Shown in pieces: positions 1-64,000 of a DNA stretch of 64,000 nucleotides. Position 1 is the first letter of the stretch, and each line of letters starts with the position of its first letter. The translations under genes and the position numbers were made by a program. The DNA is taken from assembly GCF_021172045.1 (NCBI RefSeq), contig NZ_CP087164.1, positions 2,604,001-2,668,000 of the forward strand. The letters are read 5' to 3'. The stretch is from Capillimicrobium parvum (GTDB lineage: Bacteria; Actinomycetota; Thermoleophilia; Solirubrobacterales; Solirubrobacteraceae). The notes under the pieces are model-generated. The model searched no databases. It had not been told where the DNA came from and saw nothing but the letters and a program-made list of their open reading frames with translations.

Positions 1-763
1 CGCGCGTCCCGAGATAGGCCAGCAGCCCGCCCTCGCGGAAGAGCATGTCCTCGACGGCGCGGCGGTCGTGGCGGCCGCTGAAGCACAGCTCGACGAGCGC
101 CATCGCCGGGACCCCGCCGGCGCGCTCCGGCGAGAACGCGCCCTCCTCGCGCGAGTTCGTCACGTCGATCATGCGCCCGCCCGCGTGCGAGGAGATCGAG
201 ATCCCCGAGCCGAGGTGCGCGACGATGAGCCGCAGGTCCTCGTAGCGGCGGCCGGTCTCGCGGGCGAAGCGCTTGGCCACCGCCTTGGTGTTGAGCGCGT
301 GCGAGAGGCATTCGCGGGGGAGGGCGGGATGGCCGGAGAGGCGGATGTGCGCCGGCCACTCGTCCACCGCGACGGGATCCACGACGAAGGCGTCCACCCC
401 CGCCTCGGCGGCCAGCTCCTGTGCCAGGAACGCGCCGAGGTTGGACGCGTGCTCGCCGCGCTCGTGGCGCTCCAGCAGCTCGAGCATGGCCGCGTCCACC
501 CGGTAGGTGCCGGAGGCCAGCGGCGGCAGCAGGCCGCCGCGGCCGACGACGGCGGCGAGCACGCCGGGCTGCGTCTCCAGCCACGCGCGGATCGCGGCTG
601 CTCGCATCGGAAGCTGGTCGAGGATCGGGCGCCCCCGGAAGGCGTCGAGCTGCGCCTGGTCGTGGCCGACGGCGACGGCGGCGAGCTCCCGGCCGCCCGC
701 GAACAGCGCCACCTTCGTCGAGCTCGAGCCCGGGTTGACGGCGAGGATCAGCGGCTCAGTCAT
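1..763 (-). CDS. buk: Butyrate kinase (partial, 3' end outside window)
   Basis: ATP-dependent acyl-acid kinase that interconverts acyl phosphate plus ADP with the free acid plus ATP. About 254 residues are present; the family is usually near 355, so the C-terminal third lies beyond base 1. The N-terminus reads LAVNPGSSSTK, the phosphate-binding hallmark of the acetate/butyrate kinase (ASKHA) family, and AHLGSGIS sits further on. The ATG at 763 overlaps the stop of the phosphate butyryltransferase gene by 8 bp, so the two are translationally coupled. The pairing with Ptb favours butyrate (or branched-chain/aryl acid) kinase over acetate kinase. Preferred substrate cannot be read from sequence. 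Confidence 0.88.
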   Translation of the reverse strand, partial: MTEPLILAVNPGSSSTKVALFAGGRELAAVAVGHDQAQLDAFRGRPILDQLPMRAAAIRAWLETQPGVLAAVVGRGGLLPPLASGTYRVDAAMLELLERHERGEHASNLGAFLAQELAAEAGVDAFVVDPVAVDEWPAHIRLSGHPALPRECLSHALNTKAVAKRFARETGRRYEDLRLIVAHLGSGISISSHAGGRMIDVTNSREEGAFSPERAGGVPAMALVELCFSGRHDRRAVEDMLFREGGLLAYLGTR

Positions 764-1697
764 CCGCGCTGCAGATGACGCCCAGGCAGATCGACGTCAG
801 CTTGTCCTCGGCGCTCTCGACGCGCGACGGGATGAGGATCGGCACGCGGGCGCCCGCGATCACGTGCCCGAGGACGCTGCCGGCGAGGTACTTGGCCGCC
901 TTGCCGAGGTGGTTGCCCGCCTCGATCGACGCCGCGACCAGGCAGTCGGCGTGGCCCGCCACCGGGTGGTCGATGCCCTTGGCTGCCGCGGCGGCCGGCG
1001 ACAGCGCGTTGTCGAGCGCGAGCGGCCCGTAGACGTCGCAGTCGCCGAACTCGCCGCGGGCGCCCTCCTCGGTCAGCGTGCGCGCGTCGAGCGTCGACGG
1101 CATTGCGTCGGTGACCGCCTCGGTCGCGCTCATGATCGCGATCCGCGGCCGCGCGAAGCCGAGCCGGTGCAGCACGGCGGCCGCGTTGCGGACGATGTCG
1201 CGCTTGTCGGCCAGTGTGGGCGCGATCGACAGCCCGCCGTCGGTGACGCCCACGAGCCGCGGCGCACCCTGCACCCGGTCGTCGTAGAAGGCGACGTCGC
1301 TCAGCCGCCGGCCGGTGCGCAGGCCCGCGTCGGCCGACAGGGCGGCGCGCAGCAGCTGATCGGTGCGCAGCGCGCCCTTCATCAGCACGTCGACGTCCCC
1401 CGCCCCGGCGGCCCGGGAGGCGAGCCGCGCGGCGTCCTGCGCGCTGCCGGCCGCCACGAGCTCGCAGGGGTCGAGCAGCGCCGCCGGCGCCTTCGCCTCG
1501 ATGGCGGCGGGATCGCCGAACAGGACGGGCGCGACGATGCCGAGCTCGACCGCAATCGCGACGGCCTCGAGCGCCACCCCGTCGTCGGCGCACACGACCG
1601 CCAGGCGCGCCGGCGGGCGGCCGACGGCCAGCGCCCGGAGGGCGGCGAGGTCCCGCGGCGCCGTGCCGGCCGGCGCCTCAGACCGTGGAGAACTCAT
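756..1697 (-). CDS. ptb: Phosphate butyryltransferase
   Basis: Phosphotransacylase converting acyl-CoA plus phosphate to acyl phosphate plus CoA; with the downstream kinase it harvests one ATP per acyl-CoA. About 313 residues from the ATG at 1697, typical for the PTA/PTB family. The conserved DVLMKGAL and DGGLSIAPTL segments and the C-terminal run AKYLAGSVLGHVIAGARVPI match Ptb rather than the larger Pta. The longer open frame to 1772 adds an Arg-rich stretch that overlaps the upstream gene, so I chose MSSPRSEAP; it still overlaps the BKACE stop by 20 bp. It is the fourth gene of a five-gene minus-strand operon. Confidence 0.85.
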   Translation of the reverse strand: MSSPRSEAPAGTAPRDLAALRALAVGRPPARLAVVCADDGVALEAVAIAVELGIVAPVLFGDPAAIEAKAPAALLDPCELVAAGSAQDAARLASRAAGAGDVDVLMKGALRTDQLLRAALSADAGLRTGRRLSDVAFYDDRVQGAPRLVGVTDGGLSIAPTLADKRDIVRNAAAVLHRLGFARPRIAIMSATEAVTDAMPSTLDARTLTEEGARGEFGDCDVYGPLALDNALSPAAAAAKGIDHPVAGHADCLVAASIEAGNHLGKAAKYLAGSVLGHVIAGARVPILIPSRVESAEDKLTSICLGVICSADD

Positions 1698-2625
1698 CGC
1701 CGGCAGCGGCCGCGGTGAGCGGCGGGTCGTTGCGCGGACGCTCGTCGGCCACGAGCGGCTCGGGCACCGCACCGGCGGATCGCCCGCGCGTGCCGAGGAT
1801 CTCGCGCGCCTCGCTCGGGGTCGCCGGCCGCAGCTGCAGCTCGCGCGCGATCCGCACCGCGCGCTCGACGAGCTGAGCGTTGTCGCGCGCCATCTCGGTG
1901 CGGCTGTAGCGGACGTTGTCCTCCAACCCGACGCGGATGTTCAGGCCCATGGCCAGGCCCATCGTCGTCAGCGGCAGCTGCGCACGCCCGATCCCGATGA
2001 CGCTGCAGTTGGCGCCCGCGGGCAGCCGGGAGACCGCATGGCAGAGGTTCTGCCACGTGCCCCGGGCCGCGCTCTGGCCCGGCGCGCCGAGGACGAAGCC
2101 GACGTTCAGCGGCGGCTGCAGCAGGCCGGCGTCCACGAGGCGCTCCACCTCCTCGAGCATCGTCGGGTTGTAGACCTCGAGCTCGGGCTTGACGCCCCGG
2201 TCGAGCATCTCGCGGGCGAACCATTCGATCTGGGCCCGCGGGTTGTCGAGCATGAGCGCCCGGCCGTCGCGCGTGAAGAACAGCACGTGGCCCATGTTCA
2301 GCGAGCACATCTCCGGGCTGAGCAGGGCGGTGCTCAGGCGCTGCTCGTATGTCTGGCTCAGCCCGCCGCCCGTGGTGAGCTGGACGATCGCGTCGGTCTC
2401 CGTGCACAGCCGGGTGTGGATCTCGCGGTAGATCTCGCGGTCGGTCGTGTTGCGGCCGTCGGGGTCGCGCGCGTGGACGTGCAGCACCGCGGCGCCCGCC
2501 GCCCACGCGGCGATTCCCTGCTCGACGATCTCCTCGGGCTGCTCCGGCAGCGCCGGCGTCGTCGCCTTGTCGTGGTAGCCGCCCGTCAGGGCGCACGTGA
2601 TGATCGGCGGCGCGTCAGCGACCAT
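1678..2625 (-). CDS. BKACE-family beta-keto acid cleavage enzyme (DUF849)
   Basis: 315 residues. Family members condense a beta-keto acid with acetyl-CoA and cleave it to acetoacetate plus a new acyl-CoA; the founding member is Kce of lysine fermentation. The start reads IITCALTGG, followed by the metal-binding HVHARDPDG (His49 and His51) and later RVGLEDN with the conserved acidic residue, in TIM-barrel order. It overlaps the cupin gene by 11 bp at its start and ptb at its end. Placed before Ptb-Buk, its acyl-CoA product could be turned into acid and ATP; that coupling is inference. The actual keto acid is unknown because BKACE enzymes vary widely. Confidence 0.85.
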   Translation of the reverse strand: MVADAPPIITCALTGGYHDKATTPALPEQPEEIVEQGIAAWAAGAAVLHVHARDPDGRNTTDREIYREIHTRLCTETDAIVQLTTGGGLSQTYEQRLSTALLSPEMCSLNMGHVLFFTRDGRALMLDNPRAQIEWFAREMLDRGVKPELEVYNPTMLEEVERLVDAGLLQPPLNVGFVLGAPGQSAARGTWQNLCHAVSRLPAGANCSVIGIGRAQLPLTTMGLAMGLNIRVGLEDNVRYSRTEMARDNAQLVERAVRIARELQLRPATPSEAREILGTRGRSAGAVPEPLVADERPRNDPPLTAAAAGDEFSTV

Positions 2626-3220
2626 CGGGCAGCGCGTCGATCAGCAGGAACGCCATGCGGCACGGGCGGTCGCTGCGGTTCGACCAGGCGTGGTTCGTCC
2701 CGCGCTGGACGATCACGTCACCGGGGCGCAGCAGGCACTCGCCGACGTCCAGGAGCGCCCAGATCTCGCCCTCCAGGACGATCCCGTAGTCGAGCGTCTC
2801 GGTCTTGTGAAACCAGAAGTGCCGCGGGTCGCTCTCGGCGTCCTGTCCCGCCGCGTGCGCGTCCGCGCCGCCGATCTCGCGGAACAGCTGGGCGATGTCG
2901 ATGCCGTCGTAGCGGGTGTCGGGCGGGAAGTCGGCGATGCGCAGGATCGTGCCGTTCGGCGGGGGGCCGATCGGCGGGACGGTCCCGGCGGGCGCGGCAT
3001 CCTCGTTGCCGGCGTTGGACGCCGGCATCGAGTCGGTCATCCAGATCACTCGTGCGACGAGGTCGGGCACGCTCGCGGGAGCGTTGCTATGGGGGGCGGG
3101 CCCGTCGCTGAGGATGATCGAGCGGCCGTGCTCGTCGTGGCCCGTGACGACGCGCCGGACGGGCGCGAGCAGCTGCACGTCGTCGGCGAGCGTCGCGCGC
3201 GCGGCGATCTGCTCGCTCAC
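2615..3220 (-). CDS. Cupin-domain protein
   Basis: 201 residues with a C-terminal single cupin barrel (about residues 110-195). Visible are [19 protein letters not shown], resembling cupin motif 1, and [16 protein letters not shown], cupin motif 2, with candidate metal-binding His residues. The N-terminal ~100 residues ([13 protein letters not shown] and VIWMTDSMP) resemble a frequent extension of actinobacterial cupins in aromatic-acid and dicarboxylate clusters. It lies between the FAH hydrolase and the BKACE gene, 52 bp after the former. It may be an isomerase, decarboxylase or dioxygenase acting on the same intermediate, but the reaction cannot be assigned. Confidence 0.75.
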
Positions 3221-3272
3221 GGTGAGACCTCCTGCAGAGTCATGGCCGTTGTGGGTGAGGACCCGCGGGGTC

Positions 3273-4298
3273 TCACGACCGGACCGCGTCGAAGGGGTTC
3301 TCGCGCGGCTGCGGCCACCACGGGTACTGCTCCGGCTGGGCGCTGAAGCGGTTGCGCAGGACGCCGACGCCGTCGATCTCCAGCTCGACCGTGTCCCCGG
3401 GGTTGAGATGACGGCCGAGCTCGAGGGCCGAGCCGTTGCCGACCGTGCCCGAGCCGATGATGTCGCCGGGCTGCAGGACGTCGCCGATCGAGACGTACGC
3501 GAGCAGCTCGGCGGGCGAGTAGATCATGCCCTCGCTCACGCCGGTCGCCCACTCCTCGCCGTTGACGCGCACGCGCATCGTCAGCTGGTCGAGCGGCGGC
3601 AGGTCCGGGTCGCCGATCGTCGTGATCCACGGCCCGATCCCGAACGCGAAGTCCTTGCACTTCTGCGGACCCATCCCCATGCCCATCTCGCGGGCCTGGA
3701 TGTCCCGCGCGGAGAAGTCGTTGAAGATCGTCAGCCCGAACAGCCGTTCCTGCGCCTGATCGGGGGTCAGGTTGCGGCCGGTGCCGCCGACGACGAGTCC
3801 GAGCTCGAGCTCGTAGTCGAGGCGCTCCGCGAACGACGGATAGGGGATCTCCTCGTCGTGGCCGAACACGACGCCGGTCGAGCCCTTGAAGTATCCGGGC
3901 GTCCGGAAGAACTGGGGGTTCGGAGCTCCGACGCCCAAGCGCTCGCCGTACTGCTTCATGTGCAGCGGGAAGGTCAGGGAGTCGCGGATCACGGGCGGGT
4001 CCAGCGCGGCGATCCAGCGCACCTCGTCGAAGGCGAGCGACGCGTCGCCGGGGGCGGCGGCGTCGGCACGCTCGGCGGCCGCCACGAAGGCGGGCCCGAG
4101 CGCGATGGCCGCCGACATGCTGGGCGGGAACAGCGCGTCGGCGAGCCGGCGGGCGGCTTCCGGCGTGGCGCCGTCGGCGAGGAGGCGCAGGCGTTCGGCC
4201 GCCGCCAGGTCGACGACGCGCTGCTGCGCCGGATGGACGGCGACCAGGCGCGGGGCGGGGCCGTCCGGCCCGGTTCTCGAGATACGTCCCAGCTTCAT
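3273..4298 (-). CDS. Fumarylacetoacetate hydrolase-family protein
   Basis: 341 residues. FAH-family enzymes hydrolyse C-C bonds of acylpyruvates or isomerise and decarboxylate related keto acids with a divalent metal. The metal-binding E-x-E appears as [11 protein letters not shown], followed by [10 protein letters not shown] and the C-terminal [13 protein letters not shown]. The ATG at 4298 has a clear AGGAG ribosome site 8-9 bp upstream, which decides the start. It is the first gene of the operon running down to butyrate kinase and is divergent from the TetR gene across an 87 bp spacer with repeated CGTATCG motifs. A second, dissimilar FAH gene lies at 6886-7860. Confidence 0.87.
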
Positions 4299-4327
4299 GA
4301 GCGGCTCTCCTCCGGATGGAATCGAGC

Positions 4328-4342
4328 CGTATCGTATCGTAT
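4328..4342. promoter_or_regulatory. Direct CGTATCG repeats in the divergent FAH/TetR spacer
   Basis: The bases CGTATCGTATCGTAT form overlapping direct repeats between the divergent FAH and tetR starts. The same core recurs at 4371-4377 and, in reverse, near 5022 and 5052. This is a likely regulator-binding element; binding by the adjacent TetR protein is inference. Confidence 0.45.
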
Positions 4343-4360
4343 GTTGGCGCAGGAAGCTAT

Positions 4361-4375
4361 CGCTCCGTTGCGTAT
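4361..4375. promoter_or_regulatory. Candidate TetR operator, site A
   Basis: CGCTCCGTTGCGTAT lies 10 bp upstream of the tetR ATG. It matches site B upstream of the binding-protein gene (5056-5070) at 14 of 15 positions. A shared long motif in front of both arms of the locus suggests one regulator. Confidence 0.5.
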
Positions 4376-4385
4376 CGTTTACTCC

Positions 4386-4967
4386 ATGGCGACCAGAAGC
4401 GAAACGAGCCGGTCGGCGATCCTCGAGGCGACCGTCGCGCTGCTCGAGGACACGACGGTGCAGAAGCTCTCGATCGAGGCGATCGCCAAGCGCGCCGGCG
4501 TCGGGAAGACGACGATCTACCGCTGGTGGCCCAGCAAGGCCGCCGTCGTGATCGACGCCTTCATGGAGCACCATCTGGTCAAGACCCCGATCCCCGCGGA
4601 CCTCTCCGTCCGCGAGGCCCTCGCGGTGCACCTGCGCTCGCTGATCCGCCAGTACGCCGGTCCCGAGGGGCGCCTGGTCGCGCAGATCATCGCCGAGGGC
4701 CAGTACGACCCGTCGACGCTCGCGGACTTCCGCGGGCGCTTCTGGGACGGCCGGCGCGCGGCCATCCACGATCTGCTCGAGCGCGGCGTCCGGTCCGGCG
4801 AGATCCGCGAGGGCGTCGACGTCGACCTCCTCGTCGAGATGCTCTACTCGCCGGTCTACCTGCGCCTGCTCTTCGGCTACCGGCCGCTGAGCGAGGACTA
4901 CGCCGAGCAGGCGATCGACGTCGCGTTCGCGGGGATGGCGGCGCCGCCCGCCGCCGTCTCGCGCTGA
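4386..4967 (+). CDS. TetR-family transcriptional regulator
   Basis: 193 residues. The N-terminal helix-turn-helix spans about residues 10-56, with [19 protein letters not shown] as its recognition part. The C-terminal half is a helical ligand-binding/dimer domain resembling the TetR_C_33-like group ([18 protein letters not shown]). ATG at 4386 is chosen because the longer frame upstream reads through the operator-like spacer. It is divergent from the FAH/BKACE/Ptb/Buk operon and precedes the transporter operon, so it probably represses one or both; the effector may be the imported compound or a CoA/keto-acid intermediate. Confidence 0.88.
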
Positions 4968-5051
4968 CGAGCCGCGCGGCGGCGACCCCGTCGCCCGGCG
5001 CGGACTGCACCGCTCAACCGATACGGGACGTTGCGGGCCGCGTTCGACACT

Positions 5052-5070
5052 GATACGCTCCGTTTCGTAT
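5052..5070 (+). promoter_or_regulatory. Candidate TetR operator, site B (binding-protein promoter)
   Basis: GATACG and CGTAT flank CTCCGTTT, an inverted repeat with 5 bp perfect arms (ATACG/CGTAT) and an 8 bp spacer. The right part CGCTCCGTTTCGTAT nearly repeats site A. It sits about 40 bp before the lipoprotein start, where it could overlap a -10 region. A further CGATACGG copy lies at 5020-5027. Confidence 0.5.
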
Positions 5071-5110
5071 GAGGAGAGGCTGCGGCGGGGCCCCGCCACC
5101 TGGAGGAGAC

Positions 5111-6388
5111 ATGAGCAAGACCGTTCGATGCACCGCACCGTTCGTCGCCGCCCTGGCGCTGGCGGTGGCAGGCTGTGGGGGCGGGTCATCGTCCGGCAGC
5201 GGCGCGACCGCCGGCACCGGCAGCACCGGCAGCACCGCCGAGGCGGTGGCGCTGACCACGCCGGCGGCCGGGTGCGGCAGCCTCCCGTTGCCGGCGGTCC
5301 AGGACCCCGACGGTGTCGTCGCGCAGCTGCCCGCCGACCACCAGGCCGCCTACAAGGGCTATCCGTACGTCGTCCACAAGAGTCCCTGGGCCGACTGGAA
5401 GCCCAAGGGTGAGCCGCCCTACAAGGTCGGCGTCGCCTGGGGCCCGTCGACCGCCGGCTTCCAGGTCGACATGGGCAAGGCGCTCGTCGACCGCCTGAAG
5501 GCCAGCCCGCTGGTGAGCGACGTCGAGTACCGGACGATGGGCGCCGACGTCAATGTCCCGGCGCAGCTCGCCAACTACAACGCGCTCGTCAACGAGGGCG
5601 TCGACATCATGATCGTCGAGCCGCTGCTCGCCCCGCCGTTCCTCGCGCCCATCAAGAAGGCCGCGGAGAAGGGCATCCCGACGGTGACGGTCCAGACGGT
5701 GGCGGACACGCCGTACGCGGTCAACGTCTCGCCGAACCTCACGCTCGCCAACGCCGAGGCCAGCGCCCGGCTGCTGCAGATGATCGGCGGCAAGGGCAAC
5801 GTCCTGCGCGTCGGCGGCATCCCGGGCGTGCCTTCCGAGATCGAGGCCGACACGGCCCAGAAGCTCGTGCTCAAGGAGTGCCCGGACGTCAAGGACGCCG
5901 GGCAGGTCTACGGCAACTTCGTCTCGCCGAACGCCAAGTCCGAGACGCTGAAGTTCCTCGCAACCCATCCCACGAAGATCGACGGCGTCCTGCAGTCGGG
6001 CACGATGACCGACGGCATCATGAGCGCCTTCCAGCAGACCGGGCGCCCGATGCCGATCGTCGCCGACATCGGCCCCACGAAGGGCGGCGTCGGCTACTGG
6101 ATCAACAACCGCGACAGCTACCAGGGCGTCGGGACGGCGTTCGGCCCCTCCGCACTGGGCACGGCGGGGGCCGACGTGACCCTGCGGATGCTCGAGGGGC
6201 AGGGCCCGAAGACGTCCAACATGGTCGCGCGGATCCCGCTGCTCACCGACGAGAACCTCGACCAGTGGGCCGACAAGTCCTGGACGTTGACGACGCCCGG
6301 GCAGCCGGAGGGCCCGCCCAACAGCTGGTTCACCGACGAGTACCTCGATCCGTTCTTCGCCAACGGGGCTCCCCCGCAGGGCGACTGA
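5111..6388 (+). CDS. ABC transporter sugar-type substrate-binding lipoprotein
   Basis: 425 residues. A lipoprotein signal is followed by the lipobox ALAVAGC and a low-complexity G/S/T linker. The mature part is a periplasmic-binding type I fold of the ribose/galactose class: PYKVGVAWGPSTAGFQVDMG, NEGVDIMIVEPL and GKGNVLRVGGIPG. ATG at 5111 is preferred to the frame opening at 5069 because GGAGGAG stands just before it and the signal peptide begins there. It is the first gene of the uptake operon; partners are the ATPase and two permeases at 8696-12061. The ligand is unknown, and two FAH enzymes nearby hint at something other than a simple sugar. Confidence 0.87.
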   Translation: MSKTVRCTAPFVAALALAVAGCGGGSSSGSGATAGTGSTGSTAEAVALTTPAAGCGSLPLPAVQDPDGVVAQLPADHQAAYKGYPYVVHKSPWADWKPKGEPPYKVGVAWGPSTAGFQVDMGKALVDRLKASPLVSDVEYRTMGADVNVPAQLANYNALVNEGVDIMIVEPLLAPPFLAPIKKAAEKGIPTVTVQTVADTPYAVNVSPNLTLANAEASARLLQMIGGKGNVLRVGGIPGVPSEIEADTAQKLVLKECPDVKDAGQVYGNFVSPNAKSETLKFLATHPTKIDGVLQSGTMTDGIMSAFQQTGRPMPIVADIGPTKGGVGYWINNRDSYQGVGTAFGPSALGTAGADVTLRMLEGQGPKTSNMVARIPLLTDENLDQWADKSWTLTTPGQPEGPPNSWFTDEYLDPFFANGAPPQGD

Positions 6389-6424
6389 CACCTCATCAAC
6401 CACCAGCAGCACAGGAGGAGAGCC

Positions 6425-6838
6425 ATGTCTCTGTTCTCACGCAGGACGGTGACCACGCTGATGGCCACCGCGATCGCCGCGGCGGTCCTGGTCGTGCCGG
6501 GCGCCGCGTCGGCCAAGACCGTCAAGTTCACGATGACCGAGAACGGGAAGTCGTCCGGTCCGCCGAAGTACCTCGTCGACGGCACCGTCGCCGGGACGCT
6601 CGGCAAGGGCAAGGCGCATTCGCAGACCCTTCCGCCGACGACCAAGGGCTACTGGAAGCTCAAGGGCGGGACGATCTACTACACGTTCAACACGACCCTC
6701 CAGGGGACCGTCGCCTCCGGCAAGGGCAAGCTGACGCGCGGCACCGGCAAGTACAAGGGCGTGAAGGGGTCGTTCAACGTCCGCGGCGACATCACCGGCA
6801 AGTTCCCCTTCCAGATGAAGGGCACCGCCAGGTACTAG
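6425..6838 (+). CDS. Small secreted beta-barrel-like protein
   Basis: 137 residues with a Sec signal peptide ending near AASA. The mature part of about 106 residues is rich in Lys, Gly, Thr and beta-prone stretches. The C-terminal pattern RGTGKYKGVKGSFNVRGDI resembles the G-T-G-x-Y-x-G turn of allene-oxide-cyclase/dirigent-like barrels. A strong AGGAGGAG ribosome site stands 6 bp upstream. It directly follows the binding protein with a 36 bp gap and is followed by a strong hairpin. A secreted barrel in a solute-uptake operon could bind the hydrophobic or aromatic ligand; that role is speculation. Confidence 0.72.
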   Translation: MSLFSRRTVTTLMATAIAAAVLVVPGAASAKTVKFTMTENGKSSGPPKYLVDGTVAGTLGKGKAHSQTLPPTTKGYWKLKGGTIYYTFNTTLQGTVASGKGKLTRGTGKYKGVKGSFNVRGDITGKFPFQMKGTARY

Positions 6839-6843
6839 GCGTC

Positions 6844-6873
6844 CCGGTGCGGGGCCTCCGGGCCCCGCACCGG
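6844..6873 (+). terminator. Strong GC hairpin after the secreted-protein gene
   Basis: A perfect 13 bp stem (CCGGTGCGGGGCC pairing with GGCCCCGCACCGG) with a TCCG loop starts 6 bp after the stop at 6838. No T-tract follows, so it may be a weak or Rho-aided terminator, or an mRNA stabiliser keeping the two upstream transcripts more abundant than the transporter genes. Confidence 0.6.
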
Positions 6874-6885
6874 CCGTGTCATCGC

Positions 6886-7860
6886 ATGACCGAGCTTCCG
6901 TGCATCGCCTTCGGCCGGTTCGCCGACGGCGCCGATCCGTTCACCGGGGTCGTCGCGGACGGCCGCGTCGGCGCCGTCGCCGACCTGCTGCCCGGCTGGC
7001 CCGACACCGGCGTCGAGGGACTGCTCGACGACTGGGACGACCACGTCGCCGCCCTGCGCCGGCGCCTCGCCGAAGACCCGTCGCCGCTCCGGTTCGCCGA
7101 GCACGAGCTGCGCCGCCTCGCGCCCGTCGCCCCGCGTCAGCTCCTCGCCGCCGGCATGAACTACCGCACCCACGTCATCGACCTCATGGTCGATTCGGGT
7201 GTCGGCTCGCGCCCGGACATGTCCGTGGAGGAGATCCGCGCCGAGGTGACGGCGGTGATGGACGAGAGAGCGCGGTCCGGCACGCCGCTCGTGTTCGCCG
7301 GCCTGCCCTCGTCGATCTGCGGACCCGACGACGACGTCCATCTGCGCGCCGACGCCGAGCGCAACGACTGGGAGCTCGAGCTCGCGGCGGTCATCGGCCG
7401 TCCAGGGCGCGATGTCGCCCTCGAGGACGCCCTGGAGTGCGTCGCCGGCTGGACGATCGTCAACGACCTGACCGCGCGCGACCTCGTCCCGCGCACCGAT
7501 GCCGGACCGGTCTCCGTCGACTGGCTGCGCTCCAAGTGCGCGCCGACCTACAAGCCGACCGGGCCCTACGTCGTGCCCGCCGCCTGCGTCGCCGATCCGC
7601 AGGACCTCACGATCACCCTGCGGCTCAACGGCGAGATCATGCAGCACGAGTCGACGGCCGACATGGTCTTCGACGTGGCCGCGATCATCGCCTACCTGTC
7701 GCGGGAGGTGCAGCTCCTTCCCGGCGACGTCGTGCTGACCGGCTCTCCTGCCGGCAACGGCACGCATCACGGCCGCTTCCTGCGTGACGGCGACCGCATC
7801 GAGGCCGAGATCACGGGCCTCGGCGTCCAGCGCAACCACTGCGTCGGAGGCGCCGGGTGA
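6886..7860 (+). CDS. Fumarylacetoacetate hydrolase-family protein (second copy)
   Basis: 324 residues. The FAH core is clear: AAGMNYRTH, the metal motif DWELELAAVIG, IVNDLTARDL, and DVVLTGSPAGNG near the C-terminus. It differs strongly from the FAH at 3273-4298 and belongs to the 2-hydroxyhepta-2,4-diene-1,7-dioate isomerase / acylpyruvase-like branch. The ATG at 6886 lacks a good ribosome site, and the start lies 12 bp after the hairpin. The stop overlaps the GTG of the next gene by 3 bp. Acting on the imported compound or a breakdown product is the simplest reading. Confidence 0.85.
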   Translation: MTELPCIAFGRFADGADPFTGVVADGRVGAVADLLPGWPDTGVEGLLDDWDDHVAALRRRLAEDPSPLRFAEHELRRLAPVAPRQLLAAGMNYRTHVIDLMVDSGVGSRPDMSVEEIRAEVTAVMDERARSGTPLVFAGLPSSICGPDDDVHLRADAERNDWELELAAVIGRPGRDVALEDALECVAGWTIVNDLTARDLVPRTDAGPVSVDWLRSKCAPTYKPTGPYVVPAACVADPQDLTITLRLNGEIMQHESTADMVFDVAAIIAYLSREVQLLPGDVVLTGSPAGNGTHHGRFLRDGDRIEAEITGLGVQRNHCVGGAG

Positions 7861-8699
7861 CGCGCCTGCGGGTCATCGAGTTCGTCGCGCCCGGCGTGGA
7901 GGCGATCGCCGCCGGCCTCGGCCTGTACGCCCGCCACGGAGTCGAGATCGAGACGGTGCGGACACGCTCGTCGACCGAGCAGCGCGAGCGGATGACGTCC
8001 GGCGACTGCGACGTCGCGCTGACCGCGATCGACAACCTGATCGCCTGGGACGCCGACGGCGACGACCTCCGCCTGATCGGCCAGGTCGAGCGCACGACGG
8101 TGCTCGACCTCGTCGTCGGCGCGGACGTCGAGCGCATCGCCGACCTGCGCGGCGCCACGGTGGCGGTGGACGCGGTCGACACGGGCTTCGCGATCGTGCT
8201 GCGCAAGATCCTGCGCGACCACGGCCTCGAAGCCGGCGACTACCGGCTCAGCCCCGAGGGCGGCATCCAGCAGCGGTGCGACGCGGTCACCCAGGGGCGG
8301 GCGGCCGGCGGGCTCCTCGGCCCGCCGTGGAGCGACCAGGCCATCGACCAGGGCCTGCGGCGCCTCACCACCGTGGAGCAGGCCCTGCCGGACTTCCCCG
8401 GCATCGGCGTCGCGGTGCGCGAGGCCCGCCTGGCCGAGCTGGGGCCCGCGCTGGAGCGGTACCTCGCCGCGCTGGCCGAGGCGGCGGCGTGGGCGGCGAC
8501 CGCGTCCCGCGACGAGGCGCTCGAGCTCTTCACGGCGGCCGGGTTCCCGCCCGCCGGCGCGAGCGCGCTGCTCGACGTCGTTCCCGCCGACGTGCGGGTG
8601 TCGGCCCGCGGCGTCGCGCTGCTGTACGCGATCCGCGACGAGCTCGGCGTCCTGCCCGCCCGCGCGCCGGCGCCCGGGACGCTGGCGGCCGCGCCGTGA
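7857..8699 (+). CDS. NMT1/THI5-like (SsuA-type) domain protein without signal peptide
   Basis: 280 residues with a two-lobe periplasmic-binding-like fold: GVEAIAAGLGLYARHGVEIE, then CDVALTAIDNLIAWDAD, then LRGATVAVDAVDTGFAIVLR. This pattern is typical of the NMT1/SsuA substrate-binding family. It has neither signal peptide nor lipobox, so it is probably cytoplasmic, which is unusual for a binding protein. The GTG start overlaps the preceding TGA and its own stop overlaps the next start (GTGA), so it is tightly coupled to the FAH and ATPase genes. It could be an enzyme, a sensor or a storage/binding protein. Confidence 0.75.
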   Translation: MTRLRVIEFVAPGVEAIAAGLGLYARHGVEIETVRTRSSTEQRERMTSGDCDVALTAIDNLIAWDADGDDLRLIGQVERTTVLDLVVGADVERIADLRGATVAVDAVDTGFAIVLRKILRDHGLEAGDYRLSPEGGIQQRCDAVTQGRAAGGLLGPPWSDQAIDQGLRRLTTVEQALPDFPGIGVAVREARLAELGPALERYLAALAEAAAWAATASRDEALELFTAAGFPPAGASALLDVVPADVRVSARGVALLYAIRDELGVLPARAPAPGTLAAAP

Positions 8700-10144
8700 C
8701 CATGGCGCAGGAGACGACGGCCGTGCCCGCCGCGCCCACGGCGCTGCGCGTCACGGACGCGAGCAAGTCCTTCGGGGCGACGCGCGCGCTGCGCGGCGCC
8801 TCGATCGAGCTGACGGCCGGCGAGGCGCTGTGCATCGTCGGCGAGAACGGGTCCGGCAAGTCGACGCTGGTCAAGCTCCTGGCGGGCGTCCATCGGCCGG
8901 ACGCCGGCTCGCTGCAGGTCGGCGACCGGACCGTCGTGGCGCTGTCGTCGCCGCGCGAGTCCATCGACCACGGCATCGCCACCGTCTTCCAGGAGGTCCT
9001 CGTCGTCGAGGCGCGCTCGGTGCTGGAGAACGTCTGGCTGGGCACCGAGGGCCTGGTCCGCGCGCCGCGCTCGAAGGCCGCCAAGCGCGAGAAGGCCGAG
9101 GCGGTCCTGGACCGGCTGCTCGGCCGGTCCCTGGATCTCGACGTGCCGGTCGAGCGGCTGTCGCTGTCGGACCGCCAGGCGTGCGGCATCGCCCGCGCGC
9201 TGGTCCGCGACCCGCGTGTGCTGATCCTCGACGAGGCGACCTCGGCACTCGACGTCGCGACCCGCGACCGCCTCTTCGAGGTGCTGCGCGAGCGCGCCGC
9301 GGACGGCGTCGCCGTGATCTTCATCTCCCACCGGATGGACGAGGTCGAGGAGATCGGCGACCGCATCACCGTGATGCGCTCGGGCGAGACGGTGGCCACG
9401 CTGCGCCGCGGCGAGACGCCGGTCGCGCAGCTCGTGCGCCTGATGACCGGCGCCGAGGAGCTGACCGATCACGCCGGCGAGCGCGCCGACCGCAAGATCG
9501 GCGACGTCGTGCTGCACGTCGGCGACTTCGCGGTGCGCGCGGGGGAGCTGGTGGGGCTCGCCGGGCTCGAGGGCCACGGCCAGGACGGCTTCCTGCGCGC
9601 GCTGGCGGCGGCGGCCGGCGACGGCGGCGCCTACGTCCCGCGCGAGCGCCGCGCCGAGTCCCTGTTCGAGTCCAAGTCGATCCTCGAGAACTTCGCCCTG
9701 CCGACGCTCGCCCGCGACACGGCGGCAGGGGTGCTGCAGCCGAAGCGCAGCCGGGCGCGGCTGGCCGCCTTCGTCGAGTCGCTCGGCATCAAGCTCGGGC
9801 GCCCGGAGGATCTCATCACGACGCTCTCCGGCGGCAACCAGCAGAAGGTCGTCGTCGCCCGCTGGCTGGCCACGGAACCCGCGGTGCTGCTGCTCAACGA
9901 CCCGACCCGCGGCGTCGACCTCGGCGCGAAGCGGGACCTGTACCGGGTGCTGGTCGATCTCGCGGCGTCCGGCATGGCGATCGTGATGCTCTCCACCGAG
10001 GTCGACGAGCACATCGAGCTGATGGACCGGGTCGTCGTCTTCCGTGAGGGCGGCCCGTTCTGCGAGATCCCGCGCGACGGGCTGTCGCGCCAGGCGCTCG
10101 TCGGCGCGTTCTTCGGACAGCGCCCGGAGGTGACCCATGCGTGA
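8696..10144 (+). CDS. Sugar-type ABC transporter ATP-binding protein (double ABC)
   Basis: 482 residues with two tandem ABC domains, as in RbsA/MglA of CUT2 importers. Domain 1 has Walker A GENGSGKSTL and Walker B VLILDEATSAL, but its signature reads LSLSDRQ instead of the usual LSxGxxQ. Domain 2 has a degenerate Walker A (GLAGLEGHGQDG), normal for this family, and an intact LSGGNQQ with NDPTRGVDLG. The GTG at 8696 overlaps the previous stop; ATG at 8702 is an alternative. The stop overlaps the first permease by 8 bp. It energises uptake through the two permeases. Confidence 0.9.
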   Translation: MTMAQETTAVPAAPTALRVTDASKSFGATRALRGASIELTAGEALCIVGENGSGKSTLVKLLAGVHRPDAGSLQVGDRTVVALSSPRESIDHGIATVFQEVLVVEARSVLENVWLGTEGLVRAPRSKAAKREKAEAVLDRLLGRSLDLDVPVERLSLSDRQACGIARALVRDPRVLILDEATSALDVATRDRLFEVLRERAADGVAVIFISHRMDEVEEIGDRITVMRSGETVATLRRGETPVAQLVRLMTGAEELTDHAGERADRKIGDVVLHVGDFAVRAGELVGLAGLEGHGQDGFLRALAAAAGDGGAYVPRERRAESLFESKSILENFALPTLARDTAAGVLQPKRSRARLAAFVESLGIKLGRPEDLITTLSGGNQQKVVVARWLATEPAVLLLNDPTRGVDLGAKRDLYRVLVDLAASGMAIVMLSTEVDEHIELMDRVVVFREGGPFCEIPRDGLSRQALVGAFFGQRPEVTHA

Positions 10145-11102
10145 GCTGCTGCGGACGCGGCCCTTCATGTTCGCCCTCGTCTTCGCGGTCGTGCTCTGCG
10201 CCGTCAACGTGGTCGCCGAGCCCAGCTTCGCCGAGCCTGGCAACTGGCCGGCGCAGCTCGCGACGCTTGCGCCGTTCGCGCTGATCGCCATGGCCTCGAC
10301 GCCGTCGATCGTCTCGGGCGGCGGCGGGCTGGACATCTCGGTCGGCCCGCTGTCGATCGTCGTCAACGTGGTGCTCGTGTCCTGGCTGCTGCCGCACGCC
10401 GGCCTGGGTTCGCCGGTCGTCGCCATCCTGATCCTGCTGGCGATCGGTGCGGGCGTGGGGGCGATCAACGGCGCGCTCGTCGCGATCTTCCGCTACCAGC
10501 CCGTCATCGCGACGCTCTGCGCGTTCTTCGTGCTCGCCGGCATCGCCCTGAAGATCGCGCCGAGCCCCAGGACGGTCACCGACGTCCAGTGGCTCAGCAG
10601 CCTCGGCGATCAGGTCGGCCCCATCCCCGGGGCCCTGATCCTGATGGCGATCCCCGCGGCGATCTGGCTGGCGCTGTCGCGCACGAGCTTCCATCGCGTC
10701 CTCTACGCGGTCGGCGGCAACGACGCGACCGCCTACAGCGCGGGGGTCGACGTCGTCGCCGTGCGCATCGCCGCCTACGCCCTCGGCGGGCTGTTCGCCG
10801 CGGTCGCCGGGATCGCGCTCACCGCGCTGGTCCTGTCGACGCAGACCGCGGGCGTCGCGTCGTACACGCTCATCGCCCTGGCCGCGGTCGCGCTGGGCGG
10901 GACGCCGCTGGGCGGCGGCCGGGGCGGGCTGCTCGGCAGCGTGCTCGGCGCGGTCTGCATCTACGAGCTCCAGACGGCGCTGTCGGCCCTCGGCGTCGCC
11001 GCGAGCTGGAACCAGGTCGTCTACGGCGGGCTCCTCGTCGTCGGCGTCCTCGTCGGCGCGCGGCTGCAGGCCGCGCCGGTCGCCAAGGCGGTGACGGCGT
11101 GA
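10137..11102 (+). CDS. ABC transporter permease (BPD_transp_2)
   Basis: 321 residues, almost all hydrophobic, with about eight to ten membrane segments. It carries the CUT2/branched-chain permease pattern: SGGGGLDISVGPLSIVVNVV, GAINGALVAIFRYQPVIATL, and the loop YAVGGNDATAYSAGVDV before ALGGTPLGGGRGGL. Coupled by overlap to the ATPase upstream and by a GTGA overlap to the second permease. It is presumed to form a heterodimeric channel with that partner. Confidence 0.9.
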   Translation: MRELLRTRPFMFALVFAVVLCAVNVVAEPSFAEPGNWPAQLATLAPFALIAMASTPSIVSGGGGLDISVGPLSIVVNVVLVSWLLPHAGLGSPVVAILILLAIGAGVGAINGALVAIFRYQPVIATLCAFFVLAGIALKIAPSPRTVTDVQWLSSLGDQVGPIPGALILMAIPAAIWLALSRTSFHRVLYAVGGNDATAYSAGVDVVAVRIAAYALGGLFAAVAGIALTALVLSTQTAGVASYTLIALAAVALGGTPLGGGRGGLLGSVLGAVCIYELQTALSALGVAASWNQVVYGGLLVVGVLVGARLQAAPVAKAVTA

Positions 11103-12061
11103 GACCCCTGCTGGACCTTCAGCGGCGCTTTCCGCTGGCCCAGACCGTCGCGCTGGTGGCGATCTTCGTCTACGGCGCCGCGACCATCGAGGGCTTCGGG
11201 CAGTGGTTCAACCTCAAGAGCATGCTCACGCTCGCCGCGCTGCTCGCCCTCGCCGCGCTCGGGCAGACGCTCGTGATGATCCTCGGCGGCCTCGACCTGT
11301 CGATCCCCGGCTTCATCGTGATGGGCGCGATCCTCGTCAGCGAGCTCTACGGCGTGCACCGGTGGCCGTCGGTGGCGGCGATCGTGGTGCCCGCCGTGAT
11401 CGCCGCGGTGATGGGAGCCGCGACGGGCTGGATCTGCCATCGCCATCGCATCCAGCCGCTCATCGTCACGCTCGGCATGGGGGCGCTGGCCTCCGGCGGC
11501 GCGATCGCGTGGACCGGCGGCAACCTCACCGGAACCGCGCCCGCGTTCCTGACCGACATCAGCTCGCCCGCCGCGGCGACGTTCGGCATCGACGTGCCGC
11601 CGATCGTCGTCATCACCGGCCTCGTCACGGTCGTGATGGCCGTGGTGCTGCACCGCACCGTCGCCGGCCGGCGGCTCTACGCGACCGGCGCCAACCCGCG
11701 CGCGGCCGGCCTGGCGCGTGTGCCGACCGGGCGGGTCTGGATCGCCGTGTTCGCGGCATCGGCGGCGATCGCGACGCTGGTGGGCATCCTGCTCGCCGGC
11801 TTCAGCGGCGCCGACCAGTCGATCGGCGACCCCTACCTGTTCCAGGGGCTGACCGCGGTGATCGTCGGCGGCACGACGATCATGGGCGCCCGGGGCGACT
11901 ACACGCACACCGTCGTCGGCGCGCTCACGCTGACGGTGCTGACCACGATCCTCGTCGGCAACGACGTCGACCAGGCGACCAACCAGATCATCTTCGGGCT
12001 GTTGATCCTCGCCGTCGTCGCGGGCTACGGCCGCGACCGGCGGCTGCGCGACCGGATATAG
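11099..12061 (+). CDS. ABC transporter permease (BPD_transp_2), second subunit
   Basis: 320 residues with multiple membrane segments. Hallmarks are LALAALGQTLVMILGGLDLS, RHRIQPLIVTLGMGALASGG, RRLYATGANPRAAGLARV and VGGTTIMGARGDY, typical of ribose-type permeases. GTG at 11099 overlaps the stop of the first permease. It is the last gene of the uptake operon and converges on the GntR gene across an 87 bp spacer rich in inverted repeats. The two permeases are diverged, pointing to a heterodimer. Confidence 0.9.
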   Translation: MRPLLDLQRRFPLAQTVALVAIFVYGAATIEGFGQWFNLKSMLTLAALLALAALGQTLVMILGGLDLSIPGFIVMGAILVSELYGVHRWPSVAAIVVPAVIAAVMGAATGWICHRHRIQPLIVTLGMGALASGGAIAWTGGNLTGTAPAFLTDISSPAAATFGIDVPPIVVITGLVTVVMAVVLHRTVAGRRLYATGANPRAAGLARVPTGRVWIAVFAASAAIATLVGILLAGFSGADQSIGDPYLFQGLTAVIVGGTTIMGARGDYTHTVVGALTLTVLTTILVGNDVDQATNQIIFGLLILAVVAGYGRDRRLRDRI

Positions 12062-12068
12062 CGAAGGG

Positions 12069-12130
12069 GGTCGTGGAGAGCATCGACGTTGCCCGGGAGA
12101 CCGCGCTCTCCCTCGGGCTCGTCCACGACC
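12069..12130. terminator. Nested inverted repeats between convergent permease and GntR genes
   Basis: GGTCGTGGA (12069-12077) pairs perfectly with TCCACGACC (12122-12130), and inside it GGAGAGC (12075-12081) can pair with GCTCTCC (12105-12111). No T-tract is present. The position between convergent genes suggests a bidirectional transcript end. Confidence 0.4.
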
Positions 12131-12148
12131 GCGACGGCGCGGACGACG

Positions 12149-12859
12149 CTACGCGGGCTCGACGCGCGGGAGGCGTGGGTCGGGCTCCACGGCCGCGCCA
12201 TCGGCGGTGAGCCACACGTGCGCGGCGGCGAGCAGGCCGGCCTGCGCGGCGTCGCCGGCCCGGAGCGCCGCGACGATCTCCCGGTGCTGCGCATGAAGCC
12301 GGCGCAGGATCGGCTCGTCGAAGCCGGCCGGCCGGTGGAGATGGGCGTAGGCCGCGGCAGCGTCACGCAGGGACTCGATCATCTCGGTGAGCCGGGGGCG
12401 TCCCGCGACCGTGAAGATCGTCAGGTGCAGCGCGCGGTCGGCGTGCTCGTAGTCGCTCGTCGTGCCGGTCCGCATGGCGTGGTCGACGGCCGCGTCGAGG
12501 TCCTCCACGAAGACCAGCAGCTCGGCGGTCGTGCGCCGGTCGAGCCGTCCGGCGGCGAGGCTCGTGGCCAGCGGCTCGAGCGCGAGGCGGATCTCGAAGT
12601 TCTCGCGCACGTCGTCGGGCGTCGGCAGGTGCACGACGGCGCCGCGATGGGCGTCGTGGCGGACCAGGCCCTCGCGGGTCAGGGCGGTCAGCGCCTCGCG
12701 GACGGGCGTCGAGCTGACGCCGAAGCGGGCCGCGAGCTCGTCCTGGCGCAGGCGCGCGCCGGGCGGCAGGTCGCCCGAGCGGATCCGCCGGCGCAATTCG
12801 TCCTGGACCTGGCCGGCGCGGGTGGGTCGAGACTCCACGGCGATGCACGGATTATGCAT
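12149..12859 (-). CDS. GntR-family (FCD/FadR-type) transcriptional regulator
   Basis: 236 residues from the ATG at 12859. The N-terminal winged helix reads LRRRIRSGDLPPGARLRQDE then FGVSSTPVREALTALTREG, the GntR recognition segment. The C-terminal FCD domain shows ENFEIRLALEPLAT, HADRALHLTIFTVAG and HAQHREIVAALRAGD, which hold the usual metal-binding Asp/His residues. The start is ambiguous: an ATG within the palindrome (12859 or 12874) or the GTG at 12838, which would leave the palindrome as promoter/operator. FCD regulators usually sense sugar acids or other carboxylates, which fits the divergent operon. Confidence 0.88.
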   Translation of the reverse strand: MHNPCIAVESRPTRAGQVQDELRRRIRSGDLPPGARLRQDELAARFGVSSTPVREALTALTREGLVRHDAHRGAVVHLPTPDDVRENFEIRLALEPLATSLAAGRLDRRTTAELLVFVEDLDAAVDHAMRTGTTSDYEHADRALHLTIFTVAGRPRLTEMIESLRDAAAAYAHLHRPAGFDEPILRRLHAQHREIVAALRAGDAAQAGLLAAAHVWLTADGAAVEPDPRLPRVEPA

Positions 12860-12881
12860 GATCAAACGAATCATGCATAAT
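12851..12881. promoter_or_regulatory. Perfect 31 bp palindromic operator (GntR)
   Basis: Arms ATTATGCATGAT (12851-12862) and ATCATGCATAAT (12870-12881) are exact inverted copies around a 7 bp spacer. It is an AT-rich island in very GC-rich DNA, lies exactly between the gntR gene and the divergent kinase operon, and contains possible ATG codons on both strands. It is the expected self- and target operator. Confidence 0.85.
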
Positions 12882-12887
12882 CGCCGC

Positions 12888-13898
12888 GTGGAGCTCAGCG
12901 TCGCGTCGCTGCCGTCGTATCTCCGGGCGCGCGGGATCGCGCCTGCGCACGCGGACGTCGACGTCCGCGAGCTGTCGGGCGGCGTGTCCAACGTGGTGCT
13001 GTTGGCGCGATGGGACGGCGAGGGTGTCGTCGTCAAGCAGTCGCTCGCCCGCCTTCGCGTCGGGGTCGAGTGGCACTTCGACCGGGCGCGGATCTACGTC
13101 GAGCGCGCCTGCCTGGACGCCCTGAGCGAGCTGTTGCCGGGCGCGGCGCCGGAGTCGGTGTTCGCCGACGATCCGGAGTACGTGCTCGGCATGACCGTGG
13201 CGCCGGACGGCGGCGAGGTGTGGCGCGACGCGCTCGCGGCCGGCCGGTACGAGGACGATGCGACGCTGGGCGCGGCCCGGCTGCTCGGTCGTCTGCAGGC
13301 CGCGTCGGCGGCCCGGGCCGGCGAGCTCGCGCGCCGGTTTGCCGATCAGATGCCGTTGATCGAGGGACGGGTCGATCCGTTTCACCGGACCGTCGCCGCG
13401 GCGCATCCGGACCTCGCCGGGCGGATCGCGGTGGAGGTCGACCGGCTGCTGGCGACACGCTCGGTCCTCGTGCATGGCGACTTCTCGCCGAAGAACCTGA
13501 TCGCCTACGGCGGCGGGCGCATGGTGCTGCTGGACTGCGAGTGCGCGCACTGGGGAGATCCGGCGTTCGATCTCGCGTTCCTGTTGTGCCACCTGCTCGG
13601 GGACGGCTGCCACGACCCCGACGTGGTGCCGACGGCGGCATCCCATGCGCGGCGGTTCTGGGCGGCGTACCGGCAGGCGGGGGGACAGGCGGACGACGAG
13701 GCCGCCGTCGTCGCCGAGCTCGCGTGCATCCTGCTGGCCCGCGCGGACGGGAAGTCCCCGCTGCTCGGCCTCGACGACGAGCGTCGCGCCGGGCTGCGCG
13801 CCGCCGGCCGGCGGCTGCTGCTCGGCGCCGACGAGCTCGACGTCCCGGCGGCGGTGGACATCGCGGCGGCACTCATCCGCGACCCCGGAGGACCATGA
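12888..13898 (+). CDS. APH-fold small-molecule kinase
   Basis: 336 residues. Aminoglycoside-phosphotransferase/choline-kinase fold: nucleotide-loop region ELSGGVSNVVLLARWDGE with VVVKQ, the catalytic loop LVHGDFSPKNLI (Asp and Asn), and the metal motif LLDCECAHWGDPAFDLAFL. GTG at 12888 gives VELSVASLP; an in-frame ATG at 12859 inside the palindrome is an alternative, possibly leaderless. It is the first gene of a three-gene operon with an enolase paralogue and a D-2-hydroxyacid dehydrogenase, so its substrate is more likely a hydroxy acid or polyol than an antibiotic. Methylthioribose-kinase-like enzymes are the nearest fold relatives I can name. Confidence 0.78.
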   Translation: MELSVASLPSYLRARGIAPAHADVDVRELSGGVSNVVLLARWDGEGVVVKQSLARLRVGVEWHFDRARIYVERACLDALSELLPGAAPESVFADDPEYVLGMTVAPDGGEVWRDALAAGRYEDDATLGAARLLGRLQAASAARAGELARRFADQMPLIEGRVDPFHRTVAAAHPDLAGRIAVEVDRLLATRSVLVHGDFSPKNLIAYGGGRMVLLDCECAHWGDPAFDLAFLLCHLLGDGCHDPDVVPTAASHARRFWAAYRQAGGQADDEAAVVAELACILLARADGKSPLLGLDDERRAGLRAAGRRLLLGADELDVPAAVDIAAALIRDPGGP

Positions 13899-15169
13899 CC
13901 CCCACGATCACCGGCGCCGGCGCGCTCGAGATCCTCGACTCGCGCGGGCGCCCGACCGTCGAGGCGCACCTGGCCCTGTCCGACGGCACGACGGCGCGCG
14001 CGTCGGTGCCCTCGGGCGCGTCGACCGGCCGCCACGAGGCGGTCGAGCGCCGCGACGGCGACCCGGCTCGCTACGGCGGGCGCGGGGTGCTCGGAGCGGT
14101 GGAGGCGGTGAACGGCGAGATCGCGGCGGCGCTGCGTGGGATGGAGCCGCAACAGCGGACGGTCGACCAAGCGCTGCTCGCGCTCGACGCGACGGCGGAC
14201 AAGTCGCGCCTCGGCGCCAACGCCATGCTCGCGGTGTCACTGGCGACGGCACGCGCGGCGGCGAAGGTGGCCGGGGTGCCGCTGTGGCGCCACCTCGCGG
14301 GCGGCGGACCGGTGTCGCTGCCGATGCCGATGGTCAATATCGTCTCCGGCGGCCTGCACGCGGGCCGCCAGCTCGACTTCCAGGACTTCCTGGCGATCCC
14401 GGCGGGCGCGCGGACGTACTCCGAGGCGCTGGAGTGGGTGGTGCGCCTGCACGGCGCGATGGGCACGGTGCTCGCCGAACGGGGTCTGTCGACGCTGAAG
14501 GCCGACGAGGGCGGCTACGGCCCCCGCCTGGACGACCACCGCGCGGCGCTGCGGCTCATGGATGACGCCGTCGCGCGAGCGGGGCTGCGGCCCGGCGACG
14601 ACGTCGTCTACGCGCTCGACGTGGCGGCGACGCACTTCTTCACCGGCGACGCGTACCGGCTGGACTCCGAGGGCCGCACGCTCTCCGCCGATGCGCTCGC
14701 GCAGTACATCGGCGACCTGGCCGCCGAGCATCCCATCGCATCCGTCGAGGACCCGCTCGCCGAGGACGACTGGCCGGCGTGGGCGGCGTTCACGCAGCGG
14801 CTCGGCGACGGGCTGCAGATCGTCGGCGACGACCTGTTCACGACGAACCTCGCACGGCTCGATCGGGGGATCGCGGAGCGGTCGGCCAACGCGGTGCTGG
14901 TGAAGATGAACCAGATCGGCACCATCTCGGAGACGCTCGACGTGGTGGCGCGGGCCAAGGAGGCCGGGTTTCGCACGGTGATCTCCGCGCGCTCCGGGGA
15001 GACCGAGGACCCGGCGCTCGCCGACCTGGCCGTCGGCACGCGTAGTGGGCAGATCAAGGTCGGGTCGGTGACCGGGGGCGAGCGGTTGGCGAAGTACAAC
15101 CGCCTGCTGCGCATCGAGCGCGAGCTGGGCGACCGAGCGGCGTTCGCGGGATGGGGGGGAGATGGCTGA
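13895..15169 (+). CDS. Enolase paralogue with altered active site
   Basis: 424 residues, normal enolase length. Retained: the SGAS loop; metal ligands in ALDVAA, SVEDPL and VGDDLF; KADEGGYGP (catalytic Glu); LVKMNQIGT (catalytic Lys); and GQIKVGS. Changed by eye against classical enolases: SHRSGET is SARSGETED (the His equivalent to yeast His373 is Ala), QEF is QDF (yeast Glu168 position is Asp), and the loop is GGLHAGRQLD. These residues contact the leaving hydroxyl and phosphate in true enolase. ATG at 13895 overlaps the kinase stop by 4 bp. A dehydratase on a different phosphorylated acid is likely; ordinary enolase in glycolysis is less likely here. A CPEP-synthase-like role is another possibility. 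Confidence 0.85.
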   Translation: MTPTITGAGALEILDSRGRPTVEAHLALSDGTTARASVPSGASTGRHEAVERRDGDPARYGGRGVLGAVEAVNGEIAAALRGMEPQQRTVDQALLALDATADKSRLGANAMLAVSLATARAAAKVAGVPLWRHLAGGGPVSLPMPMVNIVSGGLHAGRQLDFQDFLAIPAGARTYSEALEWVVRLHGAMGTVLAERGLSTLKADEGGYGPRLDDHRAALRLMDDAVARAGLRPGDDVVYALDVAATHFFTGDAYRLDSEGRTLSADALAQYIGDLAAEHPIASVEDPLAEDDWPAWAAFTQRLGDGLQIVGDDLFTTNLARLDRGIAERSANAVLVKMNQIGTISETLDVVARAKEAGFRTVISARSGETEDPALADLAVGTRSGQIKVGSVTGGERLAKYNRLLRIERELGDRAAFAGWGGDG

Positions 15170-16103
15170 GCATCGGGTGCTGGTCACCGACTACACGTGG
15201 GCCGACACGAGCGTCGAGGCGGCGGTCCTCGACGGCGTGGCCGCCGAGCTGGTGCACGCACGCACAGGCGAGGAGGACGAGCTCGTCGAGCTCGTCGGCG
15301 ACTGCGACGCGATCCTCACCTGCTTCAAGCGCGTCTCCCCGGCGGTCGTCCGCGCCGGCACCCGGCTGCGGGTCATCGGGCGCTACGGCGTCGGCACGGA
15401 CAACATCGCGGTCGACGTCGCCACCGAGCTCGGCATCCCCGTCACCAACGTGCCGGTCTACTGCGCCGACGAGGTGGCCGAGCACGTCATCGCCCTGCTC
15501 TTCGCGCTCGTCCGCGGCATCCCGCGCTACGACCGCGCGATCCGCACCGGCGACTGGTCGCTCGCCACCGGCCTGCCGACCCGCCGCATCGCCGGCACGA
15601 CGCTCGGCATCGTCGGGCACGGAGCGATCGGCCAGGCCCTCGAGCGCCGCGCCCGCGGGCTCGGCATGGAGGTGCTCGTGCACACCCGCAGCGGCGGAGT
15701 CCCGCTCGCCCGGCTGCTCGCCGAGTCCGACCACGTGTCTCTGCACGTGCCCGCCACGGCAGAGACCGACCGCCTGGTCGACCGCGAGTTCCTGGCCGCG
15801 ATGAAGCCGACCGCGCACCTGATCAACTGCGCCCGCGGCGCCGTCGTCGATCACGATGCGCTGGCCGGCGCGCTGCGCGACGGCACGATCGCCGGCGCCG
15901 GTCTCGACGTCTTCGCGCCCGAGCCGCTGCCGACCGGCCACCCGCTGCTCGAGCTGCCCAACGTCGTCGCGACGCCGCACACCGCCTTCTACTCCGAGGA
16001 GTCGATCGCCGACCTCGCCCGGCTGGCCGCCCAGAACGTCGCCGACGTCCTCGCCGGCCGCCCGCCCGCGTCCGTGGTCAACCCCGAGGTGCTCGACCGC
16101 TGA
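15162..16103 (+). CDS. D-isomer-specific 2-hydroxyacid dehydrogenase
   Basis: 313 residues. The Rossmann motif GIVGHGAIGQ lies near residues 147-156. Catalytic residues are in GRYGVGTDNI (Arg region), FAPEPL (Glu) and TPHTAF (His), giving the R-E-H triad of the phosphoglycerate/hydroxypyruvate dehydrogenase family. It lacks the ACT domain of SerA. ATG at 15162 overlaps the enolase-like stop by 8 bp with GGGGGGAG just upstream. It would oxidise or reduce the 2-hydroxy/2-keto acid made by the preceding two enzymes. Confidence 0.88.
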   Translation: MAEHRVLVTDYTWADTSVEAAVLDGVAAELVHARTGEEDELVELVGDCDAILTCFKRVSPAVVRAGTRLRVIGRYGVGTDNIAVDVATELGIPVTNVPVYCADEVAEHVIALLFALVRGIPRYDRAIRTGDWSLATGLPTRRIAGTTLGIVGHGAIGQALERRARGLGMEVLVHTRSGGVPLARLLAESDHVSLHVPATAETDRLVDREFLAAMKPTAHLINCARGAVVDHDALAGALRDGTIAGAGLDVFAPEPLPTGHPLLELPNVVATPHTAFYSEESIADLARLAAQNVADVLAGRPPASVVNPEVLDR

Positions 16104-16179
16104 CCCGCGAACAGGCGGCTGGACTCAGCTGGTCATTGCGCAGGTGCCCCGCGCGGCGCGCGGCGGCCACTGATCCTGG

Positions 16180-16209
16180 CCGGGCCGCGGCACCGTCCGC
16201 CGCGCCCGG
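16180..16209 (+). terminator. Bulged GC hairpin downstream of the dehydrogenase
   Basis: CCGGGCCGCGGC pairs with GCCGCGCCCGG around the loop ACCGTCC, with one bulged C. It lies 77 bp after the stop, lacks a T-tract, and is a plausible operon end. The rest of 16104-16373 shows no gene; two ACCGGT copies (16223 and 16241) and a TTGACG (16255) are possible promoter elements for the protease. Confidence 0.4.
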
Positions 16210-16373
16210 TGGAGAGTGTTCGACCGGTGTGCGTCAATGAACCGGTTAGCGGACTTGACGGCGCCCCCTCCGAGGGTGTCGGATAGGCGGCGAGTCGCGC
16301 GACGTCACCTGGTGGGGGCACTGGGGCGTCCGGCGGCCACACCCGACATAGAGCCCACGGACCGGGGGGCCAC

Positions 16374-19163
16374 ATGGCACTCGCACCACCCGCAGGCGGA
16401 GCCTGCACGCCGACGCGACGGAGGCGCCGGATCGCCGCTGCGATCTGCGCCGGGATCGGGGTACTCGCGGTGCCCGCGGGCGGGGCGGCAGCCGCGCCCG
16501 CCCGGGACTCCGACGAGGCCCAGGGTCTCGGCGGCGTCACCGCCGTCGTTCCCGCCAAGAAGGCCCATGAGGTTTCGACCCAGGCCGACCCGCCGCGCAC
16601 GACGCCCCCGAAGGGGGACGAGAAGCCCGTGTGGCAGGCGCCGCCCGCCGGCAGCATCGTCGGCGGCACGACCGCACCGACGGGGGCGTACCCGTTCTTC
16701 GTGTCGGTGCAGACCTCGGGTGGATCGCACTTCTGCGGCGGCACCCTGGTGTCCTCGACGCGCGTGCTCACGGCGGCGCACTGCGTCGACGGGACGGTCA
16801 CGGCCGCCGGCCTGCGCGTCGTCATCGGCGCGAATCAGCTCAGCGCCCCCACGCCGCAGGGCGAGATCCGCAACGTCAGCGCCATCGCCATCAATCCGGC
16901 CTGGAACGCGACGACGTTCGAGAACGACGTCGCCATCCTGACCCTCAGCTCGGCCTCCACGAAGGCGTGGTCGCGGCTGGCGGGCCCGGGTGATCCGACC
17001 GCGGCCGGCGACACCGTCCGGGCGATCGGCCACGGCGCCACCAGCGAGGGCGGCTCGGGCTCCGACAGCCTGCTGCAGGTCGACCTGCCGATCCAGTCCG
17101 ATGCGACCATGTCCTCCTCGTCGGCGTACGGCTCGAGCTTCATCGGCGCCGTGATGATCGGCGCCGGTCCACTGGCGGGCGGCATGGACACGTGCCAGGG
17201 CGACAGCGGCGGGCCGCTGTTCATCGCGGGCGCCACGCAGCACGCGCTGGTGGGCGACACGAGCTGGGGCACCGGCTGCGCGAGGGTCAACCACCCCGGC
17301 ATCTACGGCGAGGTGTTCCAGGGCACGATGCGCACGTTCGTCAACAACAACGTGCCCCGGCCCGCGAACGACGACTTCGGCGGGTCGGGCCTCAGCGGGG
17401 CGTTGGGCACCGTGTTCGGCGACAACACCGACGCGACCGCCCAACCGGGCGAGCCCTCGGTCCCGTCCACGGCCGACACGACCGTCTGGTACTCGTGGAC
17501 GGCGCCCGAGAACGGGCCGACCACGTTCAGCCTGCGCGACGCCGCGTTCGACACGGCGCTGAGCGTGTTCACCGGCAGCAGCGTCTCGGGCCTCACCACC
17601 GTCGCGACGAACGACGACTTCAACGGCACGCTTCAGTCGAAGCTCACGTTCAACGCGTCGGCCGGGACGACGTACCGCATCCGGGTGGACGGGTTCGCCG
17701 CCGCGCACGGGCCGTTCAGCCTGCAGTGGGCGCAGAACCCGCCGGCCAACGACGACTTCGCCGCGGCGACGACGGTGTCGGGGGCGACGGGCAGGACGTT
17801 CGGCAGCAACGCGCGGTCGACCGGCGAGCCGGGCGAGCCGTCGCACAGCGGGGTCCCGGACGCGACGGTCTGGTACCGCTGGACCGCGCCGGAGAGCGGG
17901 CCGGCCGTGCTGAACACGCGCGGCTCGGACTTCGACACCACCCTCGCCGTCTACGCGGGCTCAGCGATCACCGGGCTCGTGCAGCTCGCAGCCAACGACG
18001 ACATCAACGGCTCGCGCCAGTCGCGGGTCGCGTTCACCGCGACCGCCGGCACCGAGTACCGCATCGCCGTCGATGGCTTCAGCAACGCGCGCGGCAACGT
18101 CGCGCTGCAGTGGACGGTCAACCCGCCGGCCAACGACGACTTCGCGCAGGCCCGCGTCCTGCCCGGCACGGCGGGGATCACGTCGGCGACGAGCGTGCGC
18201 GCGACCGGTGAGCCGGGCGAACTCGACTACCACGGCGGTGCGGCGGCGGACAACTCGGTCTGGTTCCGCTGGACACCGGCCGTGAGCGGGCCGGCCGTGC
18301 TGCGCCTCGGCAGCGTCTCGGGGCTATCCCCGGGAATGGCGGTCTACACCGGCAACGGCTACTTCGAGCCGTTGACGAAGGTCGGTGAGGGGCCCACGTC
18401 GGTCGCGCTGAACGTGACGGCGGGAACGCCGTACAGCATCGCCGTGGACGGCAACGGCGGCACGACCGGGACCTTCACGCTTGAGTGGCTGATCGCCAAG
18501 TGCAACGGCGTCAACGCGTCGCTGATCGGGCAGGGCTCGATCACCGGGACCGCCGGCAACGACGTGATCGTCGGCTCCGCGGGGCCGGACTCGATCGACG
18601 GCGGTGGGGGCATCGACGTCATCTGCGGGCTCGGCGCGAACGACACGCTGATCGGCGGAGCAGCCGACGACCTCCTGTTCGGAGGGCCCGGCAACGACGA
18701 CGAGCGCGGCGGGACCGGCAACGACACGTTCCGCCAGGACAGCGCGCCCGAGGGCGGTGACCGCCTCGACGGCGAGGGCGGCACGGACGCCGTCTACTAC
18801 GGCACCCGCACCACCGGCGTGACGGTCAACCTCAACAACGTCGCCGACGACGGCGCGGCGGGGGAGGGCGACAACGTCCTGCTGACCGTCGAGAACGTCA
18901 CCGGCGGCGCCGGCAACGACAAGGTGTCGGGCAGCACCGCCGCCAACCGCCTTTCGGGAGCGGGCGGCAACGACGAGCTGCGCGGCCGCGGCGGGAACGA
19001 CCAGCTGTTCGGCGGGCCGGGGTCCGATCGCCTCTACGGCGACGGGGACTCCGACACGCTGAACCTCGTCGACGGGGTGTCGGGCAATGACGCCGGCAAC
19101 GGTGGCGCGGGGACCGACACGGCGACGGCCGACCCCGGAGACGTGGTGACCGACGTGCCATAA
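16374..19163 (+). CDS. Secreted trypsin-like (S1) protease with PPC-like repeats and RTX tail
   Basis: 929 residues. An N-terminal signal (Arg-run then hydrophobic core, to about residue 42) is followed by a propeptide. The trypsin domain starts at IVGG (95-98), with triad His136 (TAAHC), Asp185 (ENDVAIL) and Ser278 (CQGDSGGP). Three roughly 125-residue repeats follow, each opening (R/P)PANDDF at about 329, 455 and 584 and containing W(Y/F)xWTxxxxGP, resembling bacterial pre-peptidase C domains. Residues about 720-920 are RTX nonapeptides (GGxGNDxLxGG) for calcium binding. It is probably a calcium-stabilised extracellular protease, and stands as a single transcription unit. Confidence 0.9.
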   Translation: MALAPPAGGACTPTRRRRRIAAAICAGIGVLAVPAGGAAAAPARDSDEAQGLGGVTAVVPAKKAHEVSTQADPPRTTPPKGDEKPVWQAPPAGSIVGGTTAPTGAYPFFVSVQTSGGSHFCGGTLVSSTRVLTAAHCVDGTVTAAGLRVVIGANQLSAPTPQGEIRNVSAIAINPAWNATTFENDVAILTLSSASTKAWSRLAGPGDPTAAGDTVRAIGHGATSEGGSGSDSLLQVDLPIQSDATMSSSSAYGSSFIGAVMIGAGPLAGGMDTCQGDSGGPLFIAGATQHALVGDTSWGTGCARVNHPGIYGEVFQGTMRTFVNNNVPRPANDDFGGSGLSGALGTVFGDNTDATAQPGEPSVPSTADTTVWYSWTAPENGPTTFSLRDAAFDTALSVFTGSSVSGLTTVATNDDFNGTLQSKLTFNASAGTTYRIRVDGFAAAHGPFSLQWAQNPPANDDFAAATTVSGATGRTFGSNARSTGEPGEPSHSGVPDATVWYRWTAPESGPAVLNTRGSDFDTTLAVYAGSAITGLVQLAANDDINGSRQSRVAFTATAGTEYRIAVDGFSNARGNVALQWTVNPPANDDFAQARVLPGTAGITSATSVRATGEPGELDYHGGAAADNSVWFRWTPAVSGPAVLRLGSVSGLSPGMAVYTGNGYFEPLTKVGEGPTSVALNVTAGTPYSIAVDGNGGTTGTFTLEWLIAKCNGVNASLIGQGSITGTAGNDVIVGSAGPDSIDGGGGIDVICGLGANDTLIGGAADDLLFGGPGNDDERGGTGNDTFRQDSAPEGGDRLDGEGGTDAVYYGTRTTGVTVNLNNVADDGAAGEGDNVLLTVENVTGGAGNDKVSGSTAANRLSGAGGNDELRGRGGNDQLFGGPGSDRLYGDGDSDTLNLVDGVSGNDAGNGGAGTDTATADPGDVVTDVP

Positions 19164-19177
19164 CGCGCCGGTGCTCT

Positions 19178-19227
19178 GGCTCGAGTGCGGAGCGAGCCTC
19201 CGCGTTCGGGCCTACGGGTGCCCGTAG
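19178..19227 (+). terminator. Two short hairpins after the protease gene
   Basis: GGCTCG (19178-19183) pairs with CGAGCC (19193-19198), and CTACGGG (19212-19218) pairs with CCCGTAG (19221-19227). Either could end the protease transcript; no T-tract is present. Confidence 0.3.
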
Positions 19228-19274
19228 AAGCGGACGACCTTCGCGCCCTTCATGCGGCGCGCCTTCACGCCGCC

Positions 19275-19303
19275 TTGACACCGATCGCCCGGCCCGGTAC
19301 CGA
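19275..19303 (+). promoter_or_regulatory. Candidate sigma-70-type promoter of the oxidoreductase
   Basis: TTGACA at 19275-19280 is followed 17 bp later by TACCGA (19298-19303). Transcription would start close to the ATG at 19312, implying a leaderless or near-leaderless message. The -10 match is weak. Confidence 0.35.
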
Positions 19304-19311
19304 CCCGCGGC

Positions 19312-20778
19312 ATGACCTCGGACGCGCAGGACACCTGGGACGTGATCGTCGTCGGCGGCGGTGCGGCGGGCGAGAACGCAGCGCAGTACGCCGCGATGGG
19401 TGGGCTGCGCGTCGCGCTCGTCGAGGCCGAGCTGCTCGGGGGCGAGTGCTCCTACTGGGCGTGCATGCCGAGCAAGGCGCTGCTGCGGCCGGTGGAGCTC
19501 ATGGCCGCGGGACGCGCGATGGCCGGGGTCGAGCAGGCGCTCGCCGGCCGGTCGCTGCACCTCGAGGCCGTCCTCGCCCGCCGCGACCGCTTCACCCACG
19601 GCCGCGACGACGGCGGGCAGGTCGAGTGGGCGGCGGGCGCCGGCCTGGAGCTGCTCCGGGGCGAGGCGCGGCTCGACGGGGAGCGCACGGTGGTGCTCGC
19701 GCCGGCCGGTGGCGACGGAGGCGCACGGCGGCTGCGCGCACGCCACGCGATCGTCCTGGCCACCGGCACCTCGGCCGCGATCCCGCCGGTCGAGGGGCTG
19801 GCCGGTGCGCATCCGTGGACGTCGCGCGACGTGACGAACCTCACCGCGGTGCCCGAGCGCGTCCTGGTGATCGGCGGCGGCGTCGTGGCGTGCGAGGCGG
19901 CGACGTGGCTCGTCGGGCTCGGCGCCCAGGTAACGATCGTGGAGGTCGGGCCTGCGCTGCTGGCCCGCGACGAGCCGTTCGCCGGTGAGCTCGTCGCCGA
20001 GCGCTTCCGCGAAGCGGGCGTCGACGTCCGGCTCGGGGCGAGCATCGACTCGGTGCGGCGCGACGGCGCCGCCGACACGGGCGCGGGGGTGCCGCGCGGG
20101 GTCCCCGCCACGATCGTCATCGACGGCGAGGCGATCACGGTCGACGAGATCGTCGTCGCGGCCGGCCGGCGCCCGCGCACCGACGACCTGGGCCTGGAGA
20201 CGGTCGGCCTCGAGGCCGGCGGCTACCTCGACACCGACGACCACCTCGCGGTGCGGGGCGTCGGCGGCGACTGGCTCTACGCGGTCGGGGACGTGACCGG
20301 CCGGGCGCTCTTGACCCACATGGGCAAGTACCACGGCCGCGTCTGCGGCGACGTGATCGCCGCACGGGCGCAGGGCCGGCCGCCCGACGGCTCCCGCCAC
20401 CGCGCGATCGCCGACCACGGCCGGATCCCGCAGGTCACGTTCACCGATCCCGAGGTGGCATCGGTCGGCCTCACGGCGCAGGAGGCGCGCGAGCAGCACG
20501 CGCACGTGGAGACGGTCGACTACGACATCGCCGCCGTCGCGGGCGCGTCGCTGCTGCGCGACGACTACGCGGGGCAGGCGCGGCTCGTCATCGACGCCGA
20601 CCGCGACGTGCTGCTCGGCGCGACGTTCGCCGGCCACGGGGTCGCGGAGCTGCTGCACTCGGCGACGGTCGCGGTCGTCGGCGAGGTCCCGCTCGACGTG
20701 CTCTGGCACGCCGTGCCGTCGTACCCGACGGCTAGCGAAGTCTGGCTGCGACTGCTCGAGGCGCGCCGGAACCGATGA
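19312..20778 (+). CDS. FAD-dependent pyridine nucleotide-disulfide oxidoreductase
   Basis: 488 residues in the dihydrolipoamide dehydrogenase/mercuric reductase group. The FAD-binding motif is VIVVGGGAAGENAA, and the redox pair is GGECSYWACMPSKALL, keeping the C-x4-C spacing. The second Rossmann motif is VLVIGGGVVACEAATWLVGLG. The FAD segment is YAVGDVTGRALLTHMGKYHG, and the C-terminal dimerisation domain has HAVPSYPTASEVW, which supplies the catalytic His. Context gives no substrate; it is a single gene whose last 47 bp overlap the convergent SDR gene. Physiological electron acceptor unknown. Confidence 0.87.
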   Translation: MTSDAQDTWDVIVVGGGAAGENAAQYAAMGGLRVALVEAELLGGECSYWACMPSKALLRPVELMAAGRAMAGVEQALAGRSLHLEAVLARRDRFTHGRDDGGQVEWAAGAGLELLRGEARLDGERTVVLAPAGGDGGARRLRARHAIVLATGTSAAIPPVEGLAGAHPWTSRDVTNLTAVPERVLVIGGGVVACEAATWLVGLGAQVTIVEVGPALLARDEPFAGELVAERFREAGVDVRLGASIDSVRRDGAADTGAGVPRGVPATIVIDGEAITVDEIVVAAGRRPRTDDLGLETVGLEAGGYLDTDDHLAVRGVGGDWLYAVGDVTGRALLTHMGKYHGRVCGDVIAARAQGRPPDGSRHRAIADHGRIPQVTFTDPEVASVGLTAQEAREQHAHVETVDYDIAAVAGASLLRDDYAGQARLVIDADRDVLLGATFAGHGVAELLHSATVAVVGEVPLDVLWHAVPSYPTASEVWLRLLEARRNR

Positions 20779-21739
20779 GCGCGGCGGCTGCGGCCCCCGC
20801 CGCCCCCGCGGCGAGCAGCAGCCGGCGCCGCTTGACCAGCGCGAGCTGCAGGCTGCGCGGGTGGGCCTCCTCGTCGAACGGCCCGTGGGTCCCGCGGTCG
20901 CCGAGCGGGTGGTAGAGGTAGTCGGGCCGCGAGGGGTCGATCGGCTGGTCGGTCTGCTGCGCCTTGACGTTCGTGCGCGCCAGGTACCAGTCGCCGAGCC
21001 GGGGCGCGACCTTGTTGCCGGCGATGATGATCGCGCTGTTGGCGCCGACCCAGACCTCGCGGCGACGGTGCTCGGCGGCGAAGACGACCGCGTCGGCGGC
21101 GACCTCCGGCTGAAAGACCGGCGGCACAGGGCGCGGGTGGCGATGCAATGTCGTGCGGACCCATGTGAACTGCGGCGTGTTGAGCCCCGGCAGCTGCACC
21201 ATCGTCACGCGGACCTTGCTGCGCTCGTGCATGAGCTCGCTGCGCAGCGAGTCGGTGAAGCCGCGGATGGCGAACTTGGCGCCGCAGTACGTCGCCTGCA
21301 GCGGGATCGAGCGGTAGGCCATCGCCGAGCCGACCTGCACGATGACGCCGCGGTCGCGCGGGCGCATGCGCCGCAGCGCGGACATCGTCCCGTGGACCAC
21401 GCCGAGGTAGGTGACCTCCGTCACGCGCCTGGCGTCCTCCGCCGCGGTCTCGTGCACGAAGGCCAGGACGGCGGCCATCGCCGCGTTGACCCACACGTCG
21501 ATCGGGCCGAGCTCGCGCTCCACGCGCTCCGCCGCCGCCTCGACCGCGCCGGCGTCGGAGACGTCGCACGGCAGCACGAGGGCGCGGCCGCCGGCCTGCT
21601 CGACCTCGCGTGCGGCCGCTTGCAGGCCCTCCTGCCCGCGGGCGACGAGCGCCACGGAGTCGCCGCGCGCGGCGAACGCCTTCGCGGTCGCGCGGCCGAC
21701 CCCCGCCGACGCGCCGGTGACGACGACGACCCGGCTCAC
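20732..21739 (-). CDS. SDR-family oxidoreductase with C-terminal hydrophobic segment
   Basis: 335 residues, GTG start. Classical short-chain dehydrogenase: TGASAGVG cofactor motif near residue 8, NAAMAAV, and the catalytic YCGAK, with a Ser upstream (QVGSAMAYRS). After about residue 250 it has an extended tail ending in an Arg-rich stretch and a hydrophobic AAGAAGAAAAALIG segment, suggesting a membrane anchor. The 3' end overlaps the convergent oxidoreductase by 47 bp. The start overlaps, by GTGA, the stop of an alternative frame of the deacetylase region. Substrate unknown. Confidence 0.85.
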   Translation of the reverse strand: MSRVVVVTGASAGVGRATAKAFAARGDSVALVARGQEGLQAAAREVEQAGGRALVLPCDVSDAGAVEAAAERVERELGPIDVWVNAAMAAVLAFVHETAAEDARRVTEVTYLGVVHGTMSALRRMRPRDRGVIVQVGSAMAYRSIPLQATYCGAKFAIRGFTDSLRSELMHERSKVRVTMVQLPGLNTPQFTWVRTTLHRHPRPVPPVFQPEVAADAVVFAAEHRRREVWVGANSAIIIAGNKVAPRLGDWYLARTNVKAQQTDQPIDPSRPDYLYHPLGDRGTHGPFDEEAHPRSLQLALVKRRRLLLAAGAAGAAAAALIGSGAPRAVAARLR

Positions 21740-21770
21740 GACGCGTCCTCGGCCGCGCCGAACGCCGCGT

Positions 21771-22772
21771 TCAGTGCCGCGCGGCCGCCGAGCGCGCGGT
21801 GCTCGTCAGGTAGGTGGTCGCCGGCCATCGCCGTGCGCGTACCCCGCGAGCCCCGGCGCGACACCGTGCTGGTACGTGGTGGGACCGGCGGTGGCGGTGC
21901 GATGTGACGGCCGCCGGGCACCGGCGCCGGGGGCGGCGCCCGACCGGCGCCGCGGGAGCCGGCACCGGCGCGGCCGGGGGCTCGGCCGCCGGGGCCACGG
22001 GAGCCGCCGGTTGCAACAGGGCCTGGGACATCGTCAGCACGGCCGTTCCCGAGGCCCGGCGGGGCGCCAGCCACGCGGCGAACGCCGCCAGCACGGACGG
22101 GTCGGTCGCGTACGTGCCGCAGTCGGTGCAGACGTGATGGAACGTGAGCGTGAGCCAGCCGCCGGTCGCCTCGGCGGAGAGGACCAGTTGCTGGAGGTCC
22201 GCGAGGCCCACGGTCGACTTGATCGACGCCGCCGAGCGGATGGCGAACGGGTCGGCGGGCGGCAGGGTCTCCGCCGCCGGGCACGGGCCCCAGCAGCCCC
22301 CGGGCGCCGCGAGGCCGCCGGACTCCCGGGCGGCCGTGTACCCGCAGGACCGCGCGATCGCCTGTGCCGAGGCGTCGAAGTGCCCGTACGGATACGCGAA
22401 CACGGCCGCCTGCGTGCCGAGCGCCAGCAGGGCCTGACGGTCGTCGCAGATCTCGTGGCGCTGGTCGTCGGGACCGAGCGTGGGCAGATCGGCGTGGTCG
22501 AGCGTGTGGCCGCCGATCTCGTGGCCCGCCGCCTTGAGCGCCGCGAGGTCGGCGGCGGTCAGGTGCCCGGTCTGACCGACGGCGCTCGACATCACGAAGA
22601 ACGTCGCCGGCAGGCCGGCCGCGCCGAGCATGGAGGCCGCCGGCATCTGATCGGCGAACGCGTCGTCGAAGGTCAGGCTGACGACCGTCGCGCCGGCGGG
22701 AGCCGCCAGCAGCAGCGCGGCGGCCAGTGCCGCGGCCAGCGCCCACAGGGCTCCCAGGTATCTGCCGTGCAT
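21771..22772 (-). CDS. Secreted polysaccharide deacetylase (NodB-type)
   Basis: 333 residues. Signal peptide (LAAALLLAAPAGA) then a NodB domain: VSLTFDDAF with the catalytic Asp pair and GGHTLDHADL with the H-x4-H metal motif. AVFAYPYGHFD and LTFHHVCTD near residue 220 are the later motifs. After about residue 260 the sequence becomes Pro/Ala and then Arg/His-rich, and looks like out-of-frame reading. The neighbouring frame gives a more ordinary C-terminus and stops at 21736 in a GTGA overlap with the SDR start, so a frameshift near 21900-21980 is possible. Likely deacetylates wall or capsular glycan. Confidence 0.8.
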   Translation of the reverse strand: MHGRYLGALWALAAALAAALLLAAPAGATVVSLTFDDAFADQMPAASMLGAAGLPATFFVMSSAVGQTGHLTAADLAALKAAGHEIGGHTLDHADLPTLGPDDQRHEICDDRQALLALGTQAAVFAYPYGHFDASAQAIARSCGYTAARESGGLAAPGGCWGPCPAAETLPPADPFAIRSAASIKSTVGLADLQQLVLSAEATGGWLTLTFHHVCTDCGTYATDPSVLAAFAAWLAPRRASGTAVLTMSQALLQPAAPVAPAAEPPAAPVPAPAAPVGRRPRRRCPAAVTSHRHRRSHHVPARCRAGARGVRARRWPATTYLTSTARSAAARH

Positions 22773-22823
22773 TCGTGCAGCGGGCTCTCGGGTCGGGGTG
22801 GGCGCGCTTCGTGCGCGCTACGG

Positions 22824-23816
22824 CTACGAGGAGACGTCCAGGACGACCTTACCGACCGCCCGGCGCTCCTCGATCGCGGCGAGCGCCTCGCCCGCCCGCT
22901 CGAGCGGGAAGCGCGGCCCCACGATCGGGCGCACGTGCCCGGCCTCGACGAGGGGCTCGAGCGCCGCGCCGATCTGCCGGTTGACGTCGGGCTTGTCCAT
23001 GACGTAGCCGCCCCAGCCGGCGCCGATCACCTCGAGGTTGCCGAGCAGCAGGCGGTTGACGCGCACCTCGGGGATCGACCCGCCGGCGAAGCCGACGACC
23101 ACCGCGCGGCCCTCCTCCCGCAGCGAGCGCAGGCTGTCGGTGAACCGGTCGCCGCCGACGGGGTCGATGACCATGTCGGCGCCGCCCAGCTCCTTGACCT
23201 GGTCCTTCCACGGCCCGTCGGACCGCACGACGTCGTCCGCGCCCGCCTCGCGCGCGACGCGCTCCTTCTCGTCGCTGGAGACGACGCCGATCGTGCGCGC
23301 GCCCAGGCCCTTGGCGATCTGCAGCGATGCGGTGCCGATGCCGCCGGCCGCACCGTGGACCAGGACGGTCTCGCCCGCCTGCAGCCGCCCGCGGGTCACG
23401 AGCGAGAAGTACGCCGTGTGGTAGTTGAGGATCAGCCCGGCGCCCTGCGCGAGATCGAGCGCGCCGGGGAGGCGGAAGGTCAGGAATTCCGGCGCGACCG
23501 CCACCTCGGCGAAGCCCCCGAGGAAGCAGAACGCGGCCACGCGATCACCCGGCTGGACCGCCGCGCCCTCCGGCGCGCTGCGCACGATGCCGCCCACCTC
23601 GGCGCCGGGGACGAACGGCAGGTCGGGCTTGATCTGGTACTCCCCGCGGCTCTGCAGCACCTCGGGGAACGAGACCCCGGCGGCATGTACGTCGATGACG
23701 ACGCCGGCACCCGGCGTGAGCGGGTGGGACGGCTCGGGCTCGGGCACGTCGACGAGCTTCAGCGCGTCGGCGGGCCCGGACAGTTCGGTGATCTGGATCG
23801 CGCGCACGGCGAGCAC
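22824..23816 (-). CDS. NADPH:quinone oxidoreductase-like MDR family protein
   Basis: 330 residues. Zinc-free medium-chain dehydrogenase/reductase of the Qor/YhdH type: N-terminal GroES-like domain (GVSFPEVLQSRGEYQIKPDL and PFVPGAEVGGIV), cofactor motif VLVHGAAGGIGTASLQIAKG, and C-terminal PLVEAGHVRPIVG. No structural or catalytic Cys cluster is seen. GTG at 23816 is used; the GTG at 23807 is equally possible. It heads a likely minus-strand unit with the deacetylase (51 bp gap) and the SDR. Confidence 0.87.
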   Translation of the reverse strand: MLAVRAIQITELSGPADALKLVDVPEPEPSHPLTPGAGVVIDVHAAGVSFPEVLQSRGEYQIKPDLPFVPGAEVGGIVRSAPEGAAVQPGDRVAAFCFLGGFAEVAVAPEFLTFRLPGALDLAQGAGLILNYHTAYFSLVTRGRLQAGETVLVHGAAGGIGTASLQIAKGLGARTIGVVSSDEKERVAREAGADDVVRSDGPWKDQVKELGGADMVIDPVGGDRFTDSLRSLREEGRAVVVGFAGGSIPEVRVNRLLLGNLEVIGAGWGGYVMDKPDVNRQIGAALEPLVEAGHVRPIVGPRFPLERAGEALAAIEERRAVGKVVLDVSS

Positions 23817-23910
23817 CCTACGTCACGGTGCGTGTGCCGGTCGTGCGTTCGACCAGGGGTCCGGCGCACGACCGACGACGGCGTCCCGTCCGCTGTGCAT
23901 GCGGCGGTGC

Positions 23911-24093
23911 CGCCTGCGGCACGAGCATGCTCCAGGAGCCGAAGCCGAAGGCGCGTGCGGACAGCGCCTGCACCCAGAGCGCGAGCGGGGGCTTGTCGAC
24001 CGTCATCACGCCGGACGCGTCGAACGATCCATAGAGGAGCGCGTGCCAGCTCGAGCTCATCGACTGTACGGCGGCGGCGGCGGAGTGCTGGCC
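23911..24093 (-). pseudogene. Remnant of a GT39/ArnT-type membrane glycosyltransferase
   Basis: One frame across the 489 bp gap 23817-24305 contains about 60 residues that look like the first luminal region of ArnT-like mannosyltransferases: AAAAVQSMSSSWHALLYG, then GVMTVDKPPLALWVQ and FGFGSWSMLVPQA. The DKPP motif and the following LWVQ are family hallmarks. Full enzymes are 500-700 residues with many membrane helices; nothing before or after this piece continues the homology, and flanks are Arg/Pro-rich shadow sequence. I read it as a decayed gene or a deletion scar. The rest of the gap shows no gene. Confidence 0.7.
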
Positions 24094-24305
24094 CGCCATG
24101 CCGGCTGGGGCCTGGAGGACGCCAGGGGTCGGCGCGCGCGCCGGGAGTGCCCTGCCAGCACGCTGAGAGGCCGCTGAGGGCGGTGTCCGGGGGCCGATCC
24201 GGCTCAAGATTCGGCCCAGATGCGCCGATTCCCGGTGTGACTCACGGCGGACCGGACAGAGAGAAGTTTCTCAAGTAAGGGGCCCGGAGTGTCGATCATG
24301 CGAGT

Positions 24306-26132
24306 GTGGACAGGACTCTGCGCAGGGGTTTGAGCTACGCCGTACCCGCGTGCGTGACGCTCTGCGTCGCCGTTGCCGCCCTCGGCCTCGCCATCACCGG
24401 GACGTTCGGCTGGGGCCCGTTCGCCACGAACGTCGGCAGCGGCGTGAGCGGCCAGGTCCGCCTGCCGAAGGGCGAGCCGCTCGCGCTGCCCGAGCTGATC
24501 GCGTCGTCTCGCCAGCCGTCCGGGACGCCCGCCCGCCCGTCGACCGCGCCGTCGGGCACCACCGGCTCGGCCGCGTCCGGCTCCGCCGCGGGCGGGACCT
24601 CGGCGCCGGCGGGCGTGCCCGTCGTCGTCGAGAGCGACGGCATCGACGTGGGCGACGTGGTCGCCTCGCCGCCGCGGCGCCCCTCCGCGCAGGACACACC
24701 GTCCTCGCCGACCCCCGACTCGACCACGAACGCCTCGGCGCCTGCGACGCCCGCGACACCCGAGGCGCCCGCGGCGGACCAGCAGCCGGCAGCGCCGGTC
24801 GCGGTCTCCGCCCGCCGCCGCCTGGAGCTGCGCGTCGTCAACCCGGCGCGGGTGAACCCGAGCTCCCCCGCAGATCTCCCGCGGCTGCGCATGGCCATGA
24901 ATCTGGTCAACCCGGACACGGGCGCTCAGCGTCAGGTGAGCCTCAGCTTCACGCCCGATCTGGCCGCGATGGCCGACTCGGCGCCGACACCGACCGCGGC
25001 GGGCGACACCCCGGCGATGCGGGCGCGGATCGACATCGTCGACAGCAGCGTCACGTCGATCGACCAGTTGCAGATGCGCCTGCGCATGGACGTCGTCGCG
25101 GCCACGGCCCCGACCGCCCAGACCGTGGACGCGGGCCAGGGCGACGGCACGAGCAACGTCATCGAGGTGACCGTCCCGCTCGCCCCCGGCGGTCAGGCGC
25201 CGGACGATCCGACCCCGCCGTCCGATCCGGGGACGCCGTCCGATCCGGGGACGCCGAGCGAGCCGGGGACGCCGAGCGAGCCGGCGCCGCGCGAGCCGGC
25301 CGATACCGCGACGCCGAGCGAGCCGGCCAAGCCGTCCGAGCCCGCCAAGCCCTCTGAGCCGGCCAAGCCGTCTGAGCCGGCGGCGCCGAGCGAGCCGGCC
25401 AAGTCGTCTGAGCCGGCGGCGCCGAGCGAGTCGGCCAAGCCGTCTCAGCCGGCCACGCCGTCTAAGCCGGCCGCGCCGTCTGAGCCTGCCGCGCCGACCG
25501 AGCCGGCCGCGCCGTCTGAGCCTGCCGCGCCGACCGAGCCGGCCGCGCCGTCTGAGCCTGCCGCGCCGACCGAGCCGGCCGCGCCGTCTGAGCCTGCCGC
25601 GCCGACCGAGCCGGCCGCGCCGTCTGAGCCGGCCGCGCCGACCGAGCCGGCCAAGTCGTCTGAGCCCGCCGCGCCGACCGAGCCGGCCAAGCCGGGCGAG
25701 CCCGCCACGCCGACCGAGCCGGCCAAGCCGACCGAGCCCGCCAAGCCGTCGGAGCCCGCCACGCCGACTGAGCCGAGCGGACCGGCCACGCCGGCCAAGC
25801 CGTCCGAGCCGGACGCGCCGACCGCCCCGGCCGAGCCGGCCCCCGCCGCCCCGGCGCCCGTGGCCGAGCTGCTGCTCGCCGTCGTCGACCCCGATGCCGA
25901 GGTTCCCGAGCCGCCCGCGTCCACCTCGAGCTCGGTCACCGTCACCGCGCCGCCGACGCCGTCCGACGGGCCTGCGAGCGGCCCCGCGGCGGTCCAGGTC
26001 GCCATCACGCTGGTCACCCCCGCCGCGCCGCCGCCGGCCTCACCGTCGCCGTCCTCCACGGACGTCTCGCCCGCCTCGTCCGGCGCCGCCGGCACCGCGC
26101 CCGATGACGCGGCCGACGTCCCCGCCGGCTGA
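24306..26132 (+). CDS. Membrane-anchored Pro/Ala/Glu/Ser/Thr repeat protein
   Basis: 608 residues, GTG start. One hydrophobic segment (about residues 8-32) is a signal anchor. A disordered linker and a small folded-looking region at about 175-295 follow (LRVVNPARVNPS, LRMAMNLVNPDTG and IDQLQMRLRMDV). Residues about 300-510 are repeats of (S/T)EPA(A/K)P, and the C-terminus stays Pro/Ala/Ser-rich with two further VxxTL/VVDPDAEV patches. It resembles wall-spanning stalk proteins. I do not recognise the family. The repeat is still nearly identical at DNA level, so its length may vary between strains. Converges with the nuclease gene after 12 bp. Confidence 0.7.
   Translation: MDRTLRRGLSYAVPACVTLCVAVAALGLAITGTFGWGPFATNVGSGVSGQVRLPKGEPLALPELIASSRQPSGTPARPSTAPSGTTGSAASGSAAGGTSAPAGVPVVVESDGIDVGDVVASPPRRPSAQDTPSSPTPDSTTNASAPATPATPEAPAADQQPAAPVAVSARRRLELRVVNPARVNPSSPADLPRLRMAMNLVNPDTGAQRQVSLSFTPDLAAMADSAPTPTAAGDTPAMRARIDIVDSSVTSIDQLQMRLRMDVVAATAPTAQTVDAGQGDGTSNVIEVTVPLAPGGQAPDDPTPPSDPGTPSDPGTPSEPGTPSEPAPREPADTATPSEPAKPSEPAKPSEPAKPSEPAAPSEPAKSSEPAAPSESAKPSQPATPSKPAAPSEPAAPTEPAAPSEPAAPTEPAAPSEPAAPTEPAAPSEPAAPTEPAAPSEPAAPTEPAKSSEPAAPTEPAKPGEPATPTEPAKPTEPAKPSEPATPTEPSGPATPAKPSEPDAPTAPAEPAPAAPAPVAELLLAVVDPDAEVPEPPASTSSSVTVTAPPTPSDGPASGPAAVQVAITLVTPAAPPPASPSPSSTDVSPASSGAAGTAPDDAADVPAG
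25467..25646 (+). repeat. 36 bp tandem repeat array inside the stalk gene
   Basis: Five head-to-tail 36 bp units begin at 25467, 25503, 25539, 25575 and 25611. The first four are identical and the fifth differs at one or two bases. Each encodes two six-residue EPAAPS/EPAAPT-type steps. More degenerate copies extend on both sides (about 25200-25840). Confidence 0.88.
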
Positions 26133-26144
26133 CCCCGCTCCCGC

Positions 26145-27416
26145 TCAGCAGCGCCCGGTGCCCCAGGCGGTGCACCCGAGCCGGATCTCGTCGAACGTCT
26201 TGAGGACCGCCGTGCCACCCGCGTTGCGCAGCAGCGAGTCGCCGCGCGGCCAGTGCTTCTCCAGCCGCGTGTCGGTCCCCGGGGAGCCGCCGACGCGCAC
26301 GAGCATGGTCTCGCCCGGCCCGACGACCGAGTTGCCGGGGAACGGATACGCCGCTCGCGTCCCGACGCTCAGCGCGTAGCCCTCGAGATCGACCGGCGTG
26401 TCGCGCGTGTTGCGCAGCGAGATCGTCTCGCGCCCGTACGGCTGGGGCTCGATGTCGAATGCTCCCTGGTCGGGGTCGGTGCACGCCTCCCGGCACGGGT
26501 ACATCTGCCATGCCCGCAGGTCGCCGTCGTGATCGAAGAGGTAGGCGCCGTCGGAGATCGCGCGCTCGTCGAACGTCGCGTTGTCGAAGATGTTGCCGGC
26601 GAGGTTCCAGCTGAGGTCCGGGGCGGGCGCGGCGCCGACGCGCAGGCGCACCGAGCCGCCCGGCGGCACGATCGTGCCCGGCGGGAACACGAAGCGCCGC
26701 AGGGCGGAGTCGCGCACGTACCAGCCGTCGAGCCACACCGGCGCCGTGTCGACGTTCTTGATGCGCACCCACTCGTCGCCCGTCGGGGAGCCGTCGGTCT
26801 GATCCCAGTGGACCCAGAGCCTGACCGCGGCTGCGGGACCGCCCGCGCAGTACTCGGTGTTCCACAGCCCGACGCCGGCGTTCGCAGCCTGCTGGGCCAG
26901 CTGGCCGTAGGTGCGGTTCCACGCCCACTCGGTGTTGTTGGCGAGGAACAGCGCGTGGCCCTCGGCGAGCAGGATCCGCCCGGCGTCCTCCCACCGGCCG
27001 TCGATCATCACGCCCACCGAGCGGCGGATCCGCGCGCCCGAGTGGCTGTTCGGGTCCTGCGCGGCGAGCCGCACGATCCCGAGGCTGCCGTCGATGAGCT
27101 GGTCGAGCCGCTGCGTCGCCTCGAGCGCGTGGCACTCGCCGCGCCGCTTGATCCGGTTGTGGCTGTACACCGTCTGCTCCATCGCGTTGACGCCCGTGAG
27201 GCGCACGCGGATGGGGCTCGTCGTGTCGTCGTCGAGGAGGTCGACGTCGATCGTGTCGCCGTCGGTGATGTACACCACCCGCCCGAGCTCGAAGTGGCAG
27301 ACGGGACCGTCGGGCTGCTCGGGGATGCACGGCCCGTCGGGCTCGGCGGCGCCGGCCGGGGCGGCGGCGGCGAGGGCCGCGGCGGCGGCCAGCAGGGCGA
27401 TCAGGAAGCGGGACAT
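26145..27416 (-). CDS. Secreted thermonuclease-like protein with lamin-tail domain
   Basis: 423 residues with a signal peptide ending at PAGAAE. The N-terminal SNase (TNase) domain shows VVYITDGDTIDVDL, RVRLTGVNAMEQ and HSGARIRRSVGVMIDGRWED, then LLAEGHALFLANN, matching nuclease layout. After about residue 200, VRLWVHWDQTDG, EWVRIKNVDTAPVWLDGWYV and PPGTIVPPGGSVRLRVG form a lamin-tail (LTD) beta domain. A second LTD-like unit is ISLRNTRDTPVDLEGYAL. The catalytic Arg and Glu are not exactly placed by eye. It is probably an extracellular nuclease or DNA-binding protein. The ATG at 27416 is decided by the signal peptide; the long frame further upstream is spurious. Confidence 0.83.
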   Translation of the reverse strand: MSRFLIALLAAAAALAAAAPAGAAEPDGPCIPEQPDGPVCHFELGRVVYITDGDTIDVDLLDDDTTSPIRVRLTGVNAMEQTVYSHNRIKRRGECHALEATQRLDQLIDGSLGIVRLAAQDPNSHSGARIRRSVGVMIDGRWEDAGRILLAEGHALFLANNTEWAWNRTYGQLAQQAANAGVGLWNTEYCAGGPAAAVRLWVHWDQTDGSPTGDEWVRIKNVDTAPVWLDGWYVRDSALRRFVFPPGTIVPPGGSVRLRVGAAPAPDLSWNLAGNIFDNATFDERAISDGAYLFDHDGDLRAWQMYPCREACTDPDQGAFDIEPQPYGRETISLRNTRDTPVDLEGYALSVGTRAAYPFPGNSVVGPGETMLVRVGGSPGTDTRLEKHWPRGDSLLRNAGGTAVLKTFDEIRLGCTAWGTGRC

Positions 27417-27482
27417 CGGGTTCAGGGATCGGCAGCACGGGCCGGCGACTGAAGTCGCGGCGTGGGTAAGGTGCGCTCGCCT

Positions 27483-29072
27483 GTGATCAAGGTCAGCGTC
27501 ATCGTTCCGGTCTACAACCCCGGCAAGAACATCAGAGATCTCGTACGGACGGTCCTCGGGCAGACGCTGCCCGCGGACGAGTACGAGGTGATCTTCGTCG
27601 ACGACGGCTCGACCGACGACACGCCCGCCCTCCTCGACGAGCTCGCGGCCGAGCATGCCAACGTCCGCGTCGAGCACACGCCGAACTCCGGCTGGCCGGG
27701 GCGCCCGCGCAACATCGGCACCGACCTGGCCCAGGGCGAGTACGTCCTGTACGCCGACAACGACGACTGGATCGGCAAGGAGGCGCTCCAGCGGCTCTAC
27801 GACAAGGCGAAGGCCGACGACGCCGACGTCGTGGTCGGCAAGGTCGTGGGGCACGGCAAGGACGTCGCCCGGCCCATCTTCGCCGCCAACCAGGCCGGCG
27901 TCGGGCTCGACTGGGAACCGCTGGTCACGCTGCTGTCGCCGCACAAGCTGTTCCGGCGCGCCTTCCTCGACGAGCAGGGGATCCGCTTCCCCGAGGGGCG
28001 GCGCCGGCTCGAGGACCACGTCTTCATGGTCAACGCCTACGCCCGCACTCGCAAGGTCTCGGTTCTCGCGGACTATCCCTGCTACCACTGGGTGCGCCGC
28101 CGCCGCAGCGCGTCGTTCCGCCGCCTCGACCCGACGGGCTACTACCGCGACCTCGAGGAGGTCCTCGACATCCTCGACCGGCACGTCGAGCCCGGCGAGC
28201 TGCGCGACCGCCTCTACAGCAACTGGTACCGGGGCAAGCTGCTGCGGCGCGTCGGCGGGCCCGCGTTCGTCCGCCGCACCGAAGGCGACGAGGCCTACTC
28301 GCGCGAGCTGTTCGAGGAGATCCGCCGTGTCGCCGAACGGCGCTTCGGCGACCGGATGGAGCCGTACCTGCCGTTCAGCCTGCGCGTGCGCTCCTACCTG
28401 CTGCGCACGGGGAGCTTCGAGGGCCTGCTCGCGCTGGCGGCGTTCGAGTCCCAGCTCGAGGCGCGCGCGATCGGCTACCCGCGCGCCCACGGCAAGGGCC
28501 TGGCCGTGCGCGTCGACCTCGCACTGCGCGGAGCCGAGCAGCCGCTGCGCTTCGAGCGCTTCGGCGACGAGGAGCGCCCGCGGGTGCGATGGGTCCCGCC
28601 GCCCGGGCCGCTGCGCGACGCGCTGCCCGACGAGGTGCTCGACGCGACCGACGACTTCGCCGCCAGCCGGCCGGGGCTGTTCCTGCGCTCGCCGAAGACG
28701 CTCAGCGAGTACCCGGTCGCCACGAAGGGCGAGGCGCGGCTCATCACCGACGGCACGGTCGCCCAGGCGGGCGACGCGCGGCTGAACCCGAGCCGCGCGT
28801 CCGGGGGGTCGCCGCTGCGCGGCGGCACGTGGGAGCTGCACGCCATCGCCGACGTGGCCGGCTTCTCGGCCCCGGCGCAGGTGTCGCGGCGGATGGCCTC
28901 GGAGCCCATGCTCCTGCGGATGGGCGCCGACGGGCAGCTCGTCGAGCGCAAGCCGCCCAAGCCGCCCGCGCCGCCGCCCGCCCCGCCGCGGCTGCGCCAG
29001 CGCGTCGTGGGCCGCGTCCCGGGCGGCCCCGCCGTCTGGCGGGCGGTCCGCGGAGGCCAGAGCCGTGCCTGA
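27483..29072 (+). CDS. Glycosyltransferase family 2, TarS-like
   Basis: 529 residues. GT-A domain at the N-terminus: KVSVIVPVYNPG, then FVDDGSTDDTP, and NSGWPGRPRNIGTDLAQGEY followed by YADNDDWIG, where ADNDD acts as the DXD. LEDHVFMVNAY and CYHWVRRR follow. About 200 residues of beta-rich C-terminal sequence resemble the accessory region of TarS-type wall teichoic acid glycosyltransferases, ending in a Pro-rich tail. GTG at 27483 is chosen beside the first beta-strand; GTG at 27471 and 27462 are in frame. It opens the surface-polymer locus and overlaps the sulfotransferase by 8 bp. Confidence 0.86.
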   Translation: MIKVSVIVPVYNPGKNIRDLVRTVLGQTLPADEYEVIFVDDGSTDDTPALLDELAAEHANVRVEHTPNSGWPGRPRNIGTDLAQGEYVLYADNDDWIGKEALQRLYDKAKADDADVVVGKVVGHGKDVARPIFAANQAGVGLDWEPLVTLLSPHKLFRRAFLDEQGIRFPEGRRRLEDHVFMVNAYARTRKVSVLADYPCYHWVRRRRSASFRRLDPTGYYRDLEEVLDILDRHVEPGELRDRLYSNWYRGKLLRRVGGPAFVRRTEGDEAYSRELFEEIRRVAERRFGDRMEPYLPFSLRVRSYLLRTGSFEGLLALAAFESQLEARAIGYPRAHGKGLAVRVDLALRGAEQPLRFERFGDEERPRVRWVPPPGPLRDALPDEVLDATDDFAASRPGLFLRSPKTLSEYPVATKGEARLITDGTVAQAGDARLNPSRASGGSPLRGGTWELHAIADVAGFSAPAQVSRRMASEPMLLRMGADGQLVERKPPKPPAPPPAPPRLRQRVVGRVPGGPAVWRAVRGGQSRA

Positions 29073-30282
29073 CGCCAGCACGCCGCCCGCGGCGCCGGTC
29101 CGGGGTCCGATCTTCATCGTCGGCGCGATGGGCTCCGGCACGACCCTGCTGCGCCTCATCCTCGACAGCCACCCGCGCATCGCCATCCCCCAGGAGACCG
29201 GCTTCATGCGCGCCTACAAGGCACAGCGCACGATCCCGTTCAAGTGGCGCGGCGGTGGCTGGGGGCGCCGGCTGGGGTGGACGCGCGAGGAGTTCGACGA
29301 GCTCATGGGGGAGGTCTACGGCCGCCTGTTCATGCGCTACGCCGAGCAGCACGGCAAGGTGCGCTGGGGCGAGAAGACCCCGTACCACACGTGGCACATC
29401 GACGACATGGCCCGCGTGTTCCCCGACGCCGTGTTCCTCGGCATCGTGCGCCATCCGGGCGCGTCGGTGGCGTCGAACGTGTCGCGCTCCTGGCGCGACC
29501 CGGGCTGGGGGCGGCCGGCGCGCACGATCGAGCACTACCTGCGCAACAACCGCGAGATCGCCCGCCAGGCGACCCGGTATCCCGAGCGCTTCGTCGTCCT
29601 GCGCTACGAGGACCTGCTGCTGCAGACGGAGCCGCTGATGCGGGAGCTGCTGCAGTGGCTGGGCGAGCCGTGGTCCGACGACGTCCTGCAGCATCACGCC
29701 GTGCAGGCCCAGCGCGGCGGCGTGACCGAGGTCGAGGGCCAGACCCGGGTCGACGACCCGATCGACGTGTCGCGGATCGCGAAGTGGACGCAGACGCTCG
29801 ACGCACCGGTGCGGCGCAGGATGGAGAGCCGGCTCGCCCGGATCGGCGAGCTGTGGGGCTACGACGTCACCGACCCGATGGCGCTCGCGCCGCTGCGCGA
29901 CGGCTCGCTGCTGGCGGGCGGGGCCGACGTCGCCCGGCGCGTCCAGGGCTTTGCGGACCTCGAGATCGACCAGCAGAGCTACGTGCCGCTGACCGACCGC
30001 CGCTATCACCCCAACGAGGTCAAGCTCGTCGAGCGCGAGGCGCTGCCCGAGCGCGGGACGGTGCCGGCCGAGCCGGCTCCCGCGCCCGCGCCCGCCCCGG
30101 AGCCGAAGCCGGCTGCGAAGAAGCCCGCCCCGCCCAAGCGCAGGGCGCGCATGCCCGGGCCCGCGGAGCGTGCGCTCGCGCCGCTGGCGCGGCGGCTGCC
30201 GAAGCCCGCCCGCCGGCAGCTGATCCGGGTGCGGGCGCGCGTCCTGGGCGCGAGCGGGCGGGCCCGGCGGCCGCGGTCCTGA
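29065..30282 (+). CDS. PAPS-dependent sulfotransferase family protein
   Basis: 405 residues, GTG start. The 5'-phosphosulfate-binding loop is GAMGSGTTLLRLILDSHP near residues 20-37. The 3'-phosphate-binding part is GIVRHPGASVASNVSRSW, and RWGEKTPYHTWHID holds the substrate-side Lys/His residues; VVLRYEDLLLQ follows. The last about 80 residues are Pro/Ala/Lys-rich and basic, possibly for membrane or wall association. It overlaps the GT2 gene by 8 bp, so sulfation of the sugar polymer made by that enzyme is plausible. A second sulfotransferase lies at 53270. Confidence 0.83.
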   Translation: MPDASTPPAAPVRGPIFIVGAMGSGTTLLRLILDSHPRIAIPQETGFMRAYKAQRTIPFKWRGGGWGRRLGWTREEFDELMGEVYGRLFMRYAEQHGKVRWGEKTPYHTWHIDDMARVFPDAVFLGIVRHPGASVASNVSRSWRDPGWGRPARTIEHYLRNNREIARQATRYPERFVVLRYEDLLLQTEPLMRELLQWLGEPWSDDVLQHHAVQAQRGGVTEVEGQTRVDDPIDVSRIAKWTQTLDAPVRRRMESRLARIGELWGYDVTDPMALAPLRDGSLLAGGADVARRVQGFADLEIDQQSYVPLTDRRYHPNEVKLVEREALPERGTVPAEPAPAPAPAPEPKPAAKKPAPPKRRARMPGPAERALAPLARRLPKPARRQLIRVRARVLGASGRARRPRS

Positions 30283-30290
30283 CCGCCCGC

Positions 30291-31043
30291 TCAGAGCCGG
30301 AGCTTGCGCAGGTCCAGGCGCACGCGCCGCCGCAGCCGCCGCAGGCCGATGGGGCGCACCAGCCCGGGGTCCTCGCGCGCGCGGCGCAGGTAGTCCCAGA
30401 ACCCGGCGTCGAGCACGCGCTGCGGGTCCACCGCGCCGCGGCGGGCGAGCACGTCGGCGGGCACCGGCTGCGGATCGGGCGTGTCGATCGCCTTGGCGAG
30501 CTTCCGGTAGCGGTCGGCGAGCACGGTGCTGTGCGGGTTCGCGCCGAGGACGAGCAGCAGCCCGGTCGGCTCGGTGTCGACCCGCAGGCAGATAAGGTCG
30601 GGACGGTGGTCGGCCAGGATCGCCATCACCTTGTAGACGTCGCCCGTCCACAGCCAGGTCTGGCGGTCGCGGGCGGCCATCTCGACGTCCGCCGGGAAGA
30701 TGTCGTCGAAGACGATGACGCTCGTCCAGTCGGCGTGGCGCTCGACGTTGACGAAGTCGCGCAGCGCGAACTCGGCGAGATGCAGGCCGTCGATGAACGA
30801 GAGCCCGATCCGCCGGTCGTCGAGCGCCTCGAGCGGGTCCTCACGCTCGAAGTAGTCGTCGCTCGTCTCGCGGAAGAGCGTCACACCCTCGGGCAGCGGG
30901 TGGTTGAGCCGGTAGGACGGGTCGATCCCGACGCTGACGGACTTGGTCAGCGCGAGGCTGCCGCCGTGCCGGATGCCGATCTCCAGGTACGTGGGCGGGG
31001 CCAGGCGCTCGTGGATCTGGGCGAGGAAGTCGAGATAGTGCAC
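30291..31043 (-). CDS. Class I SAM-dependent methyltransferase (Methyltransf_24-like)
   Basis: 250 residues. YLEIGIRHGGSLALTKSVSVGIDP is motif I of the SAM fold, IGLSFIDGLHLAEFALRDFVN the motif IV region, and SVIVFDDIFPADVEM the later acidic motif. This matches methyltransferases found in glycan and cephalosporin-hydroxylase-like clusters. GTG at 31043 stands 7 bp from the divergent GT4 start, leaving very little room for promoters; TACTAG on the minus strand 19 bp upstream could be a -10. It converges on the sulfotransferase after 8 bp. Methylation of a polymer sugar is the likely role. Confidence 0.78.
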   Translation of the reverse strand: MHYLDFLAQIHERLAPPTYLEIGIRHGGSLALTKSVSVGIDPSYRLNHPLPEGVTLFRETSDDYFEREDPLEALDDRRIGLSFIDGLHLAEFALRDFVNVERHADWTSVIVFDDIFPADVEMAARDRQTWLWTGDVYKVMAILADHRPDLICLRVDTEPTGLLLVLGANPHSTVLADRYRKLAKAIDTPDPQPVPADVLARRGAVDPQRVLDAGFWDYLRRAREDPGLVRPIGLRRLRRRVRLDLRKLRL

Positions 31044-31050
31044 GGGCGAA

Positions 31051-32766
31051 GTGGGCCAAGCTAGTACACCCGCCCATGCGGAGCTCGAGCAGCTGCGCGT
31101 CGACGGCTCGGCCTTCGCGATCGAGGGCGCGCTGGCCGGCGTCGGCGATCCCGCCGAGGGCGCCAGGATCGTGGCGCGCCGCCGGGGCGGCGGGGCCGCG
31201 GAGGTCGTCGCGGAGGCGACGCTCGGCGGCGACCGCTTCGCGGCGCGGGTCGAGGCGGCGGCGCTGGCGGGCGGTGACGGGGTCTGGGACCTGTGGCTGG
31301 AGCTCGCGCCAGGAGCACGCCGGCTGCGCGTCGGACGCCACCTCGACGGCCTGCGCGGCAAGAAGGACGTCGTCGTCTACCCGGCCGTGCCGCTCGGCGC
31401 CGGCGAGGCGCGGCCGTACTACACGGTCGAGGACAACCTCTCCGTCCGGGTCGGCGCGCCCGCGGCCGCGCCGCCGCCCGGCCTGGCCATCGGCCGCGTC
31501 TCCACGCGCCGACGGCTGCTCGGCGGGCTCGCGGTCGCCGTGCACCGCGCCGCGATCCGGCTGCTGCCGCCGCTGCTCGGCCGCCGGCGCGACCCTCATC
31601 CCGGCCGCATCCGGCTCATGCTGCTGCACGCCTGGGGAATGGGCGGGACGATCCGCACGACGCTGAACCTCGCCGAGCACCTCGCCGCCGGAGGCGGCGA
31701 CGTCGAGGTCATGAGCGTCGTGCGCCGCCGCGACGAGCCGTTCCTCGGCTTCCCCGGCGGCGTCGCCGCGCGCGCGCTCGACGACCGCCGCACCCCGGGG
31801 CGCGGGCTCGCCCGCCTCCTCGGCCGCCTGCCGAGCGTGCTCGTGCACCCCGACGACTACGCCTATCCGTTCTGCAGCCTGCGCACCGACGTGGCCCTGG
31901 CCCGGACGCTGCGCGGCCTCGACGGCGGCGTCCTCGTCGCCACGAGGCCCGCGTTCGCCGCGCTCGCGGCCCGGCTGGCGCCGCCCGGCGTCGTGACGAT
32001 CGGCTGGGAGCACATGAACTTCCACGCCCACCGGCCCGGCCTGGCCGCGGAGGTCCGCCGCACGCTGGGCGACCTCGACGCGCTCGTCGTGCTCACCGAG
32101 GAGGACGAGCGCGACTACTCCGGGCTCGTCGCGGGCGGCGCCACGAAGGTCGTCCGGATCCCCAACGCGGTCCCGCAGCTCGGCGGCGGGATCTCCGACG
32201 TCCACGCCCCCGTGGTCGCCGCCGCGGGGCGGCTGCTGAGCCAGAAGGGCTTCGACCTGCTCATACAGGCGTGGGCCAGGGTCGCCGCACGACGGCCGGA
32301 CTGGCAGCTGCGCATCTACGGGTCCGGCGCGGAGGGGCCGGCGCTGCGCAACCTGGTCGTGGAGCGCGGCCTGTCCGGACAGGTGCTGTTCATGGGCGCG
32401 ACCCGGCAGCTGGGCGAGGCGCTGGCCCAGGCGTCGGTCTTCGCGCTCAGCTCGCGCTTCGAGGGCTTCGGCATGGTCATCGTCGAGGCGATGAGCAAGG
32501 GCCTGCCCGTGGTGAGCTTCGACTGTCCGCGCGGCCCGAGCGAGATCATCGAGCCGGGGGTCGACGGCCTGCTCGTGCCGGCCGAGGACGTCGACGCGCT
32601 GGCCGCGGCGCTGCTCGAGCTCATCGACGACGAGGGCGCCCGGCGGCGCATGGGCGCGGCCGCGGTCCGCAAGGCCGCGCGGTACGACCTCGCGACCGTC
32701 GGCGCCCGCTGGGACGACCTCCTGAATGCCCTGCGTCCGAGCGGGTCCGGGGGAGCCGACCGCTAG
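31051..32766 (+). CDS. Glycosyltransferase family 4 with N-terminal beta domain
   Basis: 571 residues. Residues 1 to about 140 form a beta-rich domain (VWDLWLELAPGARRLRVG) like the accessory modules of teichoic-acid glycosyltransferases. The GT-B part follows: LMLLHAWGMGGTIRTTLNLA in the acceptor half, then VVAAAGRLLSQKGFDLLIQAW, LRIYGSGAEGPAL and the donor E-x7-E in EGFGMVIVEAMSKGLP. GTG at 31051 is chosen, although it nearly abuts the divergent methyltransferase. It probably transfers a sugar or starts chains on the surface polymer. Confidence 0.85.
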   Translation: MGQASTPAHAELEQLRVDGSAFAIEGALAGVGDPAEGARIVARRRGGGAAEVVAEATLGGDRFAARVEAAALAGGDGVWDLWLELAPGARRLRVGRHLDGLRGKKDVVVYPAVPLGAGEARPYYTVEDNLSVRVGAPAAAPPPGLAIGRVSTRRRLLGGLAVAVHRAAIRLLPPLLGRRRDPHPGRIRLMLLHAWGMGGTIRTTLNLAEHLAAGGGDVEVMSVVRRRDEPFLGFPGGVAARALDDRRTPGRGLARLLGRLPSVLVHPDDYAYPFCSLRTDVALARTLRGLDGGVLVATRPAFAALAARLAPPGVVTIGWEHMNFHAHRPGLAAEVRRTLGDLDALVVLTEEDERDYSGLVAGGATKVVRIPNAVPQLGGGISDVHAPVVAAAGRLLSQKGFDLLIQAWARVAARRPDWQLRIYGSGAEGPALRNLVVERGLSGQVLFMGATRQLGEALAQASVFALSSRFEGFGMVIVEAMSKGLPVVSFDCPRGPSEIIEPGVDGLLVPAEDVDALAAALLELIDDEGARRRMGAAAVRKAARYDLATVGARWDDLLNALRPSGSGGADR

Positions 32767-32821
32767 GCTGCCGCCGGGTCTCGCTGCGTGTCGGACCGGC
32801 ATGCGCAGGGCGAGCTTCTCC

Positions 32822-34693
32822 ATGCGCGAATCCCTTGCACATCAGCGCCCGGCGGCGGACTCCGGCGCCGCGGACCGCGTAGCCGTCGGCGGCCTCGCCG
32901 CCGAGGGCACGACGTCGGTGCTCGTCGCCACCGCGGCGGGTGACGACGGCGGTCCCGCCGCGCTGCTGGCCTGGGAGCAGACGACGCTGCTGGCTCGGCT
33001 CGTCGAGCAGATGGCCAGCCTCGGCGTGCGCGACGTGCGCGTGCTCACGCGCACCGCGTGGAGCCCGGCGGTGACCGCGGCGCTCCCGGCCGGCGGGCCC
33101 CGAACCCTCGTCCTGCCCAGCGCCGACGCCGCCGAGGACCTGCGCCACATCGCCGAGATCGCCCGCGAGCGCGCCGACGCCCCGCTCGTCCTGCTCTACG
33201 GCGACATCGTCACCCACCGCGAGGCGCTGGCCGGCGTGCTCGCCGACCCGCGGCTGGCGACCGCCATCCTCAGCACGGGCGCGCGCACCGGGCGGCCGTT
33301 CGCGACGCGCACGCGCTCGCGCCGCGGCCGCGTGACGAGCGCCGGCTCGGCCTACCACCACGTCCAGCGCCCGACGATGAGCTTCCTCGGCGTCCTCAAG
33401 GTCGGACCCGACGACCGGGGCCGCGCCGCCGGCCAGGCCGACGAGCTCGCCGCGATCCTCGCCGACCCGCCCGGCGTGTTCGCCGAGGAGATGCTCATCA
33501 AGGAGCGCCGCTGGCGCCACTCGCTGGCGCGCAGCGTGCTCGGCCACGCCGAGGAGCTGGACGCCGTGCCGGCCGGCGAGGTCCCCGCGGACGGCGAGGC
33601 TCCCGCCTGGCGGCCGGCGCCCGGCGAGCCGATCGGGCCCGAGGTCCTCGACGCCGTCGAGCTGCCCGCCGACGTGCGCGAGGAGCTGGCCCTGCGCGTG
33701 CAGGCCGCGCCGGAGGACTCCGTCTCGCTCGTGCTCGTCGGGCTCGTGCGCGGCGGGACCCACGTCGGCCACAGCTACCTGCGCTCGCTGTTCTGGGCGC
33801 GGCCGCTGTCGGCGCCGTCGATCGCCGAGGCCGAGGAGCGCATCGTCGGCTACGACGAGGACAAGGTCCTGCTCGACTCGGCGGTGAAGGCCAGCGACGG
33901 CTTCTTCACGACGTTCTTCGTCAGCCCGTACTCCCGCTACATCGCGCGCTGGACCGCGCGCCGCGGCCTGACGCCCAACCAGGTCACCGCCTTCTCGCTC
34001 GCGCTGGGCTTCCTCGCCGCCGCCGGCTTCGCCACGGGCGAGCGCTGGGGGCTGATCGCCGGCGCGATCCTGCTGCAGCTCGCGTTCACGTTCGACTGCG
34101 TCGACGGCCAGCTGGCCCGCTACAGCCGCCAGTTCTCCAAGCTGGGCGCGTGGCTGGACTCGATCTTCGACCGCACGAAGGAGTACGTCGTCTTCGCCGG
34201 GCTGGCGATCGGCGGGACGCGGATGGGGGAGTCCGTGTGGCTGCTGGCCGGGATCGCGCTGACCCTGCAGATCGCGCGCCACATGGGCGACTTCTCCTTC
34301 GGCACCAGCCAGCAGCTGCAGATCGGGGCGACCGAGCACGCGCCGCTGCACCGTGCCTGGGATGGGCCCAACCCGCCGGCGGTGCGCTGGCCGCCCGAGT
34401 CGGTCGTGGCGGCCGCGGCACCCGTCGCCGAGGTCGTCGAGGCGCCCGCGCCGCCGCTGCGCGTCCGGATGTCGAAGGGGCTGCTGTCGGTGTGGCACCG
34501 GGTCGACCGTCTCGGCGCGGCCCGCTGGCTGAAGAAGATCGTCGCGTTCCCCATCGGCGAGCGCTTCGCCGCGATCTCGCTCACGGCGGCGATCTGGAGC
34601 GCGCACACGACGTTCGTGGTGCTCATCGTCTGGGGCGGCTTCGCAGCCGTCTACACCCTGACCGGCCGCTTCCTGCGGTCGATCTCCCGGTGA
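32822..34693 (+). CDS. CDP-alcohol phosphotransferase with degenerate nucleotidyltransferase domain
   Basis: 623 residues. The first about 270 residues have a nucleotidyltransferase-like fold (TTLLARLVEQMASLGVRDV and LVLLYGDIVTHREAL) but lack the GxGxR signature, so catalysis is doubtful. The C-terminal membrane part carries the complete motif D-x2-DG-x2-AR-x8-G-x3-D-x3-D as DCVDGQLARYSRQFSKLG then AWLDSIFD. Architecture resembles bifunctional inositol-phosphate cytidylyltransferase/DIPP synthase. Start at 32822 is chosen for AGGGCGAG 7 bp upstream; ATG at 32801 is possible. It is the first of four genes ending with a second CDP-alcohol enzyme. Confidence 0.85.
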   Translation: MRESLAHQRPAADSGAADRVAVGGLAAEGTTSVLVATAAGDDGGPAALLAWEQTTLLARLVEQMASLGVRDVRVLTRTAWSPAVTAALPAGGPRTLVLPSADAAEDLRHIAEIARERADAPLVLLYGDIVTHREALAGVLADPRLATAILSTGARTGRPFATRTRSRRGRVTSAGSAYHHVQRPTMSFLGVLKVGPDDRGRAAGQADELAAILADPPGVFAEEMLIKERRWRHSLARSVLGHAEELDAVPAGEVPADGEAPAWRPAPGEPIGPEVLDAVELPADVREELALRVQAAPEDSVSLVLVGLVRGGTHVGHSYLRSLFWARPLSAPSIAEAEERIVGYDEDKVLLDSAVKASDGFFTTFFVSPYSRYIARWTARRGLTPNQVTAFSLALGFLAAAGFATGERWGLIAGAILLQLAFTFDCVDGQLARYSRQFSKLGAWLDSIFDRTKEYVVFAGLAIGGTRMGESVWLLAGIALTLQIARHMGDFSFGTSQQLQIGATEHAPLHRAWDGPNPPAVRWPPESVVAAAAPVAEVVEAPAPPLRVRMSKGLLSVWHRVDRLGAARWLKKIVAFPIGERFAAISLTAAIWSAHTTFVVLIVWGGFAAVYTLTGRFLRSISR

Positions 34694-34750
34694 CGTGCGG
34701 GCCCGCGGGTCCTCAGCCACCACCGTTCCGACCCGGAGGGAGGTGACTCG

Positions 34751-35368
34751 CTGAGCTCGCTCGAGACCTACCGCGACGACGGCCCCCTGGCCCGCACGCT
34801 CGGGCGCGTCGCCGGGCGCGCCGTCCCGCTGGCGCCGACGGCGCTCATCGCGCTCGGGGTCGCCGCGCTGCTGATCGTCATCGCGATCACCGGCGACGAC
34901 GCCGACCGGTGGGTCCCGGGCGCCCTGATCGCCTGGCTGATCGTCACGGCCGGCACCTCGAGCGGGCGCCCGCACACCGATCGCCTGCGCTGGGCGATCC
35001 CGTCGCTGCTGCGCATCGGCGAGTACGCGGCGGTGCTGTGGATGGCGGCGATCGCGGGCGAGCGCTCGCTGCCGGCCGCGTTCGCGCTGCTCGGCGTCGT
35101 CGCCTTCCGCCAGTACGACCTCGTCTACCGCCTGCGCTACCGCGGGACGGTGCCGCCGCAGTGGGTGAACCTCGTCACGCTCGGGTGGGACGGACGGCTC
35201 GTGCTCGTCTGGGTCCTGCTGATCGCCGGCGCGCTGCCCGCGGGCATGTACATCGCGGCCGGGCTCCTGGCCGTCGTGCTGGTCGGCGAGTCCGTCACCG
35301 GCTGGCGACACTTCGAACGGGCCCAACGGCCCATGCTCTACGAGGACGAGGAGGAAGAAGCCGCATGA
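34751..35368 (+). CDS. Integral membrane protein, DUF5941-like, CTG start
   Basis: 205 residues with four or five membrane segments, starting SSLETYRDDGPLARTLGR and ending QRPMLYEDEEEEAA. It is in the same frame as the CDP-alcohol enzyme upstream, separated only by that gene's stop and 57 bp. The sequence resembles a domain (DUF5941, from memory) often fused to the C-terminus of such enzymes. No ATG, GTG or TTG lies in frame before residue 95; the CTG at 34751 has a very strong GGAGGGAGGTG site 6-7 bp upstream and keeps the conserved N-terminus. Its stop overlaps the next ATG by 4 bp. Confidence 0.72.
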   Translation: MSSLETYRDDGPLARTLGRVAGRAVPLAPTALIALGVAALLIVIAITGDDADRWVPGALIAWLIVTAGTSSGRPHTDRLRWAIPSLLRIGEYAAVLWMAAIAGERSLPAAFALLGVVAFRQYDLVYRLRYRGTVPPQWVNLVTLGWDGRLVLVWVLLIAGALPAGMYIAAGLLAVVLVGESVTGWRHFERAQRPMLYEDEEEEAA

Positions 35369-36096
35369 TCGGCATGGTGCTCGCCGCGGGCTGGGGCAGT
35401 CGCCTGGCCCCGCTGACCGACGCGCTGCCCAAGACGCTGCTCGAGGTCGACGGCGACCGCACGATCCTGGACGTCGCCCTGGGCAACCTCAAGCACGTCG
35501 GGCTCGACCGCGCGGTGGTCGTGACCGGCTTCCAGCACGACGTGCTCGTCGAGCGCCGCGCCGCCCTGGAGCGCCGCCACGGCCTCGAGATCGAGCTGCT
35601 GTTCAACCCCAAGGCGCTCGAGTGGAACAACGCGTACTCGCTGTGGTGCGCGCGCGAGCACTTCGCCGAGGGCGTGCTGATGGCCAACGGCGACACCGTG
35701 CACCCGCCGTCGGTCGAGGAGACGCTGCTCGCCGCGCGCGGCGCCGGCGACGTCGTCATCGCCGTCGACCAGTCGCACGAGATGGGCGATGAGGAGATGA
35801 AGGTCCACGTCCGCGACGGGCTGCTGGACCGCATCAACAAGGCGCTCGACCCGGCCACCGCGGACGGCGAGTACATCGGCGTGACGCTCATCGAGCCGGC
35901 GGCCGCGCAGCCGCTGGCCGACGCCCTGCAGGCGACGTGGGAGCGCGACCCGTCGCTCTACTACGAGGACGGCTTCCAGGAGCTCGCCGACCGCGGCGGG
36001 CGCGTGGCGATCGCGCCGATCGGCGTGGTCGAGTGGGTGGAGGTCGACGACCATGCCGACCTCGCCCGGGCGCGGGAGGTCGCGTGCCGCTGCTAG
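35365..36096 (+). CDS. Sugar/polyol-phosphate nucleotidyltransferase
   Basis: 243 residues. Classic NTP-transferase: MVLAAGWGSRLAPLTDALPK (GxGxRLxPxT-x5-PK), LLFNPKALEWNNAYSLWCA, and LMANGDTVHPP as the metal-binding Asp region. The length and the FNP-x6-N-x2-SLW stretch are like inositol-1-phosphate or phosphocholine cytidylyltransferases rather than glucose enzymes. ATG overlaps the previous stop by 4 bp. In this operon it should make the CDP-activated alcohol used by the flanking CDP-alcohol phosphotransferases, perhaps from the product of the next gene. Confidence 0.85.
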   Translation: MIGMVLAAGWGSRLAPLTDALPKTLLEVDGDRTILDVALGNLKHVGLDRAVVVTGFQHDVLVERRAALERRHGLEIELLFNPKALEWNNAYSLWCAREHFAEGVLMANGDTVHPPSVEETLLAARGAGDVVIAVDQSHEMGDEEMKVHVRDGLLDRINKALDPATADGEYIGVTLIEPAAAQPLADALQATWERDPSLYYEDGFQELADRGGRVAIAPIGVVEWVEVDDHADLARAREVACRC

Positions 36097-37142
36097 CGCG
36101 CATGGTCGGGACGCCGCTGGCCATCGACATCGGACCGGGGGCGATCGAGGCGCTGGCGCCGCTGCTGGCCGACCGCCGCATCTCCAGCGGCGGGCACGTC
36201 GCGGTGGCCGTCGGGCCCGGACAGGGCGAGGCCATCGCCGCCGTCCTGCGCCCGCAGCTGGCCAACGCGGAGATCATCCCGGTGCAGGGCGGCTCGGTCG
36301 AGGCGGCGATGGACCTGTCGCGCGGCCTGCGCTCGGGCTTCTACGACGCGCTCGTGGGCATCGGCGGCGGGCGCACGATCGACGTGGCGAAGTACGCCGC
36401 GTCGCTCGCCGGCCTGCCGATGGTGGCGGTGGCGACGTCGCTCGCGCACGACGGCCTCGCGTCGCCCGTCGCGTCGCTGACCGAGGGCGGGCGCAAGATG
36501 TCCTTCGGGGTGCAGATGCCGATCGCGGTCGTCGTCGACCTCGACTACGTGCGCCGCAGCGCGCCGGAGATGCGCCGGTCGGGGATCGGCGACGCGGTCT
36601 CCAACCTCTCCGCGATCGACGACTGGCGGCTCGCCGAGCGCGAGCGCGGCGAGACCGTCGACGGCCTCGCGGTCACGTTCGCGCGCACCGGCGCGATGGC
36701 GATCATCGACCGCAGCGACTCCATCGACGACGACCGCTTCCTCTACGCGCTGGCCGACGCGCTCGTGCTCTCCGGCCTGGCCATGGCGGTCGCCGGATCG
36801 AGCCGGCCGTGCAGCGGCGCCGACCACGAGATCCTCCACGCGATCGACCACCTGTTCCCGGGCAGCGCGAACCACGGCGAGCTCGCCGGCATGGCCGCGC
36901 TGTTCACCTGCCATCTGCGCGACGACGCGGACACCGCCGCGCACCTCGACGCCTGCCTCGCGCACCACGGCCTGCCGCGGGTGCCCGCCGACGTTGGGCT
37001 CACTCCCGGGCAGTTCGCCGCGGCGGTGCACCACGCGCCGTCCACGCGCCCGGACCGCTACACGATCCTCGAGCACCTCGGGCTGGACGAGCGGGAGGTG
37101 AGGCGCCGTGTCGACGCGTACGTCGGCGCCGTCGATCGCTGA
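36084..37142 (+). CDS. sn-glycerol-1-phosphate dehydrogenase-like enzyme (EgsA/AraM type)
   Basis: 352 residues in the iron/zinc alcohol dehydrogenase-3-like superfamily. The cofactor region is DALVGIGGGRTIDVAKYAAS, followed by VATSLAHDGLASPVASL, diagnostic of the G1PDH/AraM branch. Metal ligands are in AVSNLSAIDDW (Asp) and in CSGADHEILHAIDHL with NHGE (His residues). G1PDH reduces dihydroxyacetone phosphate to glycerol-1-phosphate, the archaeal stereoisomer. GTG at 36084 has GGGAGG upstream and overlaps the nucleotidyltransferase by 13 bp. Arabinitol-1-phosphate or another polyol phosphate is an alternative product. Confidence 0.8.
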   Translation: MPLLARMVGTPLAIDIGPGAIEALAPLLADRRISSGGHVAVAVGPGQGEAIAAVLRPQLANAEIIPVQGGSVEAAMDLSRGLRSGFYDALVGIGGGRTIDVAKYAASLAGLPMVAVATSLAHDGLASPVASLTEGGRKMSFGVQMPIAVVVDLDYVRRSAPEMRRSGIGDAVSNLSAIDDWRLAERERGETVDGLAVTFARTGAMAIIDRSDSIDDDRFLYALADALVLSGLAMAVAGSSRPCSGADHEILHAIDHLFPGSANHGELAGMAALFTCHLRDDADTAAHLDACLAHHGLPRVPADVGLTPGQFAAAVHHAPSTRPDRYTILEHLGLDEREVRRRVDAYVGAVDR

Positions 37143-37896
37143 GCTGCGCGCGGTCACCCAGCCCCCCTCGATCTTCGAGCGCAACAGCGGCGAGCACTGG
37201 GCGGGGCGCCTGTACATGCGCCGCCTGTCGCCGTACCTGACGCGGCTGCTGCTGCGCACCCCGATCACGCCGAACGGCGTCACGTGGCTGATGATCCTGT
37301 CCGGCATCGCGGCGGCCGCCGCGCTGACGCTGCCCGGGATCTGGCCGGCCGCGCTCGCCGTCGTCCTGATCCAGCTGCAGCTCCTGCTCGACTGCTCCGA
37401 CGGCGAGCTGGCCCGGTGGACGGAGCGCAAGTCGCCGGCCGGGATCTACCTCGACCGGCTGGGCCACTACGTGACCGAGGCGCTGCTGCCGGTCGGGCTC
37501 GGCATCCGGGCCGACGGCGGCTGGGAGCACATCGGCGGCTGGACGACGCTCGGGCTCGTCGTGTCGGTGCTCGTGCTGCTCGTGAAGTCCGAGACCGTGC
37601 TCGTGACGATCGCGCGGGTGGAGGCCGGGCTGCCGCGCGCGCAGGACACGCGGGCGGTCGCGGCGCCGCGCGCGGCCGGGCTGGCGGCGGCGCGCAGCGC
37701 GCTGGGGCGGCTGCCGTTCTTCCGCGCGTTCGTGGCGATGGAGGCGACCCTGCTGGCGCTGGCCGCGGCGGTCGGCGACGAGATCGCGGGCGACCTGGAC
37801 GTCACGCGGGGGCTGCTGATCGCACTCGTGCCGATCGCAGCGGTCACCGCGGCCGGTCACCTGCTGGCGATCCTGACGTCGAGCCGGCTGCGGTGA
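37108..37896 (+). CDS. CDP-alcohol phosphotransferase family membrane protein (variant motif)
   Basis: 262 residues, GTG start with GGGAGG upstream. Six or so membrane segments. The motif reads DCSDGELARWTERKSPAG then IYLDRLGHYVTE: the first three Asp are kept, but the fourth, the proposed general base, is His. The change may mark a subfamily with a different acceptor. It overlaps the G1PDH gene by 35 bp and the next GT2 by 4 bp. With 32822-34693 it is one of two CDP-alcohol enzymes in the operon; one may initiate and the other polymerise or cap. Confidence 0.82.
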   Translation: MSTRTSAPSIAELRAVTQPPSIFERNSGEHWAGRLYMRRLSPYLTRLLLRTPITPNGVTWLMILSGIAAAAALTLPGIWPAALAVVLIQLQLLLDCSDGELARWTERKSPAGIYLDRLGHYVTEALLPVGLGIRADGGWEHIGGWTTLGLVVSVLVLLVKSETVLVTIARVEAGLPRAQDTRAVAAPRAAGLAAARSALGRLPFFRAFVAMEATLLALAAAVGDEIAGDLDVTRGLLIALVPIAAVTAAGHLLAILTSSRLR

Positions 37897-38804
37897 GCGG
37901 CGCGCCGCACCCCTCCACCCGCCGCGGCCCGGACGCCGTGGGGCCCGAGACCTTCGGCTGCGTCGTGCTCACGGGCGGCCGGCGGCCCGACGACCTGCGC
38001 CTCGCCCTCGCCACGCTGCTGGACCAGGCCAGCGTTGAGCTCGACGTCGTCGTGGTCGGCAACCCGTGGCAGCCGAGCGGCCTGCCGGCGGGCGTGCGCG
38101 GCGTGGGGCTGCCGGAGAACGTCGGCATCCCGGCGGGGCGCAACGCGGGCGTCGAGCACGTGGACGGACGCCTGCTGTTCTTCCTCGACGACGACGCGTC
38201 GCTGGCGGATGCGGACGGCCTCGCCCGCGTCGCCGCGAAGTTCGCCGCCGATCCGGCGCTCGGCGCCGTCCAACTGCGCGTGGAGTCACGCGACGACGGG
38301 CCGCCGCTGCGCAACTGGGTGCCGCGCCTGCGCGTCGGCGACCGGTCGCGCTCGGGCGACGTGGCCGCGCTGTGGGAGGGGGCGGTGGCGATCCGCCGCA
38401 GCGTGTTCGAGGAGGTCGGCGGCTGGCCGGGCGAGTTCCGCTTCGTTCACGAGGGCGTCGACCTGGCCTGGCGCGTGCTCGACGCCGGCTACCGCGTGCA
38501 CTATGCCGGCGACGTCGTCGCCCGCCACCCGTCGCACGTCGTCGGCCGTCACGGCTACTCCGCCTACTACGGCGCCCGCAACCGCGTGTGGATCGCCCGG
38601 CGCAACCTCCCGGCCCCGCTCGGGCTGCTGTTCGTCGCCACGTTCGCCGCGAGGACGCTGCCGACGCTCCTGCGCCGCCGCCACCTGCGCGCGGCGCTGC
38701 GCGGCTATCGCGACGGCCTGCGGCTCCCGTGCGGCCCGCGGCGGCCGCTGCGGGCCGCGACGCTGTGGCGCATGACCCGCAACGGCCGCCCGCCCGTGAT
38801 CTGA
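37893..38804 (+). CDS. Glycosyltransferase family 2
   Basis: 303 residues. GT-A fold: FGCVVLTGGRRPDDLRLAL, LPENVGIPAGRNAGVEHV, LLFFLDDDASLAD with the DXD motif, then GAVAIRRSVFEEVGGWPGEF and the acceptor-side FVHEGVDLAWRVLDAGYRVH. The C-terminus is basic with an amphipathic stretch (LLFVATFAARTLPTLLRRR), suggesting peripheral membrane binding. GTGA overlap with the upstream CDP-alcohol enzyme places it in the same operon. It resembles rhamnosyl/galactofuranosyl-type transferases. Confidence 0.87.
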   Translation: MSGAPHPSTRRGPDAVGPETFGCVVLTGGRRPDDLRLALATLLDQASVELDVVVVGNPWQPSGLPAGVRGVGLPENVGIPAGRNAGVEHVDGRLLFFLDDDASLADADGLARVAAKFAADPALGAVQLRVESRDDGPPLRNWVPRLRVGDRSRSGDVAALWEGAVAIRRSVFEEVGGWPGEFRFVHEGVDLAWRVLDAGYRVHYAGDVVARHPSHVVGRHGYSAYYGARNRVWIARRNLPAPLGLLFVATFAARTLPTLLRRRHLRAALRGYRDGLRLPCGPRRPLRAATLWRMTRNGRPPVI

Positions 38805-38835
38805 TGCGCCCGAGGACGCAATAGCCTGAGATCGG

Positions 38836-39729
38836 ATGTCGACCCAGACGGTCTCCGCGTCAGCCGACGACCCACTGCACCGCCAGTGGGAGGACGAGTT
38901 CGCGCCCGAGGTGCATGTCTACGAGCCCCACAAGGTCGGGCTCCCGCCGCTGCGCGCCTACGTGCACGAGCTCTGGCGCCGGCGCGAGTTCGCCATCGAG
39001 CTCGCGCGCACGAGGCTCGCCGCGCAGCACTACGGCACCGCGTTCGGGATGACGTGGCTCATCCTCAACCCGCTGCTGCTGGGGGTCGTCTACTTCCTGC
39101 TCGTCGACATCCTGCGCAGCGGCCACCACCCGAAGGGCTTCTTCGCCCACCTGCTCGGCGGGATCTTCGCCTACTACCTGTTCTCGGACTCCGTGCGTCC
39201 CGCGGTCAAGTCGGTGACGTCAGGCGGCCGGCTCATCCTCAACACCGCCTTCCCACGCACACTGCTGCCGCTGTCGGCCGTGTTGACGTCGGTCATGCGG
39301 TTCCTGCCGACGATGGGCGTCTACGTCATCGTCCACGTCGCCTCGGGCCTGTCGTTCGACGTGGAGATGCTGTGGGCGATCGTGCCGCTCCTGGAGATCC
39401 TCGTGTTCACGCTGGGGATCTGCATGCTCGTGGCCGCGCTGCAGGTCTACTTCCGCGACATGGCCAACTTCCTGCCGTACCTGCTGCGGATCTGGCTCTA
39501 CGCGTGCCCGGTCCTCTGGTACGCGGCCGAGGTGCCGCACGGCTACAAGTGGCTGCTCTACGCCAACCCGCTCGGCAGCATGCTGACCGCGTGGAGCGAG
39601 GCCCTCAACCAGGGCATCACGCCGGGCACGACGTGGCTCGTGCTCGGCGGGGCATGGGCCGTGGTCGCGTTCGTCGCCGGCGGCCTGTTCTTCGTCTCCC
39701 GGGAGCGTGAGTTCGCTGTCCGCCTCTGA
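38836..39729 (+). CDS. ABC-2 polysaccharide/teichoic acid export permease (TagG/RfbA type)
   Basis: 297 residues. About 60 cytosolic residues (RREFAIELARTRLAAQHYGT) precede six membrane helices. The TagG/Wzm pattern is TAFGMTWLILNPLLLGVVYF, KSVTSGGRLILNTAFPR, LLVAALQVYFRDMANFLPY and CPVLWYAAEVPHGYKW. It is followed with 23 bp overlap by its ATPase. It exports the lipid-linked polymer made by the upstream enzymes across the membrane. Spacing of 31 bp from the GT2 gene keeps it in the same run of genes. Confidence 0.9.
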   Translation: MSTQTVSASADDPLHRQWEDEFAPEVHVYEPHKVGLPPLRAYVHELWRRREFAIELARTRLAAQHYGTAFGMTWLILNPLLLGVVYFLLVDILRSGHHPKGFFAHLLGGIFAYYLFSDSVRPAVKSVTSGGRLILNTAFPRTLLPLSAVLTSVMRFLPTMGVYVIVHVASGLSFDVEMLWAIVPLLEILVFTLGICMLVAALQVYFRDMANFLPYLLRIWLYACPVLWYAAEVPHGYKWLLYANPLGSMLTAWSEALNQGITPGTTWLVLGGAWAVVAFVAGGLFFVSREREFAVRL

Positions 39730-40558
39730 GGCTCCGGTGCCCGCCCCCGCGGCGTCCGCGCGGGACGAGACCGAGCGGGCGGCCGAGGCCCCCGCCTCGA
39801 TCAAGGTCGAGAACGTCTCGATCACGTACCAGACGGCGCTCGCGCACCGCCAGACGCTCGTCGGCACGCTGTCACGCCTCCGCCGCCGCCGCAAGGTGAC
39901 CAAGGAGATCAAGGCGGTCCGCGACGTCTCCTTCGAGGTCCCCCGCGGCACCGTGCTCGGCATCGTCGGCGCCAACGGCGCCGGGAAGTCGACGCTCGTG
40001 CGGGCGATGGCGGGCATCCTGCCGCCGACGAACGGGCGCATCGAGGTCCACGGGCGCGTCAGCACGCTGCTCGCCCTCGGCGTGGGCTTCGACCGCAAGC
40101 TCACCGGCCGCCAGAACGTCGTGCTCGGCGGTCTCGCCGCGGGCCTGAGCCGCGAGCAGCTCGAGGACAAGTACGAGGAGATCGTCGAGTTCGCCGAGCT
40201 CGACGAGTTCATGGACATGCCGATGCGCACCTACTCGCAGGGCATGTACGGCCGCCTGGCGTTCTCCGTGGCGGTGAACATGGAGCCCGACATCCTGCTC
40301 ATCGACGAGGCGCTGTCGGTCGGCGACGCGCACTTCAAGCGCAAGTCGTTCGACAAGATGCGCGAGCTCTGCGACCAGGCGCACACGATCGTGCTCGTCA
40401 GCCACGCCCTGCGCTCGCTGCGCGAGCTCTCCGACGAGGTCGCGTGGCTGAACAAGGGCGAGCTCGTCGAGTACGGCCGGCCCGGGAAGGTGATCCGGGC
40501 CTACCAGCGCTACCTCAAGGTCGACGAGGACGACGAGGTCACGCAGGAAGACGTCTGA
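39707..40558 (+). CDS. ABC export ATPase (TagH/RfbE type)
   Basis: 283 residues, GTG start with GGGAG upstream. Walker A is GANGAGKSTL, Walker B is ILLIDEALSVGD, the signature YSQGMYGRLAFSVAV, and VSHALRSL the H-loop. The segment GRVSTLLALGVGFDRKLTGRQN is specific to polysaccharide/teichoic acid exporters. An N-terminal 40-residue extension is acidic and Ala-rich; there is no C-terminal sugar-recognition domain as in Wzt, arguing for TagH-like export without end-cap sensing. The stop overlaps the convergent GT-C gene by 20 bp. Confidence 0.9.
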   Translation: MSSLSASEAPVPAPAASARDETERAAEAPASIKVENVSITYQTALAHRQTLVGTLSRLRRRRKVTKEIKAVRDVSFEVPRGTVLGIVGANGAGKSTLVRAMAGILPPTNGRIEVHGRVSTLLALGVGFDRKLTGRQNVVLGGLAAGLSREQLEDKYEEIVEFAELDEFMDMPMRTYSQGMYGRLAFSVAVNMEPDILLIDEALSVGDAHFKRKSFDKMRELCDQAHTIVLVSHALRSLRELSDEVAWLNKGELVEYGRPGKVIRAYQRYLKVDEDDEVTQEDV

Positions 40559-42002
40559 CGCAGCGCGGGCTGGCGAAGACGGCGTAGCTGCGGTTGCGGT
40601 AGATCCGCGTGTAGCGGGCGGGCGCGGTCGCCTTCGGGAAGTTCTTCTTGTAGAAGCGCTTGGCGTACTTCGTGTGCCGGGGCTGGAGGAACAGCTCGCC
40701 GAGCGGGCTGGCGTGCCCGCGCACGGTGCCGACGCTGCCCGGCGGCCCTGCCGCCCAGAATCGGAAGTAGGGAATGGGGCGGTGGTCGGCGGTCGACAGC
40801 GGCGCGCAGACCGCGAAGGCCGCCTTGACCTTCGGCGCCTCGGCCGCCTTGCGCAGGTCCGCGTAGAGGTGGCTGTCGGCGGCGAAGCGCTGGTCGAGGT
40901 CGCGCAGCATCGAGAGCTGCTTGGGGATGAACACGAGCGACAGCAGCAGCGCGAAGGCGCCGATGCCCATCCACCATCGGCGCGCGGAGGCGTGCTTCGG
41001 CAGCAGCTGCCAGCCGAACACCGCCGCGCCGTAGAACAGCGACAGCAGGATCGCCGGGGTCCGCACATAGCGGCCGATCAGCGGCAGGCCGAACAGCGGG
41101 CCGATCGCGAAGACGGCGAGCATCGCCACGACGACGGCGACGATCAGCACGCCCTGGCGGCGCCGGTACATCCAGGCGAAGACCATGCCGATCGGCACGC
41201 CCAGGATCAGCGGCTCGCGCAGCGTGAAGGCCAGGTAGGCCGCGCCCCACCTCGGCACCTGGGTGATCGAGCGGCGCCGGTCGTTGGACGCGGCCAGCTC
41301 GGACGTGCCGTGCAACGAGTGCAGCGGGTCCCCGGTGATGATCCAGTCGCTCGCGGCCCATACGACCGGGGCGATGAGCGCGACGGCCACGAGCTTCGCC
41401 CGCTCCTGCCACGTCCGTCCCGCCCACAGGTAGAGGACGTAGAGGCCGGAGAGCACCCAGGCCTCGGGGCGCAGCAGCCCGGCGACCGCCAGCACCGCGA
41501 GCACCGGCACGCCCCGCTTCGGCTTCACCGCCTCGAGCAGGACGGCCCCGACGATGAGCGCCTCGAAGGGCAGGTCCTGGTAGGCGAGGACCGCGTCGCG
41601 CTCGATCGCGGGCCGGGTCAGGACGACGAGCGCGGCGAGCGCGCCGGCCCATGGCGTGAACAGCCGGCTGCCCAGGCGGAAGACGAGCCAGACGAGCGCG
41701 CCGAAGCACAGGAGCGTGATGAGGACCATGACCCGGTCGGCGTTGTCGCCGAACGGCAGCGCGATCGAGCTGACCGCCATCTGCAGCGGGTGGGGCGTGG
41801 GGGCGTAGTCGGCGGTGTACTCCGGCGTGAACCCGTGCCACAGGTCGTGCGCCCACAGCAGCGCGTAGCGCGCGTCGTAGTTGAGATACCACGGGTCGTA
41901 GACCAGGTACAGGAGCGCGGCGACGCCCACGATCGTCGCCACGGCGGGCAGCCAGCGGGCCATCGTGGCCGGCGCGGCGCGCGGGGGCGTCGCGGTGGCC
42001 AT
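40539..42002 (-). CDS. Polytopic GT-C-like membrane protein
   Basis: 487 residues from the ATG at 42002 with about ten membrane segments. The first luminal loop has YDPWYLNYDARYALLWAHDL, followed by YAPTPHPLQMAVSS and RPAIERDAVLAYQDLPFEAL, the D-x-D and acidic-loop layout of GT-C transferases such as ArnT/PMT relatives. The C-terminal about 110 residues form a soluble domain ending in basic residues. The ATG at 42047 would crowd the divergent gene at 42056, so the shorter start is preferred. It probably adds sugars from a polyprenyl donor outside the membrane. Confidence 0.78.
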   Translation of the reverse strand: MATATPPRAAPATMARWLPAVATIVGVAALLYLVYDPWYLNYDARYALLWAHDLWHGFTPEYTADYAPTPHPLQMAVSSIALPFGDNADRVMVLITLLCFGALVWLVFRLGSRLFTPWAGALAALVVLTRPAIERDAVLAYQDLPFEALIVGAVLLEAVKPKRGVPVLAVLAVAGLLRPEAWVLSGLYVLYLWAGRTWQERAKLVAVALIAPVVWAASDWIITGDPLHSLHGTSELAASNDRRRSITQVPRWGAAYLAFTLREPLILGVPIGMVFAWMYRRRQGVLIVAVVVAMLAVFAIGPLFGLPLIGRYVRTPAILLSLFYGAAVFGWQLLPKHASARRWWMGIGAFALLLSLVFIPKQLSMLRDLDQRFAADSHLYADLRKAAEAPKVKAAFAVCAPLSTADHRPIPYFRFWAAGPPGSVGTVRGHASPLGELFLQPRHTKYAKRFYKKNFPKATAPARYTRIYRNRSYAVFASPRCVRRLPA

Positions 42003-42055
42003 CCGACTCACGAAGATACCGGCCGCGCAGGCGGCGCTCCCTACCATGGCGCTCC

Positions 42056-43546
42056 GTGTCCGCCTTCCTGCGCCGCCCGCGCGTGCTCATCGCGCTCGGC
42101 CTCCTCGCCGTGCTCGCCGCCGGTGCAGGGGTCGCGGCGTGGCTCGTGGTCTCCAAGGAGCCCGGCGACGTGTCGAACCCGAACGTCGAGTTCGACGCCC
42201 CGGCCCCCACCACGACGCCGCCGGCCACGACGCCGACGACGCCGACCACGCCGTCGAAGCCCAGGCGTCCCCAGAAGCCCAGGACCGTCAACTGGCCGCG
42301 CTACGGCTACACGCAGGGCCACACGCGGGTCTTTGCGCCCGACCATGCGCTGAACGGGCCCTGGCGGCGGATGTGGGTGCGGCGCGCGCCCGCGCTGACC
42401 GAGTTCCCGCCCGTGATCTGGGACGGCACGCTCTACCTGCTCGTCGACGACGGCACGCTCATGGCGTTCAAGGCGAACAACGGCCGGATGCGCTGGCGCC
42501 GGCAGGTCGGCGCGCTGGCCGCGAGCAGCCCGGCGGTCGACGAGTTCCGGCTCTACGTCGTGCTGCTCGAAGGCGCGAAGGGGAGCCGCAAGGGCAAGAT
42601 CATGTCGCTGAGCCGGCGGACCGGCCGTGTCTTCTGGTCGAAGGGGCTGCCGAGCCGCGGGGAGTCCTCGCCGCTGCTGCGTGACGGCAAGGTGTTCTTC
42701 GGCACCGAGGACGGCACCATGTATGCGCTCGACGCCCGCAGCGGGCGCCAGATCTGGACCTACCACGCGTCCGGAGCGATCAAGGGCAGCCCGAGCTACG
42801 ACGCGGGCAAGCTGTACTTCGGCAGCTACGGCGGCGACGTGCACGCCGTCCGCGCGTCGGACGGCAAGCTGCTGTGGAAGTCCGGGGCGGCGCGCGGCCT
42901 CGTGCGGTCCGGCAACTTCTACGCGACCGCGGCGGTGGCGTTCGGCCGCGTGTACATCGGCTCGACCGACGGCCGCGAGTACTCGTTCGCCTCGCGCACC
43001 GGCAAGCTCGCCTGGGCGCGGCAGACCGGCGGCTACGTCTACTCGTCGGCCGCGGTCGACAACGTCCCGGACGTCGGGCCGACCGTGTTCGTCGGGTCCT
43101 ACGACGGGCGCTTCTACGCGTTCGACGCGCGGTCGGGCCGAACACGCTGGACCTACGACGCCGGCGGCCGGATCTCCGGTTCGCCGACCGTCATCGGCAC
43201 CACCGTCTACTTCGCCAACCTCGCCAAGCGCGAGACGGTCGGGCTGAGCACGGCACACGGCCGGGTCGTGTTCCGCCGCTCGGCGGGCTCGTTCGACCCC
43301 ATGGTCACCGACGGTCAGTGGCTGTACCTGACCGGCAGCTCCTCGGTGACCGCGCTGCGCCAGATCGCGCCGCGCACCCCGGAGCAGAAGCGGGCCGCCC
43401 GCGCGCGGGCGGCGGCCAAGCGCGCCGCCGCGCGCCGGCGGGCGGCCCAGCAGCGCGCGGCGCAGCGCCGGGCGGCGGCGAAGAAGCGGGCGGCGAAGCG
43501 CAAGACGCAGGCCGCGAAGAAGCGCGCGCGCCGGTCGTCGAACTGA
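42056..43546 (+). CDS. Membrane-anchored PQQ-like beta-propeller protein
   Basis: 496 residues, GTG start. One N-terminal membrane segment (VLIALGLLAVLAAGAGVAAW) and a Thr/Pro linker. At least six PQQ/BamB-like blades follow, each with the (D)GxxYA(L/F)DxxxGxxxW pattern, for example GTMYALDARSGRQIWTY and YDGRFYAFDARSGRTRWTY. The final about 60 residues are almost pure Ala/Lys/Arg, likely to bind anionic wall polymer or DNA. No catalytic residues for PQQ dehydrogenase are seen, so it is probably a scaffold rather than an enzyme. It is divergent from the GT-C gene. Confidence 0.83.
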   Translation: MSAFLRRPRVLIALGLLAVLAAGAGVAAWLVVSKEPGDVSNPNVEFDAPAPTTTPPATTPTTPTTPSKPRRPQKPRTVNWPRYGYTQGHTRVFAPDHALNGPWRRMWVRRAPALTEFPPVIWDGTLYLLVDDGTLMAFKANNGRMRWRRQVGALAASSPAVDEFRLYVVLLEGAKGSRKGKIMSLSRRTGRVFWSKGLPSRGESSPLLRDGKVFFGTEDGTMYALDARSGRQIWTYHASGAIKGSPSYDAGKLYFGSYGGDVHAVRASDGKLLWKSGAARGLVRSGNFYATAAVAFGRVYIGSTDGREYSFASRTGKLAWARQTGGYVYSSAAVDNVPDVGPTVFVGSYDGRFYAFDARSGRTRWTYDAGGRISGSPTVIGTTVYFANLAKRETVGLSTAHGRVVFRRSAGSFDPMVTDGQWLYLTGSSSVTALRQIAPRTPEQKRAARARAAAKRAAARRRAAQQRAAQRRAAAKKRAAKRKTQAAKKRARRSSN

Positions 43547-43595
43547 CGCTCAGCCGGGGCGGGACGCGGCCCGGCGGTCCAGCGCTGTGTCGTCG

Positions 43596-43754
43596 CAGGC
43601 CCACCGATCCGGTCAGCAGCCAGGCGCCCGTCTTGAGCGCGATGGTCACGATGGCTGCGGCGACCGACAACCACAGCAGCCTGAAGAGCCGCGGGTCGTG
43701 CACCGTGGGTTGCGCGTCAACCGTCAGGGACTGAGTGTAGACCTGAACAATCAT
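43596..43754 (-). pseudogene. Truncated cation-diffusion-facilitator gene (N-terminal fragment)
   Basis: About 53 residues read MIVQVYTQSLTV through LFRLLWLSVAAAIVTIALK to GAWLLTGSVGL, the first membrane helix of a CDF/ZitB-type transporter. The homology stops where a metal-binding second helix should follow, and the frame continues only as basic shadow sequence. The ATG at 43754 lies within the ArsR-type operator. I read it as a deletion remnant of an efflux gene once divergent from arsR. The remaining bases of 43547-43773 hold no other gene. Confidence 0.65.
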
Positions 43755-43758
43755 TCAG
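43743..43758. promoter_or_regulatory. Candidate ArsR/SmtB operator
   Basis: CTGAA and TTCAG flank CAATCA, a 5-6-5 inverted repeat 15 bp before the arsR start in an AT-richer patch. The TGAA/TTCA half-sites are like those of SmtB/CzrA-type metal sensors. Confidence 0.5.
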
Positions 43759-43773
43759 CTATTCTCTCGGGCA

Positions 43774-44145
43774 ATGGCGCACGGAACACACGCAGACGTC
43801 GATCGTCTGATCGACGACCACCGGTACGCACGCGCGGCCGCCGAAGCGATGCAGGCCCTGTCCGCGCCCAGCCGGTTGCGCATCCTCGCGCGCTTGCACG
43901 TCGGGCCCGCGTCGGTGAGCACGATCGCGGCCGCCGTGGGGATGGAGGGCTCTGCGGTCTCCCACCAGCTGCGGCTGCTGCGCCACCTCGGGCTCGTCGT
44001 CGGGCAGCGTGACGGCCGCCAGGTCGTCTACGAGCTGCACGACGATCACGTCGCCGAGATGCTCGAGCAGGTCATCGCGCACGTCGACCACGTGCGCCTC
44101 GGGTTGGCGGGGCGCGCCGGCGCATCGCTGACGGTCGGCGCCTGA
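43774..44145 (+). CDS. ArsR/SmtB-family metal-responsive regulator
   Basis: 123 residues. Winged helix: AMQALSAPSRLRILARLHVG, then STIAAAVGMEGSAVSHQLRLL (recognition helix) and GLVVGQRDGRQVVYELHDDHV. His/Asp residues in the last helix (LHDDHVAEMLEQVIAHVDH) fit the alpha-5 metal site of SmtB/CzrA-type zinc sensors. It is directly upstream of a cation efflux gene (18 bp gap), which it should derepress when zinc or a related metal is high. Confidence 0.88.
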   Translation: MAHGTHADVDRLIDDHRYARAAAEAMQALSAPSRLRILARLHVGPASVSTIAAAVGMEGSAVSHQLRLLRHLGLVVGQRDGRQVVYELHDDHVAEMLEQVIAHVDHVRLGLAGRAGASLTVGA

Positions 44146-44163
44146 CGGTGAACGCGAGGCGCG

Positions 44164-44853
44164 GTGGAGCACATGAGCGCGGAACCCGCACAGGCTCGGC
44201 ACGACGATCGCCCGGCGCACGACCACCGCGGACACGGCCATTCGCATGGGCTCGTCCCCGAGTCGATCAAGCGCTCGCGCGACGGCGTGCGGGCCGTCTC
44301 GCTCAGCCTGGTCGTGCTGCTGGTGACCGCACTGCTGCAGGTCGTCGTGTTCGTCGCCACCAGCAGCGTCGCGCTGCTCGCTGACCTGATCCACAACTTC
44401 GGCGACGCGCTGACCGCGATCCCGCTCGGCGCCGCGTTCCTCATGCGTTCAGCCGTCGCCGAGAAGCGCGCCGGCTACTTCGTCGTGTTGGCGATCCTCG
44501 TCAGCGCGGTGGTCGCCGCCGCCGAGGCGATCAACCGGCTCGTGCACCCTCATCCGATCGACCACCTCGGCGTGCTCGCCGTCGCGGGAGCCATCGGGTT
44601 CATCGGCAACGAACTCGCTGCGCAGGTGCGGCTGCGCGCCGGACGCCGGCTGCACAGCCCGGCGCTGATCGCCGACGGCAACCACGCCCGCATCGACGGG
44701 CTCGTCAGCCTCGCGGTCGTCGCCAGTGCAATCGTCGTCGCATTCGGCCTCGATCTCGCCGACCCGATCATCGGCCTCGCGATCACCGCCCTGATCCTGC
44801 GCATCACCTGGTCCTCGTGGCGCACGATCACCGGCCACGACCATCATCACTGA
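44164..44853 (+). CDS. Cation diffusion facilitator (zinc/cobalt efflux)
   Basis: 229 residues. The N-terminus (HDHRGHGHSHG) and C-terminus (GHDHHH) are His-rich. Membrane helix 2 carries ADLIHNFGDAL (H-x3-D) and helix 5 ADGNHARIDG (H-x3-D), the transport site. Six helices can be drawn; the usual cytosolic C-terminal domain of about 80 residues is absent, giving a minimal form. GTG 44164 is in frame, with ATG at 44173 as alternative. Co-transcribed with arsR; exports zinc or similar ions in exchange for protons. Confidence 0.86.
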   Translation: MEHMSAEPAQARHDDRPAHDHRGHGHSHGLVPESIKRSRDGVRAVSLSLVVLLVTALLQVVVFVATSSVALLADLIHNFGDALTAIPLGAAFLMRSAVAEKRAGYFVVLAILVSAVVAAAEAINRLVHPHPIDHLGVLAVAGAIGFIGNELAAQVRLRAGRRLHSPALIADGNHARIDGLVSLAVVASAIVVAFGLDLADPIIGLAITALILRITWSSWRTITGHDHHH

Positions 44854-44894
44854 CCCACCAAGGCGAGCGCCGCCGGCCTCGCGGCATAGGTTCT

Positions 44895-45656
44895 TCAGGT
44901 CCGCGTCGCCACCAGCGCCAGCTTGCGCACGCGCCCCTCGTCCAGCCATCGGATCCAGAGGCGGTGGGCGGCGAGCAGCTCGTCCAGCGCCCGGCGGCCG
45001 ATCTGGGCGGCGATCTCCTCGGCGTGCTCGGCGAACGCGCTCGTCAGCGCCTGCGCCGTCGCGCGATGGGCGCGGCTGTGGTCCTCCTGCCATGTGACGG
45101 TGAGCCCCGCCCGCTCCAGGGATGCGGTCAGCTCGTCGAGCGGGGTGAGCCAGACCGTGTCGGCGTCGGGCATCGCCGCTCGCTCGGCTGCGGTCAGCGG
45201 CGGCCCCTCCTCGAGCGTGAAGGCGAACCGCCCGCCGGGCCGCAACGCCGGGAAGATCTCGCGGATCAGGGCGTCCTTGTCCTCGAAGGCGAGCATCGTC
45301 TCGAGCAGGAGCACAACGTCGAAGGGACCGGAGGGGAGCGGCGGAACGTGCGCGACCGCGAAATGGCACGGCAGATCGCCCGCGAGATCGCGGGCGACGG
45401 CGACGGCGCTCGCGCTGGCGTCCACGCCCAGGTAGGCGCAGCCCAGCTCTCGGGTGAGGAGCCGCCCGGGCCCCGCGGTGCCGCAGCACAGGTCGAGCAC
45501 GCCGACGCCGGGGCCGATGCCCGCCTGGGCGGCCAGGCCCCGGATCTCGCCGGCGGTCATGAAGCTCTCCTGCCCGACGTACTCGCCGGCGGCGTACGCG
45601 GACAGCCGCGCGCGATGCAGTGCGCGGTGAAACGGCGCGCGGTCGTCCTGCCTCAT
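44895..45656 (-). CDS. Class I SAM-dependent methyltransferase
   Basis: 253 residues. Opens RALHRARLSAYAAGEYVGQESFM, then motif I VLDLCCGTAGPGRLL, GVDASASAVAVARDLA, and FDVVLLLETMLAFEDKDALI with LRPGGRFAFTLEEG as post-motifs. It resembles UbiE/sarcosine-dimethylglycine methyltransferases (Methyltransf_11 or 25). ATG at 45656 is preferred because the longer frame runs into the divergent gene. It is divergent from the CDP-alcohol/sulfatase fusion, 83 bp away, suggesting shared regulation. Substrate unknown. Confidence 0.83.
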   Translation of the reverse strand: MRQDDRAPFHRALHRARLSAYAAGEYVGQESFMTAGEIRGLAAQAGIGPGVGVLDLCCGTAGPGRLLTRELGCAYLGVDASASAVAVARDLAGDLPCHFAVAHVPPLPSGPFDVVLLLETMLAFEDKDALIREIFPALRPGGRFAFTLEEGPPLTAAERAAMPDADTVWLTPLDELTASLERAGLTVTWQEDHSRAHRATAQALTSAFAEHAEEIAAQIGRRALDELLAAHRLWIRWLDEGRVRKLALVATRT

Positions 45657-45739
45657 CGCGCTGCCGGCCTCGACGCCATCGGCCCCGGATCCTGCCGGAA
45701 TCCGCCCCGGCTCTCTGCGGCGGCGCTCCGGGTCTGCCT

Positions 45740-48130
45740 GTGTTGATCCGTCCTCGCGCTCCCGACGCCCCGGAGGGCGCGCTGCGAGTGAGCTGGGCGG
45801 GCCCGGCAACCGGGCTGGCGGCCCAGGTGCTGCTCCTGGCCGTCGTGACGCAGGCGGCCGGGCTCGGCGCGGCCGGCTGGGTCGTGGGCCTCGTGAGCGC
45901 CGTGGTCATCGCGGCCGCCCTGGCGCGCGGGCTGGCGGGCGGCGCCGATGATCGACTGGGGCCGGCGTCGTGGGTGACGCTCGCCCGGGCCACGCTCGCC
46001 GTCGGCGTGGCCGCGCTGGCCGTGGACTCGCTGATCCGGGGCATCCCGGTGGCGCTGTTCGTGACGATCGCCGCCGTCGCGCTCTCGCTGGACCTGGTCG
46101 ACGGCCAGGTCGCACGGCGCACCGGGACGGAGTCCCGGCTCGGCGCGCGGTTCGACGGCGAGATCGACGCGTTCCTGATCCTCGCCCTCAGCGTCCATGT
46201 CGCCCCCACGGTCGGCGCCTGGGTCCTCGCGATCGGCTTCGCGCGATACCTGTTCCTCGCCGGCGAGTGGCTTCTGCCGTGGATGCGGGCCCCGTTGCCC
46301 GCGCGCCGGTGGCGCAAGATCGTCGCGGCGGCGCAGGGGATCGTGCTGACCGTCGCCGCCGCCGGCGTGCTGCCCCTGGGGCTGGTGCGGGCGCTCCTCG
46401 CCGCCGCGCTCGCCGCGCTCGCCGCGTCGATCGGGGAGTGCGTGTGGTGGCTCTGGCGCCGCCGGGACGTGCCGCGCGAGCGCACACGCGACGCCGTCGA
46501 CCATCCGCGCGAGCGCGGGCCGCTGCGCACGGGCATCGCCGCGGCGCTGACGGTCCTCGCGGCGCTCCTCGTCTGGGTCGCGCTCGTCGCGCCGGCCGAG
46601 CCGAGCCGCTTCGCGCTCGGCGCGTTCGTGCGGCTCCCGCTCGAGCTCCTCGTCGTCGTCGCCCTGGCCGTCCTGCTGCCCGCCGCGCCCCGCCGCGCGT
46701 TGGTGATCGCGGCGGGAGCCGTCCTGAGCGCGATCGTCGTCGTCAAGGTCCTCGACATCGGGTTCTTCACGGCCTTCAACCGGCCGTTCAGGCCCGTCGA
46801 CGACTCGGGCTACGTCGGGATCGGCATCGAGACGCTGGGCGACGCGATCGGCCGGGCGCAGGCGCACATCGTCGCCGTCGTCGTGGGCCTGCTCGTCGTC
46901 GTGCTCCTCGCCGTCCCGGTTCTGGCGCTGGCGCGTGTGACCCGGGTTGCGGCGGGACACCGCGCCTGGGCGCTGGGGGCGATGGCGGTGCTGGGGGTCG
47001 TCTGGGTCGGGCTGCGCGTGGCCGGCGCTCCGGTCGCCTCCTACAGCGCGGCGCAGCTCGCCGTCGGCGAGGTGCAGGCCGTGCAGGCGGGCCTGCACGA
47101 TCACGCGGTCCTCGCCCGCCTGATCGCCCGCGACCGCTTCCAGGCGACGCCCGGCGACCGGCTGCTGACCGGGCTGCGCGGCAAGGACGTCCTGCTCGTG
47201 TTCGTCGAGAGCTACGGCAGGGTCGCCGTCCACGGCTCGTCGTTCTCGCCCGGGGTCGACGCCGTGCTGCGCCGGGGCGATGCTCAGCTGCGCACGGCGG
47301 GCTTCTCCGCGCGCAGCGCCTTCCTGACCTCGCCGACGTTCGGCGGCCTCAGCTGGCTGGCGCACTCCACCCTGCAGTCCGGGCTGGAGATCGACGGCCA
47401 ACGGCGCTACGACCAGCTCGTCGGGAGCGACCGGCTCAGCCTCACGCGGGCGTTCAAGCGCGCCGGCTGGCGGACGATCGCCGACATGCCGCAGGATCAC
47501 CGGGACTGGCCGCAGGGCAGGACCTTCTACCACTACGACAAGGTCTACGACCGCCGCAACCTCGGCTATCGCGGCCCGGGGTTCGGCCTGCCGCCGATGC
47601 CCGACCAGTACACGATGCTGGCCCTGCAGCGATTCGAGCTCGCGAACCGCCACCGGCCCCCGGTCTTCGCCGAGGTCGACCTCACCTCGAGCCACACGCC
47701 CTGGACGCGCATCCCCCGCCTGATCCCCTGGGACCAGGTGGGCGACGGATCCATCTTCGGCCGCATCGCGCCGGCGGAGGCCACGACGGCCAGCCTCTTC
47801 GGCGACGCCGAGCGCGCGCGCGCCGCCTACGGCCATTCGATCGAGTACGCGCTGCGCATGCTCTTCTCGTTCGTCCAGCGCTACGGCACCGACGACACCG
47901 TGCTCGTCGTCCTGGGCGACCATCAGCCCTCGACCAAGGTCAGCGGCGACAGCGCCGGCCACGACGTCCCGGTCTCCATCATCGCTCGCGACCCGAAGGT
48001 CATGGCGCAGGTCGCCGGGTGGCGGTGGGAGGCGGGCATGCGGCCGAGCCCGCAGGCGCCCGTCTGGCCGATGCGCGCCCTGCGCGACCGCTTCCTCAGC
48101 GCGTTCGGCTCGTCGCCGGCGGGCGGCTGA
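45740..48130 (+). CDS. CDP-alcohol phosphotransferase fused to LtaS-like sulfatase domain
   Basis: 796 residues. The N-terminal membrane part (about 1-240) has the full CDP-alcohol motif from Asp118 to Asp143: DLVDGQVARRTGTESRLG then ARFDGEID. Four more membrane helices (about 265-425) lead to an extracellular alkaline-phosphatase-like domain from about residue 480: VLLVFVESYGR (metal Glu), FLTSPTFGGLSW (nucleophile Thr/Ser region), SSHTPW and VVLGDHQPSTK (metal Asp/His). The latter is typical of lipoteichoic-acid synthases and phosphoglycerol transferases. One polypeptide may therefore make a phospho-alcohol lipid and transfer its head group outside. GTG 45740 or GTG 45788 may start it. Confidence 0.82.
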   Translation: MLIRPRAPDAPEGALRVSWAGPATGLAAQVLLLAVVTQAAGLGAAGWVVGLVSAVVIAAALARGLAGGADDRLGPASWVTLARATLAVGVAALAVDSLIRGIPVALFVTIAAVALSLDLVDGQVARRTGTESRLGARFDGEIDAFLILALSVHVAPTVGAWVLAIGFARYLFLAGEWLLPWMRAPLPARRWRKIVAAAQGIVLTVAAAGVLPLGLVRALLAAALAALAASIGECVWWLWRRRDVPRERTRDAVDHPRERGPLRTGIAAALTVLAALLVWVALVAPAEPSRFALGAFVRLPLELLVVVALAVLLPAAPRRALVIAAGAVLSAIVVVKVLDIGFFTAFNRPFRPVDDSGYVGIGIETLGDAIGRAQAHIVAVVVGLLVVVLLAVPVLALARVTRVAAGHRAWALGAMAVLGVVWVGLRVAGAPVASYSAAQLAVGEVQAVQAGLHDHAVLARLIARDRFQATPGDRLLTGLRGKDVLLVFVESYGRVAVHGSSFSPGVDAVLRRGDAQLRTAGFSARSAFLTSPTFGGLSWLAHSTLQSGLEIDGQRRYDQLVGSDRLSLTRAFKRAGWRTIADMPQDHRDWPQGRTFYHYDKVYDRRNLGYRGPGFGLPPMPDQYTMLALQRFELANRHRPPVFAEVDLTSSHTPWTRIPRLIPWDQVGDGSIFGRIAPAEATTASLFGDAERARAAYGHSIEYALRMLFSFVQRYGTDDTVLVVLGDHQPSTKVSGDSAGHDVPVSIIARDPKVMAQVAGWRWEAGMRPSPQAPVWPMRALRDRFLSAFGSSPAGG

Positions 48131-48142
48131 GCGCACTGCCGG

Positions 48143-48832
48143 TCAGTCGTCACGGAAGCGCGGCGAGAGCGCGTAGCGCAGCAGCACCACGTCGCCGATC
48201 TGGTTGACCTCGGCCAGGGTCGCGCGCCGGTCGGGGTTCCACGGGAAGCGTCCGTCGGTCACGAAGCGCGGGGCGCTCGAGTCGCCGACGAAGCAGGGCG
48301 CCACGACGAGCTGCAGCTCGTCGACGAGGTCGTCGGCCAGGAACTGGGTGTGCACGACGCCGCCGCCTTCGACCATGAGCCGTTCCACGCCGCGGTCGGC
48401 GAGGTCCTCGGTCAGCCGGCGCATCCGCACGCGCGCGCCGCCGTCGACGATCGTCGCCACCGGTCCGAGGCGGGCCCGGGCGTCGGCCACCCGCGGGCTC
48501 GGCGTGTAGACGAGCTTCTCGGCCTCGCCGGTCGTGAAGAAGCTCGAGCGCGCGTCGAGGTCCGCCCGGCCGGTCACGGTGATCTTCATCGGGTCGGGCG
48601 CGAGCCCGAGGGCGGTGCGCGCGTCGCGACGGGCCGGGGAGCGCACGAGCAGCCGCGGGTCGTCGGTGCGCACGGTGACCGCCCCGACCATGATCGCGTC
48701 GCAGGAGGCGCGCACCGCGTCGACGCGGTCGAAGTCGGCCTCGTTGGACAGCGCCAGGCGCGGCCGGTGGTCGCCGAGATAGCCGTCGATCGACACGCTG
48801 CAGCTCAGCAGGGTGTACGGGCGCTCAGACAT
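48143..48832 (-). CDS. RibD C-terminal / dihydrofolate reductase-fold reductase
   Basis: 229 residues. SCSVSIDGYLGD at the start, then DAIMVGAVTVRTDDPRLLVR (nucleotide-binding, RibD-like), PMKITVTGRADLD, and LMVEGGGVVHTQFLADDLVDEL, the hallmark VEGG-x4 segment. No deaminase domain. Enzymes of this type reduce the ribosyl part of pyrimidine or pterin intermediates with NADPH. The ATG at 48832 overlaps the UPF0104 stop by 8 bp, and it is the last gene of a six-gene minus-strand operon, converging on the CDP-alcohol/sulfatase gene. Confidence 0.87.
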   Translation of the reverse strand: MSERPYTLLSCSVSIDGYLGDHRPRLALSNEADFDRVDAVRASCDAIMVGAVTVRTDDPRLLVRSPARRDARTALGLAPDPMKITVTGRADLDARSSFFTTGEAEKLVYTPSPRVADARARLGPVATIVDGGARVRMRRLTEDLADRGVERLMVEGGGVVHTQFLADDLVDELQLVVAPCFVGDSSAPRFVTDGRFPWNPDRRATLAEVNQIGDVVLLRYALSPRFRDD

Positions 48833-49844
48833 CCTGGACTCCGTCCTGCGGCGCGACGACCCCGCCGCCGCGCCGGAGCGGCCACGCGAGCTCCGGCGGC
48901 GACCGTGTGCCGCGGGCCCACGCCGCCACGAGGACGACGGCGCCGGGGAGGCTGGCGGCGAACACCATCACGCCGTAGACCACCGCGGTGGCGACCCCGC
49001 GCGACGCGCCCAGGCCGGCGGCGGCGAACGCCCAGGCCGCCACGCCTTCGCGCGGTCCCCAGCCGCCGACGTTGGGCAGCGCCGCGGCCAGGAGCACGAG
49101 CAACGCCAGCGGCACCATCCGCGACGCGGGCGCGGTCGCGCCCGCGGTGCGTGCGGCGATCAGGAACGTGATCGCGTGTCCCGCGACGACCAGCGCCGAC
49201 AGGAGGACGATGGCCGCCCACGCCCGCCGGGCGAGGAGTCCGTCGTGGAGGTCGCGAGCGGCGGCGCGACGCAGCCTCGCCCACCGCGAGCGCCCGCCGG
49301 CGCGCCACCGCATCGCCGGCACCACGCCCACCGCCGCCACGAGGAGCGCGGCCGCGACGAAGGGCATGGCCGCCCGGACGGGCGACACCGCGACGAGGAG
49401 GACCGCGACGGTGAGCACCACCTGCACGACCTGACCGGCCGAGCGCTCCCACGCCACCGCCCGCAGCCCCCGGCCGACGTCGCGCGTCCGGCGACCGTGG
49501 CTGATCCCCCGGTGCAGATCGCCCAGCACCCCTCCCGGCAGCGCCACGTTGAGGAAGATCGACCGGTAGTACGCGGCCACCGCGGGGCCCAGCGCGAGCT
49601 CCACGCCGAGGCCACGAGCCACGACGCGCCAGCGCCAGGCGCCGCAGATGGTGGTGAGCACGGCGATGCCCGCCGCGGCGGCCAGCGCCCGGCCGTCGAC
49701 CGTGCGCACGCCGTCGAGGAACGGCCCGGTGCCCACGCGCCAGACCAGGACGGCGAGCGTCGCCGCGGTGGCACCGAGGCGGACCCACCACCAGACGGGC
49801 CGGCGGCTCGTGGCGGTGCGACCGGGGTGGACCACGGCCGTCAC
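48825..49844 (-). CDS. UPF0104 / lysylphosphatidylglycerol synthase-like membrane protein
   Basis: 339 residues with about eight membrane segments. The family motif is YYRSIFLNVALPGGVLGDLH then RGISHGRRTRDVGRGLRAV, with WERSAGQVVQ; near the C-terminus LALLVLLAAALPNVGGWGPRE. It has only the flippase-like membrane half, with no aminoacyl-transferase domain, so lipid or polyprenyl translocation is likelier than aminoacylation. GTG at 49844 overlaps the methyltransferase stop by 4 bp, and its end overlaps the RibD-like gene. It may flip the glycolipid product of this cluster. Confidence 0.85.
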   Translation of the reverse strand: MTAVVHPGRTATSRRPVWWWVRLGATAATLAVLVWRVGTGPFLDGVRTVDGRALAAAAGIAVLTTICGAWRWRVVARGLGVELALGPAVAAYYRSIFLNVALPGGVLGDLHRGISHGRRTRDVGRGLRAVAWERSAGQVVQVVLTVAVLLVAVSPVRAAMPFVAAALLVAAVGVVPAMRWRAGGRSRWARLRRAAARDLHDGLLARRAWAAIVLLSALVVAGHAITFLIAARTAGATAPASRMVPLALLVLLAAALPNVGGWGPREGVAAWAFAAAGLGASRGVATAVVYGVMVFAASLPGAVVLVAAWARGTRSPPELAWPLRRGGGVVAPQDGVQDV

Positions 49845-50662
49845 GGCACGACCAGCAGGTCGGCATGCCCGACGGTGACCGCCAGGTCCCCGGAGGCCGC
49901 CTGCACGAGGCGCCGATCCCGGTAGGGCCCGGCCTCGGCGGCCAGCGTGGGCTCCTGCTCGCAGCCGGCGGCGACCCACCCGCGCAGCCACTCTGCCGTG
50001 AGGTGGGCGTGGGCGGCGCCGAGGCGCCAGGGGCTCGAGCGGATCAGGACCCGGGCGCCCGTCGCCCGCAGCGCACGGACGGCGGCGGGTACGGCATCCG
50101 GGCCCAGCAGGCGGCCCGCCGTCGTCATACGGCGCTGGTGGGCGTTGAACGCGGCGCCGATGCGCCCGTCCAGCGGGTCTGCCGGCACCAGGACGACCCG
50201 CGCGACGACCGTCAGTGCCAGCAGGACGGGACAGCCGATCTCGATGCAGGCGCCGAGCATCCCGGCGAGCTCGCCCGTGGTCAGGATGTCGAGCAGCGCC
50301 GAGGCCACGATGAGCCGGGCGCCCTCGAGGTCGCCCGAGGTCAGCCGGGTGACGTCGGACAGGCGGGTCTCGACCATGACCGCGGCCCCGTCGAGGGCGT
50401 CGTCCGGCGGGTCGCCGGCGGCGAGCGCCAGCAGCTCGGGGTCGCGGTCGTGGATCACCCAGTGCTGCCGGCCGGGCAGCCGCGGCGCGAGCCACCGCCC
50501 CATCGCGCCGCTGCCACCGCCGAGGTCATGGATCTCGAGCGGGCCGGCCGCGCGAAGGTGCCGCCCGAGGCGCTCGGCCAGCTCGGCGCAGCGCGCCGCC
50601 GCGTCGGCGGGCTCCCGCAGGGCGAGCCAGTCGGGGCTGACCTGGGTGCCGTGCGCGATCAT
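49841..50662 (-). CDS. SAM-dependent methyltransferase-like protein
   Basis: 273 residues. EIHDLGGGSGAMGRWLAPRL is a clear motif I; WVIHDRDPELLALAAG follows as the acidic loop, then RLIVASALLDILTTGELAGM and CPVLLALTVVARVVLVPAD. The long middle with FNAHQRRMTTAGRLLGPDAV is typical of an actinobacterial group I cannot name further. ATG at 50662 overlaps the GT4 stop (ATGA) and its end overlaps the UPF0104 GTG, so it is mid-operon. It may methylate the glycosylated product; loss of catalytic function is also possible. Confidence 0.8.
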   Translation of the reverse strand: MIAHGTQVSPDWLALREPADAAARCAELAERLGRHLRAAGPLEIHDLGGGSGAMGRWLAPRLPGRQHWVIHDRDPELLALAAGDPPDDALDGAAVMVETRLSDVTRLTSGDLEGARLIVASALLDILTTGELAGMLGACIEIGCPVLLALTVVARVVLVPADPLDGRIGAAFNAHQRRMTTAGRLLGPDAVPAAVRALRATGARVLIRSSPWRLGAAHAHLTAEWLRGWVAAGCEQEPTLAAEAGPYRDRRLVQAASGDLAVTVGHADLLVVP

Positions 50663-51726
50663 CGCTGCGCTCCCGCGAGCAGCCCGGCGAGGACGGACGC
50701 CGTGACCGGCCACGGGCGCAGCGACGCGCGCCGCTCTCGGGCGGCCCGGCGCAGGCGCTCGCGCAGCCCGGCGTCGCGCAGCCAGGCCCGCAGCGCGGCG
50801 CCGAGCGCCGCCGGGTCGCCGGGCGCGACGAGCATCCCCGGCCGCGTTCCGTCACGCCCCTCGCCGAGGGCCTCCGCCACCCCGCCGACGTCGGTGGCCA
50901 GGACCGGCACGCCGCGCGCCAGGGCCTCGGTGACGACCATGCCGTACGTCTCGGCGTGCGATGCGAGCACGAGCAGGTCCGCCGAGGCGTAGCCGCGGTG
51001 CAGTTCCGGCCCGGTGCGCGGTCCGGGGAAGCGCACGCGCCCGTCCAGCCCGAGGTCCCGCGCGCGGCGGCGCACGCCGCCGGCGAACACGGGGTCGCGG
51101 TCGACGCTGCCCAGGCATGTGCAATGCCACGACAGCTCCGTAACGGTGGCGAGCGCCTCGAGCAGCACGTCGTGCCCCTTGTCGGGGATCACCGCCGCGA
51201 CGCAGAGCAGCGCATCGCCGGCCGGGCTTCCCGGGGCCAGGGCGGCGGTGTCCACGCCGGGCTCGGCCACGTGCACCCGGCCGGGCGGCAGCGCATACAG
51301 CTCGTCCAGCCGGCGACGCGCCCACCCGCTGGTCGTGACGACCGCGGTGGCCGCCTCCAGGACGTCGCGCTCGCGCGCCCGGACCGCGCCGGACTCGCCG
51401 GCAGGCGGGCGGTGTCCCAGCGGCATGTGCACCAGGGCGACCTGGCGAAGCCGGTGCGCCTCGGGCACGAGGGCCTCCGGTGCGGCCGACGCGACCAGCC
51501 CGTCGAGCAGCACCACGGCGCCGTCCGGGATCCGGCGGACGGCGCGCCTGAGGGCCGCATGCCCCGTCGCGTCGGCCCGCGGCCACGCGCCGGGCACGCC
51601 GTGCTCGTGAACCTCCCAGCCGCGCTCGGCGAGCCCGCGGCAGATACGGCGGTCGTACACGTTGCCGCCGCTCGGCCGGGCCGGATCGTCGATGCCCTCG
51701 GGGACGACCACGTGCACCCTGGTCAC
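50659..51726 (-). CDS. Glycosyltransferase family 4
   Basis: 355 residues, GTG start. GT-B fold: [20 protein letters not shown], acceptor half with [20 protein letters not shown], then [20 protein letters not shown] and the donor motif [20 protein letters not shown] with the E-x7-E pair (HAE...TEAL). [11 protein letters not shown] follows. GTGA overlap with the PTPS-like gene upstream and ATGA overlap with the methyltransferase downstream. It most likely glycosylates the product of the surrounding enzymes. Confidence 0.87.
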
Positions 51727-52121
51727 AGCGCTCGCTCGTAGCTCGCCCACGCCACGTGGGACTCGCGCAGCGTGACGGCGAGCCCGTCGAGGTCCCGCGC
51801 CCCGTCGCCCATGGCACCGGCCCGGGCGCGGTCGGCGAGCCGGTCCGCGACGAACCGGGCGAGCGCCTCGGTGGTGGTGTTCATGCCCGCGAAGTCCGCG
51901 ACGTCGTCGAGGTTGCGGTATCCGAGCTCGGCCACCACCGCGCGAAGCGCGTCGCCCGCACGACCGATGTCGACGACGATGCCGTCGGCGTCGAGGGTCG
52001 CGCGCCGAAACGTCGCGTCGACGACATACGTCGCTCCATGCAGCTGCTGCGCGGGCCCGAACACCTCGCCCCGCAGGCTGTGGGCGATCATCATGTGGTC
52101 GCGGACCGTCACGCTGAACAC
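51723..52121 (-). CDS. Divergent 6-pyruvoyl-tetrahydropterin synthase / QueD-like protein
   Basis: 132 residues, GTG start. PTPS fold cues: [13 protein letters not shown] (first zinc His), [49 protein letters not shown] and [13 protein letters not shown]. The usual C-x3-HGHNY segment is HGATY: the second zinc His and the catalytic Cys appear to be missing. It may therefore bind a pterin without standard chemistry, or catalyse a variant reaction. It is second in the operon, 3 bp after the dehydrogenase. Confidence 0.78.
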
Positions 52122-52124
52122 GCG

Positions 52125-53132
52125 CTACTCCTCGTCGTAGGTGATCGTGTGGCAGAGCGCCGGGAGATCCCCCGCCGCGAGCCGCGCCATGACGGCGGGA
52201 AGCTCGTCGAAGCGCGACTCGCCCGTGATGAGCACGTCGAAGGCGGGGTCGCGCAGCAGGTCGAGCGCGAGCGCCAGCCGGTCGGCGGTCGTCCGGCGCG
52301 CGCTCCGGATGGGGGACACCGTCCCGACCTGGCTGGCGCGCAGCCCGAGCCGGCGAGCGTGGAAGGCGCCGCCCAGCGAGAGCCGCACCTCGGTATCGCC
52401 GTACCAGCTGAGGTCGAGCACCGTGGCCTCGGACGCGAGCAGCTCGAGCGAGCGCTGCAGCCCGGCGGACGTCGCGCTGGTGTGAACGACCAGGTCGCAG
52501 CCGCCGGGCGCGTCCTCCGGCAACGCGAAGCGGGCGCCGAGCACGGCCGCGACCTCGGCCCGGGACGCGTCGACGTCGACGAGCGTCACCTCGAGCGCCG
52601 GGAACCGCGCGAGCAGGCGGGCGACGCAGCAGCCGACCATCCCGGCGCCGACGACGGCCACGCGGTCTCCGACCAGCGGGGCGGCGTCCCACAGGGCGTT
52701 GACGGCGGTCTCGACGGTGCCTGCGAGCACCGCGCGTGCCGCCGGCACGTCGTCGGGGATGACGGACACCGCACCGGCCGGCACGACGTAGGCCGTCTGG
52801 TGCGGATAGAGGCAGAAGACCTCGCGCCCGCACAGCTCCGGGGGTCCGTGTTCGACCGTGCCGACGTTGAGATAGCCGTACTTCACCGGGCCCGGGAAGT
52901 CGCCCTCCTGGAACGGCGCCCGCATCGTGGCGTACTGGCCCGGCGGCACCCGGCCCCGGTAGACCAGCGTCTCGGTGCCACGGCTCACCGCTGTCCGCAG
53001 CGTGCGGACCACCACGTCGCCCCGGCCCGGCCGGGCCGGTGCGACCGGCCGGATCTCCCCATGCTCGGGCGCGCGCAGCCAGAACGCATGGGCGTTGTCG
53101 AGCACGTCGTATGCCTCGGCTTGCTGCGGCAT
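52125..53132 (-). CDS. Zinc-type alcohol dehydrogenase-like protein (MDR superfamily)
   Basis: 335 residues. N-terminal GroES-like part has TLRTAVSRGTETLVYRGRVP, KYGYLNVGTVE and REVFCLYPHQTAYVVPAGAV; the Rossmann motif is VAVVGAGMVGCCVARLLARF with DVDASRA. The usual structural zinc Cys cluster is absent and the catalytic-zinc ligands are not obvious; it resembles bacteriochlorophyllide-dehydrogenase or threonine-dehydrogenase-like proteins (from memory). It heads the six-gene operon; ATG at 53132 is 137 bp from the divergent sulfotransferase start. It probably oxidises a sugar or pterin hydroxyl. Confidence 0.83.
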   Translation of the reverse strand: MPQQAEAYDVLDNAHAFWLRAPEHGEIRPVAPARPGRGDVVVRTLRTAVSRGTETLVYRGRVPPGQYATMRAPFQEGDFPGPVKYGYLNVGTVEHGPPELCGREVFCLYPHQTAYVVPAGAVSVIPDDVPAARAVLAGTVETAVNALWDAAPLVGDRVAVVGAGMVGCCVARLLARFPALEVTLVDVDASRAEVAAVLGARFALPEDAPGGCDLVVHTSATSAGLQRSLELLASEATVLDLSWYGDTEVRLSLGGAFHARRLGLRASQVGTVSPIRSARRTTADRLALALDLLRDPAFDVLITGESRFDELPAVMARLAAGDLPALCHTITYDEE

Positions 53133-53269
53133 CGGTAGGTGAGCTCCCCCGGGTTCACCTGTCCAGACGCCCGACCGCGGCGATCCTTCCCGCACGGGTC
53201 GTCCGTGGCCGCACGGTCGCCGCGCGCCGTGCCGCCTCGCACCATGACCGGGGCTTAGACTGCGCTCGC

Positions 53270-54163
53270 GTGTCCTGGAAAGGCACCGTCCATCGCGCAC
53301 TGAGGCGCTCGACCGGCTTCGAGCTGCGGCGCGCCCCGCCGCCCAGGGAGCCCCGGCCCCGTCCGCGGCCGCCGCGCGTCCGCGTGCGCTCGGGCGACCG
53401 GCTCGTCGAGGCGCCAGTGTTCATCCTCTCGACCGTCCGGTCGGGCTCGACGCTGCTGCGCGTGCTGCTCGGCAGCCACTCGCAGATCCACGCGCCGCAT
53501 GAGATGCACCTGCGCGACATCGCCGTCGAGGTGAAGTCGAAGTACGTCGAGCGGGCGCTCGACTCCGTCGGCCTGGACCAGGCGCACCTGGAGTACCTGC
53601 TCTGGGACCGCGTCCTGCACCGCGAGCTCGCCGCCAGCGGCAAGTCGGTCCTCGTCAGCAAGACGCCGAACGACGTGTTCATCCTGGATCGCATCCGTGC
53701 CTGCTGGAGCGACGCGCGGTTCATCTTCCTGCTGCGCCATCCGGCCGCGATCGCCGCTTCGCGCCACGCCACGCGCCCGCAGGACACGGCCGAGCGCAAC
53801 GTCGAGATGATCCGCCGCTACGCCGTCGCCCTCGAGCAGGCCCGGACGGAGCTGCCCGGCCACACCGTGCGCTACGAGGACCTCGCGTCCGATCCCGCCG
53901 GCGAGACGCAGCGGCTGTGCGCGTTCCTCGGCGTGCCGTGGGAGGAGGCGATGCTCGACTACGGCCGCCACCGCCATCGCGGCCTGAAGGCGGGGCTCGG
54001 CGACTGGACCGAGAAGATCAGGTCCGGCCAGGTGCAGTCGCCAACGCTGCCTCCGCCGGACGCAGAGGTCGCTGGCCCGCTGCGCGAGTTCGCCGAGGCC
54101 TGGGGCTACCTGCCCGCCGGGCCGCCCACCGCAGCGCCGGGCGCTCGAGCGCCAGCCAGCTGA
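53270..54163 (+). CDS. Sulfotransferase family protein
   Basis: 297 residues, GTG start. 5'-phosphosulfate loop FILSTVRSGSTLLRVLLGSH near residues 50-69, then HAPHEMHLRDIAVE, LVSKTPNDVFILDRI, and the 3'-phosphate motif FIFLLRHPAAIAASRHATR; TVRYEDLASDP completes the pattern. A basic Arg/Pro-rich N-terminal 45 residues may be a membrane contact. Its last 146 bp overlap the convergent acyltransferase gene. It is divergent from the dehydrogenase operon, so it may modify the same product. Confidence 0.83.
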   Translation: MSWKGTVHRALRRSTGFELRRAPPPREPRPRPRPPRVRVRSGDRLVEAPVFILSTVRSGSTLLRVLLGSHSQIHAPHEMHLRDIAVEVKSKYVERALDSVGLDQAHLEYLLWDRVLHRELAASGKSVLVSKTPNDVFILDRIRACWSDARFIFLLRHPAAIAASRHATRPQDTAERNVEMIRRYAVALEQARTELPGHTVRYEDLASDPAGETQRLCAFLGVPWEEAMLDYGRHRHRGLKAGLGDWTEKIRSGQVQSPTLPPPDAEVAGPLREFAEAWGYLPAGPPTAAPGARAPAS

Positions 54164-55268
54164 CCGCCGCCAGGGTCCCGGTGATGGCCCCGGCCAGCGC
54201 CAGCGCCGGCGCGAGATCCGCCGGCCAGTGCCCGGTCCCGCGCAGCGCGAAGATCACCGGGAAGTGCCAGAGGTAGATGCCGTAGGAGAGGGTGCCGAGC
54301 AGCCGCAGCGGCGCCGTCGTGAGCAGCGCGCCGCGGATCGGCGAGGCCGTCAGCGCCGTGACGATCGCCGCGAAGCCGAGGACGGCCGGGAGGTGGCTGT
54401 CGACGTCGCGCACCACCTGCGGGCCGAGCCGCAGCGCGGTCCACGCCGCATCGAGGACGACGGCCGCCGCTCCGCCGGCGAGCAGGCGCGCGGCGGTCCG
54501 CCGGGACAGCACACGCCGGTGCATGACGGCGGCCGCGAGCATGCCGGCGGCGAACGGCGGCAGGTTCGTCAGCAGCGACGTGGTCACGGTGCGCGGCCAC
54601 GCGTCGAACGCGGCGGCCGCCTGGAGCCCGACCCCGAGGATGACGAGCGCGGCCGGCAGCGCCGCCTGGCGGGCGCGGCCCGCGCCGAGGCGGGCGGTCA
54701 GCACGGCGAGCAGCGGCACGAGCGCGTAGAAGGAGACCTCGACGGCCAGCGTCCACATCGGCGGGTCGAGCTGGCCGCGGGTCGCCTCGGACTGGCCCTG
54801 GGCGAAGAGCACGAAGCGCGGCAGATCCGAGGCCGCGACCGCGTTGGGATGCCCGATGGCCGTCAGGACCGCGAAGGCGCCGAGCAGCGCCGCCCAGTAG
54901 GCGGGGAGGATGCGCGCCGCCCGGCGCAGCGCATAGCGGCCGAGGCGCGGGGCGGCCCGGCGATCGAGCACCGCCGCGACGAACGGGCGGTAGACGAGAA
55001 AGCCCGAGAGCACGAAGAACAGGGGCACGCCGAGGTACAGCTGACTGAGCGCCAGCTCGAGCGGGGCCTTCTCCGGACGCCCGCGGGCGCCCCAGTCGAA
55101 CATCCACACGTGCAGGACGAGGATCCCGGCGCAGGCCAGGCCGCGCATGCCGTCGAGCGCGGGGGTCCGCCCGGCCGGTGCGGGCGGGGTGGCGGCGGGG
55201 GTGGGCGGAGGCGTCACGGTTGGCGGCGATGCCGAGGGGGCGGCGAAGACGGCTGCGGGTGGGGGCAC
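54018..55268 (-). CDS. Acyltransferase family 3 (OafA/YrhL-type) membrane protein
   Basis: 416 residues, GTG start. After a Pro/Ala cytosolic stretch comes LDGMRGLACAGILVLHVW with the catalytic Arg/His pair, then FFVLSGFLVYRPF, ARILPAYWAALL, MWTLAVEVSFYALVPLLAVL and LSYGIYLWHFPVI, the acyltransferase-3 signature in about ten membrane segments. It usually O-acetylates or acylates exported glycans. The C-terminal about 30 residues after RPALRWAARR are Arg/Pro-rich and overlap the convergent sulfotransferase by 146 bp; the true end may be earlier in an ancestral form. Confidence 0.87.
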   Translation of the reverse strand: MPPPAAVFAAPSASPPTVTPPPTPAATPPAPAGRTPALDGMRGLACAGILVLHVWMFDWGARGRPEKAPLELALSQLYLGVPLFFVLSGFLVYRPFVAAVLDRRAAPRLGRYALRRAARILPAYWAALLGAFAVLTAIGHPNAVAASDLPRFVLFAQGQSEATRGQLDPPMWTLAVEVSFYALVPLLAVLTARLGAGRARQAALPAALVILGVGLQAAAAFDAWPRTVTTSLLTNLPPFAAGMLAAAVMHRRVLSRRTAARLLAGGAAAVVLDAAWTALRLGPQVVRDVDSHLPAVLGFAAIVTALTASPIRGALLTTAPLRLLGTLSYGIYLWHFPVIFALRGTGHWPADLAPALALAGAITGTLAAVSWLALERPALRWAARRAGSPRPRRTRAAGQRPLRPAEAALATAPGRT

Positions 55269-55283
55269 TGATACAACACTCCG

Positions 55284-56051
55284 ATGAGCGCCGTCCGTGT
55301 GCAGCGCGCGGGGCCGGTCACGACGGTCATCCTCGACCGGCCCGAGGTGCGCAACGCGGTCGACGGGCCGACGGCGCACGCGCTGGCCGACGCCTTGCGC
55401 GCGTTCGACGCCGACGACGACGCGTCGGTCGCCGTCCTGTGGGGTGCCGGCGGCACGTTCTGCGCGGGTGCGGACCTCAAGGCGATCGGCTCGGAGCGCG
55501 GCAACCGGGTGGAGGCCGGGGGCGACGGGCCGATGGGCCCGAGCCGCCTCGTCCTCTCCAAGCCGGTGATCGCGGCGGTCGCCGGCCACGCCGTGGCGGG
55601 CGGGCTCGAGCTCGCCTGCTGGTGCGACCTGCGGGTGGTCGAGGAGGACGCCGTGTTCGGCGTGTTCTGCCGGCGTTGGGGCGTGCCGCTCATCGACGGC
55701 GGCACGGTCCGCCTGCCGCGGCTGATCGGGCTGTCGCGGGCGATGGACCTGATCCTCACCGGCCGGGCCGTGGACGCCGAGGAGGCGCTGGCGATCGGGC
55801 TGGCGAACCGGGTCGTGCCCGCCGGGACGAGCCGGGATGCCGCCGAGGACCTCGCCGCCCAGCTCGCCCGGTTCCCGCAGGTGACGCTGCGCGGGGACCG
55901 GCGCTCGGCGCTCGAGCAGGAGGGGCTCCCCCTGGCGGACGCGATGGCGAGGGAGCTCGAGATCGGGCGCGAGAGCCTGGCCCAGGCGGTCTCCGGTGCG
56001 GCCCGGTTCGCGTCCGGCCACGGGCGGCACGGCGACTTCGGCGACCTCTGA
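55284..56051 (+). CDS. Enoyl-CoA hydratase/isomerase (crotonase) family protein
   Basis: 255 residues. VTTVILDRPEVRNAVDGPTA, GAGGTFCAGADLKAI (first oxyanion-hole segment), VAGHAVAGGLELACWCDLRV (second), and FGVFCRRWGVPLIDGGTVRL with the acidic region. One catalytic Glu of true hydratases sits at the GLELA segment; the second position reads IDGG, so hydratase versus isomerase cannot be decided. Close divergent spacing (15 bp) from the acyltransferase start. Function likely in fatty or aromatic acyl-CoA breakdown. Confidence 0.87.
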   Translation: MSAVRVQRAGPVTTVILDRPEVRNAVDGPTAHALADALRAFDADDDASVAVLWGAGGTFCAGADLKAIGSERGNRVEAGGDGPMGPSRLVLSKPVIAAVAGHAVAGGLELACWCDLRVVEEDAVFGVFCRRWGVPLIDGGTVRLPRLIGLSRAMDLILTGRAVDAEEALAIGLANRVVPAGTSRDAAEDLAAQLARFPQVTLRGDRRSALEQEGLPLADAMARELEIGRESLAQAVSGAARFASGHGRHGDFGDL

Positions 56052-56055
56052 GCAT

Positions 56056-56100
56056 CGAGCGTCGGCGTTCTCAGCCTGACGACGAGAAAGTCGACGCTCG
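56056..56100. terminator. Bidirectional hairpin between crotonase and GNAT genes
   Basis: CGAGCGTCG (56056-56064) pairs with CGACGCTCG (56092-56100), and inside it TTCTC (56068-56072) pairs with GAGAA (56084-56088) around an 11-base loop. It starts 4 bp after the crotonase stop and serves both convergent genes. Confidence 0.65.
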
Positions 56101-56153
56101 GCGCCGCGCGGCGGGGCGCCTCAGCTGGCGCCGCGCGGCGGGGCGCCTCAGCT
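56100..56153. repeat. 27 bp exact tandem duplication over the GNAT 3' end
   Basis: Two identical 27 bp copies, 56100-56126 and 56127-56153, abut. The second contains the last codons and the stop of the GNAT gene, the first lies downstream. It looks like a recent slippage duplication; each copy has short GCGCC palindromes. Confidence 0.85.
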
Positions 56154-56654
56154 CGGTGCCGCGTCGCCCAGCAGCAGCTCGACGACCAGCACGTCGCGCC
56201 ACTCGCCGTCCAGCCGGCTGTGGCGCAGGTGCCACCCGACGTCCCGGAACCCATGGCGGTGCGCCAGCGCGACGGAGGCGTCGTTGCCGGTGAGGATCCG
56301 GCTCATGAGCTTCCACAGCCCGGCGGCCTCGGCGTCGGCGACGAGCCGGCGCATCAGCGCCGTTCCGATCCGTCCACCGCGCGCGCTGCGCGCCACGTAG
56401 ACCGTGTACTCGCCGATGCCGGCGTACGCCTCACGCTCGTTGTAGGGCACCCAGCTCGCGAAGCCGACGACCGCGCCCCCGCGCGCCGCGACGATCATCG
56501 GCTCGGCGGCGATCCGCTGCTCCATCTCGTCCGGCGTGCGCGGCCGGGTCTCGAACGTCGCGACCCGGTCCTCGATGCCCTCGTTGTAGATCCGCGCCAC
56601 CGCGGCCGCGTCGCCGGGCGCGGCGGGGCGGACGGTGACGGGTGACGCGCTCAC
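56148..56654 (-). CDS. GNAT N-acetyltransferase, phosphinothricin/methionine-sulfoximine type
   Basis: 168 residues, GTG start. VTVRPAAPGDAAAVARIYNE, then GIEDRVATFETRPRTPDEM, YVARSARGGRIGTALMRRL (the acetyl-CoA binding Q/RxxGxG/A stretch, here RGGRIG) and LAHRHGFRDVGWH. The N-terminal pattern matches the Pat/MddA/ArsN1 group that acetylates methionine sulfoximine, phosphinothricin or arsinothricin. GTGA overlap with the aminotransferase upstream. It may detoxify an amino acid analogue, or have a housekeeping substrate. Confidence 0.85.
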   Translation of the reverse strand: MSASPVTVRPAAPGDAAAVARIYNEGIEDRVATFETRPRTPDEMEQRIAAEPMIVAARGGAVVGFASWVPYNEREAYAGIGEYTVYVARSARGGRIGTALMRRLVADAEAAGLWKLMSRILTGNDASVALAHRHGFRDVGWHLRHSRLDGEWRDVLVVELLLGDAAPS

Positions 56655-57769
56655 GAGACGAGGCCGAGCAGGCGCTCGAGGTCGCGTTCGTCGTTCCAGG
56701 CGCCGACCGACGCACGGACGTACGGCCAGCCCGGCAGGTTGCGGATGACGATGCCGGCCTCGCCGGCGCGCGCCACGAACCCCGCCGGGTCGTCCTCGAC
56801 CCACGAGACGAGCGTCGTGCGCCCGCGCGGCGCCACCTCGCGGCCCCGCGCGCGCAGTTCGTCGACCAGCCACGAGGCGAGGCCGGCGGCGCGCTCGCCC
56901 GCGGCCTCCCACCCGAACTCCGCCATGAGCTCGTCGGCCGCGACCGCGGCGGCGGTGCCCTCGGGCGCGAGCGCCGAGGCGTCGTGGCGGCGGGCGTCGG
57001 GGTGCGGCTCGGCCGCGAGCCCCTGCGCGGCGTCTACGAGGTTCAGGTACGTCGGACCGATCGGCGGCAGCCGGTCCTGCCAGGACGGCGCGACGTAGAG
57101 CATCCCGCTGCCGATCGCCCCGCACATCCACTTCTGGCCGGCCGCGCCGTAGAACGTGCAGCCGAGCGCGTCGACGTCGACCGCGACCGCCCCGGCGCCC
57201 TGGGCGCCGTCGAGCAGCACCGGGACGCCGCTCGCCGCGACCTCGCGCAGCTCGGCCGGGGCGACCTCGCCGCCCACCCAGCTCACGTGCGAGCAGGCGA
57301 CCATGCGCGTCGCCGGCCCGACCGCCTCGGCCACGCCGGCGAACGGGACGATGCGCACGTGCGCGCCGGTGCGACGGTGCAGGGCGCCGAGCGGGCCGAG
57401 CAGGCCCGGATGCTCCTGGTCGCTCGTGATGACCTCGTCCTCCGGCCCGAGGTCCATCCCGGCGAGCACGCGGACCATGCCCTCGCTCGTCGACGTGGTC
57501 AGCGCGACGTTCTCCGGTGCCGTGCCGAGCCGGGCCGCGTACGCCGCCCGCTGACGCACCTGGAGCCCGAGCATGCGCTCGAAGAACGGGTGCGCGCGGC
57601 CGTGCGCGGCCCCGGCGTCGAGCATCGCGCGGGCCGCTTCGACGGTCGTGTCCGCGAGGGGCCCGCACGTGCCCGCGTTGAGGTATGCGATGTCCGAGCC
57701 GCCCTCGGCGCGCGGGCGCAGGACGGGGAAGTGGGCGCGGAGGCCGGCGGGCTCCATGAGGCCCGCCAC
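56651..57769 (-). CDS. Class V aminotransferase (cysteine desulfurase-like)
   Basis: 372 residues. PLP-binding pattern: IAYLNAGTCGPLADTTVEAA, ALTTSTSEGMVRVLAG, SDQEHPGLLGPL, VPVLLDGAQGAGAVAVD (PLP Asp) and FYGAAGQKWMCG with the Schiff-base Lys. The active-site Cys loop of true NifS is not evident, so it may be an isopenicillin-N-epimerase or egtE-like C-S lyase. GTG 57769 with GAGGGG upstream; ATG 57757 is possible. Forms a two-gene unit with the GNAT. Confidence 0.85.
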   Translation of the reverse strand: MAGLMEPAGLRAHFPVLRPRAEGGSDIAYLNAGTCGPLADTTVEAARAMLDAGAAHGRAHPFFERMLGLQVRQRAAYAARLGTAPENVALTTSTSEGMVRVLAGMDLGPEDEVITSDQEHPGLLGPLGALHRRTGAHVRIVPFAGVAEAVGPATRMVACSHVSWVGGEVAPAELREVAASGVPVLLDGAQGAGAVAVDVDALGCTFYGAAGQKWMCGAIGSGMLYVAPSWQDRLPPIGPTYLNLVDAAQGLAAEPHPDARRHDASALAPEGTAAAVAADELMAEFGWEAAGERAAGLASWLVDELRARGREVAPRGRTTLVSWVEDDPAGFVARAGEAGIVIRNLPGWPYVRASVGAWNDERDLERLLGLVS

Positions 57770-57805
57770 GCTACCCCTCTGCGCCTCCGCGAAGCAGTGC
57801 GACGG

Positions 57806-58402
57806 CTACTGCCCGCAGACGGGCCACTGGCCGGGCCCGGCCTGCGCGTAGAGGATCTCGGCGCGCCGGGTCTGCTCGGCGACCGACGCGGCGGCCGGAT
57901 CGCCGCTTCCGCCGACGGCCTGCCAGGTGGCGTAGGAGAACTGGTACATGCCTCGATAGGTGCCGCCTCCGCCGATGGCGCGCGGGTCGCCGCCCGACTC
58001 GCACTGGGCGATGGCGGCCAGATGGCCGGTCGGACCGCCGCCGCCGCCCGCGGCCGGAGCCGGGGCCGGCTTCGGCTTCGGCGGGCGGCGCAGGTCGTGG
58101 ATCGCGTTGCGCAGGCGCCGGTTGCTCCAGCTCGTCGTCGCCGCCGCCTTCGGCTTGTGGTCGTGGCGGCGTGCGGTGCGTTCGTACTGGGCGACGAGGC
58201 GGTCGCGGACGTGGCTGCGCATCTGCTGGCGCAGCGTCCGCTCGCCGGCGAACCGGGGCGTCAGGGCGTCTGGGGCGACGCGGGCGGCGGCCGTGGCGGG
58301 CGTGGCGGGGGCGGGGGTGCCGGCGTCGGCGGCGAACGCGATGGCGGTCGGCGTGCCGGCCGCGGCGGCGGCCGTCAGCGCGGCAAGGGCTCGGGTGCTC
58401 AT
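57806..58402 (-). CDS. Secreted Rpf/transglycosylase-like protein
   Basis: 198 residues. Signal peptide (AALTAAAAAGTPTAIAFA), a charged linker (QQMRSHVRDRLVAQYERTARRH) and a Pro/Gly-rich hinge. The C-terminal about 75 residues are a resuscitation-promoting-factor/transglycosylase domain: HLAAIAQCESGGDPRAIG with the catalytic Glu, GTYRGMYQFSYATWQAVGG and AEQTRRAEILYAQAGPGQWP. It cleaves peptidoglycan and would help cell growth or exit from dormancy. ATG at 58402 is fixed by the signal peptide. Divergent from thrS. Confidence 0.86.
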   Translation of the reverse strand: MSTRALAALTAAAAAGTPTAIAFAADAGTPAPATPATAAARVAPDALTPRFAGERTLRQQMRSHVRDRLVAQYERTARRHDHKPKAAATTSWSNRRLRNAIHDLRRPPKPKPAPAPAAGGGGGPTGHLAAIAQCESGGDPRAIGGGGTYRGMYQFSYATWQAVGGSGDPAAASVAEQTRRAEILYAQAGPGQWPVCGQ

Positions 58403-58562
58403 GGTCTCGAGTGGATTCCTCCTGCCGGGGCACAGCGGACGCAGGACGGCGCCTCGCGCACGGACCGGCACGGGTTGGGCGGCGCACGTGCAGCGACTTG
58501 GAGAACAGCGCGCAAGCCAGGCGCACGGCACCGGAACGCACCTCATGGTAGCCACTGTGGGA

Positions 58563-58574
58563 GAACGTACGTTC
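58563..58574. promoter_or_regulatory. Perfect GAACGTACGTTC palindrome, SOS-box-like
   Basis: The 12 bp self-complementary GAACGTACGTTC, followed by G, lies 20 bp before the thrS start and 160 bp from the divergent rpf-like gene. It fits the Gram-positive/actinobacterial LexA consensus CGAAC-N4-GTTCG at nine of ten fixed positions. Binding by LexA is inference. Confidence 0.45.
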
Positions 58575-58594
58575 GAGAAGTACCATCACGCGCC

Positions 58595-60523
58595 GTGCAC
58601 GTGACGCTTCCCGACGCAACCGAGCTGCAGCTCGACGACGGCGCGACCGGGGCCGACGCGGCCGCCGCGATCGGCGCCGGCCTGGCCCGCGCGGCGCTCG
58701 CCGTCAAGGTCGACGGCCGTGTCCGCGACCTCGCCGCGCCCCTGCCCGACAGCGCGGGGCTCGAGGTCGTCACGGCGCGCTCGCCCGAGGCGCTCGAGCT
58801 CATCCGCCACGACGCGGCGCACGTCCTGGCCACCGCCGTGCTCGAGCTCTATCCGGGCGTGAGGATCTCCATCGGCCCGCCGATCCAGGACGGCTTCTAC
58901 TACGACTTCGAGTTCCCGCCGGGCGTGACGATCTCGGAAGCCGACTTCCCGAGGATCGAGGCGAAGATGGCCGAGCACATCAAGGCCGCCGAGCCCTTCG
59001 TGCGCGAGGACGTCCCGGTCGGCCAGGCGCTCGAGCGCTTCGTCCGCGCCGACCAGCCCTACAAGGTCGAGCTCATCGAGGACCTCATCCGCAACGAGGG
59101 CGTCGAGACCGTCAGCCTCTACACGAACGGCCCGTTCACCGACCTCTGCCGCGGCCCGCACGCGCCGACGACGAAGACGATCAAGGCCTACAAGCTGCAG
59201 TCGGTCGCCGGCGCGTACTGGCGCGGCGACGCGAACCGCACGATGCTCACCCGGGTCTACGGCACCGCGTTCCTGAGCAAGGAGGACCTCGAGACGCACC
59301 TCGAGCGCCTCGAGCAGGCCCGCGCCCGCGACCACCGCAAGCTCGGCCGCGAGCTCGGTCTGTTCGAGTTCTCCGAGGTCAGCCCGGGCATGGCGTTCTG
59401 GCTGCCGCGCGGGACCTTCCTCTGGAACGAGCTCGTCGCGCTGACGCGCCACATGAACGCCGAGCGCGGCTACACCGAGGTCAAGACCCCGCAGCTCTAC
59501 GACAGCCAGCTGTGGAAGACCTCGGGCCACTGGGACAAGTACCGCGAGAACATGTTCATCACGGAGGCCGAGGACCGCCAGATGGCGCTCAAGCCGATGA
59601 ACTGCCCGGGCCACTGCCACCTGTACTCGATGCACCCGCACTCGTACCGCGACCTGCCGATCCGCTTCTCCGAGCCGGGGCTGCTGCACCGCTACGAGCC
59701 GTCCGGGACGCTCCACGGCCTGCTGCGCGTGCGCCACTTCGTGCAGGACGACGCCCACATCTTCTGCCGCGACGACCAGATCTTCGACGAGGTCATCGGC
59801 TGCATCGAGCAGGCGTTCGCGACCTACGCGATCTTCGGCTTCGACGTCAAGCTCGAGCTGTCGACCCGGCCCGACGAGCGCGTCGGCAGCGACGAGCTCT
59901 GGGACCGCGCGGAGGGGATCCTGCGCGACGCGCTGGAGAGCCGCGAGCTCGGCTTCGACGTCAACGAGGGCGACGGCGCGTTCTACGGGCCGAAGATCGA
60001 CTTCCACCTCACGGACTCGCTCGGCCGCTCCTGGCAGCTCGGGACGGTCCAGATGGACTTCAACTTCCCGGAGCGCTTCGGCCTCGAGTACCAGGGAGCC
60101 GACAACGCCGCGCACCGCCCGGCGATGATCCACCGGGCGATCCTCGGCTCGTTCGAGCGCTTCATCGGCCTGCTCATCGAGCACTACGCCGGCGAGTTCC
60201 CGGTGTGGCTGGCGCCCGTGCAGGGCATCGTCCTGCCGATCTCCGACCGCCATGCCGAGGCGGCCGCCGCCACGCGCGACGCGCTGCACGCGCTGGGCGT
60301 CCGCGCCGAGGTCGACGACCGCTCCGAGTCGATCGGGCGCCGCATCCGTGACGCCGAGCTGCAGAAGATCCCGTACATGCTCGTCGTCGGCGACCGCGAG
60401 ATCGAGGAGGGCTCCGTGGCCGTGCGCCGGCACGGCGAGGGCGACCTCGGCAGCGAGCTCATCGAGGCGTTCGCGCGACGCGTGACCGACGAGCGCCCGA
60501 TTGGCTACACTGGGCAGCGTTGA
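58595..60523 (+). CDS. thrS: Threonyl-tRNA synthetase
   Basis: 642 residues, full length, GTG start. N-terminal TGS domain; editing domain with HDAAHVLATAV and LCRGPHAPTT; class II core with MNCPGHCHLY (zinc Cys), YEPSGTLHGLLRVRHF (motif 2), DDAHIFC (zinc His) and GAFYGPKIDFHL. Motif 3 is near IHRAILGSFERFIGLLIEH, and the anticodon-binding domain is ISDRHAEAAAATRDAL onward. It charges tRNA-Thr in the cytosol. No T-box leader was recognised; the 192 bp upstream hold an SOS-box-like palindrome. IF-3 follows after 29 bp, a common thrS-infC arrangement. Confidence 0.97.
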   Translation: MHVTLPDATELQLDDGATGADAAAAIGAGLARAALAVKVDGRVRDLAAPLPDSAGLEVVTARSPEALELIRHDAAHVLATAVLELYPGVRISIGPPIQDGFYYDFEFPPGVTISEADFPRIEAKMAEHIKAAEPFVREDVPVGQALERFVRADQPYKVELIEDLIRNEGVETVSLYTNGPFTDLCRGPHAPTTKTIKAYKLQSVAGAYWRGDANRTMLTRVYGTAFLSKEDLETHLERLEQARARDHRKLGRELGLFEFSEVSPGMAFWLPRGTFLWNELVALTRHMNAERGYTEVKTPQLYDSQLWKTSGHWDKYRENMFITEAEDRQMALKPMNCPGHCHLYSMHPHSYRDLPIRFSEPGLLHRYEPSGTLHGLLRVRHFVQDDAHIFCRDDQIFDEVIGCIEQAFATYAIFGFDVKLELSTRPDERVGSDELWDRAEGILRDALESRELGFDVNEGDGAFYGPKIDFHLTDSLGRSWQLGTVQMDFNFPERFGLEYQGADNAAHRPAMIHRAILGSFERFIGLLIEHYAGEFPVWLAPVQGIVLPISDRHAEAAAATRDALHALGVRAEVDDRSESIGRRIRDAELQKIPYMLVVGDREIEEGSVAVRRHGEGDLGSELIEAFARRVTDERPIGYTGQR

Positions 60524-60552
60524 AGACTCTCGTGCATAACGGCCGCTTCTAG

Positions 60553-61212
60553 GTGCCGATCCCCCGCAGGTTCGACCGGCGCCCGCCGGAGCGCGACACC
60601 ACCCGGATCAACGAGCGGATCCGGGTCCCCGAGGTGCGACTCATTGACGAGTCCGGCCAGCAGGTCGGCGTCATGCGCACCGACGAGGCTCTGCGCTACG
60701 CGCAGGAGCGCGACCTCGATCTCGTCGAGGTGGCGCCCGAGGCGCGCCCGCCCGTGTGCCGCGTGCTCGACTACTCGAAGTACAAGTACGAGCAGGCCCA
60801 GAAGCAGAAGGCCGCGCGCAAGCACCAGCAGCAGATCACGATCCGGGAGATCAAGTTCCGGCCGAAGATCGCGCAGAACGACTACGACACGAAGAAGGGT
60901 CACGTCGTCCGCTTCCTCAAGCACAAGGACAAGGTCAAGATCACGATCATGTTCCGTGGGCGCGAGGTGGCGCATCCGGAGCGCGGCGTCATGCTGCTCG
61001 AGCGCCTGTCCGAGGAGCTCTCCGACCTCGCGGTCGTCGAGCAGCGCCCGATCCAGGACGGCCGCAACATGACGATGATGCTGGCGCCGTCGAAGGCGGT
61101 CCTCGCCGGGGAGTACGACGGCAACGGGGCCGGCTCGAAGGCGGAGGACGGGGCGGCCGCCGCCGAGCCCGAGCCCGAAGCCGACGCCAACGGCTCGTCC
61201 GCCAGCGCGTAG
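60553..61212 (+). CDS. infC: Translation initiation factor IF-3
   Basis: 219 residues. N-domain [18 protein letters not shown] with [20 protein letters not shown] and [16 protein letters not shown]; linker of Lys/Gln; C-domain with [39 protein letters not shown] and [13 protein letters not shown] 40-residue acidic Ala/Glu/Ser tail extends past the usual end. GTG at 60553 is used; infC often has an unusual start in other bacteria, so a downstream rare codon cannot be excluded. rpmI and rplT, usually next, are displaced by gadB on the other strand. Confidence 0.95.
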
Positions 61213-61244
61213 ACGCGGCCAGGCTGCGGCGCCCGCCGCCGTGC

Positions 61245-62618
61245 TCAATAGCCGTGCCCGCGGTGCACGGGCCGCTTGACCCGCTGGCCCGCGGCGCGCT
61301 TGCGCAGGTCGGCGATCGAGACGTGGATGTCGTCGGCCAGCGCGTCCGCGAGCTCGCGGCTCTGGTTGATCTTCACCATCATCCGCATGATCTGCTGACC
61401 CTCGTTGTCCGGCGGCATCTCGTAGGCGGGGACCATCCAGCCGCGGCGCTGGGCGAGCTCGCCGACGAGGTCCGTGCCGGTGAAGTCCTCCTCGTCGCGG
61501 ACCCGGGCGATGACGAGCGGCAGCCGCGGCTCGCCGGACAGCAGCTCGAGCGCGTCCTCCTCGCCGAGCCGCGCCGCGAGCGCGTCGCGGTTGGTGTTCA
61601 TCGCCCGCACGAGCGACGCGTAGCCCTCGCGCCCGAAGCGGATGAAGTTGTAGAACTGGGCGAGGATGAGCGCGGAGCTGCCGGAGAAGTTCAGCGTGAA
61701 CGTCGCGTCGCGCTCGCCGAGGTAGTCCTCGTAGAAGACGAGCTCCTCCGGCAGCTGCTCCTCGTCGCGGAACACGAGCCAGCCGACGCCCGGGTAGACG
61801 AGGCCGAACTTGTGGCCGGAGACGTTGATCGACTTCACCGACTCGAGGCGGAAGTCCCACTCGAACTCCGGATGCGAGAACGGGAACACGAACCCGCCGC
61901 TCGCGGCGTCGACGTGCATCGGGATGTCGAGGCCGCGCTCGGAGCGCAGCCGCCCGAGCAGCGCGTCGATGCCCAGGACGTCGTCGCACTCGCCGGTGAA
62001 CGTCGTGCCGACCACCGCGACGACCCCGATCGTGTTCTCGTCGATGTGCGGCTCGAGCTCGTCGGGCCCCACGACCGTGCGGCCGCGCGCGATCGGCACC
62101 TGGCGGGGCTCGACGTCGAAGTACCGGCAGAACTTGTCCCACACGACGTGGACGTCGGCGCCGTAGACCAGGTTCGGCTTGTCGGTCGCCTGTCCCGCCG
62201 TCTCGCGCGCCTTCTTCCAGCGCCACTTCATCGCCAGCGCCCCGAGCATCACGCCCTCCGACGAGCCGGCGCACGCGGTTCCGGGCGCCTCGGGCTCGCC
62301 GGGGCCGTTGTAGAGGTGGTGCAGCATGCGCACGCAGCGGTTGGCGATCTCGGCCGTCCGCGGATACTCCGCGTGGTCGATGAAGTTGCGGTGCAGGTTC
62401 TCGAGGATCACCGTCCGCGCCTCCGGCTCCATCCACGTCGTCACGAACGTCGCGAGGTTCTTCGACGGGTCGCCGTCGAGCAGCACCTCGCTCTGCAGGA
62501 TGTGCAGCGCCGCCCGCGGGGTGAGGCTGCCCTCGGGGATGCGGCGGACCGGCGCGGGCTGGGTGAGGTACTGCTCGGCCAGCGTGAGGCTGCCCGTGTC
62601 GGCTTCGGTTCCGGACAT
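61245..62618 (-). CDS. gadB: Glutamate decarboxylase
   Basis: 457 residues. PLP-dependent type II decarboxylase: SLTPRAALHILQSEVLLDGD, EYPRTAEIANRCVRMLHHLY, GTACAGSSEGVMLGALAMKW, HVDAASGGFVFPF and the Schiff-base Lys in SINVSGHKFG, then YPGVGWLVFRDE. It decarboxylates glutamate to GABA, consuming a proton, and may serve acid resistance or GABA metabolism. ATG at 62618 has GAGGAG 8-9 bp upstream. It stands alone on the minus strand between infC and rpmI, converging on infC after 32 bp. No antiporter gene is adjacent. Confidence 0.93.
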   Translation of the reverse strand: MSGTEADTGSLTLAEQYLTQPAPVRRIPEGSLTPRAALHILQSEVLLDGDPSKNLATFVTTWMEPEARTVILENLHRNFIDHAEYPRTAEIANRCVRMLHHLYNGPGEPEAPGTACAGSSEGVMLGALAMKWRWKKARETAGQATDKPNLVYGADVHVVWDKFCRYFDVEPRQVPIARGRTVVGPDELEPHIDENTIGVVAVVGTTFTGECDDVLGIDALLGRLRSERGLDIPMHVDAASGGFVFPFSHPEFEWDFRLESVKSINVSGHKFGLVYPGVGWLVFRDEEQLPEELVFYEDYLGERDATFTLNFSGSSALILAQFYNFIRFGREGYASLVRAMNTNRDALAARLGEEDALELLSGEPRLPLVIARVRDEEDFTGTDLVGELAQRRGWMVPAYEMPPDNEGQQIMRMMVKINQSRELADALADDIHVSIADLRKRAAGQRVKRPVHRGHGY

Positions 62619-62787
62619 TGCGTGCGCTCCTCGTGAGGGAAGGAGCGACGCTATCCGAGTGCGCGCCGGCGGGTCAGCCCTCGTCGAGTCGTGAGCCGGT
62701 GCGGGCAGCCGCGCCGGGCCTGGCCGGCCCGGCGCCGAGGACCCTCGCAGAGCCGCGCGCCGACTTTGCCATACTGTGCGACCGCTC

Positions 62788-62988
62788 ATGCCGAAGATGA
62801 AGACTCACTCGGGCGCGAAGAAGCGCTTCAAGCTGACCGCCAAGGGCAAGGTCAAGGCCCGCCACGCCATGACCAGCCATATCCTCGAGAAGAAGAACGC
62901 CAAGCGCAAGCGGCGTCTCGGGAACCCGGTCGTGCTCGCCAAGCAGGACGAGGCCCGCGCGAAGAAGCTGCTGGGGGTGGGCAAGTGA
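62788..62988 (+). CDS. rpmI: 50S ribosomal protein L35
   Basis: 66 residues, [20 protein letters not shown] onward, then [17 protein letters not shown], standard for bL35. ATG at 62788 gives the conserved start; the longer frame adds MRPL only. The stop overlaps the L20 GTG by 4 bp. Upstream 169 bp of divergent spacer to gadB must carry the promoter now that infC is separated; a CATACT/ATACTG element at 62770-62776 may be a -10. Confidence 0.95.
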
Positions 62989-63341
62989 CCCGCGTCAAGC
63001 GCTCCGTCGCCCGCAAGAAGCGCCGTGCCACGCTCGAGCGTGCGAAGGGCTTCCGCGGCGAGGCCAACTCGAACTACAAGCGGGCGAAGGAGGCTCTGCT
63101 CAAGGCGGAGTCCTACGCGTACCGCGACCGGCGCAACCGCAAGCGCGATTTCCGCCGCCTGTGGATCACGCGCATCAACGCGGCCGCGCGCCTGAACGGC
63201 ATGACCTACGGGCAGTTCATGCACGGCCTCAAGCTGGCCGGCATCGAGGTCGACCGCAAGGTCCTCGCCGACATCGCCGTGCGCGACGCCGACACGTTCC
63301 GACGTTTTGCCGAGGCCGCCCGAGAGGCGTCGGCTGCCTGA
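62985..63341 (+). CDS. rplT: 50S ribosomal protein L20
   Basis: 118 residues, GTG start giving [20 protein letters not shown], then [40 protein letters not shown] and [20 protein letters not shown], all standard bL20. Coupled to rpmI by a GTGA overlap. Followed by two hairpins: GCCTGAG/CTCAGGC across the stop (63336-63355) and the strong intrinsic terminator at 63377. Confidence 0.96.
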
Positions 63342-63376
63342 GCCTTCACTCAGGCAAGAACGACCGCAGACCTCGA

Positions 63377-63404
63377 GGGCGCCGCTGACACCGGCGCCCT
63401 TTTT
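63377..63404 (+). terminator. Intrinsic terminator after rplT
   Basis: GGGCGCCG (63377-63384) pairs perfectly with CGGCGCCC (63392-63399) around CTGACAC, followed by TTTTT at 63400-63404. It is the only hairpin in the window with a real T-tract. It ends just 7 bp before the next gene start. Confidence 0.9.
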
Positions 63405-63411
63405 GTTGCCC

Positions 63412-64000
63412 ATGACCGTGATCACCTCCCCCCACAACGAGAAGCTCAAGACGCTGCGCCGGCTGCAGCGCCGCCGCGACGGGCGCTTCGTCGCGGAGGG
63501 CGAGGACCTGCTCGCCGCCGCCGACGCGGCGGGGTGGGAGCCGCTGGAGCGCTTCGCCGCGGCGGGCAGCGGCCTGCCGGGCACCGAGGTCGAGGCGGAG
63601 GTGCTCGCGAAGGTGTCGGCGCTCGGCTCGGGCACGCGGGCGCTGGCCGTCTACCGCGAGCGGTGGGCGACCGCCCCCACCGGGCCCCGCTGCGTCGCGC
63701 TGTGGGGCGTCCGGGACCCCGGCAACGTCGGCACCGTGCTGCGCTCCGCCCTCGCCTTCGGAGCGGACTGCGTCGCGATCGGCCCCGGCACGGCGGACCC
63801 GTACGGCCCCAAGGCGGTGCGCGCCTCGATGGGCGCGCTGTTCGCCGTGCCGGTCGCCCGGGTCGAGGGCATCGCCGAGCTGCCGGGCGAGCGGATCGCG
63901 CTCGTCGCGCGCGCCGGTGCGCCGCTGGCCGCCACGGCCCCGTCGCCGGACTGCACCCTCGTCGTCGGCGCCGAGCGCGAGGGGCTGCCCGGCGACGTCG
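63412..64000 (+). CDS. TrmH/SpoU-family RNA 2'-O-methyltransferase (partial)
   Basis: 196 codons are present; the 3' end is beyond the window. The N-terminal domain opens VITSPHNEKLKTLRRLQRRR then RFVAEGEDLLAAADAAG, the substrate-binding region of RlmB/TrmH-like enzymes. The SPOUT fold has ALWGVRDPGNVGTVLRSALA (motif 1), GPGTADPYGPKAVRASMGAL (motif 2) and VVGAEREGLPGDV (motif 3). It methylates rRNA or tRNA ribose; which site is unknown. Genes of this type often sit before pheS in this region. The terminator lies only 7 bp upstream of the ATG. Confidence 0.9.
   Translation, partial: MTVITSPHNEKLKTLRRLQRRRDGRFVAEGEDLLAAADAAGWEPLERFAAAGSGLPGTEVEAEVLAKVSALGSGTRALAVYRERWATAPTGPRCVALWGVRDPGNVGTVLRSALAFGADCVAIGPGTADPYGPKAVRASMGALFAVPVARVEGIAELPGERIALVARAGAPLAATAPSPDCTLVVGAEREGLPGDV

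Follow-up and report, generated by a model that had tools for sequence, protein, structure and literature searches.

Here, we propose that a locus in Capillimicrobium parvum makes CDP-activated sn-glycerol-1-phosphate (G1P) and uses it for an exported cell-envelope glycan, a reading to which we assign a probability of roughly 55%. The locus lies in a window of 64,000 nucleotides (NZ_CP087164.1, assembly GCF_021172045.1, positions 2,604,001-2,668,000, forward strand), to which all coordinates below refer. By computation we established which genes it contains, how far they are conserved, which folds and residues match, and that GGGPS and canonical TagD are absent. Our model suggests that the enzyme encoded at 36084 would reduce DHAP to G1P, which the enzyme encoded at 35365 would join to CTP, giving CDP-1-glycerol. 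The glycerophosphate would then be moved by a CDP-alcohol phosphotransferase, CAP1, probably aided by a second family member, CAP2, and a DUF5941 protein, to a membrane-bound glycan or glycolipid built by GT2 and GT4 enzymes. Finally, the product would be exported by a TagGH-like transporter, and a TarS-like GT2 and a sulfotransferase may decorate it. Every substrate in this scheme, the stereochemistry, the acceptor and the nature of the product (polymer or phosphoglycolipid) are our predictions. The core idea, a route from an archaeal-type G1PDH through CDP activation to CDP-alcohol phosphotransferases within an exported-polymer locus, has strong support from the conserved linkage and residues, the fold matches and the lack of GGGPS.

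Gene content of the locus

The genes named in the original prediction, namely a G1PDH-type dehydrogenase, a nucleotidyltransferase, two CDP-alcohol phosphotransferases, a TarS-like GT2, two further glycosyltransferases and a TagGH-like pair, were all found in place on the plus strand, within a collinear run at 27462-40558. This run reads, in order, TarS-like GT2, sulfotransferase, GT4, CAP1, DUF5941, LicC/IPCT-type cytidylyltransferase, G1PDH-type dehydrogenase, CAP2, GT2 and TagGH-like exporter. Across 35365-38804, successive ORFs overlap by 4-35 bp each.

The first gene encodes a GT2 glycosyltransferase with a TarS linker domain (27462-29072, plus strand; Pfam PF00535, 110.6 bits; PF22181, 101.2 bits), which is kept in the nearest related locus, L061. 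It is followed by a sulfotransferase family 3 protein, a possible decorating enzyme (29065-30282, plus; PF13469, 113.7 bits), and by a GT4 glycosyltransferase of uncertain start (31051-32766, plus; PF13692, 133.5 bits; PF00534, 130.8 bits). On the minus strand, a methyltransferase-like ORF (Methyltransf_24; 30291-31172; PF13578, 33.3 bits), whose start and pathway role are uncertain, is also kept in L061. The sulfotransferase, this ORF and DUF5941 are members of the locus that were absent from the original prediction. The second GT2 glycosyltransferase (37893-38804, plus; PF00535, 40.5 bits) lies directly 3' of CAP2, as it does in many related loci. The run is flanked by a polytopic membrane protein with a weak PMT_2 (dolichyl-P-mannose mannosyltransferase-like) match (40539-42047, minus; PF13231, E 3.7e-4), which is kept in L061 and in another related locus, L063.

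The dehydrogenase and nucleotidyltransferase pair

For the G1PDH-type dehydrogenase (36084-37142, plus; EgsA/AraM relative, Fe-ADH_2), NF002022 (G1PDH) was by far the best family (230 bits, E 3e-68; the NCBI archaeal equivalog cut-off is 413), and the sequence matched PDB 4rgq with an E of 4e-39. Its predicted structure (pLDDT 92.3) aligned with the M. jannaschii G1PDH carrying DHAP (4rgq) at Z 41.0 and 2.1 Å (318 aligned), with 5fb3 at Z 40.1 and with B. subtilis AraM (9h4x) at Z 37.6, while the scores against glycerol dehydrogenases (Z 31-36) were below those for the G1PDHs. Among characterised enzymes, the modelled fold is closest to G1PDHs. Two points count against the G1P reading: the NF002022 score stays under the archaeal cut-off, and the solved structure nearest to the enzyme, 3ce9, is a 'glycerol dehydrogenase' that is itself uncharacterised. 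D123, D170, H248, H252 and H264 were conserved in alignments of 15 and 26 sequences, with D170 replaced by E in 1/15 and 2/26 homologues, and SRPxSG and R325 were conserved among the homologues as well. We take D170, H248 and H264 to be the Asp, His, His metal ligands of the family, and D123 and H252 its Asp/His substrate residues. The enzyme is a putative G1PDH, predicted to convert DHAP to a product of sn-G1P stereochemistry. It shares its fold (Z 37.6 and 41) and its metal and substrate residues with B. subtilis AraM and archaeal EgsA; in contrast, its partner genes encode a cytidylyltransferase and a CDP-alcohol phosphotransferase, where AraM/EgsA have GGGPS/PcrB.

It has been proposed that bacterial G1PDHs direct G1P into membrane lipids, as archaeal-type ether lipids or as mirror-image phospholipids made via PlsY/PlsC. 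Actinobacterial G1PDH has been interpreted as pointing to archaeal-like lipids (PMC6431249), and G1P is a substrate of PlsY and PlsC in vitro (PMC13400652). For this locus, we regard such a fate as highly improbable. GGGPS/PcrB is absent from the C. parvum genome, and the 296 Actinomycetota genomes sampled gave only weak and partial PcrB matches (25 bits or less), which makes archaeal-type lipids unlikely and led us to reject them. Moreover, a lipid role would not account for a nucleotidyltransferase and a CDP-alcohol phosphotransferase being such near-invariant partners.

The LicC/IPCT-type (COG1213-like) nucleotidyltransferase (35365-36096, plus; NTP_transferase) has as its nearest PDB relatives LicC (1jyk, E 1.2e-10) and IMPCT (4jd0, E 2e-10), both CTP enzymes for phospho-alcohols. 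Characterised relatives act on phosphocholine, inositol-1-phosphate, phosphoglutamine or phosphoglycerate. Residues R13, K23 and D110, conserved in 13/13 homologues, are the counterparts of R16, K26 and D112, named as active-site residues of IMPCT (PMC12275187). We propose that the enzyme is a CTP:sn-glycerol-1-phosphate cytidylyltransferase; counting against this substrate, CpgD, another COG1213 cytidylyltransferase, rejected glycerol-1-phosphate (PMC12275187). A phosphonate pathway (PntC-like nucleotidyltransferase with an Fe-ADH) was also considered; a scan of the genes here showed no PepM.

We surveyed the gene set in Actinomycetota, as the original prediction had suggested. In a sample of 296 genomes, the nucleotidyltransferase was present in all 32 that carry this G1PDH (32/32, p~2e-36), and the two genes were spaced by at most 300 bp in 29/31. 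Among named loci with full context, the nucleotidyltransferase lay within 300 bp of the G1PDH in 67/68 and a CDP-alcohol phosphotransferase lay within 4 kb in 63/68. This linkage is far above chance, and a chance neighbourhood was ruled out. Hundreds of relatives of this soil-type actinobacterium appear to share an 'archaeal' G1PDH beside putative activating and transferring enzymes. The pair is also kept in a divergent clade of G1PDHs, at 36-44% identity; there, in one of the cases scanned, a Bac_transf initiating sugar transferase adjoins it. Excerpts of an earlier paper (PMC13118837) note the synteny of the same set in a Streptomyces araM-tagGH region (CDP-alcohol phosphatidyltransferase, GT2, sugar phosphate nucleotidyltransferase, tagG, tagH, araM and crtB), and those excerpts contain neither a G1P interpretation nor a proposed G1P pathway. 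A literature search by SCO675x locus tags returned nothing relevant.

The dehydrogenase and the nucleotidyltransferase could instead act on another ketose or polyol phosphate, producing a CDP-X in which X is not glycerol and leaving the remaining scheme unchanged. The functional breadth of the Fe-ADH/G1PDH superfamily, the dehydrogenase score under the archaeal equivalog cut-off (NF002022), the uncharacterised closest structure and the diverse substrates of COG1213 enzymes (PMC12275187) all fit this reading, as does a mannitol dehydrogenase adjoining the pair in G121, a genome of the same family, where another polyol is possible. We consider it fairly unlikely, since every G1PDH residue checked is conserved, the best fold matches among characterised enzymes are G1PDHs, and TagF and GDPD, which also adjoin the pair in G121, point to glycerol phosphate.

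Transfer and export of the glycerophosphate

CAP1 (32726-34693, plus; PF01066, 51.5 bits), whose true start likely lies inside the ORF, combines a degenerate cytidylyltransferase-like domain (approximately residues 60-380) with a class I CDP-alcohol phosphotransferase domain. Its signature DxxDGxxARx8GxxxDxxxD is intact at 8/8 residues (DCVDGQLARYSRQFSKLGAWLDSIFD), with D482 as the fourth Asp, and is invariant across the homologues aligned. The nearest PDB entry is AF2299 (E 2e-12), and the AlphaFold model (pLDDT 84) gave Z 23.2 to AF2299 and Z 21.5 to IPCT-DIPPS; the C-terminal portion of CAP1, run by itself against the PDB, gave no match. AF2299 binds CDP-glycerol, its donor (PMC4634129). 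Like Archaeoglobus AF2299 and IPCT-DIPPS, CAP1 has a cytidylyltransferase-like plus CDP-alcohol phosphotransferase build, and it would share with them a polar CDP-alcohol donor and a G1P-making host, both predicted here. Unlike them, it adjoins or is fused to DUF5941, amid glycosyltransferases and an exporter. The DUF5941 membrane domain protein (34751-35368, plus; PF19365, 118.4 bits) has a CTG start behind the ribosome-binding site GGAGGGAGG, set by alignment with L061, and is fused to CAP1 in Streptomyces loci; no mention of DUF5941 was found in the literature searched.

CAP2 (37108-37896, plus; PF01066, 31.7 bits), a homologue of doubtful transferase activity that is also nearest to AF2299 in the PDB, has the signature without its fourth Asp, which is His here and H or A in 57/57 readable homologues. 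At the level of sequence, this constant loss of the presumed catalytic Asp is a new finding. As CAP2 lacks the presumed catalytic base and the Nocardiopsis CAP1 has lost the entire signature, the transferring protein is ambiguous, which weighs against our best explanation.

The putative exporter consists of a TagG/Wzm/KpsM-like ABC-2 permease (38836-39729, plus), with weak Wzm and KpsM matches and a PF01061 score of 22.6 bits that does not reach the cut-off of 26.9, and a TagH/Wzt-like ABC ATPase (39707-40558, plus; PF00005, 77 bits; PRK13545/13546, 190-202 bits), whose 201.8 bits against PRK13545 (teichoic acids export ATPase) lie under the equivalog cut-off. TagGH was found in 25/68 named full-context loci; since most related loci have none nearby, export is not universal, and this counts against the export reading.

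CDP-1-glycerol could also be combined with inositol-1-phosphate into a soluble glycerophosphoinositol/DIPP-type solute, an intracellular osmolyte. In keeping with such a solute, the closest relatives of CAP1 and CAP2 are AF2299 and IPCT-DIPPS, one inositol-1-phosphate synthase is encoded in the genome, and a Micromonospora locus has the core with TagGH absent. We find it quite improbable, however, because TagGH and glycosyltransferases share an operon with the core both in this genome and in Streptomyces and Nocardiopsis loci, a scan of genes at the locus gave no inositol gene, and the pair has a TagF neighbour in G121.

Alternatively, the CDP-alcohol phosphotransferases may produce a phosphoglycolipid that carries glycerophosphate as its head group and is flipped by the ABC transporter, with no repeating polymer. 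In line with this, the locus genes that were scanned include no TagB/TagF-type polymerase (PF04464), and characterised CDP-alcohol phosphotransferases form single phosphodiesters (PMC4634129). Against it, the genome does carry one strong TagF copy, 1.1 Mb from the locus, and TagF lies beside the pair in G121. Polymers are, moreover, the typical cargo of TagGH-like transporters, and we judge a phosphoglycolipid unlikely.

Relation to wall teichoic acid and implications

The locus had been described as teichoic-acid-like. It is not a standard teichoic acid locus, however: its scanned genes include neither TagB/TagF nor TagD, and the genome as a whole lacks canonical TagD (best match 33.7 bits, cut-off 165.4), which rules out an ordinary TagD/TagF teichoic acid locus here. 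Two LCP ligase genes (PF03816) are present in the genome. With the Bacillus wall teichoic acid pathway (TagD/TagF/TagGH), the predicted route would share CDP-polyol activation, TagGH-like export and TarS-like glycosylation. In contrast, its glycerol phosphate would come from a G1PDH rather than GpsA, a LicC/IPCT-type enzyme stands in TagD's place, membrane CDP-alcohol phosphotransferases occupy the locus where the Bacillus pathway has TagB/TagF, and the predicted stereochemistry is opposite. In favour of our reading, the genome has a TagF but no TagD, and TagF is associated with G1PDH (p 1.3e-8 by genome, 0.0024 by genus). Mutual exclusion of TagD and G1PDH across the phylum was rejected: the two show zero overlap, but TagD genomes are too few (Fisher p = 1.0 overall; 0.024 among TagF genomes, 0.10 by genus). 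The literature yielded nothing useful on how glycerol phosphate is configured in the walls of actinomycetes. The original prediction is partly supported: linkage, residues, fold and the lack of GGGPS speak for the enzyme route, while sn-G1P as the dehydrogenase product, its use by the nucleotidyltransferase and a wall polymer as the end product are predictions.

To our knowledge, bacteria are thought not to put mirror-image glycerol phosphate into an exported surface polymer. CDP-1-glycerol has been held likely absent in bacteria (PMC8262930), and actinobacterial G1PDH has been used in lipid-divide and early-membrane arguments (PMC6431249, PMC5059525). We tentatively suggest, as a possibility somewhat short of even odds, that many Actinomycetota may use CDP-sn-glycerol-1-phosphate as a dedicated precursor where TagD would supply CDP-sn-glycerol-3-phosphate, so that the envelope would carry a glycan with archaeal-handed glycerol phosphate, and that actinobacterial G1PDH may chiefly serve this purpose and not archaeal-like lipids. 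The model is testable in laboratory Streptomyces. If true, it would contradict the presumed bacterial absence of CDP-1-glycerol (PMC8262930), add one cytidylyltransferase specificity and one polymer stereochemistry to the known set, and give actinobacterial G1PDHs another job, in a CDP-1-glycerol route to the envelope.

Gene content of the locus and its two predicted first enzymes

Open reading frame and profile checks of the window recovered, in collinear order, all of the genes named in the original prediction of a teichoic-acid-like locus built on sn-glycerol-1-phosphate (G1P). The locus (27462-40558) extends from a TarS-like GT2 to a TagGH-like exporter, and we added a sulfotransferase and a DUF5941 protein to its members. 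The genome is a single contig of 5.95 Mb, of which the window covers positions 2604001-2668000, and the GC content of the window is very high, at 70-78%. Upstream, on the forward strand, we also observed a trypsin-like protease with C-terminal RTX calcium-binding repeats (16374-19163), and a possibly wall-spanning protein (24306-26132) in which a long region of low complexity carries Pro/Ser/Glu/Ala-rich repeats (PAAPSEPAAPTE...).

The dehydrogenase (36084-37142) scored 230 bits against the archaeal G1P dehydrogenase (G1PDH) model, whose equivalog cut-off is 413. Its nearest named relative, from a Solirubrobacterales MAG (L061), is 79% identical. By sequence it matched solved G1PDHs at E 4e-39, and glycerol dehydrogenases, except 3ce9, at 5e-8 or weaker. 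Its AlphaFold model (pLDDT 92.3) matched best to 3ce9 (Z 44), an uncharacterised structural-genomics protein; it also matched Methanocaldococcus jannaschii G1PDH with DHAP (Z 41.0) and Bacillus subtilis AraM (Z 37.6), as against Z 31-36 for glycerol dehydrogenases. A homologue alignment showed conservation of the family's metal ligands (D170, H248 and H264) and substrate residues (D123 and H252), and of the SRPxSG motif and R325. Conversion of DHAP to sn-G1P is the most economical prediction for this enzyme.

The nearest solved relatives of the nucleotidyltransferase (35365-36096) are LicC, which acts on phosphocholine, and Thermotoga maritima IMPCT, which acts on inositol-1-phosphate; both of them use CTP. 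Three active-site residues of IMPCT are named in PMC12275187; their counterparts here are R13, K23 and D110, invariant in 13/13 homologues. Predicting the substrate in this way has limits, since CpgD produces CDP-glycerate and does not use glycerol-1-phosphate (PMC12275187).

Conservation of the dehydrogenase-nucleotidyltransferase pair

A survey of 296 Actinomycetota genomes, with G1PDH presence called at E <= 1e-30, identified G1PDH in 32 genomes from 22 genera and the nucleotidyltransferase in 39. All 32 G1PDH genomes also carried the nucleotidyltransferase (Fisher p ~2e-36, which overstates the independent evidence because the genomes are related), and the two genes lay <=300 bp apart in 29/31 measurable cases. 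We also fetched 80 named loci from GTDB genomes, from hosts including Solirubrobacterales, Microbispora, Actinomadura, Nocardiopsis, Micromonospora, Actinoplanes, Glycomyces and Streptomyces. Among the 68 with >=2.5 kb on each side, the nucleotidyltransferase was within 300 bp of G1PDH in 67, a CDP-alcohol phosphotransferase within 4 kb in 63, and TagGH-like genes were present in 25.

A divergent G1PDH clade (36-44% identity) retains the same nucleotidyltransferase partner; in the single locus of this clade that was scanned, the pair has a Bac_transf initiating sugar transferase nearby. In Streptomyces tauricus (L130:14851-19430), genes of hopanoid type come after the exporter gene: two encode squalene/phytoene synthases, one an amine oxidase family protein and one a polyprenyl synthase.

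The CDP-alcohol phosphotransferases

The first of these proteins, CAP1 (32726-34693), comprises a degenerate cytidylyltransferase-like domain followed by the CDP-alcohol phosphotransferase. Its nearest structures, by sequence and by model (pLDDT 84) alike, are two Archaeoglobus fulgidus proteins, AF2299 (model Z 23.2) and IPCT-DIPPS (model Z 21.5). Because AF2299 holds CDP-glycerol in a donor pocket that is small and hydrophilic (PMC4634129), the CAP1 donor is likely a polar CDP-alcohol. Alignment with L061 places DUF5941 at 34751-35368, with an apparent CTG start behind GGAGGGAGG; it is a separate gene with an ATG start in L061 and is fused to CAP1 in Streptomyces. Nocardiopsis coralli CAP1 (L104:7755-8621) has lost the entire signature and still adjoins DUF5941.

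AF2299 is also the nearest structure to CAP2 (37108-37896). The signature's fourth Asp has been described as the catalytic base, and the Mycobacterium tuberculosis homologue depends on it (PMC4634129). In 57/57 readable CAP2 homologues (L061-L140) this residue is replaced by His, or by Ala in Streptomyces, while the remaining signature residues are kept. We speculate that CAP2 could act as a partner subunit, or that its acceptor, for example a phosphate, could make a general base unnecessary.

A third such domain, with an intact signature (DLVDGQVARRTGTESRLGARFDGEID), occurs in an 836-aa protein (45620-48130, forward strand) that ends in a sulfatase/alkaline-phosphatase-like domain; it had no relatives among the fetched loci.

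Destination of the product

Archaeal-type lipids have been suggested as the use of actinobacterial G1PDH (PMC6431249). Against this destination speaks the absence of GGGPS, the archaeal-type lipid enzyme, which was not found in the C. parvum genome and gave weak partial matches only (<=25 bits) in the 296 genomes. GpsA is present, so the cell has a supply of ordinary glycerol-3-phosphate, to which G1P would be an addition.

Turning to an exported envelope glycan, a profile search of the genome found no canonical TagD. The genome carries two LCP genes and, 1.1 Mb from the locus, a TagF-type polymerase among sulfotransferase-like, AftA-like and GT2 genes. In another genome of the family (L056:6848-11989), GDPD, TagF, nucleotidyltransferase, divergent G1PDH and mannitol dehydrogenase genes lie side by side, TagF directly adjoining the pair. 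TagF occurred in 13/32 genomes with G1PDH versus 10/264 without (p 1.3e-8; by genus, 6/22 versus 9/177, p 0.0024), and TagD exceeded its cut-off in none of the 13 genomes with both.

A 2026 Streptomyces pan-proteome study describes a syntenic region of CDP-alcohol phosphatidyltransferase, GT2, nucleotidyltransferase, tagG, tagH, araM and crtB, naming the same neighbours as here; the parts consulted relate it to teichoic acid biosynthesis and secondary metabolism and propose no G1P route (PMC13118837). CDP-1-glycerol is considered likely absent in bacteria (PMC8262930). In a search of mostly open-access literature we found no proposal of G1PDH-dependent CDP-glycerol in bacteria, an absence that does not establish novelty.

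The gene set, its linkage and the fold and residue matches support the predicted route from G1P to a wall polymer or phosphoglycolipid beyond what could be known when it was proposed; stereochemistry, substrate and product are the parts we infer. The interpretation is plausible, and we read the product class as a CDP-polyol-dependent surface glycan of known type, plausibly a variant that would incorporate G1P.

What the first reader, a model, noticed from the sequence alone, without database searches (positions are those of the whole stretch)
45740..48130. One protein joins CDP-alcohol phosphotransferase and LtaS-like transferase/hydrolase
A cytosol-facing lipid head-group synthase motif and an extracellular alkaline-phosphatase-fold domain occur in one 796-residue chain. 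It could synthesise a phospho-alcohol lipid and then transfer or trim its head group on the other side of the membrane.
Basis: partly seen in the sequence, partly recalled or inferred. Interest (0 to 1): 0.72.

Follow-up and report, generated by a model that had tools for sequence, protein, structure and literature searches.

The report
Two-sided membrane lipid head-group enzyme
One bacterial gene joins an enzyme that builds phospholipid heads inside the membrane to one that probably moves those heads onto something outside; relatives make the two parts as separate neighbouring genes, so the parts almost certainly work in one pathway whose product is not yet known.

Summary
Window 45740-48130 (+) is one uninterrupted gene (GC3 0.96) joining a CDP-alcohol phosphatidyltransferase half (PF01066, complete D-x2-DG-x2-AR-x8-G-x3-D-x3-D motif) to five transmembrane helices and an LtaS/LtaP-type extracellular domain. 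The catalytic Thr, Glu, Asp and His positions are intact and invariant in 13 aligned proteins. The fusion is conserved in 14 loci: scattered Solirubrobacterales/Thermoleophilia, Nocardioides, and one other actinobacterium. Some have no start codon in the linker, so a single chain is required there. In alphaproteobacteria and one actinobacterial genus the halves are separate genes, usually adjacent, and trees of the two halves agree. The fusion therefore marks two linked steps. Nearly all copies lie in a recurring cluster: zinc-type dehydrogenase, 6-carboxytetrahydropterin-synthase homologue (S. coelicolor SCO6650 family), GT4 glycosyltransferase, methyltransferases, flippase-like protein, RibD-C reductase and often a GTP cyclohydrolase II. 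Most likely the protein makes a phospho-alcohol lipid on the cytosolic face and transfers its head group to an extracytoplasmic (glyco)lipid or glycan. Head group, acceptor, and transfer versus hydrolysis remain unproven. No paper describing this fusion was found. The parts are known kinds; the join, and its link to a pterin-type cluster, are the news.

The parts
45740..48130 (+). fused CDP-alcohol phosphatidyltransferase / LtaS-LtaP-type gene, 796 aa (or 780 aa from GTG 45788)
45800..46462 (+). N-terminal half, CDP-alcohol phosphatidyltransferase, 8 predicted TM helices (first two absent in Nocardioides)
   Evidence: PF01066; profile comparison with the genome's own PgsA-like protein E 7e-7; topology
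46091..46168 (+). CDP-alcohol phosphotransferase motif DLVDGQVAR-x8-GARFDGEID (residues 118-143)
   Evidence: sequence; motif residues invariant in A1 and A4
46463..46519 (+). basic cytosolic linker (residues 242-260)
   Evidence: in frame in 14 fused loci; positive charge
46520..47029 (+). five predicted TM helices of the LtaS-like half
   Evidence: helices in the structure model
47147..48127 (+). extracellular alkaline-phosphatase-superfamily domain; E490, T533, H652, D727, H728 (codons at 47207, 47336, 47693, 47918, 47921)
44895..45656 (-). class I SAM methyltransferase (253 aa), conserved neighbour in the order
48143..48832 (-). RibD C-terminal-type reductase
   Evidence: PF01872
48825..49844 (-). 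LPG_synthase_TM flippase-like membrane protein
   Evidence: PF03706
49841..50662 (-). 273-aa protein, no Pfam match; annotated class I SAM methyltransferase in relatives
50659..51726 (-). GT4 glycosyltransferase
   Evidence: PF00534
51723..52121 (-). 6-pyruvoyl/6-carboxytetrahydropterin synthase homologue (SCO6650 family)
   Evidence: PF01242; PDB 3d7j E 3.8e-57
52125..53132 (-). zinc-type (MDR) alcohol dehydrogenase homologue
   Evidence: weak Pfam/NCBIfam matches; annotated so in relatives

Best explanation
A two-site membrane enzyme. On the cytosolic face the N-terminal half joins a CDP-activated lipid (probably CDP-diacylglycerol) to a phosphorylated alcohol. The resulting lipid reaches the outer leaflet, possibly helped by the neighbouring flippase-like protein. 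There the C-terminal LtaS/LtaP-type domain attacks its phosphodiester with Thr533, forms a phospho-alcohol-enzyme intermediate and passes the head group to an extracytoplasmic glycolipid or glycan, perhaps one made by the neighbouring GT4. Shown by computation: one chain, intact residues, topology, Rosetta-stone link, conserved cluster. Inferred: both reactions, the lipid donor, flipping, transfer rather than hydrolysis, and the acceptor.
For: Both motifs are complete, and their residues are invariant in the 13 aligned fused proteins. The C-half profile hits LtaP 4uop, with T533 on the catalytic Thr, E490 on ESF, H652 on SSH and D727/H728 on GDH, in the same order as LtaS Glu263-Thr307-His422-Asp481-His482 (PMC4192460). 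Topology follows the positive-inside rule with 8+5 helices, putting the C-domain outside. Fourteen loci keep the fusion in frame, and L020, L028 and L029 have no plausible start in the linker. Separate genes occur in D. shibae, Agrobacterium and Paracoccus; in G539 the two ORFs overlap as ATGTCTGA. The half-trees have matching order. Flippase-like and GT4 genes travel with both fused and split forms. The OPG glucosyltransferase gene mdoH neighbours the D. shibae and Methylosinus copies, and in E. coli OPGs receive phosphoglycerol from phospholipids (PMC3818809 abstract). R149 and a near-invariant K173 (A4 numbering) align near Arg/Lys of the PgsA-like protein, which suggests a phosphorylated acceptor.
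Against: No biochemistry. The N-half fits no named CDP-AP subfamily (pgsA 22.9 bits against a cut-off of 109), so its substrate is unknown. Streptomyces clusters have the CDP-AP gene but no linked sulfatase gene, so the outer step is not always tied to the pathway. Two standalone Streptomyces homologues have Ile/Val at the Thr position. The structure model has low confidence (pLDDT 63) and fold comparison was closed.
Confidence: 0.55

Rival explanations
1. The outer domain is a hydrolase (phosphatase or phosphodiesterase) that trims the lipid made by the inner half, for example removing a terminal phosphate or releasing the head group.
For: The alkaline-phosphatase superfamily contains many hydrolases; the best Pfam match is the general Sulfatase family. 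The LtaS second glycerolphosphate-site residues (Ser486, Asn488, His489 after GDH; PMC4192460) are not present in the conserved GDHQPxxxVxG.
Against: The only confident solved relative is a transferase, LtaP. The neighbours include glycosyltransferase and flippase-like genes, as in glycolipid/glycan decoration.
Confidence: 0.22
2. The two halves act on unrelated substrates and are fused only for co-expression or localisation.
For: Streptomyces keeps the CDP-AP gene in the cluster without the sulfatase gene, and has sulfatase homologues elsewhere.
Against: Linkage of the two halves persists in distant lineages in three arrangements: fused, overlapping, and nearby separate genes; tree order agrees.
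Confidence: 0.12
3. The inner half uses a CDP-polyol or CDP-amino-alcohol with diacylglycerol (cholinephosphotransferase-like) instead of CDP-DAG with a polyol phosphate.
For: The closest solved sequences to the N-half profile include CPT1/CEPT1, all weak (E 5e-4 to 5e-3).
Against: Bacterial-type serine synthases score equally weakly, and the conserved Arg/Lys pattern aligns near that of the PgsA-like protein.
Confidence: 0.11

Closest known systems
CDP-alcohol phosphatidyltransferases (PF01066; PgsA, PssA, PIP synthase, CPT1/CEPT1)
   Same: complete catalytic motif, six-helix core, Pfam score above cut-off
   Different: no named subfamily reaches its cut-off; extra N-terminal helices; fused to an LtaS-like half
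Lipoteichoic acid primase LtaP / synthase LtaS (4uop; PMC4192460)
   Same: five TM helices plus extracellular domain; Thr nucleophile and Glu/Asp/His/His in the same order
   Different: E only 3.6e-7; lacks the LtaS second glycerolphosphate-site residues; fused to its presumed lipid-donor synthase
Osmoregulated periplasmic glucan phosphoglycerol transferase OpgB (compared from memory)
   Same: same superfamily and the reaction type proposed here; mdoH lies beside some copies
   Different: uses bulk phosphatidylglycerol and is not fused to a lipid synthase
Streptomyces SCO6650 locus (6-carboxytetrahydropterin synthase homologue, PDB 3d7j)
   Same: the PTPS neighbour belongs to this family; Streptomyces clusters hold much of the same gene set
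   Different: the CDP-AP stands alone there with no sulfatase in the cluster; pathway product unknown as far as I could find

Membership tests
CDP-alcohol phosphatidyltransferase family (PF01066) | motif D-x2-D-G-x2-A-R-x8-G-x3-D-x3-D | tested here: met
   residues 118-143; invariant
CDP-alcohol phosphatidyltransferase family (PF01066) | profile score above curated cut-off | tested here: met
   41 bits against 22
CDP-alcohol phosphatidyltransferase family (PF01066) | CMP-releasing transfer activity | not testable with these tools
   needs an enzyme assay
PgsA (phosphatidylglycerophosphate synthase equivalog TIGR00560) | score above the equivalog cut-off | tested here: not met
   22.9 against 109.1 bits
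LtaS/LtaP-type enzymes of the alkaline-phosphatase superfamily | ordered Glu, Thr, His, Asp-His catalytic residues | tested here: met
   E490, T533, H652, D727-H728
LtaS/LtaP-type enzymes of the alkaline-phosphatase superfamily | five TM helices then an extracellular domain | tested here: met
   hydropathy and charge prediction only
LtaS/LtaP-type enzymes of the alkaline-phosphatase superfamily | PF00884 above cut-off | tested here: inconclusive
   21.2 against 25 bits for this protein; 25 of 34 relatives match at E below 0.1, best 3e-9
LtaS (polyglycerolphosphate polymerase proper) | second GroP-site residues Ser486, Asn488, His489 after GDH | tested here: not met
   GDHQPSTKVSG instead
LtaS/LtaP-type enzymes of the alkaline-phosphatase superfamily | alkaline-phosphatase fold | tested here: inconclusive

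The most novel reading that the evidence does not exclude
The polyol phosphate used by the inner half is the product of the neighbouring GTP cyclohydrolase II / RibD-C / 6-carboxytetrahydropterin-synthase genes. The protein would then make, and display outside the cell, a lipid or glycan carrying a GTP-derived (ribityl-pyrimidine or pterin-like) head group.
Probability: 0.12. Interest if true: 0.85.

Novelty: new variant of a known kind. Interest (0 to 1): 0.5.

Why it matters
The fusion ties together two membrane steps on opposite faces in a recurring gene cluster found in actinobacteria, alphaproteobacteria and at least one gammaproteobacterium, whose product I could not find described. It gives a direct experimental handle: make a T533A or CDP-AP motif mutant and look for the missing lipid or glycan. 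It would also be an unusual case where a lipid-donor synthase and the extracytoplasmic transferase that consumes its product are one chain.

Tried and rejected
Antisense ORF 45653-48136 (827 aa open): rejected, because GC is highest at its codon position 1 (0.95, against 0.76 at position 3), the mirror image of the coding + frame. Two separately translated proteins in the window: rejected for the family because some fused members have no plausible linker start. An internal GTG at codon 244 exists in the window itself, so an extra short product is not formally excluded. First-pass PDB search with the single sequence found only weak CDP-AP hits; the LtaP match needed the profile. No phage homologue of the C-half. 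Papers: ten searches found no description of the fusion or cluster; subscription papers are largely not held. Phylum search by alignment failed and was replaced by a protein search.

Full report
The gene. The ORF at window 45740-48130 (+) encodes 796 residues from GTG. GC by codon position is 0.76/0.53/0.96 in that frame, so it is coding and the long antisense ORF is a shadow. A GTG at 45788 with GGAGGG about 11 bases before it is a likely alternative start. Family similarity begins near residue 19.

Two halves. Pfam finds PF01066 at residues 76-222 (41 bits) and a below-threshold PF00884 at 557-734 (21.2 bits). The CDP-alcohol motif DLVDGQVAR-x8-GARFDGEID is complete. A profile of 27 first-half homologues aligns with the genome's own PgsA-like protein (E 7e-7), but no named subfamily reaches its cut-off, so the substrate is open. 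A profile of 34 second-half homologues has one significant solved match, lipoteichoic acid primase 4uop (E 3.6e-7). T533 falls on the catalytic Thr, and E490, H652, D727 and H728 fall on the conserved ESF, SSH and GDH residues. That is the order reported for LtaS in PMC4192460. These residues are invariant in the fused proteins. The LtaS second glycerolphosphate-site residues are absent, so it should not be called a polyglycerolphosphate polymerase.

Topology. Family-averaged hydropathy gives 8 plus 5 helices. The basic loops lie on the predicted inside (linker 8.2 K+R, loop 395-414 4.6 K+R), which puts the last domain outside.

One chain, and a Rosetta stone. Fourteen loci (window, L020-L023, L025-L032, L081) hold both halves in one frame without a stop, with linkers of variable length; L020, L028 and L029 have no plausible start codon between the halves. 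Sources: Solirubrobacterales/Thermoleophilia, Nocardioides and one further actinobacterium. Eleven loci hold separate genes (L053-L055, L057, L082-L088): plasmids of Dinoroseobacter, Agrobacterium and Paracoccus, one actinobacterial genus and G539. Most are adjacent; in Agrobacterium the flippase-like gene lies between them. In G539 the ORFs overlap as ATGTCTGA. One further fused relative, L024, is broken by a frameshift next to a G run in a single-contig assembly, perhaps a sequencing error. Trees of both halves give the same order: proteobacterial outgroup, Streptomyces, the split genus, then one clade of all fused proteins plus G539. This fits one fusion and one later split.

Setting. Around almost every copy lie an MDR dehydrogenase, a PTPS homologue, GT4, a methyltransferase, an LPG_synthase_TM protein, RibD-C and often GTP cyclohydrolase II; an acyltransferase or further methyltransferases are sometimes present. 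The window's PTPS is of the SCO6650 family (3d7j, E 3.8e-57). In 151 genomes of the order the fusion and this PTPS each occur in 10, 8 of them shared (p 3.6e-10); the four discordant genomes are 72-84% complete. The p value ignores shared ancestry. The window's genome has no dedicated GTP cyclohydrolase II next to the cluster, only a canonical copy and a degenerate one elsewhere. Streptomyces clusters keep the CDP-AP gene without a sulfatase gene, and the annotated one also holds a creatininase. Related clusters occur in Rhizobiaceae, Methylosinus, and the gammaproteobacterium Thiodictyon, which has the CDP-AP gene. Dinoroseobacter and Paracoccus copies keep the membrane genes and GT4 without the pterin-type genes nearby. 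Some copies border mdoH.

Mechanism. Most likely: cytosolic synthesis of a phospho-alcohol lipid, movement to the outer leaflet, and Thr-mediated transfer of the head group to an outer (glyco)lipid or glycan. Sequence, topology and linkage are computed here; both reactions, flipping and acceptor are inferred. Hydrolysis instead of transfer is the main rival. That the alcohol is a GTP-derived ribityl-pyrimidine or pterin is an attractive but thin idea: it rests on neighbourhood and on recalled chemistry. A 2006 paper title on new function in S. coelicolor GTP cyclohydrolase II proteins was seen only as a citation, and I did not read it.

Verdict. A real, conserved fusion of two known kinds of enzyme. 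I found no paper describing it, but most subscription papers were not searchable and fused proteins may already be annotated in databases.

Noticed in passing
window 32801-40558: A second CDP-alcohol-phosphotransferase-rich cluster: a 630-aa NTP_transf_3/CDP-AP protein, a nucleotidyltransferase, an iron-containing (Fe-ADH_2) dehydrogenase, another CDP-AP protein, a GT2 and an ABC-2-type exporter. It looks like a polyol-phosphate glycan pathway; the first protein resembles the cytidylyltransferase-CDP-AP architecture known to me from memory.
   Followed up: partly
L024 9140-9200 (G145): The orthologous fusion gene is frameshifted next to a GGGGG run at about residue 165; a sequencing error or a recent break.
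   Followed up: partly
G000:C1:3798421-3798774 (L071): A second GTP cyclohydrolase II match with an internal TGA, besides the canonical gene, in the window's own genome.
   Followed up: no
L058, L059 (Streptomyces-like sulfatase-only homologues): The catalytic Thr position reads Ile or Val (SPIAGAGS, SPVTGAGS) in standalone homologues, which suggests divergent or inactive copies.
   Followed up: no
L053 9871-16980 (pDSHI05); L090 8079-12460 (pOB3b1): Osmoregulated periplasmic glucan genes (mdoH, with a glucan biosynthesis gene in D. shibae) border the split or partial cluster, a hint at a glucan acceptor.
   Followed up: partly
L089 14645-16138 (Streptomyces fungicidicus plasmid p1): A creatininase-family gene sits beside GTP cyclohydrolase II in the Streptomyces cluster; from memory, archaeal FAPy deformylases belong to the creatininase family.
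   Followed up: no
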